Positions 1 to 64,000 of a DNA stretch of 64,000 nt are shown one piece after another. Position numbers and translations under genes: made by a program. Within the stretch, counting starts at the first letter, position 1; every line of letters starts with the position of its first letter. The notes under the pieces were generated by a model. It saw nothing but the letters and a program-made list of their open reading frames with translations. It did not search any database and was not told where the DNA came from. Source of the stretch: Morinoia aosen (lineage: Eukaryota; Arthropoda; Malacostraca; Amphipoda; Talitridae); contig CM059573.1 of the NCBI GenBank assembly GCA_030386875.1, forward strand, positions 26,453,891 through 26,517,890, written 5' to 3'.

Positions 1-868
1 TGGACGCAGGGCCAACTGGACGCAGGACCAACTGGACGCAGGACCAACTGGACGCAGGGCCAACTGGACGCAGGGCCAACTGGACGCTGGGCCAACTGGA
101 CGCTGGGCCAACTGGACGCAGGGCCAACTGGACGCAGGGCCAACTGGACGCAGGGCCAACTGGACGCAGGGCCAACTGGACGCAGGGCCAACTGGACGCA
201 GGTCCAACTGGACGCAGGGCCAACTGGACGCAGGGCCAACTGGACGCAGGGCCAACTGGACGCATGGCCAACTGGACGCAGGGCCACCTGGACGCAGGAC
301 CAACTGGACGCAGGGCCAACTGGACGCAGGGCCAACTGGACGCAGGGCCAACTGGACGCAGGGCCAACTGGACGCAGGGCCAACTGGACGCAGGGCCAAC
401 TGGACGCAGGGCCAACTGGACGCAGGGCTAACTGGACGCAGGGCTAACTGGACGCAGGGCTAACTGGACGCAGGGCCAACTGGACGCAGGGCCAACTGGA
501 CGCAGGGCTAACTGGACGCAGGGCTAACTGGACGCAGGGCTAACTGGACGCAGGGCTAACTGGACGCAGGGTTAACTGGACGCAGGGCCAACTGGACGCA
601 GGGCCAACTGGACGCAGGACCAACTGGACGCAGGGCCAACTGGACGCAGGGCTAACTGGACGCAGGGCCAACTGGACGCAGGGCCAACTGGACGCAGGGC
701 TAACTGGACGCAGGGCTAACGGGACGCACGGCTAGCTGGACGCAGGGCTAACTGTTCGCAGGGCCAACTGGACGCAGGGCTAACTGTTCGCAGGGCCAAC
801 TGGACGCAGGGCCATCTGGACGCAGGGCCAACTGGACGCAGGGCTAACTGGACGCAGGGTTAACAGAA
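1..868. repeat. 16-bp minisatellite array
   Basis: About 53 head-to-tail copies of a 16-bp unit (consensus CTGGACGCAGGGCCAA) run from the first base, so the array may extend beyond the window. Variants include GACC for GGCC, CGCTGG for CGCAGG, and a GCTAAC form that clusters in the second half (from about 427), which suggests local amplification. The array decays at about 840-870. The period is not a multiple of three and the GCTAAC form brings stop codons, so coding is unlikely. Confidence 0.95.
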
Positions 869-870
869 CA

Positions 871-3800
871 CAGGGCTATATTTACCTGCTATAGATAGAG
901 ACATCTCAATTTTGTCAATATCTGATTATCTAGGGTTCTTCGATGCGGTACTGAAACGTATAAATAAATCTTAATGAAGTCATATTTGAACAAACTAAGT
1001 TCTACGCAAATTTTAAATTAATCATTATCATAGCGGGGAAAGAGCCTTGAGAGATGCTCCATTCTCTGCCACAGGGAATCTAATCCACGGTTCGAAAATC
1101 GTCGTTCTCTACCATCAGTCTCTCTACTGACGCTGCTGACGTTGCCAAGCGGTCGGGTGTTAGAAGACCGGACGCCTGCTAAACTGCGTCGCCCTTGCAG
1201 TAATCTCAACAAGTTCTGCTTCAGATTATATGGTAGCAAAATGAATTGTTGGAGCTGCTGAGATACACTCTACTAGGATGAGGTAATTACCTACTCTGAC
1301 GACCTCATTTGCTAATAACATTGAAATACAATTGGGCTAATTATCATGACGAAAGACAGGATCTTGTCTTTTCGAGTTCTAGAAAGCGTTTGCGTCAAAT
1401 GGAAATTCCTTTAATCAGAAAGTAAACAGAACAAAGTGTTAGAAAAAAGACTGTGCGTTGCGTTGTAGGAAAAGAAAACGCGAGAAGTTACATTTATCCT
1501 GCGAGTGCACGCTATCACACGCTGCAGGGATCCTCCTTGTGTGTACTTGGAGAATTCTACTTTCCCTGAAGAGCGTTGGAAAATGAACTCTCGCGACGTG
1601 TTCGCAACAGGGAGAACACGCTGCCCCGCGAAACGGAAATTGTGAGTTACGAATTGCACATGGAAAAGAAAAGGCAACAATCTCTGTAGTAGCAGAATCT
1701 GCTCATAAATGTAAATTGAGAACTAAGAGAAAGTATTGTAACTTTAAAAGCTTCGCGATCCTATTTGGTTTTGTAAACCATTGAACGAAGATTAATTAGA
1801 ACGAAGGTAAGCTCTCTTAGGCATGAACATGTATCAGTTTTGAAGTAAATGATTAATTATTATCATTCTAAATAGGGAATCTTTCACCGAACACTTTGTT
1901 TTTATTTCTCATTAGTGTTCTTTAAGTTGATCATATCGTCTTTTATTCTCATAATCTACTTGGCATTCCTGTTATTTCCGTTATTGTATAAATAAATAAA
2001 TAGAAATATATCGTTGAATTTCAGTCGTATGTTTTAATTGATGATTAGTCGTGCAGAAGGTTCAAGTTATTTGGAACGAAACCAAAAGGAAGAAAAATAA
2101 ATAGAATACGGAGATTCTATCAATCTGAAGACTTGTGAAAACAGGCAGAAGACAGCTAAGGCTTGAAGTTCATGCCCACCTAAAAATAGGGAAGAATAAA
2201 ATAACAATAATTTCTAGTCTCCATTTATAATTATGAACTCAAGCCAACATTTCCTGCTCTATACTAACGTATATTGTCTACAGGTTAAGATCTTATATTT
2301 ACTATAAAGTTCCATTTTGGCAAATTATGTTCGTGGGCTACTTACCGAAATAAGTGCATGTAGCAATTAAAGTATGGGGAAAATTTTACAAATAAATGTA
2401 ACACAAATGGCTCACTGAAGCATAATTCATGTCGAGGCATAATTCATGCCGGGGGGAATCAGATAATTTTGTAAAAACATAGCCGTTTGTATCATTTGAA
2501 ACGAATAACCGAAAAGATCGAGAGCTTCATTATAGGAGGTAAATGGATGTTGTCAAACATTAAGTTCACAATACATATTTGTTGACTGTTTGATTTCAAC
2601 AAAATCGGCTATTTTTTCACTGCATGCGTCCAAATTCTGCGTCGCGAATGAACCTTAGCGTGAAATAATAATTTGAATCAGTTGAAAAAATTTTCGAATG
2701 CCTTTTTTACCAAATTATCAATGACAATTACTCGTTGATAATAGAATTTCCGTAAATATAACATTTAAGAGAAAAACATTTCATCAGCCAATGCGTGGGC
2801 AATATATAGCCACATTTATACATAAAGTGTTAAATAGGAAATATCCTGAACGTAGGTTAATATGCAGAAAATATTCACGTTTTGTAAACGTTTTCGTTTA
2901 ATTACGACGGTGATCAAAACAAAGCGAAGTGATTATAACCAATCAAATCAGCATCCATCATGCAGTGAAAAAGCGCCTAGAGTTTGTTGTCTGTTAAATT
3001 GAAAAAAACTAAACAGAAGATTAGGAAAACTTCAACATTCGAAGTTCACTCACACGCTCAACAATAAAAACGTCAACTTGAAGAGAAAAATAAGTAGAAA
3101 CATCAAATCATAACTGCAAGTTGCCAAAAATCTTACGAACTAGTAGTGATTATTTTGTAAAAAAATAATCTCTATTAATCAGAAAGAACTAAAAAACAAT
3201 TTTCAGTTGAACGAGCAAACCTCTTGTTGGAAGTTCTTTTCATATGGAGGAATATTCTAGTATTCTGAGCTTCTTTCCATGCGTTAACGCGCACGTATTC
3301 TAAATTTGCTAAACACCAATGCTACCGTTCTTCGTCTTGGATCCTCAGCTGCCTCCAAATAATCCTCATCAGGTTGGGATCGGAAGATAGGATAGGCCTC
3401 GAGAACTAACGCAATACCTAAAGAAGGCTTGTTTTCAGATGTACTTTGAGGTATTTTCTGGGGCTAAGCACAACGTCTTACCATCTAAATGTTTTGGCGA
3501 GGTCAATACGTTATCAGTATATCTAGTTTTAGTTTTCTATTTCGTTTTCCATTTTGAATTGAGAGTTCATGCAATGAACGGAATTCAATCTAGAATTACG
3601 ATTCCGCTTCTAACTCGCTTCTATAAGCTGCTTTTGTGTTTTCCTAATTGTAGACCGAGTTAAATTTCCGCCTAACCAATGGGACTAACCAACCATATTT
3701 ATTGACTCTATGACCATACCATACCATAACCATATTTATTGACTCTATTCTCTATGACCACGAAGTTAATTCAGAATAATTTGTTAATTTATTTTGCACT

Positions 3801-4040
3801 TATGTGCTACTTCTTACTTCTATAAGCCCGCTATCCTTTTGCAGAATATTGCTCGCTGCCATAAGACGAGCACGACTTTCTACGTATAATTCTAAGACTA
3901 TTCTGGGAGTAATTCTCATAATTCGAAGTTGTAGTAGCAAGTGTAAAATAATCTTCTCTTTCACCTTTATCAAAGAAAGAAAGAACAGGAAAAAACCAGC
4001 CAATTTCCAATAAAAATGATACAAAATACATAATTGTTTT
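871..4040. other. AT-rich non-coding stretch
   Basis: No gene is supported here. Open frames are short, on both strands, without family motifs. A short direct duplication with the core CATATTTATTGACTCTAT lies at about 3694-3750. Nothing else structured was seen. Confidence 0.5.
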
Positions 4041-5440
4041 TTAAAATGTCTTAATATAAAGATCCTTAGTTGATATACACGCATGGGTGTCGTAATATCC
4101 ATGTTAATAGTCGAAACAAATAATTGAGAGAAAAGCTTGGAAGAAAGCATTCCTTTTGTTGCCGTATCTAGGTTTGATCACATACGTAGAAACAAGTTTT
4201 TAAAATGTATATAATACCAGTGACGATGCATTGTTGACAACCCTCTTATGAGTGTGCGCTTACATTGAAATACAAGCTTAGGAACGAGCTATATCTTGAA
4301 TTAATATTGAAAGTAAAATAGTACGTATCAACTAGTACACCAATTAACGAGCTCAGAGAAAATAAAATATTTTACAATAGCGAAAATTAATGATATTTCT
4401 ACTCCCATAATACTGGCACAAAAGATTTCACCAGTGTCAGAAACATAAGAAAGATTGTCGTACAATGCTAACCATAACATTTGTAACATAATCGGAACAA
4501 TACGTGAATTAACCACCTAAATAATGTTGTCATAATATATGCTGCTCACGAGCGTAAGGAACGACAAATTGCCACACAATGCTAACAAAAACATTTTAGG
4601 ACAGGAATAAGAAAGTAAAACACTAATGTCCTATAATGTTATTAAATAAAATGAATTATATCACTTTTTAAAATTTTTTAATATAAAGGTCCAGAGTGGA
4701 TATACATAGATGGGCGACATGACGGTCCATGTCAATGATTGTACCACCGACTGAGAGAAAAACATAGAAATGTATCTCATAGCTAGTTAATTGAAGTTTA
4801 ATGATGTTTATATGTGAATGCAATAAAAGAAGTATAAAGATGATGAACTCAGTAGGGGTGAAGACACTTATGACAGTTTACACGTACATTGACATATGAG
4901 CTTTGATTTTATTGACATCAGAGAATAATATTGAAAGTGTTTGTAGATAAATTATATTCCTAACTAACAGGTCGAAACAGCAGAGATTCAGAAATATCTT
5001 TCCGAGGAAGCATGATATAATAGAAATAAGTTAACTGCTTCAAAGTATGCTTTAAATCACACAACAAATTTGTGATACTTCTCATTTAAATCCTTGGCAA
5101 TAATATAAGGAAGTGACGAGTTAGGTTACGTGACAAGTTGATGGGTATGAATTTTTTTTAGATACAGTATTTATAATGCGAATGCAAGTCGCTTGATTAG
5201 CAATTTTGCAGAAACTGCTGTGTATGTAAATTATGTACATATATACTAGGATACAAGCATTAAATTATATAGGTATTTCAAAACATTTTAAAATAAAGAT
5301 CTTTAGTTAGTAAATATATAAATATATATTTATGGGTGCCATGTGAGGCCATCAATGATTTTACAGAAGATTGAGAGAAAACATACAAATATATCTCCCA
5401 GCAAGTTATTTTAGGTTTAATGAAGTTTATTAAAAAATTA
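4041..5440 (+). repeat. degenerate ~620-bp unit in three copies
   Basis: Three similar blocks begin near 4041, 4672 and 5284. Each starts with an A/T-rich run containing TAAAGAT or TAAAGGT, followed by a TGGGTG or TGGGCG motif, a GAGAGAAAA motif and a block ending in AATATTGAAAG (copies 1 and 2). The spacing of about 610-630 bp suggests an old tandem triplication, now strongly diverged. No coding capacity is evident. Confidence 0.45.
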
Positions 5441-8400
5441 TGATTAATGAAGTCTATGTAGTAATGTTGATGTTTAAAATCAATAATAATTGCACAGAAA
5501 TAAAGGAGGCGTAACAATGACTACAACATGTCTCAAGTGTCCTCCCTCTACTTTGTTTTCTTAGTTTAGATTGCTGTTCGCGTAGTCTGTATTTTCATTT
5601 ATTTTACATGACTAAGATTTTAGAACATGATCACCAAGCGGTGGGATAAGGTAGGACGATAGGACGACAGCTGCAACTCGGCGCAATCTCGCAAGCTCTC
5701 ACACGTGTGCGCACTGATGGATCGGTGAGCAGAATTTAAGCTATCATCATAATGAAAGCTGGAGCATCTGATTTCTCAGAATATTGAACCAGTTAATTAA
5801 TCATCTTAAATTCATACATGTATTTACCGTATTAGTCATGAACGCTCATTTTATTTCACTTCTCTTAAATTCTTCAAATTTTAAAGTGAATATTCCCACA
5901 ATAGCATATTTTTGAGTAAAAGTAATAAAATAGGCTAAGCGAATGAGGAAAATTAAGAAAACATGAGAAGTTGAACATATTATTAATTTTTATATGCCGT
6001 TTTGAAAGTTTTTGCAACTCAATGTAATTGAGGTGACCCAATAAGTGCACTATTTTATTGAGCGTCTATCGATTAGATGCAGAGCGAGCTTCTCGAAGAG
6101 ACAAAATGATGCGAACATAAACAAGAATGGAAACAATAGCTGATGATTCCACTCTTGAAGAAAGGAAGTCACAAGATGCGGTCAGAAATATCACGTACAC
6201 AGTTCAGTCTGAACTTAAAACAGATGTATGCAATTCCTATCGTGGACCATACATTTAGCTCTTCCTATTGCGAGCCTCACAATTGTCTTGATCATATCCC
6301 ACTGCTTTCAAAACTACAATCCTGAAAATAAATGAAAATTCTCAATTCATAATGATCTAAAAGGGCTCACTTAATACTTCTTTAAAATATAAAACTTACC
6401 AAGAGAAGTTTCACTGAACACCTATAATTGAATACATGTAATGACCTTCTTCAAGCTAAATGCTCAATAGTATTTTTATTATAGAAATCAAGAAGTCTAA
6501 TGAATTCAGCTTGCATTTGCATTATCTTAATAAAATTAAGTATTTGAAATTCATTTAGTGAAAAAGATGCATATCAGCATTAGAACATCAAATGAGTGTC
6601 ATAAGCAGAATTTCAAAATTAAGAATGTGTACAAGGTAGTAGAAAAGAATTAAATTTTACGACTCTCATCATATTTTATCTCCAAGTTTGACATCTGAGC
6701 TATTTCCTCGTTGATAACACGAATCTACACCGGGCCCATCGACAGGAAACTTTGCCTGTGATAACTAAAGCCTCTCGCCCCTGGCGCTACGCTGTCCAAT
6801 GTTGGCCTGTCACACGTCTGAGGACATTTCGTTACGAAATTTATCACCCAACATTTACGAGGCATGCCTTCTGGTCTTACTTGAAAGTAATATATTTCAA
6901 TTCTTTTAACACTCATCATTGAACAAGCCCTTTTCAGCTCTTGCAGGGAACTTCAATCATTATTGCTACGGAACTATGGAGCATATGACTGTTTTAATAT
7001 AGCCTTTTATTCTTGAACAACTGAACCATGTGTACTGGCAGTGACAGGGGTAGGCGTTTTGGCAACGATTTATGTGCTGTGTTCTGGGCATCATTAGTTC
7101 GATCGAAGTGCGACCAACAGATTTTTTAGGCTGGGGCTGGAACGCTGCACTCACTATCACTACATCAATAGATGCAAAACTCACGCCGGGTCTTTTGCTT
7201 CTCATATACCCTGCAACACAACCAGTCCTGTGAACTTTTTATACCAGTCTTCAATTCATACTTTTAAAATCTGGAGGATCGCACTCATTTCTGAAGTTGC
7301 TTAGAACTGTAACAGGCGATTTTGTTTCGTGGTACCATACCAGACATGCATGGGCTTTCTCCTGCAATGGCACGATGTCTGCTATTCTTGACTCAAATGG
7401 CAGTTAGAGTAAAAACAGTAGAGTATCTATAAGAGCGAGAGAACGGTGCCGTCACACCTCAAAATTTGAAACAAGTATAGTGTCTATAGGTAAACAATAG
7501 AAACTTGAACAGCTCAACAGAATGAGAAAGATGCACACCCATGTCTATAACTGATTGAAAACTATTGAATTCACTAAACAAGGAAAGTCTTTAAGAACAC
7601 AGCGATTTCAAGTGCTTTTAAAATGAAAACTCATAGTTCACGGAGGGAATATATAGTAAACGACGAAATTATTCGTTCATCTTTCTGTACTTAAAACCTA
7701 CTCCAATTTCTGAAAATCAATACGATTTTTTGTTCAACCTTTACTTTATCATATGTTTGTGCACATGTGAAAAGGAATCTTTGACTAAGATGTATGAAAA
7801 CACCATATAAAACATAAATTTTACAAAGCGTTGGCAGACAGAATTATTCTTCCCGTTATGAAAAAAGTTTTAAATGCAAAGAAAAATGCGAAATTGATAG
7901 TTAATTCAACTACCGAGTAAAACATCCTTGAATATTTTTAGTTGAAAATATTCTAGAGAATTAAAATGAATGTAAAGTGATGCAAGATCACACGTCTTTT
8001 CATTCACACGTCAAGACCAGGACGGGAAAGATAAAAGAGCTTAGCGTTGGCTTGAGACACATGATCATTGACCTTCACAAATCAGGATATGGTTCTGGTA
8101 ATATTTCATTCCTAGATTTACACTCTTGTTAGAGACGAAGAAATTTAATCAGTGCGGCAGAACGAAGACTTTACCCGGACGTGAGGGAAAACGGAAACTT
8201 CAGCGATAACTGTGTCGTGAAGTCGATGTGTACGCTTGAGAAATACGAGTACTGGTAAATGTTTTCAATGAACTTAAAAATTGTGTTACCCAATGCATAG
8301 CTAATGATGGCGGACATGTAGAAACTCAAAAATGCTGCAATGAATAAGTTTAAGAATCTAATTTTTCTTATTTCTAATACCTTTTAAAGATTGTTTCTAT

Positions 8401-9082
8401 CATGATTGGTTTCTAAGCATATATTAGTTTCAAATTGCACGACGACTTTATGGACACCCTGTATAGAGTCGAAAAAAACCTTAATAATTTAATTAAGCAG
8501 GAAACCCCTTCCACGATATGAACATTACTGCGTGAATTTACGGCTTATTACTCCTACCACTTCGCGAGGAGGCTTCCACAGTTGATTACGGGTGTTGCAC
8601 AGAGTGTAACGAAGTGTAATATTGCGTGAATGTAATGAAGTGCTCGACTTCATTGAAGTCTTTCAATCGCTCGATACAGTGTTATCTCGCTCAATACTTG
8701 CTTAACACAGCGCTATCTGGGCCAGTATGAACTGCTGGGCATCGACTATGATAAACGCGTTTCTGTAAAATGGCATGTTACCGCTCTATAAAAATTCATT
8801 AAACTCACCAGAACAACGAAAATCGCTTCCAGAAATGAGTACAGTAAAAGAATTTTTCATAATCGAGCTCTTCGAACGAACTGATGTTAAGAAAATTTGG
8901 TTTAAGAGAGAACTGAGTCTTACCTCCATCAGAACATTCCACTTACAATTAAACAAAATTGTGGATTTATTATGTTCTTGGGTAATGTCACTCGAAGTAG
9001 TCTTGTAAAATTAATATACAATGAATGAATAACAAAATCTACTTACTAACTCGAAATTTTTTGTGAAATACTACAGGTTTTC
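5441..9082. other. non-coding stretch without identified genes
   Basis: Only short unrelated open frames are present. A sequence at about 8448-8462 (ATGGACACCCTGTAT) looks like a DNA-transposon terminus, but no matching inverted partner was found. Nothing else is supported. Confidence 0.45.
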
Positions 9083-9290
9083 ATGGCCTTCAATGAGTTT
9101 TGACTTAAATGTCATTGAAAATCTGCGACTAGATGCGACGGTTCGACTGAACAGTCACGTTTTAAAAACCTTCAGGAAATAATACGCATGCCTTTGAAAG
9201 AAATAGAAGATATTTCATCGAAAATGTGTTCAAATATCAACAGGAGCTGTCGTAAACGACTGCTGAAAACTATTCAATTTACTAGACAAT
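9083..9290 (+). pseudogene. Tc1-like transposase C-terminal relic
   Basis: The plus strand reads WPSMSFDLNVIENL, matching the family motif around the third catalytic residue of Tc1/mariner transposases (consensus WPAQSPDLNPIEN). After several stops the sequence continues in another frame as MPLKEIEDISSKM, which fits the following IP..I..L..SM segment. At least one frameshift and several stops show an inactive fragment. The element's ends could not be defined. Identification is from family knowledge and a short match only. Confidence 0.55.
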
Positions 9291-9617
9291 GATATTTACG
9301 AGTGATATTTATATTAAAACCAGTTTCATAGGAATAAACGAGCTTTGTCACTGCGTGGCTAAGTAATTAAAGTAGCAGGTATTGCAACTTAATCGAATAT
9401 TCAGAAGTCTCTCTCATAATGGTCAGTCGCTTTCTTTTCATTAGGAATTTATACCAAGATTTTATATACCATATTTGTAGACAGCCTTCAGCCCATGGAG
9501 GTTTGCATTTTCTAGTTTAATTCAGGAATATAAAAGAATATCTGTGAACCTCCTCCGTTCAGCAAAATTTTCCAGCGTCCGAGCAAACTTGCTACAGGTT
9601 AAAGTCATCTCTGCCAT

Positions 9618-9775
9618 CTCAGTTTTGTCGTCAATTTCAATACCTTAACTTAGTCCTGTATTTAAACACCTCAGTTTTGCCCTCAATTTCCAACCTCTGT
9701 ATCAGACTCCACTTCAATACCTCAGTGTTGGCTTCAATCAACTGCTCAGTTTTGCCGTCAATTTCAACACCGAAG
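9618..9775. repeat. degenerate ~51-bp tandem repeat
   Basis: Units starting near 9618, 9669 and 9720, plus a partial one at 9744, share CTCAGTTTTGCCGTCAATTTC with substitutions. The spacing is 51 bp between the first three units. No coding role is apparent. Confidence 0.6.
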
Positions 9776-10024
9776 TGGTCGCGTAATGCCTGCTCGGGAG
9801 GGACGGTGATTCCGAAAACACGCGCACCACAGCTTGCATCATTTAGTTATGAATCAAATCCGTATCTGAAATTCTTATTTTATCAGATAGAAACGAGCGA
9901 CCGGTTTACGACGTGCGACGGTAAGCTAGTCTTTGTTACAACGCAATGTTTCTTAAATCCTTATATTCTGCTACCTCCCTCAGGGCAATGTTAACATTAA
10001 AATGAAAAGTAAGGCGAAAATCGC

Positions 10025-10490
10025 TGTACGAATGGCCACTTTATTAATACATACAGTAAAGTCTAAATGAATAAAATTGAATGTTTCAAACTAAACAGTT
10101 CATCTTCAGCAAAAAAAAAAAAAATTCTGCGATAAAACAAAACGAATCTGAGTGAATTATAACTACACTATACAAAATAATACTGAAACATAGACAGAAA
10201 ATAGTCGTAAATCTAAAACTAAAAATAAAATTAAAACAATTAAAAAACCTAAACTAATGATCACGTATTTGCAACGAGAAAAGGAAAAACACTTAGAGTA
10301 TCATTTAGAGGGAGTCCGAGCTTAAAGATGTATAGCGACTCAAGGATACGTAAATCAATCACGTGAGGGGCATCTGCAACGATTTTAAAATGATTCACGG
10401 AAACAGGGACGTTACAGTTTTCAGCATGGGATCGAAGAGAGGACAGTGGAGGGGAACCAAGCGGACGACCGGTACAAGCGGACGACCTAG
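10025..10490 (-). mobile_element. Penelope-like element, 3' fragment
   Basis: On the minus strand an open frame (10261 to about 10470) encodes LRSHAENC, then LRILESLYIF and PLNDTLSVFPF. These match the C-terminal tail after the GIY-YIG endonuclease of Penelope-like retroelements and resemble the tail of the copies at 33.1-35.9 kb. Downstream on the same strand is an AT-rich 3' part with a hammerhead-type core at 10083-10109. The reverse transcriptase is absent, so the copy is 5'-truncated. The left limit is approximate. Confidence 0.6.
10083..10109 (-). ncRNA. hammerhead ribozyme-type core of a Penelope-like element
   Basis: The minus strand contains CTGAAGA, a possible 5-bp stem II (GAACT with AGTTT around a GTTT loop), then GAAAC. 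This is the conserved CUGANGA / stem II / GAAA order of hammerhead ribozymes, which are known from Penelope-like element termini. Stem I, stem III and the cleavage site were not established. Confidence 0.45.
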
Positions 10491-10509
10491 TGGTACACAT
10501 TTGTACTAA

Positions 10510-11899
10510 TACGCAGTCAACGTGCTAAGACTTCTTTAGAACTAAGAATTTCTCTATCTTGGAGGCTGTCGAAACTCAATTTCAAGTTTCTTCGTTCACA
10601 ATCACTCTCTTTTGACTGCACAGGTGATAATCAATTTATAATTCAATGAAATATTTAAAATGTTGTGGGATACAACTGTGGATGTTTTGACATCTTCAAC
10701 TACCTGACGCTATGCAATCAGCAGGTATTATGCTGTAAATCAATATTGTATGTGTACAGTAAATAGCATCGGTATGCTGTCTTAACGCAGAAATCTTTAT
10801 TTCAGCGTTCAGTTCCGTGTTATGTGATTTTTTTTAACCACGCGCGATAATTCTTTCTCGTGTCAGACTCTCGGTGGAATCTTTCGTGCGAGCTTAATTT
10901 TTGTCAGAAATTTCCTAATTTTGCGTGTAGTAAAGCATTTTTTCCGAACTGGTAACTAGGTATACATTCTAAATCATATTATAACCAGCTAAAATACTGA
11001 AAAATAAAATTTTGAATGGGTAGGCTACAAAAAGTCAAAAGCTGAGGGTGCTCTGTGGTAAAGGATGAAGGATGAAGAAGACAAAAAAAAAATTCTAATT
11101 TCTTTAGTTCATAAGCAACACTTTAACTAAGCTGCTGGCCAGTTGTTCAAAAAGTTAAAAGCAAGCCCAATAAAGTTTAAAAACGAAGGAATTCATAGAT
11201 TCTACCACAGGTTGAGGTTGTCATTCATGAATTAAAGGTATCACAAAGGGTCACATTTTAACTCGTTCACCTCGTTTCCACCGTTGTTAACGGTTAGGTT
11301 AGTTAATTGTAAGAAGCAGAAGTAGGAATTCGATTTTACTTTACTGCTCGATTACAATTTCAGCCTTCCTAAGAAATATGAAAATACACAATTGCACGAC
11401 ATTTCAGCTGGTGTGATAACAGTTATTTTTAAAAAGATCGTCGAATAGCTGAAACGTCGTTCATTTATACCGGTGCGTGAATGAGCAATTTACTGATGGT
11501 ACACATATGGCCTAATATGCGGGGAACAAATTAATTTACTGACTTCTAATGTTTAGGGTCAAAATAGGAGGTTGCAAGCCATTGTTTTATTGCGTTTAAC
11601 CTCAACTTCACTTGCACGCTGTGTCAAACCTTGCTTATGTAACTCGCCGATTAGACCACGTTCAAAAAAGAGTGGTTTGTTAGCCTCCTTTGAACGCGGT
11701 TAGATCGTCGACTTGCATATAAGCAAGATTTCAGACAGCATGCAATCACAGCTGAAGTTTTACGCGGCAAAACTGTGGCTTGCAACTTCGCAGCAGGCCT
11801 CGACATGGAACAGCGGAACGGCAAAAAATTCACCAACATTGAGTAGGAGAACGTGTTGAGTTGTGCGTCAAAAAAAGGTTACATTCTTCGATATTGATC
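10510..11899. other. AT-rich non-coding stretch
   Basis: No open frame with recognisable family features on either strand. The minus-strand frame at 11651-11839 has no known motif and overlaps the region just upstream of the plus-strand Tc1-like relic. Confidence 0.4.
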
Positions 11900-12121
11900 A
11901 AACTACTCACTGTTGCTGATACCAGTCCGATGACAATTAGGCGAGCTAAGACAAAAGGGGTTGATTTATAAAAAGCGTCTACAAGGTCTTCGTCTGCTTC
12001 ACGTCATAAAGGAGACCGTTTAGAGTTTGGTGGGGAGAAACCAACATGGGGCGCTGAAAAGTGGATGAGTCTTTTGTTCTGTTATGAGAAAAAAATTAAC
12101 TTGAATGTCCAATGGGTTCCA
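11900..12121 (+). pseudogene. Tc1-like transposase internal relic
   Basis: One plus-strand frame reads MTIRRAKTKGVDL, one TAA stop at 11969, then RHKGDRLEFGGEKPTW, GAEKWMSLLF and YEKKINL. This follows the order of Tc1-like transposases: the second helix-turn-helix (RTIRR..), R.RLEFA.....W...DW, and FSDEKKFNL around the first catalytic Asp, which here is replaced (FCYEKK). It is therefore catalytically dead. The relic at 9083-9290 is similar in kind, but the order of parts shows it is not the same copy. Confidence 0.5.
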
Positions 12122-13784
12122 GCGTAACTTTCACGACAAAGAACTGCTTCTTGTAGCGTTTACTACGTGGCGCATTAATTGTTTGTCAGGCAGATGTTGT
12201 TTGCTTGTCCCATATTTTGCCTTCACCAATTGGTAAACTTTAGTTAGAGAAAATATTTGAAGTCTATTTATGCAAAATCTCATTTTTTGTCTTTTTTTTT
12301 AAATTATCCTAAATTTATTATCGGAAATTGATGCATGCCTAAAAATTTTGCTTTCAAATTTCAGAGCACTTGTCCTTTTAGTTTCAATTGCCGAATTACT
12401 TACTTCCACTTCGAATACTAATAAAGCTATCAAAAGCTACCGCAGACGCCTAAAGTAAGGCTCACGATTCTTACCAGTATTTTCAAGTCTTGTCAAACTT
12501 AAAATAACAGAACCAAGGGAATATATTTCAAGGTTTTCCCTCAATTATTTGTTCATCCATTAACAAGCTATGCTGATGCTTTTTATGGTATATTTGCCAA
12601 CTAAGGACACTGACCTAACGACATTACTAAAAACCTACATTATGCGCTTCATGAGTAGTACACTGTTGGAAATAAAATTTTATTTTATTTCCTTCTTTTC
12701 GGAGTTATTATACGATATCATTACTGTTGATGATTACATCTGCTTCTCTCATTTTCTGATTCATTTCGATACCTAAACACGTGCTGATAAGCAGTACCCG
12801 CGCGAAAACAGCAACAGAGGGGTAAAATTAAATATATTTTCGAACCAAAGTGGCTGGGCCATACATATGTGATACATGCGTGATCTTGACATTTTCAAGT
12901 AACTATATTTTCGGGCACAAGAAACAAAATAAATCGTCCACCAGACCACCCGTTCGGTTAGGTTGTCTTAAACGACTTTTTTATATACACCCTAAAAATA
13001 GTTGCTAATCATACTTTTTACGGAAATAAAAGATTAATTGAAATTGAAACTGCATCCGTCAAAAATCTCATGATGAAACAACGTGAAATATTTTTCTAAA
13101 CTCATACAATACGAGTTGAAGCAAGACTCAAATTGAACCCGGATTATAGTGAATTTATCCTAACTTGTTAGAGAAAGACTCAACCTATCTGCAGTTCAGA
13201 AAACGAAGTTGAATTCTCTCCTGTCTCATTACTGAAAACAGAGCGTTGGTTTTGTTTTCAAAAGACGTATGTGGAGGCGACCACCTGTGTACCGATGGTT
13301 CTAGTTGCCAACAGCATATCTATAAAATATTCCACGGGAATATAGGTAATTTGTTGAGCAAACTTTAACATAGATTTAAAATAAACACTTATTAATTAAC
13401 AACCGTGAGGTCGAAAATGCTTTTTTAAAGAGTTACAAGAAACGGAAATTTGAAATGTAATAGAAAATAATTCGTACCCTGAAAGTGGCATGGAAATGAA
13501 CCGTAGAAGTTAGGGAAACATTTTTATTGTGAACACAATTAAGAAACCGAATAACGACACTAACTATGATGATCACCAGTAGCAAGTTTTTAAATTAGGT
13601 TAGATGTTCTACATGGCGCCCATCTGTTGCGATGCAAGCGTTCAAAAGCTAGTGCAATGATTGGTGGACTGAATCGAAGTCACTAGGAGTTTTACGAATC
13701 CTTGCAGAAGCTTTAACAATTCTACCGATATCTTTTTCGAATTGAATCGGAGTTTCGTGTACACACCCCCTCACTACTATTGTA
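12122..13784. other. AT-rich non-coding stretch
   Basis: No supported gene. Short frames lack motifs. A block at about 13610-13750 has slightly higher complexity and could be part of a decayed element, but no family was recognised. Confidence 0.4.
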
Positions 13785-14139
13785 TCTATTGTATCTAACT
13801 ATTGTATCTATTGTATCTAAGAGAATTAGCGCTCCCAGGGGAACCATGTGAGGGCCCGAGCTAAAGGCTAGGTAGGCTTCCTTTTTGTTGTAATAAAATA
13901 GGTTTTTGTTTGGTTACGGACCAACTTTTTTCGGTTCACTGCTGTCCTGTTTTTCAGCACCTACTACTTTCTTCTTCAACTTTTTTCCTTGTTTCATGAA
14001 CTTCTTTCCTAGCTTACTGTTTCTGTGCACTTTGTGCATAGATTCCGCGTTCCCTCAACTCCATAATAAATGGTGCCTTCTTCTTTCCTCTCTTGGAACA
14101 TCTTTGTCGTGGTTAAGGGAGGCTAAAACTTTCTTATAT
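13785..14139 (+). repeat. unnamed ~360-bp interspersed repeat, copy 1
   Basis: This copy begins with repeated ATTGTATCT, then AATTAGCGCTCCCAGGGG, a GGTAGGCTTCCTTTTTGTTG block, TTCACTGCTGTCCTGTTTTT, a block TGTGCATAGATTCCGCGTTC, and ends GGTTAAGGGAGGCTAAAACT followed by a TAA microsatellite. Related copies occur at 32500-32860, 40757-41120, partly at 39992-40101 and inverted at 60768-60892. No long open frame or terminal inverted repeat is seen, so class is unknown. A non-autonomous element is inferred. Confidence 0.8.
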
Positions 14140-14184
14140 AATAATAATAATAATAATAATAATTCGTGTACACACACACACACA
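14137..14184. repeat. (TAA)n and (CA)n microsatellites
   Basis: About nine TAA units (14137-14163) directly follow the interspersed repeat, and a CA run (14170-14184) follows after a few bases. Confidence 0.9.
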
Positions 14185-14189
14185 AAACT

Positions 14190-15590
14190 CTTCACATGTT
14201 GCAGAAGCAGAAATCTAGGGGCGTAATATCAGCAGACCTTGGAATCCATGTGATAATTTCAAGTCCTTGTAATTCGTTACCGAAGCATTTTCGACTTCGG
14301 TTATTGGGTAATAATTGTTTATTTCATTGGTCTCAACCTTATGTTGAAGTTTATGCAGCAAAATTTTGGTCACTCTGCATATAAATATTGAAGTATTTTT
14401 TTCTAGATAAAGAGCTTCTAAAAAAATTCCATAAGAGTTGGAAAATTTTTGCGCGCAGGAAGCAATTAATGAGTACCGTCATCTGAAATGTGTTTTGTTT
14501 TTTAAAGTTTTCAAGTACTCGTAATGTAAAAGCCTGCGATCCTCTAATTCCATATTTCAATTGATATTACTCGTACTTGTGAAAGAACTTACCCGTCCAC
14601 TATTTGAGCTCCAGCAGTGTCATCGGCTAACTTTGATCAAGTTGTAATTGCGAGTTCATGGCACAGCAGTTGTATACTGGGGTATAATTTGAATGAGTAT
14701 GTTTTTGGGAAGTCACGCAAAGAGTAATATGTCTCAACATGTGATTTAGCGAACAGGTCCTGCCTTCGAAAACACAAGGAAGCCTTAAAAATATGGTTTA
14801 GGAGTTGTAAGTCAATTGGAGAACAAAATCCGTATTTACTTTGATTTGTTAATATCAATGTTTTGTTGCAGCATTTTTTCTGTACATAAGTGCATTGTTA
14901 ATGTTAGACTGTGTTTCATATTACATTCAGGTAATAAGCAATATCACATTTAGTGTGGAGGTGCGGCTTCCTCCAATCTGAAATTCCCTTCTTATTACTA
15001 GTAAGCAAGAGGTACCAACATTTCGTGACAGGGTCACCAGTTATTGAGATAGGTACTTTTAGTATGCATGACACTTTTAAACATGCCTTTTATATATAAC
15101 TGAGCAATTAGTTTTGTGGTATTTTCTACAAATTTTTGTGTTCACCATAATATAACCAGAGTGTTGAACGATGACTGCTTTCTCCTGCAGCTCTCTCACA
15201 CTGACTGAGGGCTGCTAGTGTGTATTGTTGTGCGTGGACGAAGTAGATTTTTAGTAGATGAAACATTTTATTTACCACAAGTGATACATCTGTAGATTGT
15301 TTCTTACGGCTATCACAATGGATACATTTGAGTATAGTACTGTGGGCACGAATAAGTTCAGCGACTTCTACGGCATCTTATCATCAACGCTATAATAGGA
15401 TGCACAATTATGTTAACCTAATTCACTTAATCTAGTTGCACATTAGACTAATCAATCAATTGGTTCGCTTAAGATTCGATACTTAATTTTACAACAATAG
15501 TTTATATGGGCTAGATGAGAACAGTATATTTTAGAAAATATTCAACATCAGACTTAAGATCAAGGTATAGCATACATCGTGGTAAATTAC
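14190..15590. other. non-coding stretch
   Basis: No gene supported; short frames only. It ends with TTAC, the left target duplication of the solo LTR. Confidence 0.4.
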
Positions 15591-17253
15591 TGTTAAGAAT
15601 GATTAATTTTGTGAATTAAAACTGAGAATTTAGGAAAAAATTTTATTATGTGTAATAAATCTTTTAATTGTGTGTAACAAATTTTGTGCTTACTTAAATA
15701 TTTGTTCGATGAAATATCTTAGTAATTTCCAACAGTACAGATGGGTCGCTTCAACATAAGGTTATGTGTAGCGATAAGCTGTGGTGTTTTCAAGCAAAGT
15801 CTGTTTATATTAGCAAGGAATTTTGGGGGGTGTGAGCGATCTTCGAGAGGCCTAGGGCGAACCCTTCGACACTTGAGACGTTAGAAAATGCCTACTCAGT
15901 CGCAAACAACGCCGCCTTGTTGTCGAACATAGATCGCGACACTTAAGCCTAGAGAAAAAAAAAATTTGGCCGACCAACGGTTTGAAGGAGCTTGGGCGTG
16001 GGAAACAGTGATGCCAAGAAAGTGAAAAAAAAGTCAAAGGGCTGAAGCCACGAATAGTACAGCAAAAGGAACACATAGGCGGGCACTTTCGAAGTTTGGA
16101 AGGATCTGATTGGTCGAAATGAGAACAGAGGACAACCCTCGAAAAGACGCTAGGTATCGCGATGAACAAAAGGCAGTTCCACAGTCGACGCAGTGACGCG
16201 AAGTACAAGAAATAAACGCGGGTGTGTTCGCGGTAACAAACGTGCTTAAAGAGATAATGGAAAAAGTGGCTATATTAAAAATTGATATTAAAGTTTCACG
16301 CTATGATGTAATCCAGAAATTTATACATTTTTGTTCTTACTTGCAGAGAAGTAAATTGAAAAAACCCAACCTACGTGGGAATCATTAATGGAACATTTAG
16401 ATGCAACGTCTCTGGGAGGGTAAGAGAGATGCAGTTTCTTGGAAAAATATATATATATTTTTTTTAAATAAATATAACTGAAATTTATCGGCATTCAGTG
16501 ATGTAAAAATTGAAATGTTTTGAGGGAACGTAATTGGCGCAATCATGATTAACGAGTTATAAATTAATCTTGCAGGTGGGAGGCCTGTGGATAGAAGTTC
16601 GCAAGGAAAGGAAATGCTCGGGAGCTACGAAATTAGCAATTAGCAACAGACATTCTTAGAAATGTGCATAAGACAGTGATTTGAACTGAAGCTGTACTGG
16701 CTCCTGAATGTGTGGGTTGAAGCAATGACCACACCTTTGCTGCTGGGAGCGCTAAGATATTGTAGACCTTATTTGTGTTATGTCTGTGTGTAAGCAACAG
16801 ACTAGGAGGCTGGCCAGCCCAAGCGAATCGAATTATTCAGAATAGCTCTGTAATGTAAGCCATTTGGCATATGCAGTTTTAGATTCCATGACTTAATTTG
16901 TACCATTCCTAATAACGTTCATTGTACGTAAGCTTGGTTATGTTCGTATGATGTATGGCCGCAAAATCATAAATATTGAGCGAATGTTACCCTGTGTATC
17001 ATGCCCCCCAACACTAGAAGTAACAGCTCGCCACATCACGGGTGCGCTTAGAAAATGCGCTGTGTAAGTGGGTCATCTGTCATCGGTGAGTAACGTTTTG
17101 TTTTTAGTATATGTACTGTAATGTTGATTATTGTCCATGAGCTTTTTTGTGTTGTCTAGGTATCTCATGGAGGTGAGCCAATCCCTCAATTCCGAGAACC
17201 TGATCTTCTTACTAATGTAAATTAGTAAGGAGGCGAGACCCTATCTCGTGACA
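15591..17253 (+). mobile_element. solo LTR of a related Gypsy-type family
   Basis: This 1663-bp segment begins TGTTAAG and ends CTCGTGACA. It is colinear with, but clearly diverged from, the LTR at 20883-22825: matching blocks include GAGAATTTAGGAAAA, the GTGCATAAG region, the GTATGATGTAT block, the C-rich run near 17005, and the terminal ATTAGTAAGG / TCTCGTGACA end. It is bounded by the 4-bp direct repeat TTAC (15587-15590 and 17254-17257). No internal region is present, so it is most likely a recombination product that left one LTR. The minus-strand open frame inside it is not considered coding. Confidence 0.8.
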
Positions 17254-17257
17254 TTAC

Positions 17258-18742
17258 AATATCAAGATGAATCAAACTACATAAAAAGTTTCACTTGATT
17301 GCTTCATGTGATTAATATTCCGATAGAAATAAGGATTCAAGATTCGTTTTGAAAGCTTTGAAATAATTTTTTTCACAGGTCTCAGCAGGGATCGAATTTC
17401 AAGTTTTAGTTCCAATGAAGAGGATACTGTGTTGTGAACGAGCTTTTGAATAATAAGGGAGTATGAAATTACTTCATTTCATGTTAAATGATCATGATGG
17501 CGAGTTTGTGCAGATAATAATTTTTGAATGTCTTTGTCGCCCTCATTAGTCATTTGATTACGTTTCTAAGAAGTTGAACAGTATTCCTTCCGCGTAAACC
17601 CATGTGAATATTTAACTTTGAATTTTCATTTTAAAACTTATTTTGTGGGTGTGTTGACTACTTTTTGAAATTTTAATTAAAAACTTTCGTCGATATATCA
17701 CTGATTCACTATTTGTGTATTAGTGTTAGTTGAAAAACATTATAATACCGAATTTATAATCAGCGTACAAGAATTCATGAGGTGCTCAATTTTCGATAAC
17801 TTCTCTGTTTTGGCCGTGAATCTGATATTCATTGCACCCGCTGTAACTTGTAAGTATACTTTTCTTTATTCCTTCATTTAATTTGCTGTCGTCCATACCT
17901 TGCTGCATTAGGAAACAGATGGAAATTGTGAATCCTATTCTACCCTAATCTTCTTGGATTGATTAATTGTGCTAAGAAGTCTTTATTTTATTTTTACCTT
18001 AAGTGTCGATTTGTTTTTAAAAAAGGTTTAAATGCCTCAGAAGAATTGCAAAAAAATCCCCCAAAGCGAATGAAAATTATAAGCAAGTCTTTCATGTTTT
18101 TTCGTATGCTTCTAACCATTGCATCTTTGGTATGTAACAGATGAAAGTACGTGATGTGTGTATGCGTGATGTGGGTTTCACTACCTGATGAGTAGAAACA
18201 AAATATTTGAAATACGTGTGTTTGTATCGAGTTCGTGTGGGAAGGGCTAATATAAAGCAAATTCGAGAGGTAAATGAGCTCAAGTTATTGATACGCACGT
18301 AACACTTTCAGTTGATCAAATAATCGTATAGTAATGCAATTTTATAAAACCAGCCTACTGAAACAAATTATCTAGTATAATTTATTGTAATCATTTTTTG
18401 ATGGGGGTGCGTGCTAGTGCACGCACCTCCCGTCGATGAAACAAATTGTAATTTGTTTTTACGACAATCGTTTGATCGAGCGAAAACGGACTTCGTTGTT
18501 ATATTTCTTTTAGATTAAATCTACATATCGTCCAATGGTAATCTCATGTAGTTGCATGTATATAAAATTTCAGATATGTGATAAAGTGGAATTTCACGCA
18601 TATAAATCTCTATATGAGTGTAAATAAATCTTCGATACTACTATGGGTAATATAAATTACCATTTGAAAATAAATATTTGAATGGATGCACACTGCCATT
18701 AATGTAGAATTTTTAAACATCAATCAGTAGTATAATACGAAG
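17258..18742. other. AT-rich non-coding stretch
   Basis: No supported gene; overlapping short frames at about 17960-18300 lack motifs. Nothing else identified. Confidence 0.4.
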
Positions 18743-19058
18743 TTTTTATGACTGACATATCTGTTACGCCGGTCAAAGATCTGAATCACACTCTGCCTCC
18801 TGATGCTGGGAACTTTATGACTGACATATCTTTTATCTTTTATATCTTTTATGACAAATCTTTTTATGACTGATATCGTTTATGATATCTGATATTTTAT
18901 TTATGACTGATATCAGATGATATGACTGATATATATTATGATATTTTTATGACTGATATCTTTTATGATATCTTTTATGACATAACTTTTTATGACTGAC
19001 ATATCTGTTACGCCGGTCAAAGATCTGAATCACACTCTGCCTCCTGATGCTGGGAACT
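18743..19058. repeat. 72-bp direct duplication around a degenerate tract
   Basis: Two 72-bp copies, identical as read (18743-18814 and 18987-19058), contain CTGTTACGCCGGTCAAAGAT. Between them lie many short variants of TTATGACTGATATC and TTTTATGATATC. The middle looks like slippage or expansion of the first bases of the duplicated unit. Confidence 0.9.
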
Positions 19059-19233
19059 CAGCACATTTTACGACAGCTTGTCTTTAGATTGCAACACCGG
19101 CAGAAGTTTTATGTATTTCTTGCTGAAAGGAAAAGCGATTGTCTTGCTCATCACATACAATAGATACATATTTAACACAAAAAAACGATCATGTTAACGA
19201 GCGATTACGTCAATTTTCAACTCAACTTAGGGT

Positions 19234-19395
19234 TGGATAAATTTGAACTTGACTTGGATTAATTTGAACTTGACTTTGATTAATTTGAACTTGAATTTGA
19301 TTAATTTGAACTTGACTTTGATTAATTTGAACTTGACTTGGACTAAATTGAACTTGACTTTGATTGATTTCAACTTGACTTGGATTAATTTGAAG
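19234..19395. repeat. 21-bp tandem repeat, about eight units
   Basis: Units of about 21 bp with the core ATTTGAACTTGACTTTGATT are repeated about eight times with G/T, A/C and T/G changes. Confidence 0.9.
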
Positions 19396-19399
19396 TGAA

Positions 19400-20882
19400 A
19401 AAGGTGTAGTACTGCTATGAAATTACCAATATTTATTGTGATTATTTTGGTCAGACTGGTTTTGACGTCAGCAGTTTACGTTGCGAGGATTATGGAAGGC
19501 TGCATTGATTATGGAACACTTTATGTTAGACAGATTTGTTATTCACCGCGTGTTCAAGTAGACATTCCTTTAAAGGAACGCATATGAAGTTTATTACCAA
19601 TACAAAAATACCAAAATTCAGTAGATAATAGTATAGTTAAATGTGAATTCGAACGACATCGGGCTAACACATGTTCGTGCGGATCATGTTCATGTTCTTA
19701 GTTGAAGTCCAAGGAGAAGTACATCTAATCATCTAAACGCTAGTGTTCATTTTAATTAATGAAAAATACGTTTTGAGACTTCTTGCTGCAGTGTCACCAT
19801 TGGCTTTAAGAATTCTAAATCTGCAGATGGCACAGAATTGCCTGAACTGAAAGAGCCGTTCAGTACATGATGCCGTTTCAGAGGAATATTTCAATGAAAC
19901 TATCAAATAAAAAGCCAGAAGAAAATAAGTCTTGAAGCGAAGAAGCCAAAACATTGGAGTGATATGTACAGATTTTCCTTGAAAATGTATTTTATATTCT
20001 TTCAAGATTATGTCCGGTTTAAGAAACCAGTAAACTTTGTCGAACTAAATGTTCCAATGGTTGGTTTATATGTTAAAATTAGTGGCCTTCAATATCGATA
20101 TATTTTTAAGTATCATTCACAATTGATTCCATAATCTAATCTTTGAAATATTTTGCTTGAACAAAAAAGTATACTTGAACATCAAATTGGTTTTCAACAT
20201 TACTTTCCCAAAAAATTAACCTTGTAGGCTGAAAAGTAAATTTTCTACGACAGGATGAAGTGTGTATACATTTTTCTGAAGCCCATTGTCAACAGCCTCA
20301 ATTCTGCTAGTTGAGCGACGGTTTCACTAACGCAAATATTTTGAAGATTCACTCATGGGAAGCCTTCTTAGCTAACGCCCTCTAATAAGGTTCTCCTCAT
20401 AGTCTGAGAAAAGACAATGTGAATAATTTCTTCCTATGAACATGTAGGAGCTTGGGCACAGGATAAGAAGAATACAGTAGAGGGCACTTGATGCGACCGG
20501 CATCTGTAAGTTGACTGAGCTGCTTCTGTGAACATGTGCGTCAGAGCGCCGAACAATTCCCACTTCTTCACTCGATTCTATTCGTGCTACATATGATGTT
20601 GAGGTTAAGGTGTTGAATTACGTGTGCTGCCGTAATGTTTGCGCGTTTTTATGCTCAGCATTTTGTATTGAGTTGCAACTGTGAATCTTTTACTTGAATT
20701 TAATCAGTGGTAGTCATCTGGCTGGCCTAAATTATCTTGCTATGTGAAATATAATTTCTTCACCATTAATAGTCTCATTCCTTCGGTAAGGTCGAATTTT
20801 GTCGGATCGAGGGAAATAGCTGTTTAGGGACTCGAGAGGATGCACTGTCCTGTCCTTAGAGCTTGGATCGCTCCATGGATTG
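19400..20882. other. non-coding stretch
   Basis: No gene supported. It ends in ATTG (20879-20882), the left target duplication of the Gypsy-type element. Confidence 0.4.
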
Positions 20883-22825
20883 TGTTGGGAAAGATTTAAT
20901 TTTGGAAATTTAACTAATATTGTGCTAACTGATTGGTGCTCTTGTGTTTTGGGGTCATGTCGAGAATAATCAATTTAGCGAATGATTTAACGAATTAAAA
21001 CATGAGAATTTAGGAAAATGGTAATTATGATTTCATTCTGCGTTTTTTAGAATTTAGGGAAATTATAATTATGTGTTATAAAATTTTATTTTTGTTGATT
21101 AAAATTCCAGCGGTGCGGAGGTGTAGTCTCTTCAACATTTGTGTGTGTTACAAGCCAGAATGTCTGGACGGGTGTGTGTGGTGAGCCCATAAAGGATGTG
21201 TTGTTTCAGAAAGGGTGTGTTGTTTCAGGCAGGGAGTGTGTAACTCTATCGAGAGGGGAGAAATAACAATCTCAACGGTTGAGCACTAAGACGTTCGAAA
21301 GTGCTGACGCCTTGGTCCAGGCGATAGCTGTGTATATTATGTTCTCAAGATTTTTGGCTATACAAGCAGTCTGCTGGCCCTCGGCGGGTACCGCATGCTG
21401 TGTGGGTTAATGGCACAATCTCAAACTCCATACACAGTGCTCGACAGATTTATGGCAAGCACTTGAGCGTGAAAAGGAAACTCTCAGAAATAGTCGGAGG
21501 GCTAACGTTGAGATCGGCGGTCCTGCAAACCCTCGAGAGGGAGGAGGCTGCTAAGTTACGTCAGAAGGCTCTAGGCCAATACCACGACATCAATATGGTG
21601 GGAAAGTAGTTGAAGCTAAGGAACACGAATGAGGCTTTAGCTGCGAAACAAGAAGGGCATTCGAACATGACGTAGAAGCTTCTAAGTGTGTGATTGGCCA
21701 TGCGTGAACTAGAACACCGCTTTCTCGCGAACAAGTGGGTAGAGCTGATGAGAAAAATTGAGTCTTGCGTCGGCGATCGTCGGATATAGTACGTGTTAAA
21801 AATAGGAGGTGTTGAAAATTACCCTGAAAATATGTGACATAGATATCAACACAGGGAGTTAAACTCATCAAAAATTTCGCTTAATAAAATAGTCTCCGTT
21901 TTTCCACAGAGGGTAAATTGCAGACCTGGCTAAAGCGGGGAAATCATTCTGAAGATGCCACATTAAGTGGGGAGGGTAAGAGTGATGTAATTACCTCTGG
22001 AGAAAATATTTTGAAATAGATATGATAAAAGTGTGTGGCCTTTTGTTGAAGTGAAGATTGGAATATTTAAGGGAACTTCATTAGCACGACTAGAAGTAAT
22101 GAGTATTTAATTTTCATCGTGCAGGCGGGGAGGTTTTTTTGTCATCGGCTTGGAAGAAAGGGAGATCATGGGTCAAGATAACGAAGCGGGACGAGCAGTG
22201 TGATATCAGCAATAGACATTTTGAGCTGTGCATAAGGCAAAAGTTGGAACTGAAGCTGTGTTGTTTAATGAATGTATGTTTGAAGTGACACCACCTCCAG
22301 CACTGTTAGAATATGAACATGTTGTAGGGCTCATGTATCAGGACCTGCGTGATTAACGTACGGGGATATGCTGGCCAGCGGTAGCATTTATTGTCATTCT
22401 GTTATGTAAGCTGTTTAACACATGAAATCTCTAGAATACCATTACTCAATTTACACCAGTTCTAATGCCATACATTGCGTGCGTTTATCGATGTTCTGTA
22501 TGATGTATTGCCGTAAATTATAAATTAAGTGAATTTTCACGTGTATAAAGTCCCCCCCAAATTTAGTAGCAAGCAGCCCCTCATCATAACTGATGCGCTC
22601 TGAAAAACGCGCATTGAGTAAGTCGAGTTCAACGTACATCGGTGAGTACTGCCCAATTTTAGTATACACATTTTGTAGTAGTGTTGATTTGTTTTGGGCT
22701 TGCCCATAAATTTTCCTTGTGTTTCCTGTGCATTTTATTGAGGTATGCCAACCCCTCAAGCGAGCATTCGGTCTTCTCATTAGTGTAAATTAATGAGAGA
22801 CGAGGCAGACAGCCTTCTCGTGACA
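20883..22825 (+). repeat. 5' LTR
   Basis: TG...CA bounded repeat of 1943 bp. It contains a 19-bp internal duplication (GTGTGTTGTTTCAG type, about 21190-21230) and a TATA-like element near 22544. A 69-residue open frame at 21400-21609 is preserved in both LTRs, but they are almost identical throughout, so this gives no evidence that it is coding. Confidence 0.95.
22544..22550 (+). promoter_or_regulatory. TATA-like box of the LTR promoter
   Basis: TATAAAG is followed by a run of C. It lies about 280 bases before the LTR end, which leaves room for a short R-U5. The same sequence occurs in the 3' LTR at 32129-32135. Position and motif only; no start site is proven. Confidence 0.4.
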
Positions 22826-23194
22826 ACACAATTTGGCAAAGGTCAACGCGATCGCTTTGTAATTTCTGTGAATTTGTGAGTGCAGTATAATAAGTGCATT
22901 GTATTTTTGTTTGGATTGTTTTCATGTGCAAAACGTACAAATTTCAGTAGAGGCACATAACTCGTAGTATAAAATTTTCTGTATTCCGGGGTGAGAAGCC
23001 AGCAAGCGCACTACCATACAGCTAAAGAAGTGAAAGTGTTTATAAAAGTGATGAGATGCAGTGAGAAAATTCTAGTGTGTTTACGCGATTAATTCAAAGT
23101 GTCAGTGAGATTTCACAGTAAGTAAGTTTAAAATTATTTGAGTGATCGCAAATTTTTGAGTTTTGGAGAAGGTGAATTGGAGAAGATCGACACT
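22826..23194 (+). other. leader with candidate primer-binding site
   Basis: This is the untranslated region between the 5' LTR and the first gag ATG. TTTGGCAAAGGTC, starting 6 bases after the LTR, is placed where a tRNA primer-binding site (beginning TGG) is expected. I could not match it to a specific tRNA. Confidence 0.4.
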
Positions 23195-24214
23195 ATGCCT
23201 GCGCGCGGGAGGAGAAACAACGACCGCAGAAATGCGCCAGCAATGCCACCACAGCCCGAAGAGGAAGCCGTTAACATGCCTGTGGTAACGAGTTGCGTGG
23301 GTGCCATTGGGGCCAAGTTTAGGAGAGGCGACAATGTGGGGGAACATATGGCAAGATTGAAGTTTTTGACGGGTAATCTGAATAACAGTGAGCAGGTGAA
23401 AGCCTTCTTCCTATGCCTAGGTCAACAAGAGGCAAAGGAGTGCAATCTAATAATTGATACACTAACGAACCTACGAGATGCAGAAAACTGGTTGCGCTCT
23501 TACGACGACCAGGTCGAACATCCAACTCAAGCGCTGTTTGAAATAGTGACCAAGAAGCAAACAAGCCGGGAAGGAGTGTCAGAGTACCTGACGCGCCTGG
23601 AAAGGCTGTACAACGAGAATTATCTGGAACATCCGGAACGAATCCTTGTAGATTTGATGTGGCTCGGATTAAGGGAGAACATCACAAGACCATTTCGAAG
23701 TGATGCGCGACCTACGACAGTACAAGAACTGAGAGACATGGCAATCGAGGTGGAAAATCGACGGATAGTACCAGTGCCAAGGGAAACGACAGAGAAGAGG
23801 GAACCGGAGAGAGAAAGAGCGCAGCGAAGCGAGAGGAGGCCACAGCATGAGACTGCACGTGTCGGCCATACGATGCGGCATTCACCACAACGGCCTAGAG
23901 GGTACCGCCAGGAAGTGCCACCCTGGAGAGAAAGGAACAGACAGACACGCCATTCTCCTTATCATCGAAGAGGAAATTATGAAGCACCCCACTGGAGCGA
24001 AAAGGGCAGACTTAGGAGTCAGCAGCACCAAATATACTACGCAAGAAAGCCACAGCCGCATCCGGAAGCACCACCTGCACCTGCAGTGGATTTAGCACAG
24101 TATAGAGCAGTGCCACCGCCGTGCGTCAACTGTGGTAAATTTGGGCACCTAAGAGCTGATTGCAGAGTGCAACATTTTGCAGGACAGCCAAAAAACGGGA
24201 TAGGAGACCGTTAG
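23195..24214 (+). CDS. gag: Gag polyprotein of the Gypsy-type element
   Basis: The frame from the first ATG at 23195 gives 339 residues; the frame is open upstream but only from a TTG, so ATG 23195 is preferred. Gag forms the retrotransposon particle. The N-terminal half contains a helical capsid-like segment with typical Ty3/Gypsy Gag phrases (QALFEIVTKKQ, VSEYLTRLERL). An Arg-rich middle follows (about residues 190-300), then a zinc knuckle CVNCGKFGHLRADC with exact CX2CX4HX4C spacing for RNA binding. The end overlaps pol by 55 bases in the frame one base back, and the slippery heptamer at 24190 lies just before the stop. No stop or frameshift interrupts it. Confidence 0.93.
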   Translation: MPARGRRNNDRRNAPAMPPQPEEEAVNMPVVTSCVGAIGAKFRRGDNVGEHMARLKFLTGNLNNSEQVKAFFLCLGQQEAKECNLIIDTLTNLRDAENWLRSYDDQVEHPTQALFEIVTKKQTSREGVSEYLTRLERLYNENYLEHPERILVDLMWLGLRENITRPFRSDARPTTVQELRDMAIEVENRRIVPVPRETTEKREPERERAQRSERRPQHETARVGHTMRHSPQRPRGYRQEVPPWRERNRQTRHSPYHRRGNYEAPHWSEKGRLRSQQHQIYYARKPQPHPEAPPAPAVDLAQYRAVPPPCVNCGKFGHLRADCRVQHFAGQPKNGIGDR

Positions 24215-27200
24215 CTCCGATAATAAATCCCAGCGTTATACTCCAAGTGAATGGTGCACCTGTTACCGCACTTCTTGACACCGGAGCAAATATATGCTTG
24301 GTGAAAGAGCGTGTGGTTGCGGGGATTAAAAATGCTAGTGTAAAAGGAACATCCACTGCATTAAAGACAATTGGAGAGGAACCCGTACCAGTGCTGGGAA
24401 AGATTAATGTGCCAATCAAAGTTAACGGTCAGAAAATTGTACAGAGATGCTTTGTTGTGCGGGAAAATGCATTCCCAGGAGACCTGCTAATAGGAGTGGA
24501 AGTAATGAACAAAGTCAACGCAAAGCTAGACTTCGGAAAATGTAGGGCATCATTCTTTGGCACTTACGTGAACATGTTTTCAGCACCAGGACACGCTTCT
24601 CCGAAAATTCTGTGTGTGACGAGGGAAGAAACATCTGTAACCCTCGCTGAGGACATTACAGTGAAGCCTCGCGCACAAACCATGGTAAAGTGTCGAGCAG
24701 ATGGCAAGTTTGATGGAAAGGAAGTAATTTTAGAGCCTAGAATTAAGTGGGCGCCGTACGTCGGAGCCACCGCTGCGAGGGTACAAAATGGGTATGTTTT
24801 GATGCCTGTGCTTAACCCTTTTGCCGAGGAAATTGCTCTAACTGAAGGAGCAATAGTTGCAACATGCCACGAAATCTCGAATGAAAGTGCGACTACAGAA
24901 GAGAATAAAGATGAAACCAGTGAAGCAGAAAATCTCCGCAGAGAGAAGCGCTTTCAGCAAATTAATGAGCTTGACCTCAGTCACTTGGATGCTGAAAAAC
25001 AAGAACAAGTTAGGAACCTGCTGAAGGAATATCACAAGACAATTAGTGCAGACGAGATGGATATTGGCCACGTCAAGGGAGTGAAATACAAAATTTTGCT
25101 GAGTGATTACAGGCCAATTCAAACGAAAGGATGGCGTATTCCATACACCAGCCAAGAAATTATTGATAAGAAGGTCTCGGAGATGATTGAAAGTGGAGTT
25201 GTGCAAGAGAGCACAAGTGCTTGGAAAAATCCGCTCGTACTCGTAAGGAAACCTGGAGGAGGCCACAGAATTTGCCTTGATCTGCGAGCTGTGAACATGC
25301 GAGTGGTGAACGAACATTACCCGATTCCCAACATCATAGGAACCCTGGAAGAAGTTGCTGGGAAAGAGTACTATTCCATTGTCGATGCAAAATCAGCCTT
25401 CCATCAAATTGAGCTAGATGAAGAAAGTAAGCAGTACACGGCATTTCAGACTCGACAAGGCAACTTCGAGTACGCTCGGCTGCCCATGGGACTCAAGTGC
25501 TCAACATCAGTGTACCAGAGAGTAATTTGTCATGTTCTGAAAAGGCAGCTTGGAAAATTCGCCGCTATTTATTTGGACGATGTGTGCGTTAGCTCTATGA
25601 CTTTTGAGAAGCACCTAGAAAATTTGAGGGAAGTGTTGCACGAATTTCAATGTGCCGGAGTCAAAATAGGCTTGGACAAGTGCAAATTTGCGCAAAAACA
25701 AGTGAAGTACCTAGGATGTTACATCAGTCGTGAGGGACTTGTTCCAGACCCCAAAAATGTTGAGGCCATGCAAAATTACCCTAGGCCCACAACCGCACGC
25801 AAAGTCCGCTCGTTTGTAGCAGCGCTCAACTTCTATCGGCGGTTCATCCCGCACTTTGCCACAACCGCTGCACCTCTTAATGCACTGACTAAGAAGGGCC
25901 AAAAATTCAAGTGGAATGAACAACACGAACAAGCCTTCTGTAAACTTAAGCAGCTCATGATAGAAGCTCCAGTTCTGAAGAAACCTTCTCTTAATGAGAC
26001 GTATTACTTGAGCTGTGATGCCTCAAATGAGGGCTCTGGCGCGGTCCTTGCGCAAAAATGTAATGGTAAGGAACAACCGATTGGATACTTCAGCAAAAGA
26101 TTCAATGATGCTGAGAAACGTTATTCAATAACGGAGCGTGAAGGATTGGCAGTGGTCGCCGCTGTAAATCACTTTTCACCTTACCTGTACGGTAATAAAT
26201 TCGTTGTAATTACTGATCACACGGCTCTCAAATATTTGTTCAAAGGTAAAAATACCAAGAACAACAGAATTATGAGATGGGCCCTAACACTCTCTCAATA
26301 TGATTTTGAGGTGATTTATCGGCCAGGAACTCAGAACGTGGTGCCCGACGCATTGTCGAGAAATATTGCGAACGATAACGAAGAAGAAAATCGAGACGAC
26401 GAAGCCCCTAAAACAGTGTTCGTCACGACGATGATAAATGAAGCGCCCAATGTACAAGAGGCGGAAAGTAGTTTGCAGAAAGAAAATGTGAGAGCAGAAC
26501 AGTTGAAAGATCCCGTTTGGGGGCCAGTTCTGAAGTATCTTGAAGGCAACAAATCAGGGGACGCTCCAAGCCTCGCTCTAAAACCCGAAATCTTCACCGA
26601 TGAAGGCATATTGTATTTCAGAAAGACACAACGAAAGCCTAATAGAACAAGGCACTTAATCGTTGTGCCAGACGCTCTGAGAGAAGCAGCAATAACGTTA
26701 GCGCATGATAGTACCATCGGTGCTCATCAAGGTCGTGCTAAAACGTGGAAAAAGCTCATGGAATTTGGGTACTGGATTAACATGTCGCGCGACGTTAACA
26801 AATACATCGATTCGTGCATGCAGTGCCAGAAACGTAAGATCAACAATCGCATTTGTGTTAGCATGGGTTCATTCCCTGAAATTGACAAGCCTCTGGACAG
26901 AATAGGTGTTGATTTGATTGAAATGCCAGTCTCGAATGAGGGCCACAAATACATCTTAACCGTGGTTGATCACTTCAGTAGATATGTCGCTGCTTTCCCA
27001 CTCAGAAGCAAGACAACTGAGGAAGTGACTCGAGCGTTAACTAAATTCGTAACCACGTATGGCCCTGCGAAAACGCTCGTCTCAGACAGAGGTACAGAGT
27101 TCACATCAACATTGTTCCGTAACGTGTGCGAAAGATTAAAAATAAAATACTACAACACATCAGCATATCATCCCCAATCAAACGGAATGACGGAACGTCA

Positions 27201-27891
27201 GAACAAGAACATCAAAACGGTTCTGTCTCACCTCGCAGCCAGCGATCAACCATCGTGGCATGATGCTTTGCCGTGGACTTGCTTGGCACTGAACACAAGT
27301 TTTCAGAGTGTTATTGAAGAAATACCGTATTATTTATTTTTTGGTAGGGACGCTGAAATTCCTGTTGTTGACTGGCTGAAAACACCTCGCATGGATTATT
27401 CTCTTGGGGACAATTACAGTGCCGAGGTGAGCGCCCGACTTCACAATGCGTTCAAAGTAGTGAAGGCCAAGTCCAAGGCTTCACACGACAAGTCGGTGCA
27501 AATGAAGGAAAGAGGTGTGAAAAACAACCAGGTGGAGAGCGGAGACATTGTTTTGTTACACAATCCGACAGGAAAGGCCGAAGCTGCAAACGCGTGGCCT
27601 ACCGACTGGTTAGGCCCCTATCGTGTCCTTGAAAGGAATGCCACAAATGCGACCATTAAAGCACTATATAGTAACCGACAAGAAAGGGTTCATTTGGATA
27701 GATTGAAAGTTGCTTTCCTACGGGGCGAGGCTTTTCCCGGCACGTCGGACGTCGCAGCTGAACCAGGGAATGGAAACGGATATGAAACTATGGAGAGAGA
27801 AGATGAAGACCTGAGGACAGAGAACCACGTAAGCGCGAGAGCTGCGTTCAAGGAGCGGCGAAGCTACAATTTGCGTTCAAGGTGTAGGTGA
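24160..27891 (+). CDS. pol: Pol polyprotein (PR-RT-RNaseH-IN)
   Basis: The frame is -1 relative to gag and is probably reached by frameshifting at 24190-24196, so the ATG at 24160 need not be used. Counted from that ATG it is 1243 residues. Protease: LLDTGAN at about 39-45. Reverse transcriptase: the LPMGL and YLDD (471-474) catalytic motifs. RNase H: SCDAS, TEREG and TDHTAL. Integrase: an HHCC zinc finger (HDSTIGAH ... CMQC) and catalytic D918, D976, E1012, i.e. DX35E spacing in the last pair. The C-terminal part resembles the usual Gypsy integrase tail (WLGPYRVL). All catalytic residues are present and the frame is uninterrupted, so the enzyme set looks functional. Confidence 0.95.
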   Translation: MQSATFCRTAKKRDRRPLAPIINPSVILQVNGAPVTALLDTGANICLVKERVVAGIKNASVKGTSTALKTIGEEPVPVLGKINVPIKVNGQKIVQRCFVVRENAFPGDLLIGVEVMNKVNAKLDFGKCRASFFGTYVNMFSAPGHASPKILCVTREETSVTLAEDITVKPRAQTMVKCRADGKFDGKEVILEPRIKWAPYVGATAARVQNGYVLMPVLNPFAEEIALTEGAIVATCHEISNESATTEENKDETSEAENLRREKRFQQINELDLSHLDAEKQEQVRNLLKEYHKTISADEMDIGHVKGVKYKILLSDYRPIQTKGWRIPYTSQEIIDKKVSEMIESGVVQESTSAWKNPLVLVRKPGGGHRICLDLRAVNMRVVNEHYPIPNIIGTLEEVAGKEYYSIVDAKSAFHQIELDEESKQYTAFQTRQGNFEYARLPMGLKCSTSVYQRVICHVLKRQLGKFAAIYLDDVCVSSMTFEKHLENLREVLHEFQCAGVKIGLDKCKFAQKQVKYLGCYISREGLVPDPKNVEAMQNYPRPTTARKVRSFVAALNFYRRFIPHFATTAAPLNALTKKGQKFKWNEQHEQAFCKLKQLMIEAPVLKKPSLNETYYLSCDASNEGSGAVLAQKCNGKEQPIGYFSKRFNDAEKRYSITEREGLAVVAAVNHFSPYLYGNKFVVITDHTALKYLFKGKNTKNNRIMRWALTLSQYDFEVIYRPGTQNVVPDALSRNIANDNEEENRDDEAPKTVFVTTMINEAPNVQEAESSLQKENVRAEQLKDPVWGPVLKYLEGNKSGDAPSLALKPEIFTDEGILYFRKTQRKPNRTRHLIVVPDALREAAITLAHDSTIGAHQGRAKTWKKLMEFGYWINMSRDVNKYIDSCMQCQKRKINNRICVSMGSFPEIDKPLDRIGVDLIEMPVSNEGHKYILTVVDHFSRYVAAFPLRSKTTEEVTRALTKFVTTYGPAKTLVSDRGTEFTSTLFRNVCERLKIKYYNTSAYHPQSNGMTERQNKNIKTVLSHLAASDQPSWHDALPWTCLALNTSFQSVIEEIPYYLFFGRDAEIPVVDWLKTPRMDYSLGDNYSAEVSARLHNAFKVVKAKSKASHDKSVQMKERGVKNNQVESGDIVLLHNPTGKAEAANAWPTDWLGPYRVLERNATNATIKALYSNRQERVHLDRLKVAFLRGEAFPGTSDVAAEPGNGNGYETMEREDEDLRTENHVSARAAFKERRSYNLRSRCR
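24190..24196 (+). promoter_or_regulatory. -1 ribosomal frameshift site (A AAA AAC)
   Basis: Read in the gag frame the codons are CCA AAA AAC, giving the canonical X XXY YYZ heptamer A AAA AAC, 18 bases before the gag stop. A shift of one base back enters the open pol frame. Downstream, GGAG (24203-24206) can pair with CTCC (24215-24218), and GGGAT (24197-24201) with ATCCC (24227-24231). This is a weak candidate stimulator. Confidence 0.8.
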
Positions 27892-30454
27892 ATTGCCACT
27901 TGGAAGCGAGCTGCAGTGGACTGAGATCATGCGTCACCTTAACTTTGTGAAATGTGTTCTTGTGCGTTCAATTTTAGCAGAGCTCTTACGTGGGAGTGAG
28001 TTTTTTCGCTGTATGCTTTAATCTAAATGTGTTCTTTAGTAGAGTTGTACTATTCTAGTTGTGAATTAAAATTAGTCGCACTCACTAGAGTGAAATGCTT
28101 CGTTCAGTAAGAATGTGTTCCAGGTTATATCACTCCGACTTTCTGTGCTCACAAGAAATCTCGTGCATAACAAGACTCTTGTTCGAGTGATCTAGTTTGC
28201 ACTATGCTTAATTCTCATGTTCTTTCTTGCTAAGTGAAGGGAAATTGAGAGTCATTAGGTTAACTTCGTGTGCTTCTCAAGAGGAGTACTTTGTTTCATT
28301 TGTAGGATGCTTATATTTTTCGCCAGCTTCTCGTGAAGCGCACGTAGCTCTAGCGAATGAATTAAGTTTAATCTGAAGTTCTTAGGCTGAGGCTATCTCA
28401 GGCTTGCTAATTTTATCAATACCGTTAGACCGTTCATTTCATAACGGGGAAAATATGTTTAGTGTCGGATTAAAATTTGCGAATTCTTGCGTGCTGTAGT
28501 GTTGAATTTTCTGACTTTGTGTCTTTCTCTTGCCCTGAAAGAATATCGTAAACACGGTATTCCGGAAGGAATTATTCTGATCTTACTCTGTAGAGTGTAG
28601 TACATTTCTTTTCAGACTTAAGGAATTAATTTCTTGGTAGATTAGCGTAGTATGTACTTCAGCCCAAAACAGGTCAGAACAATTACATAACACGAATGCG
28701 TCTCGTGTAAGCAGCAATTAAGGAAGAATCACGTGGAATACAAGTAATTATTTACAAGACCAACGAACAGATAGGAACTGTACAAAATAGGGGATAAAGC
28801 GCACTTATATTGAAGTATTTAAAAGAATTGCACCAATTCAAGCGCTGCAGTGAGAGGCAACAAAGACGAATGTATAGGCGGAAATTTGCAGGATGCTCAG
28901 AAGAATGTGGAAGGCACAAGTAATTGCCTCAGAGCCACGCGTGGTCGCGCTGTGGCTGTGGACATTGGTCACTAACAAGCTGAACCAGGAAAGGGCATCT
29001 CAAGTAATTGGTGCCCAGACTTCGAAGTGTGTAGCACCACAGAGCGACAAAATCAGCACCAGGAAGAAAGGAAGAGAATAGGAAAATAAAGCAGAGGATG
29101 TTCTAGGGCGCCGTTATGTAATAGTGTTCAACAAATGCTTTTGTATAATGGGTACCCAAATGAAGCAATAACAAGGCTTTTATATTATTTAGTGTTGAGA
29201 CGAACTTAAGTTATTTGGAACTTGCATTGTGACATGAACGCTTAGAAAGGCATTCCTGAAACTCGCATGCAAGTGTCCTGTGAAATTTTAACTAGGCAAA
29301 TAATCACTTGGAATATTGAAGCCGCATTGAGGCATCTCTATTTATACGTGAAATGAAAATGTAAAAGAGATTTCGGCGGATAGGCTTTGAATGAAGCGGA
29401 CGGTCTTCAGAGAATATTAACCCACGGAATTCTCGCATAAATAAGAGTGTTCACTCGAATAAAATAAAACATCATCTAGTGTCTACCAGATTCCACGTGA
29501 CGTCAAGGGATACTGAGGGGGATTCCACAGGATACCAGTGTGCACTACCCAGGATTATGCCTCGGAATACTTCAGCATTACTTCGTGGGATTGGAACCCC
29601 ATCGCGAGGGGAGACTTAATCGAATAAAAAAAAAAGTTATCGATGCTTCAACTCGTATTCTTCGACAGACCAACATAAGTTCCTGATTCGCCAATTCGTC
29701 TGATCAACGAAGCGGCATTCACGAGTAGTCTGACGATTAAAATTTGAGTTCGAATATACGTCCTAAAATGTATGTGAAAGATTGTACTTAACATGATTTA
29801 GTGGTAACTTGAATCGTGATTATGATCCGTGTTACCGAATGAAATCGTGCAAGTAATGTGGTGTATAGAAATTTTATATGAGGCTGGATATTGGGATCAT
29901 AATCCTTCCTTCTGAAAATGAGTACCTATCTTCAACGCGTGTGTGATGGCATTGGAATGCCAGAAGAGAAAATGGAAGGACAGCAAACTCCGGCAACGAT
30001 ACCCAAGGAGTGAACAGCGAATCGTCAAAAGCAGCGTCAAGGAATGATAGAACAAAAGATGCAAACGGCTAGAGAGATCTGGAAGACAAAAACATCGACA
30101 CTTGAGGATATTTGAGAATGTAGGAAATGTGTACACTAAATTTTGTGAATGTTATTAGGATTTAGTACTCAAGTATTTAGTACGCACTTCAGTTCGGCGG
30201 GAAAACCAGACGCATCGGTTAGATGAAAATGACACAATATATTACGCTGTGGCTGATTGTATTGTAATAAATAAGATTGTTAAATGTAATGTACCATGTT
30301 TCTGCGGAATTAATTTAGAACATAATTGGCTTAAGTAGATGTGTACCATTTGTGTCTTAAATTGGCTAATAATTCAGTTCAAATTGTTCAAATGAATAAC
30401 ATAACGCTAATACAAAAAAAAAAAAAAATTGTCGAGTCAATTTTTTTTTTATGT
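27892..30454 (+). other. long non-coding region between pol and the 3' LTR
   Basis: About 2.56 kb without any frame above 80 residues and no envelope-like feature (no signal peptide, furin site or membrane anchor in a continuous frame). A 62-codon frame at 28893-29081 has no known motif. A decayed env or a regulatory 3' region are possible explanations. Confidence 0.7.
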
Positions 30455-30467
30455 AAAGGAGCGGGGA
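30455..30467 (+). other. polypurine tract
   Basis: AAAGGAGCGGGGA immediately precedes the 3' LTR, where plus-strand DNA synthesis is primed. An A-run and a T-run lie just upstream (about 30413-30450). Confidence 0.7.
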
Positions 30468-32410
30468 TGTTGGGAAAGATTTAATTTTGGAAATTTAACT
30501 AATATTGTGCTAACTGATTGGTGCTCTTGTGTTTTGGGGTCATGTCGAGAATAATCAATTTAGCGAATGATTTAACGAATTAAAACATGAGAATTTAGGA
30601 AAATGGTAATTATGATTTCATTCTGCGTTTTTTAGAATTTAGGGAAATTATAATTATGTGTTATAAAATTTTATTTTTGTTGATTAAAATTCCAGCGGTG
30701 CGGAGGTGTAGTCTCTTCAACATTTGTGTGTGTTACAAGCCAGAATGTCTGGACGGGTGTGTGTGGTGAGCCCATAAAGGATGTGTTGTTTCAGAAAGGG
30801 TGTGTTGTTTCAGGCAGGGAGTGTGTAACTCTATCGAGAGGGGAGAAATAACAATCTCAACGGTTGAGCACTAAGACGTTCGAAAGTGCTGACGCCTTGG
30901 TCCAGGCGATAGCTGTGTATATTATGTTCTCAAGATTTTTGGCTATACAAGCAGTCTGCTGGCCCTCGGCGGGTACCGCATGCTGTGTGGGTTAATGGCA
31001 CAATCTCAAACTCCATACACAGTGCTCGACAGATTTATGGCAAGCACTTGAGCGTGAAAAGGAAACTCTCAGAAATAGTCGGAGGGCTAACGTTGAGATC
31101 GGCGGTCCTGCAAACCCTCGAGAGGGAGGAGGCTGCTAAGTTACGTCAGAAGGCTCTAGGCCAATACCACGACATCAATATGGTGGGAAAGTAGTTGAAG
31201 CTAAGGAACACGAATGAGGCTTTAGCTGCGAAACAAGAAGGGCATTCGAACATGACGTAGAAGCTTCTAAGTGTGTGATTGGCCGTGCGTGAACTAGAAC
31301 ACCGCTTTCTCGCGAACAAGTGGGTAGAGCTGATGAGAAAAATTGAGTCTTGCGTCGGCGATCGTCGGATATAGTACGTGTTAAAAATAGGAGGTGTTGA
31401 AAATTACCCTGAAAATATGTGACATAGATATCAACACAGGGAGTTAAACTTATCAAAAATTTCGCTTAATAAAATAGTCTCCGTTTTTCCACAGAGGGTA
31501 AATTGCAGACCTGGCTAAAGCGGGGAAATCATTCTGAAGATGCCACATTAAGTGGGGAGGGTAAGAGTGATGTAATTACCTCTGGAGAAAATATTTTGAA
31601 ATAGATATGATAAAAGTGTGTGGCCTTTTGTTGAAGTGAAGATTGGAATATTTAAGGGAACTTCATTAGCACGACTAGAAGTAATGAGTATTTAATTTTC
31701 ATCGTGCAGGCGGGGAGGTTTTTTTGTCATCGGCTTGGAAGAAAGGGAGATCATGGGTCAAGATAACGAAGCGGGACGAGCAGTGTGATATCAGCAATAG
31801 ACATTTTGAGCTGTGCATAAGGCAAAAGTTGGAACTGAAGCTGTGTTGTTTAATGAATGTATGTTTGAAGTGACACCACCTCCAGCACTGTTAGAATATG
31901 AACATGTTGTAGGGCTCATGTATCAGGACCTGCGTGATTAACGTACGGGGATATGCTGGCCAGCGGTAGCATTTATTGTCATTCTGTTATGTAAGCTGTT
32001 TAACACATGAAATCTCTAGAATACCATTACTCAATTTACACCAGTTCTAATGCCATACATTGCGTGCGTTTATCGATGTTCTGTATGATGTATTGCCGTA
32101 AATTATAAATTAAGTGAATTTTCACGTGTATAAAGTCCCCCCCAAATTTAGTAGCAAGCAGCCCCTCATCATAACTGATGCGCTCTGAAAAACGCGCATT
32201 GAGTAAGTCGAGTTCAACGTACATCGGTGAGTACTGCCCAATTTTAGTATACACATTTTGTAGTAGTGTTGATTTGTTTTGGGCTTGCCCATAAATTTTC
32301 CTTGTGTTTCCTGTGCATTTTATTGAGGTATGCCAACCCCTCAAGCGAGCATTCGGTCTTCTCATTAGTGTAAATTAATGAGAGACGAGGCAGACAGCCT
32401 TCTCGTGACA
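30468..32410 (+). repeat. 3' LTR
   Basis: 1943 bp, same ends as the 5' LTR and shifted by exactly 9585 bp. Differences noticed: A to G at about 31284 and C to T at about 31450, relative to the 5' copy. It is followed by the ATTG target duplication. Confidence 0.95.
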
Positions 32411-32499
32411 ATTGGCCGACACTTTGGAGGCGTCGAGAAGAGACCCCACCTCGGTGTGTGTGTGTGTGCCTAGAAACCCACTCCTTAGGGGGATTCAAG

Positions 32500-32860
32500 T
32501 ATTGTATCTATGGGAATTAGTGCTCACAGGGAGCAAATGTGTGAAGGTCCAAGCCGAGAGTTAGGCAGGCCTTCTTTTTGTTGAAATAAAATGTTTTTTT
32601 ATTACGTTAAGGACCATCTTTTTTGTTCACTGCTGTTCTGTTCATCTGTCCCACGAACTATCTTCTTCAATTTTTATTTTGTTTTATGACCTTCCATCTT
32701 AACTTACTGTATCTACACATGCGCAGGGGATCCTGTGCTGGAACACACCTTGTGCATAGATTCCGCGTGCCCGTAAATCCATACTACATGTTGCCCTAAT
32801 CCTTTCTCTCTTTGGAACGCCGTTGTTGCAGTAAGGGAGGCTCAAACTAACTTATCTAGC
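32500..32860 (+). repeat. unnamed ~360-bp interspersed repeat, copy 2
   Basis: Colinear with 13785-14139, from ATTGTATCTATGGGAATTAG through TTCACTGCTGTTCTG and TTGTGCATAGATTCCGCGTG to TAAGGGAGGCTCAAACTAAC. It carries a GATCCTGTGCTGGAACACACC segment that copy 1 lacks but that has counterparts in the copies at 40757 and 60768. It begins about 90 bp after the Gypsy-type element. Confidence 0.8.
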
Positions 32861-32879
32861 CAACCTAGAGGTCCAGACT

Positions 32880-33110
32880 TCCTGTCAGCACCCGTCACTC
32901 TGCCGCTCCTCGCCTGATGCGTGGGGTGCCGCGAGCCGCGTCCTGGCCTCGCGCGACCAGCTGCCGGAAGTGGGCAGCGCGAGGCGGCCGCTCCAGCGCC
33001 TCGGGGGGAGTTGGTTAGGGGGACCGTCGTCTTATCTGAGCTCGAGTTGGCTTGGGCTCGTTCGATAGCCATCTTAGACCACTTGAAATTCCAAACACTG
33101 AATGTGATTC
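32880..33110. other. short GC-rich island
   Basis: About 200 bases rich in G, C and CpG (for example GCGAGGCGGCCGCTCC) in an AT-rich setting. Both strands are open here (plus 32921-33187, minus 32842-33072), but that is expected from base composition. No motif was recognised. It could be a promoter island, part of a transposon, or a transferred exon. Confidence 0.35.
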
Positions 33111-33128
33111 TCAGGTCATCTTGTGTTG

Positions 33129-33591
33129 TAAATAAAAGAGCAATGGAGGTCGCTTTTCAATTCAACATTCTTACTAAGACAGTCTAATACTAAAAGAAGA
33201 ACGTTTCGACCCGTAAGGTCTTTTTCAACTTCTGTCGGTACAAAAGCACAAAATCCAATAAAATTTGAAGTAAAATGCTAGACGATGAGAAAAAAATAGC
33301 ATCACACTAAAACCAACAAATACAACCTAAACTAGCTGAAGGAGGAAAGCGGACTGACTATCATTCAAAACTGGTTTTGTCGTTAAAATATACAGGGATT
33401 CTAAAATATGAATATTTATTAAGCCAGATGTAGACGCAATTACTTTGAAATCGTTTAAGCGCACTGGAAGATCGCATTTCGCTGCACGAAAACGAATGGC
33501 AGAATGGAAAGCGTAGAGAGGGGGAGGCCTGTTCTAAAACTCCTACCAGCATGCTGCGCAACTCGAATACTGAGGGCCCTTTTAGTTGAGC
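33129..33591 (-). mobile_element. inverted, 5'-truncated Penelope-like copy
   Basis: On the minus strand this starts inside the GIY-YIG endonuclease (GSTKRALSIRVAQHAGRSF) and runs to the 3' end (AGTATTAGACTGTCTTA, then GCTCTTTTATTTA). It matches the end of the forward copy at 35545-35932. The two lie head to head with only about 70 bases between them, the arrangement known for Penelope-like insertions with a partial inverted copy. Stops interrupt the remaining coding part. A degenerate hammerhead-like core is at about 33203-33229. Confidence 0.8.
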
Positions 33592-33669
33592 CCACAAAAT
33601 TTACCAAGGAAACTGAAGTTGACTTGAATCAAGTAAATCAACTAAGTAAAGTAAAGTAAATCAAGTTCT

Positions 33670-34270
33670 CTTCCATTCCTGGATGCCCTAATTATTCGCA
33701 AGAATGACAGATTTCACAGTTCAGTTTTTGGTAAACCTACTTTCACAGGGCTTGGGATCAGTTTGTTAAGTTTTTGCACTTTCGGATTCAAAATGAACAG
33801 CATTAAGACTTCACTTTCCGGGACATATAGTATATGTTCATCATTTTGCTCTTTTCATAAAGAATTTGATTTTTTGAGATATTTTTTTAAATTCAACGGT
33901 TTTCCCAGCCAACTCATTGATTCAGCTATTACAAATTTCTTGAATAAAAAATTTTACAACAAGCCGAATTCATATATAGTCAATAAAAAGCCATTATATC
34001 TCACATTGCCATTTTTGGGTACAAATCGGAAAAACTGAAAAAGGAATTGTATTTGCTATTATCTAAACATTTCTTGCATATAGATTTCAAAATTATGTTG
34101 GTCAATACGTCTAAAATAGGGTCTTATTTCAATTACAAAGATAAAAATCCCAAAGGCATGCTCTCATCTATTGTTCACAAATATCGTTGCGCACATTGTG
34201 CGCCTGAGTACGTGGGCTCAACTAAACGGGCCCTCAGTATTCGTGTTGCGGAGCATGCTGGTAGGAGTTT
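33670..34270 (+). pseudogene. Penelope-like reverse transcriptase end plus GIY-YIG endonuclease
   Basis: The first frame reads LPFLDALIIR, then GKPTFTGL, ICSSFCSFHKEF and NGFPSQLI, which match the thumb region of Penelope-like reverse transcriptases. At about 34017 the family pattern shifts by one base into a second frame (KKELYLLLSKHF, then YRCAHCAPEYVGSTKRALS and RVAEHAGRSF), which is the GIY-YIG endonuclease with its Cys pair and the R..EH motif. The frameshift, the missing catalytic palm and the insertion at 34273 make this non-functional. Confidence 0.8.
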
Positions 34271-34496
34271 TAAGCGGCCCATACACGATCGATTATATTG
34301 CGCAACATCATTGTCAATACCCTTAATTGTCAATTAAATTGACCCTGTATGGGCGATATTGAGGACTTGCACAATTGTATTGAGTAAATCAAGTTCTGCT
34401 TGATATTTGTTGCGCAAGTCTTTATCATTGCGCAATTAATTGACCGTGTATGGTGTCCATCAATGTTATTGTGCAAGCTAAACTATTTTCTTTTCA

Positions 34497-34713
34497 GATT
34501 AAGTAGCTTACAGATTAAATTGTTTGAAAAAGAAGACAGGGAATTAGTATTGGAATGTTTAGAAGTTTATAAAACTTTACCAGCTCTATGGAAAGTAAAA
34601 AGTGATGAACACTCCAACAGGCCGAAGAAAGATGGAGCTTATGCTGTCTTAGTGGAAAAATTCCAGGAAAAATACCCAAATTTCACGAGAGAAGATGTAA
34701 AAAAAGATAAATG
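34497..34713 (+). pseudogene. MADF-like DNA-binding protein fragment of the Harbinger element
   Basis: The open frame contains LVLECLEVYKTLPALW, a KKDGAYAVLVEKFQEKYP segment and a stop. The spacing (aliphatic helix, P.LW, then a Tyr/Trp and an aromatic helix) resembles the MADF/Myb-SANT-like domain encoded by the second gene of PIF/Harbinger elements, which helps the transposase bind DNA. A CTTTTCAG just upstream (about 34491-34498) could be a splice acceptor. Only the N-terminal domain is left. Confidence 0.6.
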
Positions 34714-34849
34714 CATATAGGACCAACTATTGCAAAGAATCGAGAAAAGTTTTGGATTCAGAAAAATCTGGCGCTGAAGCGGACCAGGTATGTCAGCCGA
34801 CTTTGTGGTATTTTGATGCCCTTACCTTCCTAAACGACTAAGAAATCAT

Positions 34850-35014
34850 TTATAACCTACGCTCTATCATCTCCAGTAAATGATCGTATGTTTTACCACC
34901 CATCCGTAAAAAGTTTTTAAAATCAATGGGTTCATTTTCCCTAATTTCACGCAGCAGTTTTGAATGTCCAAATTCCGAACGTTTCTGGTACCTGTCTTTC
35001 GACCATTTTGCCCA
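34850..35014 (-). pseudogene. Harbinger transposase N-terminal fragment
   Basis: The minus strand reads WAKWSKDRYQKRSEFGHSK, then LLREIRENEPIDFKNFLRMG and KTYDHLLEMIERRL before a stop. The phrases (W...DRYQKR, LL.E+R, F.NFLRM, T+D.LL) match the start of PIF/Harbinger DDE transposases. The catalytic domain is absent. The frame ends at the deletion or at a splice donor (GTTATA) just before the stop. Confidence 0.7.
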
Positions 35015-35261
35015 AGTTTTTAGCGTTTCTTATTTTAAAGAAATTGTTCATCTTCTACTGTTAAAGCAACGATCACGGCAATAGCTGGATCCAAATCATC
35101 CATGCTTGCCCAGTCACTTTCAAGAATGAACTGCCTTTTTTACGCAAGTATATTGACCGTGTGTGGTCAATTGAAAATTGTCAATTATGTTGTTCAAGCC
35201 AGACTTGAGCAAATAATTGATCGTGTATGGGCCGCTTTAGAACATGTAGTATTTTTCTCTC

Positions 35262-35546
35262 GTCGTAGCCGTGCGACCATCGAACTTGCCTCCGTCCAGG
35301 CAGACCCTGTTTCGAGTCCAGGCGCTGGTGGCGATTTTCTCTGTTGGGTATAGGGGAAAAATTCCAAGCACAATACCCCACTCTACCCAGGTGTCTGAAA
35401 TGGGTACGGGTCTTGACCGGGGGAAAGCGTCATGGCGTCCTGGCGTTAGTTATAAGACATTTGAAAATCCAATGTACGAGGTGATATGTATCATGCTTGA
35501 TTGGAAATAAAGCATCCGTAGATGCCTTCATTATTATTCATTATTC
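35262..35546 (+). mobile_element. tRNA-derived SINE (candidate)
   Basis: An A-box-like TAGCCGTGCGACC (35266-35278) and a B-box-like GTTTCGAGTCC (35309-35319) sit about 43 bases apart, as in RNA polymerase III promoters of tRNA-type SINEs. A body of about 200 bp and a CATTATT-type tail (about 35522-35546) follow. It interrupts the Penelope-like copy: sequence matching the inverted copy resumes at TACGCCATCCCATTCTGCC. No clear target duplication was found, and no second copy in this window. Confidence 0.6.
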
Positions 35547-35934
35547 ATTATTCTACGCCATCCCATTCTGCCCTCCGTTCCCATGCAGAGAAATGCGAAC
35601 TTCCAGTGCGATTGGAAGTAATTGCATCTACATCTGGTATTATAAATCTTCATATTTTAGAATCCCTGTATATTTTAACGGCAAAATCAGTTTTGAATGA
35701 TAGTCAGTCCGCTTTCCCCCTTCAGCTAGTTTAGGATGTATTTGTTGGTTTTTTCTATGATGCTTTTTTTCTCATCGTCTAACATTTTACCTGAAATTTT
35801 ACTGGATTTTGTGATTTTCTACCGACAGAAGTTGAAAATGACCTCACGGATCGAAACGTTCTTCTTTTAGTATTAGACTGTCTTAATAAAAATGTTGAAT
35901 TTAAAAGCGACTTTCTTTGCTCTTTTATTTATAA

Positions 35935-37750
35935 TTAGGATTTGCAAGAAGCAAAGCATAAATAATTATCCATTCTTGTAGTTGATTATAGCTAATACAT
36001 CTGTGTAAAACGTAACACATAAGCGTTCCTAGGAATTCTTTTATACTGCATTTACTACTGATTACTTAGTTTCATTAGCAGCAGTCCCTCAAAAACATGT
36101 CCTTGTGTTTCTCACTGATTCAATAGATTACTAATTAGAATTAACTAAAGGACCAATTGTTTCTCGATGTTCTACTTTGAGTCACACGTACGGATTCCTT
36201 CTCGTCCTCACTCATGGTTTCCGACAACAAAAGTGCGAATTAAAAGTCAAACCACTTTATACTTGGGCCTCAGCTGTGAACGCTTTTGTTTACAGAGTTT
36301 AAATTCATTAACATATAATCTGTATAACAACTAAAAATCTAAAACTTACTTCGATTTCCTCTAGTTAAAAATTATAACAAGCAAATTTTACAGCAAAATT
36401 TCTATCTAAATATCAGCCCCTCATTTTTGAAACCGCGTACAAATTTTTCTACCCAGTTGTTGGCTTAGTAACGTCTGCACTCGTGGCGCAGTTCACTCGG
36501 GAGCCTAGCTGGAAGGTGCCGGACTTCCTGATCGAGCAAGCGTCTCCTTGCGTTTTGCGGTGAAATTATATAAAAACAGCATTGTTTCAGCGGTTTTTGG
36601 ACTTCACCGATTTAAGCCGACGATTTTAAAATGTTGTATATAATGAATTAGTAAACATCAGTTTTCAAACACTGTCCGTCTCTTAATAAGAATCAGTAGG
36701 AATACATTATTTAAGCCTATGGATTTATTCTCACAAGCAATACAATAATTGATCAATTATTACTTAAAACTATTACAATGAACAGGTTGAAACACAAATA
36801 CTATACTTGTGAACTCGGCTGAGTACAGTGACTTCTAGAATCTAGAGCATCTCAAGTTATTTCTATAATTTCATGAATTCCAGAACACAAAAAACATAAA
36901 CGTGGCCGAAATGACGGGAATTTTTTTAACGTAAGATTATGAAATTAAGTTAATTGGTCGTATTAAGTAATAAAGCAAGCGAGAACTGTAAATTCCCTGA
37001 TAGATTTAAGTTTGATTGTATTTCAGAGCAACAGGGCTGCCATTTTAAATCATCCAATAAAGAGAAGATAGCTATTTCTTGACAGCTCGCTTCATCCATT
37101 CCATGATAAGACATGACATTCAAAATTCTTTTCAAGTACCAGTATAAAAAAAACACAGTACTGGTGTTTTTTTGAAACATTTTATTTGCAAATGCGTACT
37201 AACGGATATTTTGATTTTATTTGCTTTGTCGTAGATTCCTTCCCAGATTTTGTCCTTCTTTGACGTTGCACTACAGCTCGTAACGTTCTTTTTTATTTTT
37301 TCAAGTTTGACCTTTCGATCGTCTCAATTGGATGGAACAAATTTGAACGAACATAATTTTTCGTTTCTGTTAAAAATTTATTGATAGAAGTAAAAAGACG
37401 CTTTTGAAGAAATTACGTTTCTTTAATCAGCTTCCCCTTTAATAGATCCTCCAACCAGTTCGTGGCAGATACGTCACTATTTAACGAGAGTCGCTTCTGA
37501 AACTTGGCCTTGTAACCTAGATACGGTCGGCAACGATTAGTGTTGCAATATGGGCAAAGTGGCCTTTATTTCTTTGACTCATACTTAGGACGTCCATTGA
37601 TAAAAAAAACGCATACTTCGAGACAAGAACGTATCACTGGAAACCAAATGAGCTCCGTGGGAAAATGTGGTGAAATTTGTTATATCCACGTCATAGAGCG
37701 CCTGTGAAGAGACTTATCTCTTCTCAATTTTCAAGTTGCTTCTTTGGCAA
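35935..37750. other. AT-rich non-coding stretch
   Basis: No gene supported. A sequence at about 36480-36550 looked faintly like a tRNA but was rejected. The end of the stretch leads into the TSSK-like reading frame. Confidence 0.4.
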
Positions 37751-38683
37751 ATGGCTCCCCAAGAACGAAGTAATGAAAAAGAAGATGCAGATCTAAATAA
37801 CCCCGAACAGCTGTCAATTACCTACGATGGCTAGCGATGGATGATGCACAAGTTGATCGCCAGAGGAGGCTTTAGTCGCGTCTATGAAGCCAAGAGTGAC
37901 TAAGATGACCAAACTTTAGCGTGTAAAGTCGCTGTCTAAAAGAGTAATCCTAAAACATTTCTTAGGTTTTATAACACTGAAAAATAATGTGGGCAATTAC
38001 TTATCCATCCTAATATCGTTACAGTTTTCGCTAACAGGTTCATGGAACAGAGCCGAATATATATGATACTGATGGAATATTGTCGTTATGGAGACCTAAC
38101 TGGAATTTTCGACCGCCGAGATCCAAACTTATCATTGCGACATTCTCGCTGTGTTTTGCGGCAGCTGTCCAGTGCCCTCGAGTACATGCACGCGAAGAAT
38201 GTAGCTCACAGGGATCTAAAGTTAGAGAACATACTCATAGCAGGGAACATAGGCGACGAGCACCAACACTTGAGCATCCGCGTTGCTGATTTTGGTTTGA
38301 GTTCCATTGAGGCGACCACGTCTTTTTCGCGTCCAGGCACCCGATATACCATGGCGCCTGAAATGCTGAGCTCCAGAGGTCCTTACGATCCTTACCCTGC
38401 TGACGTCTGGGCTATAGGGGTTATTGCATTCTGCCTCTTGAACGGCACTTATCCTTTTGCTTTCAGAGGCACAGCTAAGAAACAAGTGTTCGAACAAAGA
38501 GACGCCACTTGGCGGAAGAGGTGCAAATCCTCTGTAGAAGGTTACCCGCCTGCTTACAGTTTCTTGGAGAAAGTTCTGACACCAGTTGTAAAAGCGAGGC
38601 CCACTGCGAAGCAACTTCGGCTCAACCCGTGGCTGAGAGCCCCCTGTCGGCTGAGCATCAACGGCTCCAGCGTTACTGCATGA
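37751..38683 (+). pseudogene. testis-specific serine kinase-like, stops in N-lobe
   Basis: One frame of 311 codons from ATG 37751 to a TGA shows a full kinase domain without introns. N-lobe: ARGGFSRVYEAK (glycine loop) and LACKVAV with the ATP-binding Lys, then HPNIVTVF. C-lobe: HRDLKLEN, ADFGLS, MAPEM, DVWAIGVIAFCLLNG and a final LNPWL. The order and wording fit the TSSK family (sperm-development kinases). Four in-frame stops (codons 28, 51, 63 and 79) all fall in the N-lobe. From ATG 38042 the remaining 213 codons are open with the catalytic Asp and DFG intact, but such a product would lack the ATP-binding lobe. No poly-A remnant is seen. Most likely a decaying gene or retrocopy. Confidence 0.8.
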
Positions 38684-39991
38684 ACAAATATTCAGTGTCA
38701 GCTCGGTGCGAGCTCAAGACGTGTTTTCTCCTCAAGATTACATCAGCTGGCTAAGTTAACGCTTGAAACATGCCTGTTTTCGTATCATTGTGAAATTGAA
38801 ACACAATATTTGTGTATCAGTGAGCTGCGTTTCTTCAGAACCGTACATAAACGATGTGTGCGTAACCGACTAACCGTTGCTTGCATTTTTTGTTGTGTTC
38901 AAATTTTAAATGGCTTTATCGATTTTACAACTATTTAAGGAGACGGATTAAATATGAAAACGTTTACTTCTTGTCATTGAAAATGAGTTCGGACTAGTAA
39001 CAGGTGTCTTTCAAGAAGACAGATCAAGAGTCGATCTGGTTACTCTGCAAAGATGGCGATTCAAAACTTTGAAGCAAAATCAGACGACCATAAAACGATT
39101 GCAGAATCTCAATCAATGTTGTAAAGAAATTAATTAATGTTATCATAGAATTATTCCATAATTAATATAATTATTATTGTTTTGTTCGTTCACTAACCAG
39201 CCATGAAAGCCTTCTTCCGCGGCAGTTTTTATGAATTGAATTACACGAAATCTAAGTCAGTGAGCACTTTGAGTAACATAACGACTCTGAAGAGTGCGAA
39301 AAAAAATTGGGTTGGCTCGTTTTCCAAATGAAAGTGCTTCGCAGTTAACGGTGGTCAGCTTAAGGACCGTTGTGTATCATATCAGTTTCTAAAAGGACCG
39401 TAGTTCTGGTGCATTTATAAGGTTTTAGGGCATTCGTATTGGCGTCTTTTTTGTCATGCGTGGTCTGTACAAGGGAATTAATTCAATAAATAAACCCAAC
39501 CCAGAATAAAAATTGAAATTTCTATCCCTTATGAAATATTCTAGACAAATTTTATCCAATATGTTCGCCAAAAGATGCGTTGATCTTAGTCAATCTGTCA
39601 GTGAATTGGGCACCGAAGTCGGACGTAATTTTTATCGTACTTAGCATGTGGTCGTTAGTTAATAGTACATTCATTAATAATAAAATTTTTACAAATAAGG
39701 AAACGAAACAATTTTCTGATGGACAAAATTTAACTCTATTGATGAATAATTCTTTCAGTGATACCTAAAAGGGACGTGATTAATATTACGTTGAGCAGAT
39801 TACTTCGCTTAATTAACAACCTTTACTGAACGCCCCTCTTGCTAATACTAAAGATTTAATTTGAAGAACAAATACACTGGTGCCAAGCTGAGGAGTGTAG
39901 TTATCTGGTTTTCATTTTCAACAAGGCTGGGCTTCCAGTAGAACAAGTGTATTCTTGATATTTTAATTTTGCCGTTAACGTTGCGCTTCTT
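38684..39991. other. AT-rich non-coding stretch
   Basis: No supported gene or repeat beyond short A/T-rich runs. Confidence 0.4.
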
Positions 39992-40101
39992 CACTTTGTG
40001 CATAGATTCCGCGTTCCCTCAACTCCATACTAAATGGTGCCTTCCTCTTTCCTCTCTTGGAACATCTTTGTCGTGGTTAAGGGAGGCTAAAACGTTCTTA
40101 T
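39992..40101 (+). repeat. unnamed ~360-bp interspersed repeat, 3' part only
   Basis: Matches the last third of copy 1 (13785-14139), from TTTGTGCATAGATTCCGCGT to GGTTAAGGGAGGCTAAAAC, nearly unchanged. Confidence 0.8.
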
Positions 40102-40756
40102 AATGCGCTTCTTAAATATTTAGTCTCTGACGGTTATTGGTGTTTTTCCCAAGTATTTGGTATCTGAGAGTTAATATTAAACTCCATAGTGCTCGCAGTT
40201 TTAGAGTTATAACATGTGTCCTGGATATTTGGAATCTGATGGTTCATGTCGAACCTCATGGATATTTGGGATCTCCACACTGAAAGTTAAAGCTATACTT
40301 CCTAGATATTTGAATTTTAACTATAAGTATAGTCCATCGACACGCTATGATTTCTGCAGCGAAAATTGCGCGAAGTTTTGCCGTGAGTTTAGATTTGTAG
40401 TGTTTTGTTTGGCGCGTTCGAAAAATCACGTCATCTGTAGACAAATTTGCACTGTTATTACACTTTTATTATGCTTCGAATACAAAATGAAGAAAATAAA
40501 AAAATGAATAGAATGTCTACCGGATTGAAAAAGCTTAAACAATTTGATTTAGTTTAATAGAAATCGTTTGAGGAAAATTTCTTTTTTGCTCAAAATCCAG
40601 GGGACAAACGGCAACCATTGGTTAGAGTTAGGCGATTGTGGGTGGAGCGTTAACACGCCAGGGGGAGTGTGAAGAGAAAAGCACTCTGTGTGGCCTTTAA
40701 CAAACTGATAACTTATGGCAATAATTTTGGTATGAAATCCTTAAAAAGAATGAAAT
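40102..40756. other. non-coding with degenerate GATATTTGG repeats
   Basis: TATTTGG(T/A/G)ATCT recurs at about 40157, 40225 and 40262, and a weaker form at about 40303, suggesting an old short tandem repeat. No gene is supported. Confidence 0.4.
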
Positions 40757-41120
40757 GGCTGTATCTGTGAAAATTAGCCCTCCTAGGGGATATGTGAGGC
40801 CTTGAGCTGCGTCTTAAAGGTAGGCCTTATTTTGGTTAAAATAAAACATGTTTTTTGTTTCGTTAAGGATACGCTTTTTTTCGCTTCACTGCTGTCCTGT
40901 CTTCCAGCATCTCTAACTTCCTTCTTCAACTTTAATCATGTTTCATAGCGTTCCTGCTTTATTAATGCAATAATGCTCCTTTCTTTTGAGATCTTATATG
41001 GGAACGCACCTTGTACATAGATTCCACGTTCCCTGAGCTCAATACTGAATGGAGCTTTCATCCTTTCTCACTTTCGAACGCCTTTGTTTCGGTTAGGGTG
41101 CCTTAAATTAACTTGCCTAA
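40757..41120 (+). repeat. unnamed ~360-bp interspersed repeat, copy 4
   Basis: Colinear with the copies at 13785 and 32500: AAATTAGCCCTCCTAGGGG, GGTAGGCCTTATTTTGG, TTCACTGCTGTCCTGTC, GTACATAGATTCCACGTTCC, ending GGTTAGGGTGCCTTAAATTA. More diverged than the truncated copy at 39992. Confidence 0.8.
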
Positions 41121-42903
41121 TATAATCTGAAAAAATGGAATCTAAATTATATAAACATTGTTTAACTTATTTTTGAGCAAAAGAGACATGATCAAATAAA
41201 GGTTTCAAGGTACATAAGATAGAAGGCCGAGTTATTTCCAGAAGTGGAGGACAACAACGGTTTGGTGAGCGATTCATTCGACGTGGCACGGTGCGTCAAG
41301 CATACAGGCGAGTCAAAAAAGAAACGACGTCTAAGAGTGTTGCGAGTCATCTTGTAACCCATTATAAATTTGCCTAAATACAACAACCTTCATGTTCAAA
41401 TGAGACGGTAGAGGATGCTAACTTACTCCAGCCGAGCGTATACATTCGGCATTACTGCGGGATCTACACCAGCATCAAATCAATCCTAAGCCACTCCAAA
41501 ACAAAGAATTACCGCTAATAAAAAGTGCCTGATGTCGATGCCAAGAAAGTTTATCTTTGATTAATCTTCTTATGTCATTATTTAATTTTAATTTCTTAGG
41601 AAAATTATGTAAGGTGTTGTTAGCAACTTAATTATACATTAATCAAAGTTTCAATTCAGAATAGGACTATGGTGTGTAATCATCTGACGACGTCGGTTGC
41701 TTAAAAGGTTCGTTGAAAACAGTTTCATTGCAGTCTCGATGATGTCGATACTGAGAACCCGCTTCTCTTAGGTAGAGTAAGGGTGCAGTCACACTACGAG
41801 CTGAGCAGAGCGCAATGATGTTTGTATACGCTTGAATGCAGAAACGCTTGGCTGTTCACACTGCAAGCGGAGCGGAGCGGCGCGCTCAGGAAATTCGTTG
41901 GGATTTTTTGACGTTCGCTGCGAGCGTTTCTCCGCGCCTCTACCTTTGGATCGCCATATCCTGCAGGGGTAGAATTGTCGTTTGATTTAAAAAGTATAGT
42001 ATATAACTAATACTTTGTACAACTAATCATCTAACAACTATAACTGAGAGTGTAAAATTTAATATTTAATTTTAATTTTACCCATTTGGGTCATTAAGCA
42101 TTTATTTCTTTTTTTATTTTGCTTTCTCTGATTTTAATTTTTATTATTGCTTCAATTTAAGGAATCTGCATTTATTTTTCTTGTTAGCAGTCTTAGTTGC
42201 CTATTGATTTCTTTTCGATTCTCTTTTTGGTTATAAATTTAGAGTCAATATGGTTAACTAAACACTTGATAGTAATGCGTAATTAAATCATTTACACAGC
42301 AATATGTGGAGTATTGTAGGCAATATAAAGAATTAATTAGTATAATTTTTCATTTTATTCATGGGTCGCTATGATGGCACCTTACGAACTAAAATTACAA
42401 GACTTTACAAGATAAATTTCTGCAGTAGAACTTCTTTTCCTTACTCTAAATAATGCGCTAGTGCAAGCCTACGGGCATCTTCTTCAACAAATGTAGAGGA
42501 TTTTTTACATGGAATGTACGCACGTTTTCAGTCTATTACAAGACAAATACACAGGGCAACAGGTATAAATAAACATTAATACATCAATGATACAATATAT
42601 ACAAAGGAGAAGGTATCTATAAAAAGCCCTTTCACTGGGTGATGTCTTAGCATATGCATGGCGAGAGACATTCATAAAAATCCAACAGGCAACTGAGAAG
42701 CAAACACTACAAAAGAGTGGTCCTCGTCCCTCAACTTAGCTCGACCATCACACGCGCCACACAAAATTGAGCTCTTCGCAATTGAATTACGTCACGGCGT
42801 GAAGTAAAGTGAACGACTAACTGTAGTTCCTGGGACGTCAGTGACCAATGCAAAACGTACTTGTGGTAACGTCAGTATCTTAATACGCGTTGGTAGTAAC
42901 AAA
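41121..42903. other. AT-rich non-coding stretch with one GC-richer patch
   Basis: No gene supported. A patch at about 41770-41960 (GCAGTCACACTACGAGCTGA, GCGGAGCGGAGCGG) resembles DNA-transposon ends of the Harbinger type, but no partner end was found. Confidence 0.4.
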
Positions 42904-43156
42904 TGGAGGGTAAATATGCAGAGTGTCCTAACCCACAAATGAGAGGTCAAAACTGGCACAGAGTAGAGTGAGTGATAATTTCCCCTCATAGCGGCGTAGA
43001 TGCCTTTCAGGCAGAGGTTCCTAGTTCAGTTCCTCGTTAGTAACTTGGCTAGGAAAAGCCAGTTTGGTAACCCTGCGATAAACACCACGCCTCTAACTTG
43101 AGTGTCCTGAAATTCTGTGTTTTGAGGGTTAGGACACTCTGCATATTTACCCTCCA
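42904..43156. mobile_element. MITE with 31-bp perfect terminal inverted repeats
   Basis: 253-bp element. Positions 42904-42934 are the exact reverse complement of 43126-43156 (ends TGGAGGGTAAATATGC...). A 6-bp direct repeat AACAAA flanks it (42898-42903 and 43157-43162). It has no coding capacity. The superfamily is not assigned from these features. Confidence 0.8.
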
Positions 43157-43162
43157 AACAAA

Positions 43163-45679
43163 CAATGCAAAAACTTACAAGAAAAATATCAAGCAATACA
43201 GTGCTTCTACAAAGTTAAATTTCGCAGTTGTAAGTAGCGTTCTGACCAACGAAGCTTCTTAAACCCGTTAAAGCATAAAAAAGTTAAAAAGCAGAGCCAA
43301 TTGAACTAGAAAGAGAGTATTCGAAGCTTATAAAGTCGCAATAGTCTGAAATGGAAAATTAGAAGTGAAAAATAGAGCCAGTGATGAGGAAAACCAAATC
43401 CACACGTGGTTCTCGGAAGATAGCTGAAGGTGTAGCAGAAAGCGCGACCTGCCTCAGAAGCCCGAGCTGGCACAGACGTGTTCACCAGCTCCCAGGTGTG
43501 ATGAAGGAACTTGGGCATGCAGCCCTCCATGGGGGCAGTACTAAGTCCTCAACACCGGCACAAAGGCTATCTAAGCTACTGGAACACTGACGACATTAAA
43601 ATTTTAAAAGCAGCTTGCTCCTCGTTAATTGCATTCAAACCCCCGATAGATAATATTTAACGGGTGTTAACAACAAAAACACGCCTTTTTGTGGTGATGT
43701 CCTCATTAAAAAATCAAGATATCGCTGCTGCAACACGTATGATGTGAAATGATTATAGTTATTTGCTGTAATCATACACTAATACTTGCAGCGACGGAAA
43801 GCAAATGCTATGTACAACAGCGGTTTCAACGCGAAGGACATCATTATTCTGTCTTCATGAACTTAAATTAAACATCAGAGCTCTACCAGACTCACTGAAC
43901 AACTTGTGTTCACATACAGGTGCGTTCTCAACTGCGTACTGTTTGAGAACAATCTTATTTGGATCATCTTAAATAAACAGTATGAACTCGTACTAGAAAC
44001 ATTCACATTTAATTAACATAATGGGATGTAAATACTGGTTACAAGTCTACCTCATAGATACTATTTATTTCGTGACATAGATACGTAACACGAAGACCGT
44101 TTCTTTTGCATCACCATGCATAAAAATTGTCCGTTCGTCTCACAACAGTTAACACTTACGCAAAGGAGAGACGCTTCAAAGCGGAGGAATGATCATCCAC
44201 TCCCAGATGTAAGCTTACAGCCTCCACAGTTAAACTTGTCACTAACTTTAAAACAAGATAGCCACAATACGATTAGCACTAAGATGTTTTAACGTTGATA
44301 TGTTCGAAAACTGAGCAAGACACAAAGTGGTTATTGATGAGTAAAAAGTTGAAATTGGCCAATTCACTTATGAAAAATTAATTGTTTGTTAATAATTATT
44401 ATTATTACGACGAGTGATTCACTTTTCTGAGATTAAGAGAATAAAATAACTCACATTTCTCATATCTCTTTGCCCGAAGACGACAAGATTGTATATAAAT
44501 CAAAACAGTGTCTTGTGATAAACTGAGTTTGTATCAATAGTCCGATGTAAATTATTTTACGCACAAACGGCAATTATATCCTAACCTAGCACAGCCTCTC
44601 TTGTCATTTAAAAGACATAACTCTAAAACAATTTGTGCCAACTTGAAACTTTAGCGCAAGTGCATATGATGCTTTAAGGCTACTTGTGTCGTCATTTAGG
44701 AAGTGATAATCTCTGTAAGAAGCAACGACACAATCACTATGTATAATTACTTGATAATTTGTAAATAACATTGAGAACTAAATAATGTGCGAGAGACAGA
44801 GAAACAAAGAGAGTGAGGAATTTGAGGTCATAATCATATTCATATTAGTGGCGCTATAAAACTGCTGGATTTTTAAAGTAACATTTGATAAACTTAGGAA
44901 AAATACTTCAAAACACAAACAATAGCGCTAACATTGTACAGACAAAAAAATAAGCGATGTATCCTATTTAGCTCAGAATAACCACAGTGCAAAGAATATT
45001 GACGAATATTTATGTAATAATACTTAGTAGAGGAAAAATGTACGAAAAATAATTCAGCATGCCGGTATTTCAATCGAAAACAAGAACTTGCCGCAACTTT
45101 AATTACAATGAAATAATGCTCAGAATTTCATCGAACAACTAAAATCATTAGCAGGTAAGAGAATGTAAAAGTAACGTATACCTAAAAGGAATACCCAAAA
45201 AAATTAAAATATAGTTCTCAGTTTTTCCTGGAAAGACGGTCCAACGAGACTAAATGCTACGTTCACGAATGTCTCGTCCGCTTTCAGTGACCATACGAGG
45301 CAGGACCTACTTCAATGTAGTGATCTATAGGGACGATAGTAATTCTTCCTTTTCATGAGTTATCATTAACAATCTACGCAAAATAATAGAGGATGAATAC
45401 ATAATAAGCTCAGTTCTTTCAGGAATACATTGAATCTTCTACATGTCGATAAAATTACTCAACTTCTTACCGTGGAGTAACTCTCACATCTACCTTACTT
45501 TAAGCATAACATTAGATAAGAATTAACAAACTGTCTTTTATCTCCCACGCTGTTACTTTCGGGACTAATGCAATTTATCAACTAAAACTGCCGTGAATAT
45601 TTCCCGTACTCAGCGCATGTTACAACAGCTTCAGTTATCGGGTAAAGCCAAAAGGCCTTTATTATCAGCAGTTCCAACG
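43163..45679. other. non-coding stretch with a GC-richer block
   Basis: At about 43380-43590 the base composition rises and both strands are open over about 70 codons. No family motif was recognised, and an unidentified exon cannot be excluded. The rest is AT-rich without features. Confidence 0.35.
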
Positions 45680-45757
45680 TCATGCACTCAGTACAGGTCG
45701 CAGGACGCCGTCTGGAGACTGCGCAGCCGCTCGGGTGTTCTCTGGAAGCTCAGTGAA
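45680..45757 (-). other. candidate terminal exon, unassigned
   Basis: On the minus strand a possible acceptor (TTCCACGTTCAG) is followed by 25 codons (FTELPENTRAAAQ...) and a TGA, then AATAAA at 45657-45662, about 20 bases on. Phase 0 would fit the protease-like gene's donor at 52896, giving an alternative 3' end. The evidence is only this arrangement and a local rise in GC. Confidence 0.25.
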
Positions 45758-47579
45758 CTGAACGTGGAACACAGCAAGAGATTCAGCAACAGAAATCTCT
45801 TGAAATAAGGTTTAATACATTTTTCGTACTGACGTTTGTCGAGAAACGATGTAGAATACAATAAAATGCACTTTAAAAGTGTTTCGCTGAAAGTTGAACG
45901 ACCTATTCAAAAAGGGAACTTCGTTAGGAGACAGTTCTACAGTATGTACAAGAAGCAGGGATATCATTAGACGGGCGAGACAGAGTAGAATTGCCAAGGT
46001 CTAGGCAAATAACGAAGGCACGGCAAAATACCCAAGGCTTCCTTAAACTCCTACGCAAACTCTAACACCAAGGACAGTTAAAACATAACCATAGCGCTCA
46101 GTGAAATATGAGGCTCTCAAGTTGAATAGCGAAGGCACAATTGAAGAGTCATTATTGCAATATTATCATCCAAATTGTTAAACGAGGCCTGAGCAGCGCT
46201 AGGCTCGTAGCAGCGCTCTTGACCAAAGAAGAATATGAAAAAACATACTCAAGCAGGAGTGCGACGAGAACACAAGTCGGCTACACCTCTGCAGTGACTA
46301 CCCTCTTCTGAAACAAGAATTCACGTAAATGTTATCACAGCGTTGCTTCGTTCGCACGAGGCAGCTCGGTGTTCTTGGTGAATTCTTAAGTTCTCTTGTG
46401 AAGCGCTTTACAAGTTCCTAAACATTCTTGAATGCATGAATTCTATTCAACATTCAAAATACGATGAAAGACAATTCCGAGGAGGTTAAAGCGAGCTAAA
46501 ACAAGTTGTAATGAGCGAAGGCAATCCTGAAACGCCCACACAATATGAAAATGAAGATAAACATCAGAGAAACAAAATGTAAATACCAATCAGAAACATA
46601 GGAGCGACAGGTCTTTCATTCCTGTGAGAGATATAATTTTCAATCAGGCTGGACAACAGTACACAATCAGGCTGTTTATATATTGAAACTTAAACTGCCC
46701 AGATATTGTTATCTAGAAACGTATTCCAACAGAGCAGCACCTCAACAAAATTTGTCAGGTAGTAGAAAAAAACGCAATTTGAAGGATGAAATTACATGTG
46801 AGACTACTACAACTTCACGATGAGCCGATTGAATTGTAATTAACTCAGCATCCGCAGTCGATTTGAAGTTCTACAGGGAACTTAATAATATATGCGTGTC
46901 AGCCGATCCGCTATGTTGCTTATCGACTCTGAACTAATTATTTGACCTTTTCCTCACACTTAAACGCTATTGTAGGCACATTAACCATTGTAACCATTGC
47001 AGTTTACATATCAAATATTAATGACTGAGAATTGAGAATTACTGCTACTTACCTAATTTTGTTCACTTGAATCATATCGTGAACGAAAATACTGCCATCA
47101 CCTTCATACGAGAGTTTATTCTCAAACTGGCGCATTATGTCTCTCTGAAGTATTATTTATTAACTATGATGATCCCTGGTTTCACAGTAGTAACTACACA
47201 CGCTAAAATAGAGGATATAAACATAGTTTCTAGCCGCATAAAATGGAATAACGCTCACATCGGCAGAAAAATTTAGATCATTAGAAATAACTTAATTCAT
47301 TTTCCATGCTGGACATGTCTTTTCTCCCGCCAACGTGTACCTAAGTATATTAGTTTCAACAATACATGAGAGAAGAAAAGTAGTGATATCTTATGGCACG
47401 TCCACAATCGTAATTAAAATTATTGTTTTCGTTTGCGGACACATCATGGTTCATTTCGGCGCAGTAGAGATAGATCTTTCTACTGCAAAGCTTGAGCTCA
47501 TTAAATATCGACTAATTTAATGAAAGCGATGCATACCATTATACATATCTCCCATTTTAATGCGACCATATACTATTGC
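45758..47579. other. AT-rich non-coding stretch
   Basis: No supported gene. Short frames at 45812-45997, 47067-47276 and 47335-47520 lack motifs. Confidence 0.4.
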
Positions 47580-47585
47580 TTTATT
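47580..47585 (-). terminator. candidate polyadenylation signal
   Basis: AATAAA on the minus strand, about 450 bases after the stop codon of the protease-like gene. No nearer AATAAA was noticed. Unproven. Confidence 0.25.
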
Positions 47586-48031
47586 GTGCACGACCGGATT
47601 TTACGCATTACATTAAGATTTAATGAATAATCTATTCGAAGCAAAATCTTACGAAAACCGAGTCGTAGTGAAAGTTGGGCATGAGAAAACAGAATTTTTC
47701 CAGCACTACAGCGAAAAATAAAGCAACTATATTTTTTTACTGAACTGGCATGAAATGAGATTGAGATGGTTAACCCACGTTACCTTTCATTTCTCTCATA
47801 GTTAACGGCCGTACCATTTGAAGTTAAACTTGCCCATGCGCACGTAAAAATATCTAGTAGAATTATTAGAGCGAGCACATCACGCAACAAATGGGAAGGT
47901 AGAGTCAATATGCCAGCATGCCTCAGAGCCCAGAAATATGATCTACGAACGGTGATGAACAGTAGTCTGGTAATTTTGAATATCACAAAAATCAATGAAT
48001 ATTACAAACAAACTTAAAAGGTAAGCTTGTG

Positions 48032-48955
48032 CTATGATGTTCCATTAAGTGCCAACAGTAATGGTGAAAAGGGCAACGGACGAGGTGTAATGGACGTAGA
48101 AACATCAGGAGAAGAAGATGAAAGCTGAGGATCTTTTGAAGTTGAAGACGTCGATGAGGACACTGACGATGATACTGACAACGCTGACGGAGTTGATGAT
48201 AATGAAGAAGTAGGGGATAGTATAAGTAAAGGGTCAGGGTCTTCGGGGTTTAAAGAGGATTCAGACGCATGAGTTGTTACTGAAAATGAAGTGTTACGTG
48301 AAGGAGCAGCATGTTGTACAGCGGAAACAGATGGTTCGTTGGCGGTCAAGTCAGTTGAACTCATAATCGTGGAAGTATGGCTAGCCACCGGTATTTCTGT
48401 ATTTTCAGCCGTTTTAATGCTGTCATCGTCGATGGTTTCACCTCTTGACTCTCTAGCGGCATCTCCCTTGATATCAGCTGACATGCTGTCAATCATAGTT
48501 TCAGTCCCAACACCACGGGTATCAGCAGGGTTCGTTGTCTCGCCGATAAGAGGTGCAACAACAGTCTCTACTGATCTGGGAGCGAAAATTGCATCCACAT
48601 TTTGTAACTTATCTGAATTTTCGTCTGCTACTGTAACTTCTTCACCGTCAGCGTCGGCAGGAGCAGAACCCACATCGTCAGCTTCGGATTCTGCAAGAGC
48701 AACAGTTTCTTCTTCGACGGCTGAGGCTCGGGCCTCATGCACCTCCACTGAAGTTTTGGCGGAGGTTGTCCCAAGAACAAACTTAGGGCTTTTGGCCATT
48801 CCGACGGTGTTCAGGATCCACGTTTCCAGGGCGCCTGTGGCTGTAAAAATGGCGGGATGCTTGGCGGTGCCGCAGTTGCTGTGATGGCTGAGGAGGCCCT
48901 CTAGGCGCCAAGTGCCGTCGCTGGACTGACACATCAAGGGACTGCCTTCATCGCC
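48032..48955 (-). CDS. pseudoprotease gene, last exon (dead active site and tail)
   Basis: 307 codons and TAG after a TTACAG acceptor. It starts GDEGSPLMCQ, where active proteases have GDSGGPLVC, and continues LEGLLSHHSNCGT and a final helix ETWILNTV. Then comes an unusual tail of about 250 residues: first Glu/Ala/Asp-rich, then Ser/Thr-rich (SSTSSTSKDP), ending PLPFSPLLLALNGTS. The short end is not a convincing GPI or membrane signal. Confidence 0.88.
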   Translation of the reverse strand, partial: GDEGSPLMCQSSDGTWRLEGLLSHHSNCGTAKHPAIFTATGALETWILNTVGMAKSPKFVLGTTSAKTSVEVHEARASAVEEETVALAESEADDVGSAPADADGEEVTVADENSDKLQNVDAIFAPRSVETVVAPLIGETTNPADTRGVGTETMIDSMSADIKGDAARESRGETIDDDSIKTAENTEIPVASHTSTIMSSTDLTANEPSVSAVQHAAPSRNTSFSVTTHASESSLNPEDPDPLLILSPTSSLSSTPSALSVSSSVSSSTSSTSKDPQLSSSSPDVSTSITPRPLPFSPLLLALNGTS

Positions 48956-51900
48956 CTGTAACGAAAGTTTCTGTGAGAAAGTAAACTTGTCGATAACGAG
49001 TACTCAATCTTTAAATCATTTTCCTGTAATCCTCAAAATATAAATGAGAATGAATAATTTGACAGATTACGAATCTTCAGATCTCAAATAAAGAAAATTC
49101 CGAGCAAATAGAGTATTCGGAGATACAGTTGGTGTTACGTCACTATCATTTTACAGAACTTCAGCTGGATTAAACTGTACCCGATGTAACGGGGGCACTG
49201 TACGAACGTAGCTCAGCATACGAGATAAAAATTAAAATTTTACCGGTTAAATTACTACGAATTAAAATGCAAACAATAACACCTACAAAAAAAGGATTGT
49301 GTATGCATTTATTTTATGAGATAATTGCCTAAAACCGAATTCATGAAAATTTAGTGATAACAATACTATGATATAAACTTTAGAGAATTTAGATAAAAAA
49401 TAACAGGGTGTCTAAAGATATTTCACTTCCAAATTTTACTACTTTTCTACAGCTTTTTGCCACTTTCAACAGCAAAAATTACTACCTATTTTTACATCTT
49501 GATTGTTGTCCAAACTTCCAGAAGTAATCAGTCTATAATGAGTAGTTTCATTCAATAATACACGCAATAACAAATGTTCGAAAAAGTTCCCAAGTTCTGG
49601 ATACTTAAAATTCTGAATACAATATTTGATACTGAATAAAGCAACCAATGCATAATTGCAAAAAATCACCCAAATTCTTAATGTAGCCCATCTTAAATGG
49701 ACTCCAACAAATGTTTGGCAAAGGCCCTGTCATAACATCTTTAAACAATGAGAGCAACTGTTCATCATAAGCAAAAAAATAAACTGACTGGAAACCAGTA
49801 GCCACCAAGGGCTTGTCAAATCTCCTTACAGGAATATTGCCCCAAAAACTGCGGCAAATTATTGATTCTGGGAGAAAATTTGAAAAAATCTTTATATTTT
49901 CGTACATATGTAGATTACTTCCAATTTTCAGTAAATTATCTCATTTCACAATTTTTTACTACCTTGATGAGTAAAATAGCGCCCTGAGACCAATTTTTAC
50001 TACTTCTTACTTCCTTTTTTCCTACTTTTCAAATTTTACTATTACTACTTTTTACTACTTTACTACCTAGTAGACACCCTGTTAAATCTTCGGGTATACT
50101 TTTTTAAAGAACGAATGACTCCAGCGTAGATTGAGCTTCAATGATGCTTTCAGCGAGTATCGTACTCGTACCTTCCACTTATGGCATCGATTATGAATAA
50201 TTCCTTCTGTATAATGGAGTACTACTAAGATTTGTCTAGAAGAGATTTTATCATACGGAACTCGGAATATTGAACTTAGACCTCTGCTATTCGATATAAA
50301 ACTCAACACTTATTTCATTTTCAGCACAACTTCAACTCATATCGAAGTAGGGACATAAATTTTTACCTCTGTCAAAATTTATACACATAAATCCTAGTAC
50401 ATCTTAGTGTATCACCTCCGACTAAATTTCAAGCGATATGAAAAGTTAAATCACGAATTCACGTTTCGAACGGCAAAAAAAAAAAAATATTAAAAAAATG
50501 GGCTGTGTGTGGAGTTTGCGAATAGATTATAATTATTTCAATAAGTCTAAACGACTTCGCTTCTGTTTTTCAATTCTTTATTAATTGGTAGTTCGTGCGA
50601 GTAACCACTTTTAAGCCTAAGAAAGCGAAACATTTATACGAAGTAATGCTGACGTACACTGTCTCATGGTTGGCACACTTATGTGTGTCGTATAAACCCA
50701 TGACACAAAAATGTCGCAACACATAGATTGATGCTGCAAAATGATGACACTTTTGTTGGTCAGCTTTTAGTCAAGTTGACACAGAAAAGTGGGTCAATTT
50801 TGTAAAAGAAAAAATTTCTGACGGTTTTCGTTCCATGAACGCAGGTGACCCATTTGTATACTCAATTGTACTTTATTTCTCGCTCAGCTATATATTTATA
50901 AAACTCAGATACGCTGATTGGTTTTCTTGCTCGCTTGGTTGGATCGTAGTCACCGTCTAGGCGCAGTTGCTAGTGAGATCATTGGGCAAAGTTTGAAATT
51001 TCCCGTACGCTGTACAGTATTGGCAAATAGATACTTATTATGGATACTTATTTTTCGAGAAACATTTCCATAAATTAACTTTCTCAGCAACGTAACGTAG
51101 AGAGTCACTAAAAGTCTATAAGATCTAAACGTAAGCGCCGAATGCTTTTCGGTTAAATTTTTTCTATTCCTCTTAGTGAATCTTTATTTATAACTTAATT
51201 ATATTTCATTCTTTCTTTCGAACTTCTAACGTAATTTTCATAACCAAAGGCTTTCTTTGTTAATAATTGTTTAATTCTCTTAACTTTTGTCTAACTCATA
51301 TTACAGTTGACTGTCATAAGAAGTCGAAAACAAGAGCAGTAAAACCTCATAACAAATTTCAAATTTCCAACCCTTCAGGCCCAGGTAAGCAGTTTAGGGG
51401 GCTTACAAAGTCATGAAACCGGTGAAAAAAACCGAAAATGCACGTCTCAACGAGAGAAGCTCGCCAGTACCACCACGTAAGAACTAATGCTTCAGCCCCG
51501 ATGAAATTCCTATCGAAGTTACCATAAAGCTATAGGTAGGACCTAATATTAGCCGCCGAACAATGAAAAGAATTTTCAAGCCCAACCTGGAAACATTTTA
51601 GTGTTTCGAAAAACCCAAGACAATTTCACTCTAAATAGACTCACGACAAAACAGAGGTAAAAATTTTACTCAGTCTTCCTTTAGACGACAGCCAGCCAGC
51701 CAGCCACAAGGAGTATGCTTACGGTTAAGAAAGTTTTCAGTACTCAAAATACCTGATTTAGAATTCAGCACAAACAAAGAGTCAGGAAAACAGCTCTCAT
51801 TTCTAAAGCGCTTAGGGAATTATTATGTTCTTTATTGGCTCGGTTTGGTAGATTAGATTCAGAAACTCCTCTGACATTCACAGACGCAGAATTAACAAGT

Positions 51901-54900
51901 AGGTTTCGTGTTCTCACTACTGAACTACGTCTTCTAACACTACCCTACTAACTCGTAATTTTTACTAGGAGAATGGCATGGTGTTCCTTGGCCATCTGGT
52001 TTTCTCATGTCAATTCGATGGACTCAGACATTACGTTCACTCAAAAAAAGTGAAGTGCATTCTCACTTCCATTCGAATCGAATTTCCCCGATACCCTCCA
52101 CGGTCCGAAATCTGAACACACAATGTTCTTTATTCCAAGGTTATTCCACTATATCGTCGCGTTAAATCCACCGTCTGACTTCATTTCGAAAAATAACGTG
52201 ATAGCACAATGTCTACAAACATTTTCATCCTAACAAAACATGTTTCGTAATTTATTCGATGTAGTTGAAGAATAAGATCTGATTTTGCATATATAAGCTC
52301 ATCCCACTCTGTGCACACGTTGTTTTTCCTTGTATATTAATCTGACTCAAATATATTATCCAAAACACTGGAGTAGACGAAAGGATGGAAGCTAGGGTAT
52401 AAAACGAAGCAGTTTTTGGAGCACATAAAGTATTATCGAGTATTTTGCTCTAAGGCAAACCTGAGCCGAGCCAATAATCTTTAATACTAAGTACCAAAAG
52501 CTAATCATACGCTGTGTCGTAACATAGAATTACCTAGGCCGTACTCCACTGTCATGCTAGAGGAATTACCTTCGGAATAAAATCATCAGACATCAATTTT
52601 TAAAAAATTATGATAGCTTAAAATATGTCACGATCTAAACTAAACTAAAAGAGCATATGTCACATGCAAAATGAACGAATTTTTCGGAGAAAAAATTATA
52701 ATTTCCGAAGTAAAGCGATTGAAAAGATGCATTTTGACTCTGAAAGTATCCATTACTTCCCTGAAACAGTGATCGAGTCTTGCAGTTGAGAATAAGTTTC
52801 TAGCTACAAGGATGCAAGCACACGGAAGAAGTCTCGCATGACAAAGAGTAAGTCCAGAATCACTGGGAGATAAGGGTAGGTCAAAGCAGCCTCACGTGAC
52901 ACGGGGCAGGCTGGAGAGCGTCGAGCTGAGCGCACATGTGCGCGCTGGAGAGGCGTCCTCTGTAGTGCGTCGAGTTGCACTCCGTCAGGTTGACATGCGA
53001 TGCGCCGGGTAGGGTCTGCAGCTGCAGCCAGAAGGGCGGGCCGCGCTCTGCAACACCACGAACACGCTTATGACGTGCTTTACAGGACTGTGCGAAGTGG
53101 CAGCCAAAATATATTTATTTTAGATTAGATACAAAAGCTATCAATACAATCATAGATAAAAAGTTAGACTTTCTTTTTCATGAATTCCATGATAGAAAAA
53201 TTCTGCACACTCAGAAAATCGAAATTGCGATTAGAAATTATAAAATGAAACTGAACAACACAATATCGCTGAAACTGCGAATTACTTCTTTACACAAAAC
53301 ATTCATACAATATTTAGTTGACATCCCTCCAAACGAGTAAAAGACACACAACATTTATCGCTATTCGAGCTCTGCCCCTTTCTGGCAACGCATCCCACAA
53401 CAGCTGTCCTGACAACTTAGCCCTTGAAATTGAGTATCTCAACGGTGTTTCCTCACCCTCAGGAACACGAGGCCTCCAGTTGGCGAAGACACAGGGCCCA
53501 GAGGGAGGGCTGGAGCTGGGGCCCGAGGCTACGCAAACCGAGCGCGTGTGTTGATCTAGACTCAGCGGGGACACGAGGCGGATGAGGGCCAGGTCCCCAG
53601 TCCACAGACCCTCTTGTCGCTTGGCCCCAGGGTATCGCAGGACCTGCACGCATGCGACCATAAAATGTTCTCCGCCGCAGTTCTTTCAACGGATAAAAAA
53701 TCGATTTTTGAATACATTTCTAATAGCTTCTTGCACGGTGAATTTATACCGCGAAGTATTCTTCAGAGTTTATGGTCTAAAGATAGTCCATTTCTCAGCA
53801 TGATGTTATTTTTCATCATGATGTTGGTGACAACTTGATGCCAGTGTCAGTCTCATGATGGTGCTTATTACAACGTTAAAATGTATAATGGACGCTTCAC
53901 ACACCTCAATTTCCGTGGTTGAAATTGTAAAAAATACAAAACGAATGAAGGCAACTCCATGAATTCAAACAGTAACAATTATTTACACACGACTCATTTA
54001 AAACGACTTTACCGATCAAATTTTTACATCGTGAATATATATCAAAGTAAAGTCAAATTGGAAACTGTGATATATTTAGACGGCGTCTAAACAGTGAACT
54101 GAAAAGTTAATCATACACCACGGTTTCCTTCTCAGCCGCGCAAATTTCAGCACAATTTAATATTAGTCGTGAAAAATGAACAATTTTCAAAGAACATTTT
54201 AATTAGTGAACGATGAGTAATACTTTACTTTTCTATTGAAGCCTCTTAATCGATTCCATTTTTACAATAATAACTGCTTATAAATTATGTTTTCGAAATT
54301 TAACATGATTTTTTTATTTTTCAATTGAATTACACTAGAATTATGTATCTATTATTCTGGCGCGGGATCGGTAACATTTATGGAGTTGCAGTCCAATCAC
54401 ACTGGAATGACACGTGCAAGTAGGCCGCTCGTATGCGTTAGTTAGTTAGTTAGTGGTCTAAGATGTATAAATAATTCTATTGAATCTCCTCGGATATCAA
54501 GCTTGAACTTTCATTAAATCAAATGTTATCTCGCAACATCGTGTTTGCACTCACAACCGATTTGAAGTTATTCTATGGAATTTATTTATTTTGCTTTACC
54601 ATAACTCACCCAATCGTCTTGCTAAATGAGCAATACCAATTATCGTTTCTAATTTGATGGTCCGCTTAAACACTCAAGAGATGAATTCTTTCGATACAAG
54701 TTGTGTTCCTTGAAAGAGGACTTGTTGGAAATCAAAACTTCACTCGCATCTTCAGTTTTGGATCTCTTCCTCTGCAGGAGTTTTTAGAATAAAAATTCAA
54801 TCACAGAAATGAGGACAATATTTAACTCAAATTGTCCCTCATATTAAGTATGGAAACACTACTTAAAACCAAAATAAGAATTCACGCAAAAATGAAACAT

Positions 54901-57900
54901 TTTTCCCAAACAATTGTTGAAGAAGGTGATACTTTTTAACGGATTATTTAACGAATTTCTTTTACTACACTGCTAGAAAAATACAAATATTCAACTTCAG
55001 CCAGAATTATTTCAACGTTATCGAGCAAATTTTTTTTTGTGTGGAAGAAAGCACTGACAGCGAAAGTTCACTGCACCCCGTAATGTCTGTAAGATAGATT
55101 TAATACAAATCATGTTATGAAAAACGAAACCTACACTTATTGCATAAGATATCTACGCTATAAGTATAATGAATCAAACAAACCTGGCTGACGTGCTTGA
55201 GCTGAGCACTCGAAGATTTTGTGCTTGGAGCGCCTTCTCCGGTGACCACTGCCCAAGTATCAGGTTTGAGTCCGCCTGGTTGTGAAGCAAGACACGAGTA
55301 CGCCGTGATTAGCCACATGGGCGACAGAACAGATGCTGCACAAGGATGAGTGAACGAGGGAGCTGGAGTAGTGTCAGGGAGTTCGTCTTCTATAGGAGGC
55401 GTGTGAAGCAAGATCGCTAGGGACGGCCACTGAGAAGACTCTTTAAGTGTTGAATCTTTGTTATCTGAAGGAGAATAATCCCACGAACCGCATTCGTCAT
55501 GATGACATGTCAAGTGAACTAAGGCGTCACTTGAGCATTGATCGAGACTGAGTGCGTACTGCAAAGGAGTACGCGATCGAGTGGAAGCATCCGATGCCAA
55601 ACTAACTCTCGGGCGTGGAACAGTAACCCCACTATCGTTAGGTGCTGGACTCTGAGCGCGACGAACTTCTGTGCTGACGCTATTACCTCCCACAAGTTGT
55701 TCGCACACAAGGTCGGACCAAGCTGAGGTCCACCCATCACCACAGACAGAGCGCCAGAGAAAGGCCCCGGACCTAACTTCAAGTCTGCGAGTCGAATTTC
55801 TAATGCGAACACAGCCCCATTCGTCAGAACCATCGGGACACTGGCGAAGACCATCACATAAATGGAATGTGGGGACACAACCTCCTACAGCACACGCTGC
55901 CTCGTCAAGACCAGCACATTCACACCCGCGTTCGTCTTCACCGTGTTCGCAGTCGGTCATGCCATCGCAGCGCCATCCGTTGGGTATACACCAGCCTTCA
56001 GGACACTGGAATTTATCCTTATCGCATTCGGCCTCCTCTTCCACTACACAGTCTCTTTCGTCTGTGTGATTGAAACAATCGGGTTGTCCGTCGCATTGTA
56101 ACGAAAGAGGAAGACAAGGTCCACTTGAAAGGACTGACGGCTCAAGAGCTGTAGATGAAGCATCTTGGAAAGTAGATTCGCATCTGAACTCGTTTTCCAA
56201 ACAACTCCATGTATTACAACCTTGCTCGTCGTCACCACCTGGACAATCCGTGACACCATCACACACCAAACGTCGTGCGACACAATCGCCACTCCAACAC
56301 TGGAAATTAAGGAAACATGAATTTTTCACACAATTATTTTCATCAGACCCATCTGCACAGTCTGGAACTGCATCACAAAGATGAACGTGAGGTAGACAGC
56401 GACCACCACACTCGTGCATGTCATCAGAACACAATCCACTCGGAGCCGCAGTAGTTGAATTTTTATGAGCTGTTTGCACAGGTACGACATTATTGAATGA
56501 CCAAAGAAGTTCAGGGTCACTGGTGGCTGCAGAATCATTAAGTTCTCCTGCTAAAATTTTTTCAACGCTCACTGATTCAGACAGCACCTGGTCTCCATTA
56601 GAAGTTTTGGAAGCCTGTACAGTCCCAGAAACTGTAGAAGTTGAGATAACAGTAGGGAGCGGCGTAGTAGAAGAAGTCGTTGGTACTGGAGGAGGTGTGT
56701 TGTTAGCTAGATTTCCATCATTTACGGCGAGGATTTCGGCTTTTATCACTTCAATCGTACTACCGGTCACAGAATCAGGTGCAGTTGAAAGCGTGTTGTT
56801 TTGGATTTCACTAGGATATTCAAGAGAATTAGGAGTTGTTGAAATAATGGACAAAGGAAGAGTCCTATTAGGTCCATTTTCAACTTCATTGGTGACTTCA
56901 GGTTTTTCACTGAACATTTGTGGAGTTGCAGTTGTAGTATGAACCAACAAGGTTTCAGTAGTATGCGAAGATATCTCATAAGTCTGATTGGCCTGAATAC
57001 GATCAGCTGTTGAGGCTGATGCAGGCGTTTTCGATAGTTCTTCTCCAACAGCATTCGCTCTTAAATCAGAAATAAACTTCTCCGTAGTTGTTGTAGATTC
57101 AATTTTGGCACTTACATCGCTCACAGTAGCAGGTGAAGTAGATGGAGATGCTTTTGAGGTTACATTGATCTGAACCTCAGAAACTATATCGTTAACCTCA
57201 GTTTCTTTTTCCACAGCTTCCTCTATCAAAGTGACATCACTTGAAGAGTTATCATGGGGAGTAAAAACAGAAGACTGATCAACACTCAGCCCAGGAGTTG
57301 TTGATGAGGAAGCAGTTGAGGTTTCAATAGCGACCAAAGTTTTGGGTGTTGTGGAAGTTGAACTTGCTGATAATGTAGAGCTCGCATCGGATGTAGCTGT
57401 TGAAGCTGAAACAGTGGTGGAAGTCATAGATAGCGTCGTCACTTCGAGGGCGGTCGGAGTGGAATTTTCAGCGTTTTCTGCCACCTCCGGAACAAGCATT
57501 GGGATTTCAATTTCATTTGAATCAGGAGATTCAGGAACAACAATTGGAATAGACCCGTTTAAGGTGACTGAAGCATTGGTTGAAGATAAGTCGACTGGCG
57601 TAGTAGTAGTAGAGGCAGACGACTCAGGGGATTTGGTTGTGGACGTCGAAGATTGCTGAAGAGTTGAAGATGCTGTAGACGACTGCTGAGGCGTAGTTGA
57701 ATGAGGAGCCTCCTGGGTCACAGATGTAGAAGACTGTTGAGTAGAAGAATCGGGCAACGGCTTTCCTATATCAGATTCAGTAGAGGGTGACAGCTGATCC
57801 ACGGCTGCAGAAGTAGATGACTGTTGAGGTGTAGATGGGGATGTAGAAGACAGCTGAACTGTGGTCGAGACACCGGTAGAAGACTGCTGAACAGTGGTCG

Positions 57901-60900
57901 AGACACTGGTAGATGGCTGCACTTCTACAGGGGTGTGTGCTGCTGAACTTTCAGTTGTTGAAGATGATGAGAGTATTTCCTCAACCGCCTCTACTGGAGG
58001 ACTTTCTACGGTTTCTTCAAGCGTTTCACCGGTAGAGTCTCCGTCTGGAGTTTCTACATCACCAGATGATGCGGACACATTGCGATCGTCAGTGATTGAT
58101 ATAGTCGATGAAACAGTCTCATTAACAGCAATGGTTGGGTCGATTGAAGTTACATTTTGATCGCTCGGACCTAGTGCTGAGACATTAACTGTAGGTGTAA
58201 CTGCTGAAGTCGAAGGCGTTTCTGTCGTTGATGCTGTTGAAGTAGGGGAACTTGCTGTTGATGAAGTACTAGAAGTGGTCGAAGTTTCATTGGAAGCGAT
58301 CACTTCAGAACCAGTACCTTCTTCATCCTCATCTTGGGAATCTTTTTGCTCGTTTTTTATGCTAATTAGAGCAACATTGCCTCCAATCTTGCTGAAAATT
58401 TCACTGAAGATGTCGTTGAGGTACACTTCAGTAGTTGTTGTAGTTGTTGCAGCTTCTGAAAAAGTGCACAAAAAATACATTTACCACTTGTAGAATCTGT
58501 CGAAAATATCAGTGTCTCCAAGTAAACAATTTGATTTCTCAACAGTTGAAAAGTTTGTACAGTCTTCAAATGGGAAAGGAAAAGTCAATAAATTGTATTG
58601 ACTTCTTTTGAAACTAATAACTCTAGTTATTCGCATCGTACGGAAATATTCAACTTACTTTGATCGATGCAAGTTGTTTGATCCACCAAAATCATGAAGT
58701 CTGGGCAAAGGCAGGAGAACCGAAGAGTCTCATGAGAAAAGACGCATTCGTTACTGCAGAGCGAGGCGTTATTCGAACAAATATCCACCACTCCTGCAAT
58801 AAAAGAGCGGTTTAATTTTTGATAGAATGTATATTCTGTATATGAAATAGTTACACAATGTAGAACGTACATTTTACAGGTGATATAATTATATAATTGT
58901 TCAATGGCATTTGGGCCTTCCATAAATAATTCCAATTAGGATAAATTCCAAATTACTAAGCGTTTCAGTCTTTTGGACAAGAAAAAACTGGAAGCAAAGC
59001 ACTGAAAATAATTGAAACGAACAAAGGATAAATCTCAATGACCATTGATTGATGTACCGTTCAAGGTAAAGAACTTACTGTCAACGCTGAGAGTGTCGAC
59101 AGGGACTCGGTACTTGGCAATAGCTCCTCCGTTGCTTTTGATGTATTCTTCGAGTCTACTTCTGACAATTGTGATGTTGAGTGGTGGAGGAGGAGTAGTG
59201 TTGGGGTCAATGAAGAGCCACCCAATTCTGAAAGTCGTAACAATACTACCAGGATCAAATTTGATAATCTTGAATTTCAAAGCTGAATTGCCATTGTATT
59301 CGATTTCAGACGTGACGAGTATATTCTTCAGTTCCTTTTCCAATAGTTGAGCAAGTGCTTGATATTCTTCTGTCTCTGGTCGCCTCAACTCCGGAGTGAA
59401 ACTTTCGTTGGTTATACTGAACTTAACTTCTATTGCGTTTTTAACATACTTATTACCAGCGCCGTAACCACTCTCACTACCTAACGCCAAACCTGTAAAA
59501 CGACTGCCTACCTGCCGCAACTTGCCAGAACCAACAAAAGAGCCGACGATGACAGCAATTGTTAGCACTAACAAGCCTGCACAGAACAGAAGACACTTTC
59601 GTCCACTTTTACTAAGCCCTTTATAACCCGTCTCTTGCGTTTTACCCCTGTCCATTCTGTCCATTCTATCTTTCTCTATCATTTCTATTCTGATATCATC
59701 GTAGCTCCCGCTGATGTTATCAGGCTTTCCTGAGTCGAGGATAAATTTAACTCTGTTGATCGAACGCTGAGGATCAGCGGGCAGAGACTCAGGCCTGCAG
59801 CCATCTGCCAGGTCACTCGGATCGTCCACAATGCTACTAGGATTACTTTTATTAAGACCATTTTGCTGGCCTACGTCTAAGTTTATCGTGACACAGGATC
59901 CACTCTTCTTCAAGATGCCTTTCCGAACAGAAGAAACCGACGACCGACCACTTTGTAGTCCACTTCTATGGCTGGCCGGGGAGTTCCTGAGACTCCTGAA
60001 GCCATGAATCCGCGGGCTATTTGATGGCGATGATGGAGAGCCGTTTACTGTAATGCTGGACTCACTCGATGAATCGCTGTCCTCTTCGAAATGTTTAGCT
60101 TTCTTTCGTTTACTCTTCTTGTCGCGATTTTCATCGCTGTCATTCTCATCGTCCTGCTTCCCATTTTCATCGGGTGCATAAGCCGGGTTGCAAACACCAG
60201 GATCGTCTTCTCCATCCATTACGATTTTACTATTACTCTCGCCGAATAAATTCTTTTCACTATTATTATTATTGAGGTTCTTACTTTTACTGCTCTTGTA
60301 CTCCTTGTCGGCTTTTCCCCCTTTATTACTAGTTTTACTTTTCTTCTTTTTCTTTGAGTCGTCTTCATCGTCAGTTTCGTCCGTATTGGACGAGGACGAA
60401 GTAGCATTGGAACCTAAAGAAAATCTACTCTTTTTGGTTTTAGACTTTTTCTTACGACGAGGCTTTGGAGAAGTTAAGTTCATCACTCGCCCGTTGGAGA
60501 GCGGCTGAGGGGACCGCGGCACATCCTCCTCCTGAAATAAAACAAATGAATTAACTAGAAATGAACCATATTTGAAGCAGTAGGCAACATCATAGTAATC
60601 TTTACTAACATTTGTAATCGTCCTTAAGCAAGTGATGAATCACACGACAATATAGCACAGCGGCCGGGGGTTATCAACTGTCCAGATTGTTTCATAATGT
60701 CTGCTAGGAATTTATGAACAGAGGAAGTGATACACGGCTAGTGTTGAGGATTAGATAAGAATAGATTACAAGTTAGTTCAAGCCTCCTAAACCACAACAA
60801 ATTGGTTCCAAAGAGAGGAATCGAGAATCGAGCTAAAGGAACGCGGAATCTATGCACAAGGTGTGTTTCCACACAAGATCCTCTGGCATTATTATTATTT

Positions 60901-63084
60901 TATTATTATTCGTAAATATTTTCAGCCCCAAAAAAGCTAAAGTTACAATAGCATGTAATAAAGAAACTCGAACATCTCAAATCGATTAGGAGATGTGTTC
61001 AAGCAAAATAGGGGACATTTCTGTGGGATGTATGACATCCAAGACATTGCTGTGGGATGTATGACATCCAAGACATTGCTGTGGGATGTATGACATCCAA
61101 GACATTGCTGTGGGATGTATGACATCCAAGACATTGCTGTGGGATGTGTGACATCCAAAAGACTTGAAAGACGTGAGGAAATGCAGAGATTTACAGCAGT
61201 TGAATGAGTTAATGAGTGAATCAATGATGAGCTTGAAAAATGTGTTTCAAAATATATGCGTCATATTTTCAAACATAAAACCGCCCCGCTAAAAAATGGT
61301 ACTCTACCGCATTACTTATTTCACACAGTGATACATATTGAACGAAATGAAATAAATAAAAACTAACGATACTTGTAAGTGTGAAACCGAAGGGACGATG
61401 ACTCAGACAAGATGAAACGATGAAGAAAGAGATACCAAATCTTTACGCTAAGAAAACTATTCAAAACAATATTTATTTCGGAACACTTCCACACTTTCGG
61501 TACTGGTTCCGCAGACTCTCAATAGGTGTTTGGACACAAGGAGAACTTTGTTATGTTGCAATGTTGATTGCTGAAGCCAGTCCTAGCTGTAAACAGCCAT
61601 CAAGACCTTAGCAGAAGAGGAATTGAAGTTCAACTAACTCAAATTAGTCTTATAAGTAAGAACCAGGAAGTCAATTTCCGTACATAGAAATTTCTAACAA
61701 GCATCCGATTACACATTGCACTCACCGTTTTTACAGCCGTGCCATTTGGAAGTTTCTTACTCTCCACTCCCCCATTTTGTACAGGCTTCTCATCCTGCCC
61801 CTGCTTCTCACTGTTTTCTTCATTCTTCTTCTCATTTTTAACGTTATTTTTTACGACATCATCATCATTATCAAGTTCAGTTTTGGCGATATTTTTGACG
61901 ACGTCGCCGTCGACGAGGTCGGCTTTGGTTTTCTCATTCTCAGCGACCTCCGAGAGCTTGGGGAGGGGCTCCGTCCTCGGGGGTATAGCAGGCACCACGC
62001 CAGGCATGTACTTCGCGCGGCCGCCTCGAGTCCGAGTCCTCGGAGGCCCTCCGTTGCAGTTCGGGGGCGGCACCTGCACACCCGCCACACACAACCCGCA
62101 TTTAATTTCGTCCCACAAAACTCTAAGTTAACAAAACTTTAACTTCAACTTTGGACGAACTTCAACCATGGAATCTATTCTCTGGGCTCTCAACTCTGAT
62201 GAGTCCTTCTAAATAGTATAAATTGTAAGGCTGAAAAACAATAGGTTCAACTCTAAGCGCAGCTGAAGTCAGATGCAGCATGAAAATTAAAGTTAAGTAT
62301 AATGCAAATTATTATGAATTCACACGCAAGAGAAGAAATTATGTGGCTAAACTTCGATGTTAAGTATAGTCAAATTCATATGATTTGAGACATAGTGCGA
62401 GGTAAACTAACAAATAATACTTACATGAAGGCGATATCGCAGCCATTGAAAACAGTTATCAACAGTTATAGTTCCAGCATCAACCAATGCGTTGCATAAA
62501 CATGCAGTTTATCGCCTACTCTGACGAAGGCATTTTACTCACGGGTTCATCCACTTTCCGAACGACGAATTTTCGAATGTAGCCGCTGTCGAGGTTCGCG
62601 AGAGTCAAGATTTCTCGGTCCTACGGGAGAGCCAAAACCATGCAATCAAACAAGCACAAAGCAACTAAATGACATGAAAAAGATTCAAAAGAAACGAAGA
62701 AAACAAAAGAAAACGAAGAAAATTTCATACAACGGGCGTAAATTATGACTATAAAAACACACAAAAATTTACACATTATGTGACACTAGAGTATAAAATA
62801 TATACGAATAGTATACTATAGCTCCGCAATAAATTACGTAGTTTGTGAGTTTAAGGATGCTTTCATACCAATCGAATAATAGTCATTGAAAATAGTAATA
62901 AAAATGAGCCACGAGAGAGATAATTACACTATGCACTTAGTAGAGAAGGCCATGATAGCTGATCTAAGTTGGTGCACGAATCGATCCCTCGCTCAGCTCA
63001 AGATCAAGAACTGACCTTCTCATTGACTTTGGTGAGCCTGAACTTCTTGAGGAGGCCTGTGAACTGCCCGAGGAACTGCACCCC
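48032..63084 (-). CDS. SEA/LDLa/SRCR type II membrane serine pseudoprotease (partial 5')
   Basis: Nine exons with GT-AG borders join in one open frame of 2206 codons including the TAG stop: 63016-63084, 62543-62620, 61726-62073, 59079-60531, 58659-58793, 55184-58455, 53457-53643, 52896-53047, 48032-48955. Exon 1 starts with an acceptor, so the true N-terminus is not seen. Order (residues of this partial product): Lys/Ser-rich cytosolic region 1-478, membrane helix about 479-499, SEA 529-649 with GSIVT at 593-597, EGF module 651-694, Ser/Thr-rich stalk about 696-1365 with five QQSST repeats, five LDLa repeats 1370-1576, SRCR-like about 1577-1680, S1-like domain about 1690-1955, acidic/Ser-Thr tail to 2205. 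Lysines before the helix indicate type II topology. The layout is like corin or enteropeptidase, but His57 is Ser1748, Ser195 is Glu1901 (GDEGSPL), and no R-IVGG activation site is seen; Asp1802 remains. Predicted role: binding or decoy at the cell surface, not proteolysis. Orthology is not settled. Confidence 0.88.
48956..52895 (-). other. last intron of the pseudoprotease gene
   Basis: 3.9 kb, GTGAGG to TTACAG. It holds a small TIR element (49403-50082); the rest is AT-rich with no further exon recognised. Confidence 0.7.
49403..50082. mobile_element. small DNA transposon with TIR inside an intron
   Basis: The ends ACAGGGTGTCTA (49403-49414) and TAGACACCCTGT (50071-50082) are perfect inverted repeats with TA on both sides (49401-49402, 50083-50084). 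Subterminal AT-rich repeats with TTTACTACTT occur near both ends. Minus-strand open frames at 49605-49907 and 49466-49669 have no motif I recognise. It could be a Tc1/mariner-like or hAT-like derivative; the TA flanks favour the former. Confidence 0.6.
52896..53047 (-). CDS. pseudoprotease gene, exon 8 (S1 C-terminal part)
   Basis: Acceptor GTTGCAG, donor GTGAGG, phase 1 to 0. It encodes ERGPPFWLQLQTLPG, LTECNSTHYRGRLSS, AHMCA and APCH: the two Cys before the Ser195 loop are in trypsin-like positions. Confidence 0.85.
53457..53643 (-). CDS. pseudoprotease gene, exon 7 (S1 middle)
   Basis: 62 codons plus one base between TGCGTGCAG and GTGAGG. It contains TGDLALIRLVSPL, the Asp102 region with Asp preserved (residue 1802), and CVFANW, the counterpart of CWVTGWG. 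Confidence 0.85.
53644..55183 (-). other. intron between exons 6 and 7
   Basis: 1.5 kb AT-rich; contains GTTAGTTAGTTAGTTAG at about 54438. No element identified. Confidence 0.6.
55184..58455 (-). CDS. pseudoprotease gene, exon 6 (stalk, LDLa, SRCR, start of S1)
   Basis: A large 3272-base exon, phase 1 to phase 0. It begins with a Thr run, then a Ser/Thr/Pro-rich stalk of about 670 residues likely to be heavily O-glycosylated. Five LDLa repeats each end in the calcium-binding type DGSDE/DGGDDE/DERDC motif; the third carries an insertion of about 18 residues between its Cys 2 and 3. A divergent SRCR-like segment (SVCGDGWTSAWSDLVCEQL) follows, then CAASVLSPMWLITAYSCLAS, which is the His57 region with AYSC in place of AAHC. 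The donor is GTTTGT, somewhat weak. Confidence 0.9.
58659..58793 (-). CDS. pseudoprotease gene, exon 5 (EGF-like module)
   Basis: 135 bases, phase 1 at both ends, as usual for EGF module exons. Six Cys with EGF spacing: DICSNNASLC, SNEC, FSCLCPDF, TTC. It follows the SEA domain directly. Confidence 0.85.
59079..60531 (-). CDS. pseudoprotease gene, exon 4 (TM and SEA)
   Basis: 484 codons plus one base, between TTATTTCAG and GTAAGT. It encodes the Lys/Ser-rich end of the cytosolic part, the helix LLFCAGLLVLTIAVIVGSFV and the whole SEA domain. SEA domains are extracellular modules that often self-cleave at G-S-(V/I)-V; here the strand reads PGSIVTTFRI. Several N-glycosylation sites (NES, NTT, NIT) lie on the SEA side. 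Reading through the donor would give a stop after 15 codons. Confidence 0.9.
60768..60892 (-). repeat. unnamed ~360-bp interspersed repeat, inverted partial copy
   Basis: The reverse complement matches the 3' third of the family: TTGTGCATAGATTCCGCGTT through GTTGTGGTTTAGGAGGCTTG. It also carries the ACACACC and GATCCTCTG segments shared with copy 2. A TTATTATT microsatellite adjoins (60890-60912). It lies in the intron between exons 3 and 4. Confidence 0.75.
61021..61166. repeat. 29-bp tandem repeat with internal hairpin
   Basis: Four near-identical 29-bp units and one diverged unit (starts 61021, 61050, 61079, 61108, 61137). Each contains GGATGTATGACATCC, where GGATGT can pair with ACATCC around an ATG loop. 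The minus-strand open frame here is a by-product of the repeat. It is in the same intron as the inverted repeat copy. Confidence 0.9.
61726..62073 (-). CDS. pseudoprotease gene, exon 3 (cytosolic)
   Basis: 116 codons from VPPPNCNGG to TAVKT, between GTGTGCAG and GTGAGT, phase 0. Rich in Lys, Asp, Glu and Asn, without predicted fold. Confidence 0.8.
62543..62620 (-). CDS. pseudoprotease gene, exon 2 (cytosolic)
   Basis: 26 codons (DREILTLANLDSGYIRKF...) between TCTCCCGTAG and GTGAGT, phase 0 at both ends and open through to exon 3. Confidence 0.7.
63016..63084 (-). CDS. pseudoprotease gene, exon 1 seen (cytosolic)
   Basis: 23 codons (GVQFLGQFTGLLKKF...) between TGTGTGTGCAG and GTCAGT, phase 0 at both ends. 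The acceptor implies further upstream exons, none of which were found in 63085-64000. Confidence 0.6.
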
Positions 63085-64000
63085 CTGCACACACATCAGA
63101 ATATGGTCAATCGGGGAAATAAACATGAATATATGTGCACTTACTCAAGTAATTGAAAAGTGCTTAAATACACGGAAAATTTAAATAAGTTAGAAAAAAT
63201 GAATTAATTTATTAATGAATCGCCAACCGCAGAATCCAGTACACGCAAGAGAAAATCAGTGACATTTAATAAAAATAATATATAAATTACAGGAAGACAA
63301 TTTAAGATCCGAAACGACCGCCTAAAGCAGAAAAAAAGAGTGCACCGACTAACATAATATCACCTAGCCACTTTGCCATCACTTCACGGCTTACATCTTT
63401 GGTCGAGGAACACGACGTAAAAAACGACCCTGAGTGAAGCACGCAATTAAGAGACGAAAATACTTATATTTGATCAAACGTGAAGATGTCGCTTTTGCCC
63501 AGTAATGCAAAAACGACACAAACAACTCAAATTACAGTTTCAGAATCGTTAGCAATTTGCTGAGCACAAGGATTCGCTGAAATTCGAGGAATATGGGAGA
63601 TGAAAAGGCATATTACACATAATTTTTCAATAAGAATTTAAAGATATCGCGGAAGGCGCACAGCGGGATGGAGTAGCTGAAGTTCGAAGTCACAATATGT
63701 CCAAGAGCCACATGCATTGATGACGCCGCACTTCACCACCCTGTTTGAAGAACGTCCAGTGACGTCAAAGTAAGCCTCAAACAAAGCGTCCGCCCCCCAC
63801 GCGGAGTTGTGTTGACGCGGCAAATGATGAGGCTCGTTACGAAACTGTACTCGAGCGAGTGGATGTACCCAGGGTCAAGTGAGACCTTTTTTGTGGCACC
63901 GTATTATGGGAACGGTACAGTAATAGCCACACAGAAAACGGCCTCTGAATGAAATGGTGTTCGCTTTCTCGAGTGTAAACGTCTTGAACAATCTTCTCGA
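63085..64000. other. upstream flank or intron, no feature identified
   Basis: Upstream of exon 1 on the minus strand. The minus-strand frame at 63638-63823 has no recognisable motif or splice context fitting the gene, so no exon is claimed. Confidence 0.4.

Follow-up and report, generated by a model that had tools for sequence, protein, structure and literature searches.

A minus-strand gene of the talitrid amphipod Morinoia aosen, lying at ~63.1–48.0 kb of the 64,000-nucleotide stretch of DNA analyzed here (the window) and continuing beyond it at the 5′ end, is near certain, on its own sequence and that of its relatives, to encode a pseudoprotease and not a decaying enzyme. Its S1 domain carries Ser57, Asp102 and Glu195, where an active S1 peptidase has His57, Asp102 and Ser195. 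By its sequence features the protein is a member of the kind described as SPH54 in Apis mellifera and SerPH364 in Tenebrio molitor, and given that both have been described, the dead triad is in itself already on record. What our analysis adds is that the triad loss is arthropod-wide in the sequences compared and that Glu195 is slow-evolving; also new among these sequences are the malacostracan loss of the activation site and a GILK/RVKF motif pair in the malacostracan cytosolic tail. We hold, with somewhat more confidence than doubt, that this type II transmembrane pseudoprotease, an SPH54-kind protein found across arthropods, serves as a binding receptor, with PP1 docking in Malacostraca. The first-pass annotation had proposed a membrane-anchored S1 pseudoprotease, which is borne out by the transmembrane (TM) helix, the complete dead S1 domain and the loss common to relatives; it had assumed an insect setting, and here it erred, the source being a talitrid amphipod crustacean and the nearest listed protein that of Trinorchestia longiramus.

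Gene model and comparison of two talitrids

The gene model comprises nine exons (Table 1) with GT-AG borders, in-frame joins throughout and no stops, as established by a splice and translation check. Its 2205 residues, 478 of which precede the TM helix, run in the order cytosolic tail, TM helix, SEA, EGF-like, a ~670-residue Ser/Thr/Pro linker, five LDLa domains, one SRCR domain, the trypsin-type domain, and a Ser/Thr-rich C tail. This is the architecture of a type II transmembrane serine protease, with an N-terminal cytosolic tail, one TM helix, stem domains and a C-terminal S1 domain. The exons that the earlier reading had placed at 48032..58455 were right, but the gene goes further in the 5′ direction and takes in the SEA/TM exon, the EGF-like exon and three tail exons. 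The start codon was not found in the window, and the T. longiramus protein P0121 has ~39 extra residues upstream of the 5′ end of our model.

Table 1. Features of the M. aosen gene, with positions in the window.
Feature	Position	Strand	Remarks
Cytosolic-tail exon (GVQFLGQFTGLLKKFRLTKVNEK)	63016..63084	-	GT-AG, in phase; matched in T. longiramus P0121
Cytosolic-tail exon (DREILTLANLDSGYIRKFVVRKVDEP)	62543..62620	-	GT-AG, in phase; matched in P0121; partly conserved in decapods
Cytosolic-tail exon, low complexity	61726..62073	-	GT-AG, in phase; matched in P0121
Exon with remaining cytosolic tail, TM helix and most of SEA	59079..60531	-	
GILK, predicted SILK-type PP1-docking motif	59908..59919	-	Within invariant run RKGILKKS
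RVKF, predicted RVxF-type PP1-docking motif	59743..59754	-	Within invariant run RVKFIL
TM helix LLFCAGLLVLTIAVIVGSFV	59533..59592	-	Mean hydropathy 2.71; type II orientation inferred from domain order
G-S of GSIVT, SEA autocleavage-type site	59245..59250	-	
EGF-like exon	58659..58793	-	FXa_inhibition match weak, below cut-off; 44/45 residues identical in P0121
Large exon: Ser/Thr/Pro linker, LDLa x5 (from 56437), SRCR (from ~55810), N-terminal half of S1	55184..58455	-	Pfam LDLa 119.8 bits in 5 stretches, SRCR_2 29.4 bits
Ser57 codon	55297-55295	-	In exon 58455-55184, which carries ...SVLSPMWLITAYSC
S1 exon with Asp102 (WTGDLALIRL)	53457..53643	-	Asp102 codon 53595-53593
S1 exon with CNSTHY and Cys191	52896..53047	-	
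Last exon: starts GDEGSPLMC; S1 end, Ser/Thr-rich C tail, stop	48032..48955	-	Glu195 codon 48949-48947

Three GT-AG introns (phases 0, 1 and 0, with open joins) lie within the S1 domain. The single exon pieces fall below the Pfam Trypsin cut-off or show no match, and the joined domain (218 residues) scores 81.4 bits against a curated cut-off of 20.6, which places it in the peptidase S1A fold. The residues reported by the first-pass annotation were all recovered, with TAYSC for TAAHC at the His57 site, GDEGSPL for GDSGGPL at the Ser195 site, a retained Asp102 (TGDLALIRL), and no R-(I/V)xGG activation site between the SRCR domain and Cys42. A six-frame scan of positions 47,501-62,200 with four His- and Ser-site patterns, addressing the possibility of other exons restoring His or Ser, gave no hits beyond TAYSC, GDEGSP and a chance GDDGEP on the plus strand.

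The best protein match, among the best 120 of 509 listed, is that of T. longiramus, 90% identical over the LDLa to S1 region. The independent annotation of this species (P0121) reads ITAYSC and CHGDEGSP, the same residues at both sites, and a sequencing error at these codons, which had been named as a possible refutation, or a wrong exon is thus very unlikely. In a full-length alignment, P0121 tracks all M. aosen exons, tail exons included. Identity between the two talitrids is 96.7% in the TM helix, 95.2% in SEA, 97.8% in EGF, 91.8% in LDLa, 95.6% in SRCR and 89.9% in S1, with 88% in the cytosolic tail, 65.8% in the linker and 57.3% in the C tail; highly identical domains beside divergent linkers form a pattern that suggests constrained domains. 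The S1 value is lower than those of SRCR, SEA and EGF, and about equal to that of the cytosolic tail.

Loss of the catalytic residues and of the activation site

We aligned 53 SRCR-S1 rows, 45 insect or unplaced and eight malacostracan, which were picked by name, domains and coverage from the best 120 of 132, 120 of 509, and 120 of 394 matches, with all counts below referring to these chosen rows. P0250 (a match of 124 columns only) was left out, the tree and column counts excluded the broken models Blattella P0248 and Asbolus P0280, the unplaced jgi308 was counted with the insects, and the Phlebotomus row, poorly aligned at position 195, was counted as Glu. Among the matches listed, there was no Drosophila or Lepidoptera protein of the SPH54 kind. 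The predicted structure model of the krill protein has a pLDDT of 73.1.

The earlier reading had asked whether related species carry the same changes, and they do. His57 occurs in none of the 53 pancrustacean rows, the position being Ser in 42, Asn in nine, Thr in one and Ala in one, and position 195 is Glu in 49, Ile in two (aphid group), Ser in one (krill) and Gln in one (Agrilus). Asp102 is kept in 52/53 rows and Asp194 in 49/53, and five decapods combine Ser57 with Glu195 as M. aosen does. On a quick tree, built without the columns counted above and with long branches flagged, position 195 requires three changes against a median of nine over 218 columns (28 columns change less), compared with three at Cys191, three at Asp194 and one at Asp102. 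Glu195 thus resembles Cys191 and Asp194 rather than a freed site, while the krill Ser, the two aphid-group Ile and the Agrilus Gln indicate that it is not indispensable. With His57 absent throughout and Glu195 nearly universal, the domain has been kept without classical catalysis, and the near-identical replacement residues in insects and crustaceans suggest that the S1 fold likely does something other than cutting. The proposal that the domains are kept for binding rather than cleavage therefore stands as regards retention without classical catalysis, a binding role being a sensible inference from it.

Outside Pancrustacea, the chelicerates Tachypleus, Ixodes and Ornithodoros have two SRCR-S1 copies each. 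Position 57 in these three genera, respectively, is N, H and G in the first copy and S in all second copies, and position 195 is E, I and L in the first and P, S and S in the second. Relatives with active residues thus exist in part (Ser195 in krill and in the second tick copies, His57 in the first Ixodes copy), but never with both residues together; intact triads occur, among the aligned relatives, only in distant nemertean and abalone proteins. The simplest history from these sequences would have His57 lost early in arthropods and Glu195 fixed by the pancrustacean ancestor, though Ser195 in krill, His57 in Ixodes and Glu195 in the horseshoe crab make the order of events ambiguous.

An activation site of the form Arg/Lys-xxGG precedes the S1 domain in 38/45 insect or unplaced rows and in 0/8 malacostracan rows, so that in these sequences its absence is peculiar to Malacostraca and a few others. 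The same pattern is also absent from four lophotrochozoan copies with intact triads, and a missing activation site alone cannot, therefore, separate dead from active forms. Position 40 is His or Gln in all eight malacostracan rows and His in one of the 45 others. A general link between loss of the site and His/Gln40 was rejected, given that the seven insect or unplaced rows without the site have neither His nor Gln at position 40, and the association is that of a single clade event. In zymogens, His or Gln at position 40 can pair with Asp194, and the malacostracan residue would fit a locked, zymogen-like head in this one clade. In the insect forms, clipping and rearrangement could still take place, though without catalysis.

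Cytosolic tail, SEA joint and proposed function

The SILK consensus is [GS]IL[RK], spaced 8-107 from RVxF. In M. aosen, GILK lies N-terminal to RVKF with 51 residues between, in the order always reported in the available text on SILK motifs (PMC3792071), and RVKF matches the RVxF consensus [RK]x0-1[VI]{P}[FW] as given in an excerpt of PMC4794898, so that the tail carries the motif combination of a PP1-interacting protein. Both motifs are present in six malacostracans (M. aosen, Trinorchestia, Portunus, Petrolisthes, Scylla and Penaeus P0126), counting those tails that have the expected form and extend beyond both sites; the krill record has no tail, Cherax P0122 (a record short at its 5′ end) shows RVKF without GILK, and GILK alone is seen in P0010, a second Penaeus vannamei record with a differently predicted tail. 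The six species represent two orders. Across their tails both motifs sit inside invariant runs, and only 26/475 four-residue windows are invariant. A SILK-type motif was found in 0/42 other arthropod tails and an RVxF match in 3/42.

Both motifs are short. When the tail was shuffled 20,000 times and scored with the published RVxF consensus, 3.2% of the shuffles contained a SILK motif and 23.7% an RVxF motif; 0.8% had the two together regardless of order, and 0.15% had them correctly ordered and spaced (0.06% with an RVxF pattern stricter than the published consensus). These figures are post hoc in that the pair was spotted after inspecting the tail. A PDB sequence search with a 101-residue piece of the tail gave no match at E up to 10, and no published link of an SPH54-kind protein to PP1 was found in literature searched mostly without subscription journals. 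Recruitment of PP1 by the malacostracan tail is thus a tentative prediction, and in LAP1B the SILK motif did not mediate PP1 binding according to the part of the report available (PMC3792071).

The SEA domain of M. aosen reads PGSIVTTF at the position of self-cleavage, and so has a G-S[VI] site; self-cleaving SEA domains read G-SVVV there. GS[IV] was found in 33/53 aligned SEA regions, using a profile seeded with sequences already matching the site pattern. It is missing in 20 rows, including all 17 of the Hymenoptera, the crab Petrolisthes and Polyplax; one row is a fragment.

The protein likely acts in binding or as a receptor. Outside the cell, the LDLa, SRCR and dead S1 domains would together make up a binding head, carried on a long stalk that is probably glycosylated, and in the malacostracan form, which has no Arg15-Ile16 cleavage site, the S1 head is probably held zymogen-like. 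The SEA domain may cleave itself between G and S to leave a non-covalent joint, separable by pulling or shed, and the malacostracan tail probably docks PP1 via the predicted GILK and RVKF motifs. PP1 placed beneath the membrane in this way could couple ligand binding or shedding to dephosphorylation. We offer only tentatively the fuller scheme for Malacostraca, a phosphatase-targeting receptor in which the zymogen-locked dead head would sense a ligand, the SEA joint report tension or shedding, and GILK and RVKF hold PP1. Two features set the crustacean branch apart, the missing activation site and the SILK motif, and, if the scheme is true, proteolytic switching was exchanged there for phosphatase signaling. 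The crustacean form offers a way to test directly whether a dead protease outside the cell is linked to a phosphatase inside it.

A different role for the same domains would be that of a decoy or inhibitor, where SEA cleavage sheds the ectodomain, the dead S1 domain binds protease substrates, cofactors or serpins in the hemolymph, and anchoring is for delivery only. The frequency of GS[IV]-type SEA sites suits this idea, as does the persistence of the fold indicated by Cys42, Cys58, Cys201 and Asp102, which are invariant or nearly so. Yet the specificity pocket is variable (10 changes at position 189 and nine at 190), and the oxyanion Gly193 is Asn in 39/45 insect or unplaced rows (Gly is kept in 7/8 malacostracans), making substrate-like docking unlikely, at least in insects; pure shedding also needs no cytosolic tail conserved about as well as S1 (88% versus 89.9% between the talitrids), and we regard a decoy as rather unlikely. 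It is highly improbable that Glu195 and Asp102 form a non-classical active site for acid hydrolysis or metal binding. Both are slow columns (three changes and one, respectively) and His216 occurs in 47/53 rows, but Glu195 is missing in the two aphid-group rows, Agrilus and krill, most insect rows are without Gly193, and we know of no S1 relative that works via this pair.

We strongly disfavor a decaying gene or gene-model artifact. Some relatives' models are indeed odd (that of Blattella is without most of the His57 region), but here all joins are in frame without stops, T. longiramus matches the whole model, the five decapods share Ser57 and Glu195, and the domains show high identity where the linkers show low. 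An immune pattern receptor, whose LDLa and SRCR domains bind microbes or cell debris and whose dead S1 domain acts as a passive cap, strikes us as unlikely. The architecture does include SRCR, and transcripts of bumblebee SPH54 change upon infection with the trypanosome Crithidia, but in the text available one rises, another falls, and a third falls in the specificity analysis (PMC4302123). Furthermore, a Musca protein filed beside SPH54 is, in the excerpt of its source, only 33% alike and annotated as a vitellogenin receptor (PMC5380684), and S1 columns such as 102, 195 and 198 change little, a degree of conservation beyond what a passive cap requires.

Comparison with known proteins

The top structure matches of the M. 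aosen protein are enteropeptidase, TMPRSS2 and hepsin, with which it has the S1 domain in common. These enzymes have a type II anchor and stem domains such as SEA, LDLa and SRCR, and are active, with His57, Ser195 and activation cleavage; Ser57, Glu195 and the missing activation site set the M. aosen protein apart from enteropeptidase. Corin and Drosophila Corin share the TM helix, LDLa, SRCR and S1 domains with it, but differ in their Frizzled domains and active triad. Neither Frizzled nor clip domains matched in the frames that hold the exons between 62073 and 48032 (E up to 1) or within the N-terminal 696 residues (E up to 0.01), and the protein is accordingly neither a Corin nor a clip-domain serine protease homolog of the masquerade type. 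The MSP and HGF beta-chains also match its S1 domain; in these the non-catalytic S1 domain serves as a receptor ligand, and both proteins are secreted and kringle-containing, without LDLa, SRCR or TM. Names used in public records, among them 'enteropeptidase', 'atrial natriuretic peptide-converting enzyme' and 'serine protease P146', are misleading for proteins of this kind, given that the residues do not support activity, and no paper naming 'serine protease P146' with Tribolium was found in literature searched mostly without subscription journals.

With regard to the tail, polycystin-1 (PMC3366979) and LAP1B (PMC3792071) are, in the parts of these reports available, likewise membrane proteins that carry a PP1-binding motif, either of RVxF type or stated as such; both are non-proteases for which PP1 binding was measured, whereas binding by the M. 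aosen tail is predicted.

The closest likeness is to SPH54, for which the available text of the 2006 report gives a TM helix, EGF, a low-complexity stalk, five LDLa domains, SRCR and an S1-like domain, with ASYSC at the 57 region and NDEGAP at the 195 region, i.e., Ser57 and Glu195 (PMC1761132). Domain order and both residues agree with M. aosen; that text lists no SEA domain, which the M. aosen protein has. Most hymenopteran rows keep Arg-xxGG, and none of the hymenopteran tails examined has SILK. T. molitor SerPH364, proposed in 2024 as a type II transmembrane protein, shares SEA, EGF, LDL, SRCR and the S/D/E catalytic residues in the portion of its description available (PMC11172050); most beetle rows keep the activation site, and again none of the beetle tails examined has SILK. 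Comparison with Apis and Tenebrio was by published description, with the bee Eufriesea in the tree. The SEA-EGF-LDLa-SRCR-S1 order, Ser or Asn at position 57, Glu195 and a tree that follows the species phylogeny together place the M. aosen protein, by sequence, in the orthologue group of SPH54 and SerPH364.

Conserved elements of the cytosolic tail

Besides GILK and RVKF, the motif pair predicted to dock PP1, further runs are invariant in the tail of the pseudoprotease across six malacostracans, M. aosen included, namely TLANLD, DDPGV, RSSVSS, and GSYDDIRIE (exons in the table). Among the relatives compared, DPYDEYFVPVNEHRKYMRGEKLYVTKDKR is common to several insect cytosolic tails; a look-alike lies between GILK and RVKF in decapod tails (DPYDDNYVPIDTHRFVGS in Cherax, DPYDDSYVPMDTHRFVSS in Penaeus), and this look-alike is absent from the amphipod tails. 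The tails of stick insects (PRITFVLP) and Hymenoptera (AGVRFDLG) carry a [VI]xFxL element, which may be the counterpart of the crustacean RVKFIL.

Other features of the window

The window also holds an LTR retrotransposon with Gypsy-like domain content, which was probably inserted recently, given that its direct repeats are identical. The kinase frame belongs to a gene distinct from the pseudoprotease gene, on the opposite strand. Long open frames on both strands arise from the 16-base tandem array.

Features located in the window
Feature	Position	Strand	Details
Tandem array	1-859		16-base unit, ~54 copies, 94% match
LTR retrotransposon	20883-30767		
Direct repeats	20883-21182, 30468-30767		300 bases each
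Zinc-knuckle frame	23132-24211		of the retrotransposon
Pol frame	24160-27888		protease, RT, RNase H, integrase
Kinase frame	37988-38680	+	Pfam Pkinase match at 132.5 bits, covering most of the kinase domain
Tandem repeat	61014-61158		29-base unit, 5 copies, 98% match; pseudoprotease gene intron
Tail exons	62620-62543, 60531-59079	−	further invariant runs

Chelicerate and nemertean relatives

Three chelicerate proteins, from Tachypleus (P0128), Ixodes (P0190), and Ornithodoros (P0303), each contain two copies of the SRCR-S1 domain pair, with partial triads that differ among copies; the first copy in Ixodes keeps His57 and has Ile195, and the second copy in both ticks keeps Ser195 and has Ser57. 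In the protein of the nemertean Lineus longissimus (P0169), which has a SEA-like site (GSIVADF), the S1 domain occurs three times, and each copy retains the His, Asp, and Ser motifs intact; this protein is a possible active relative.
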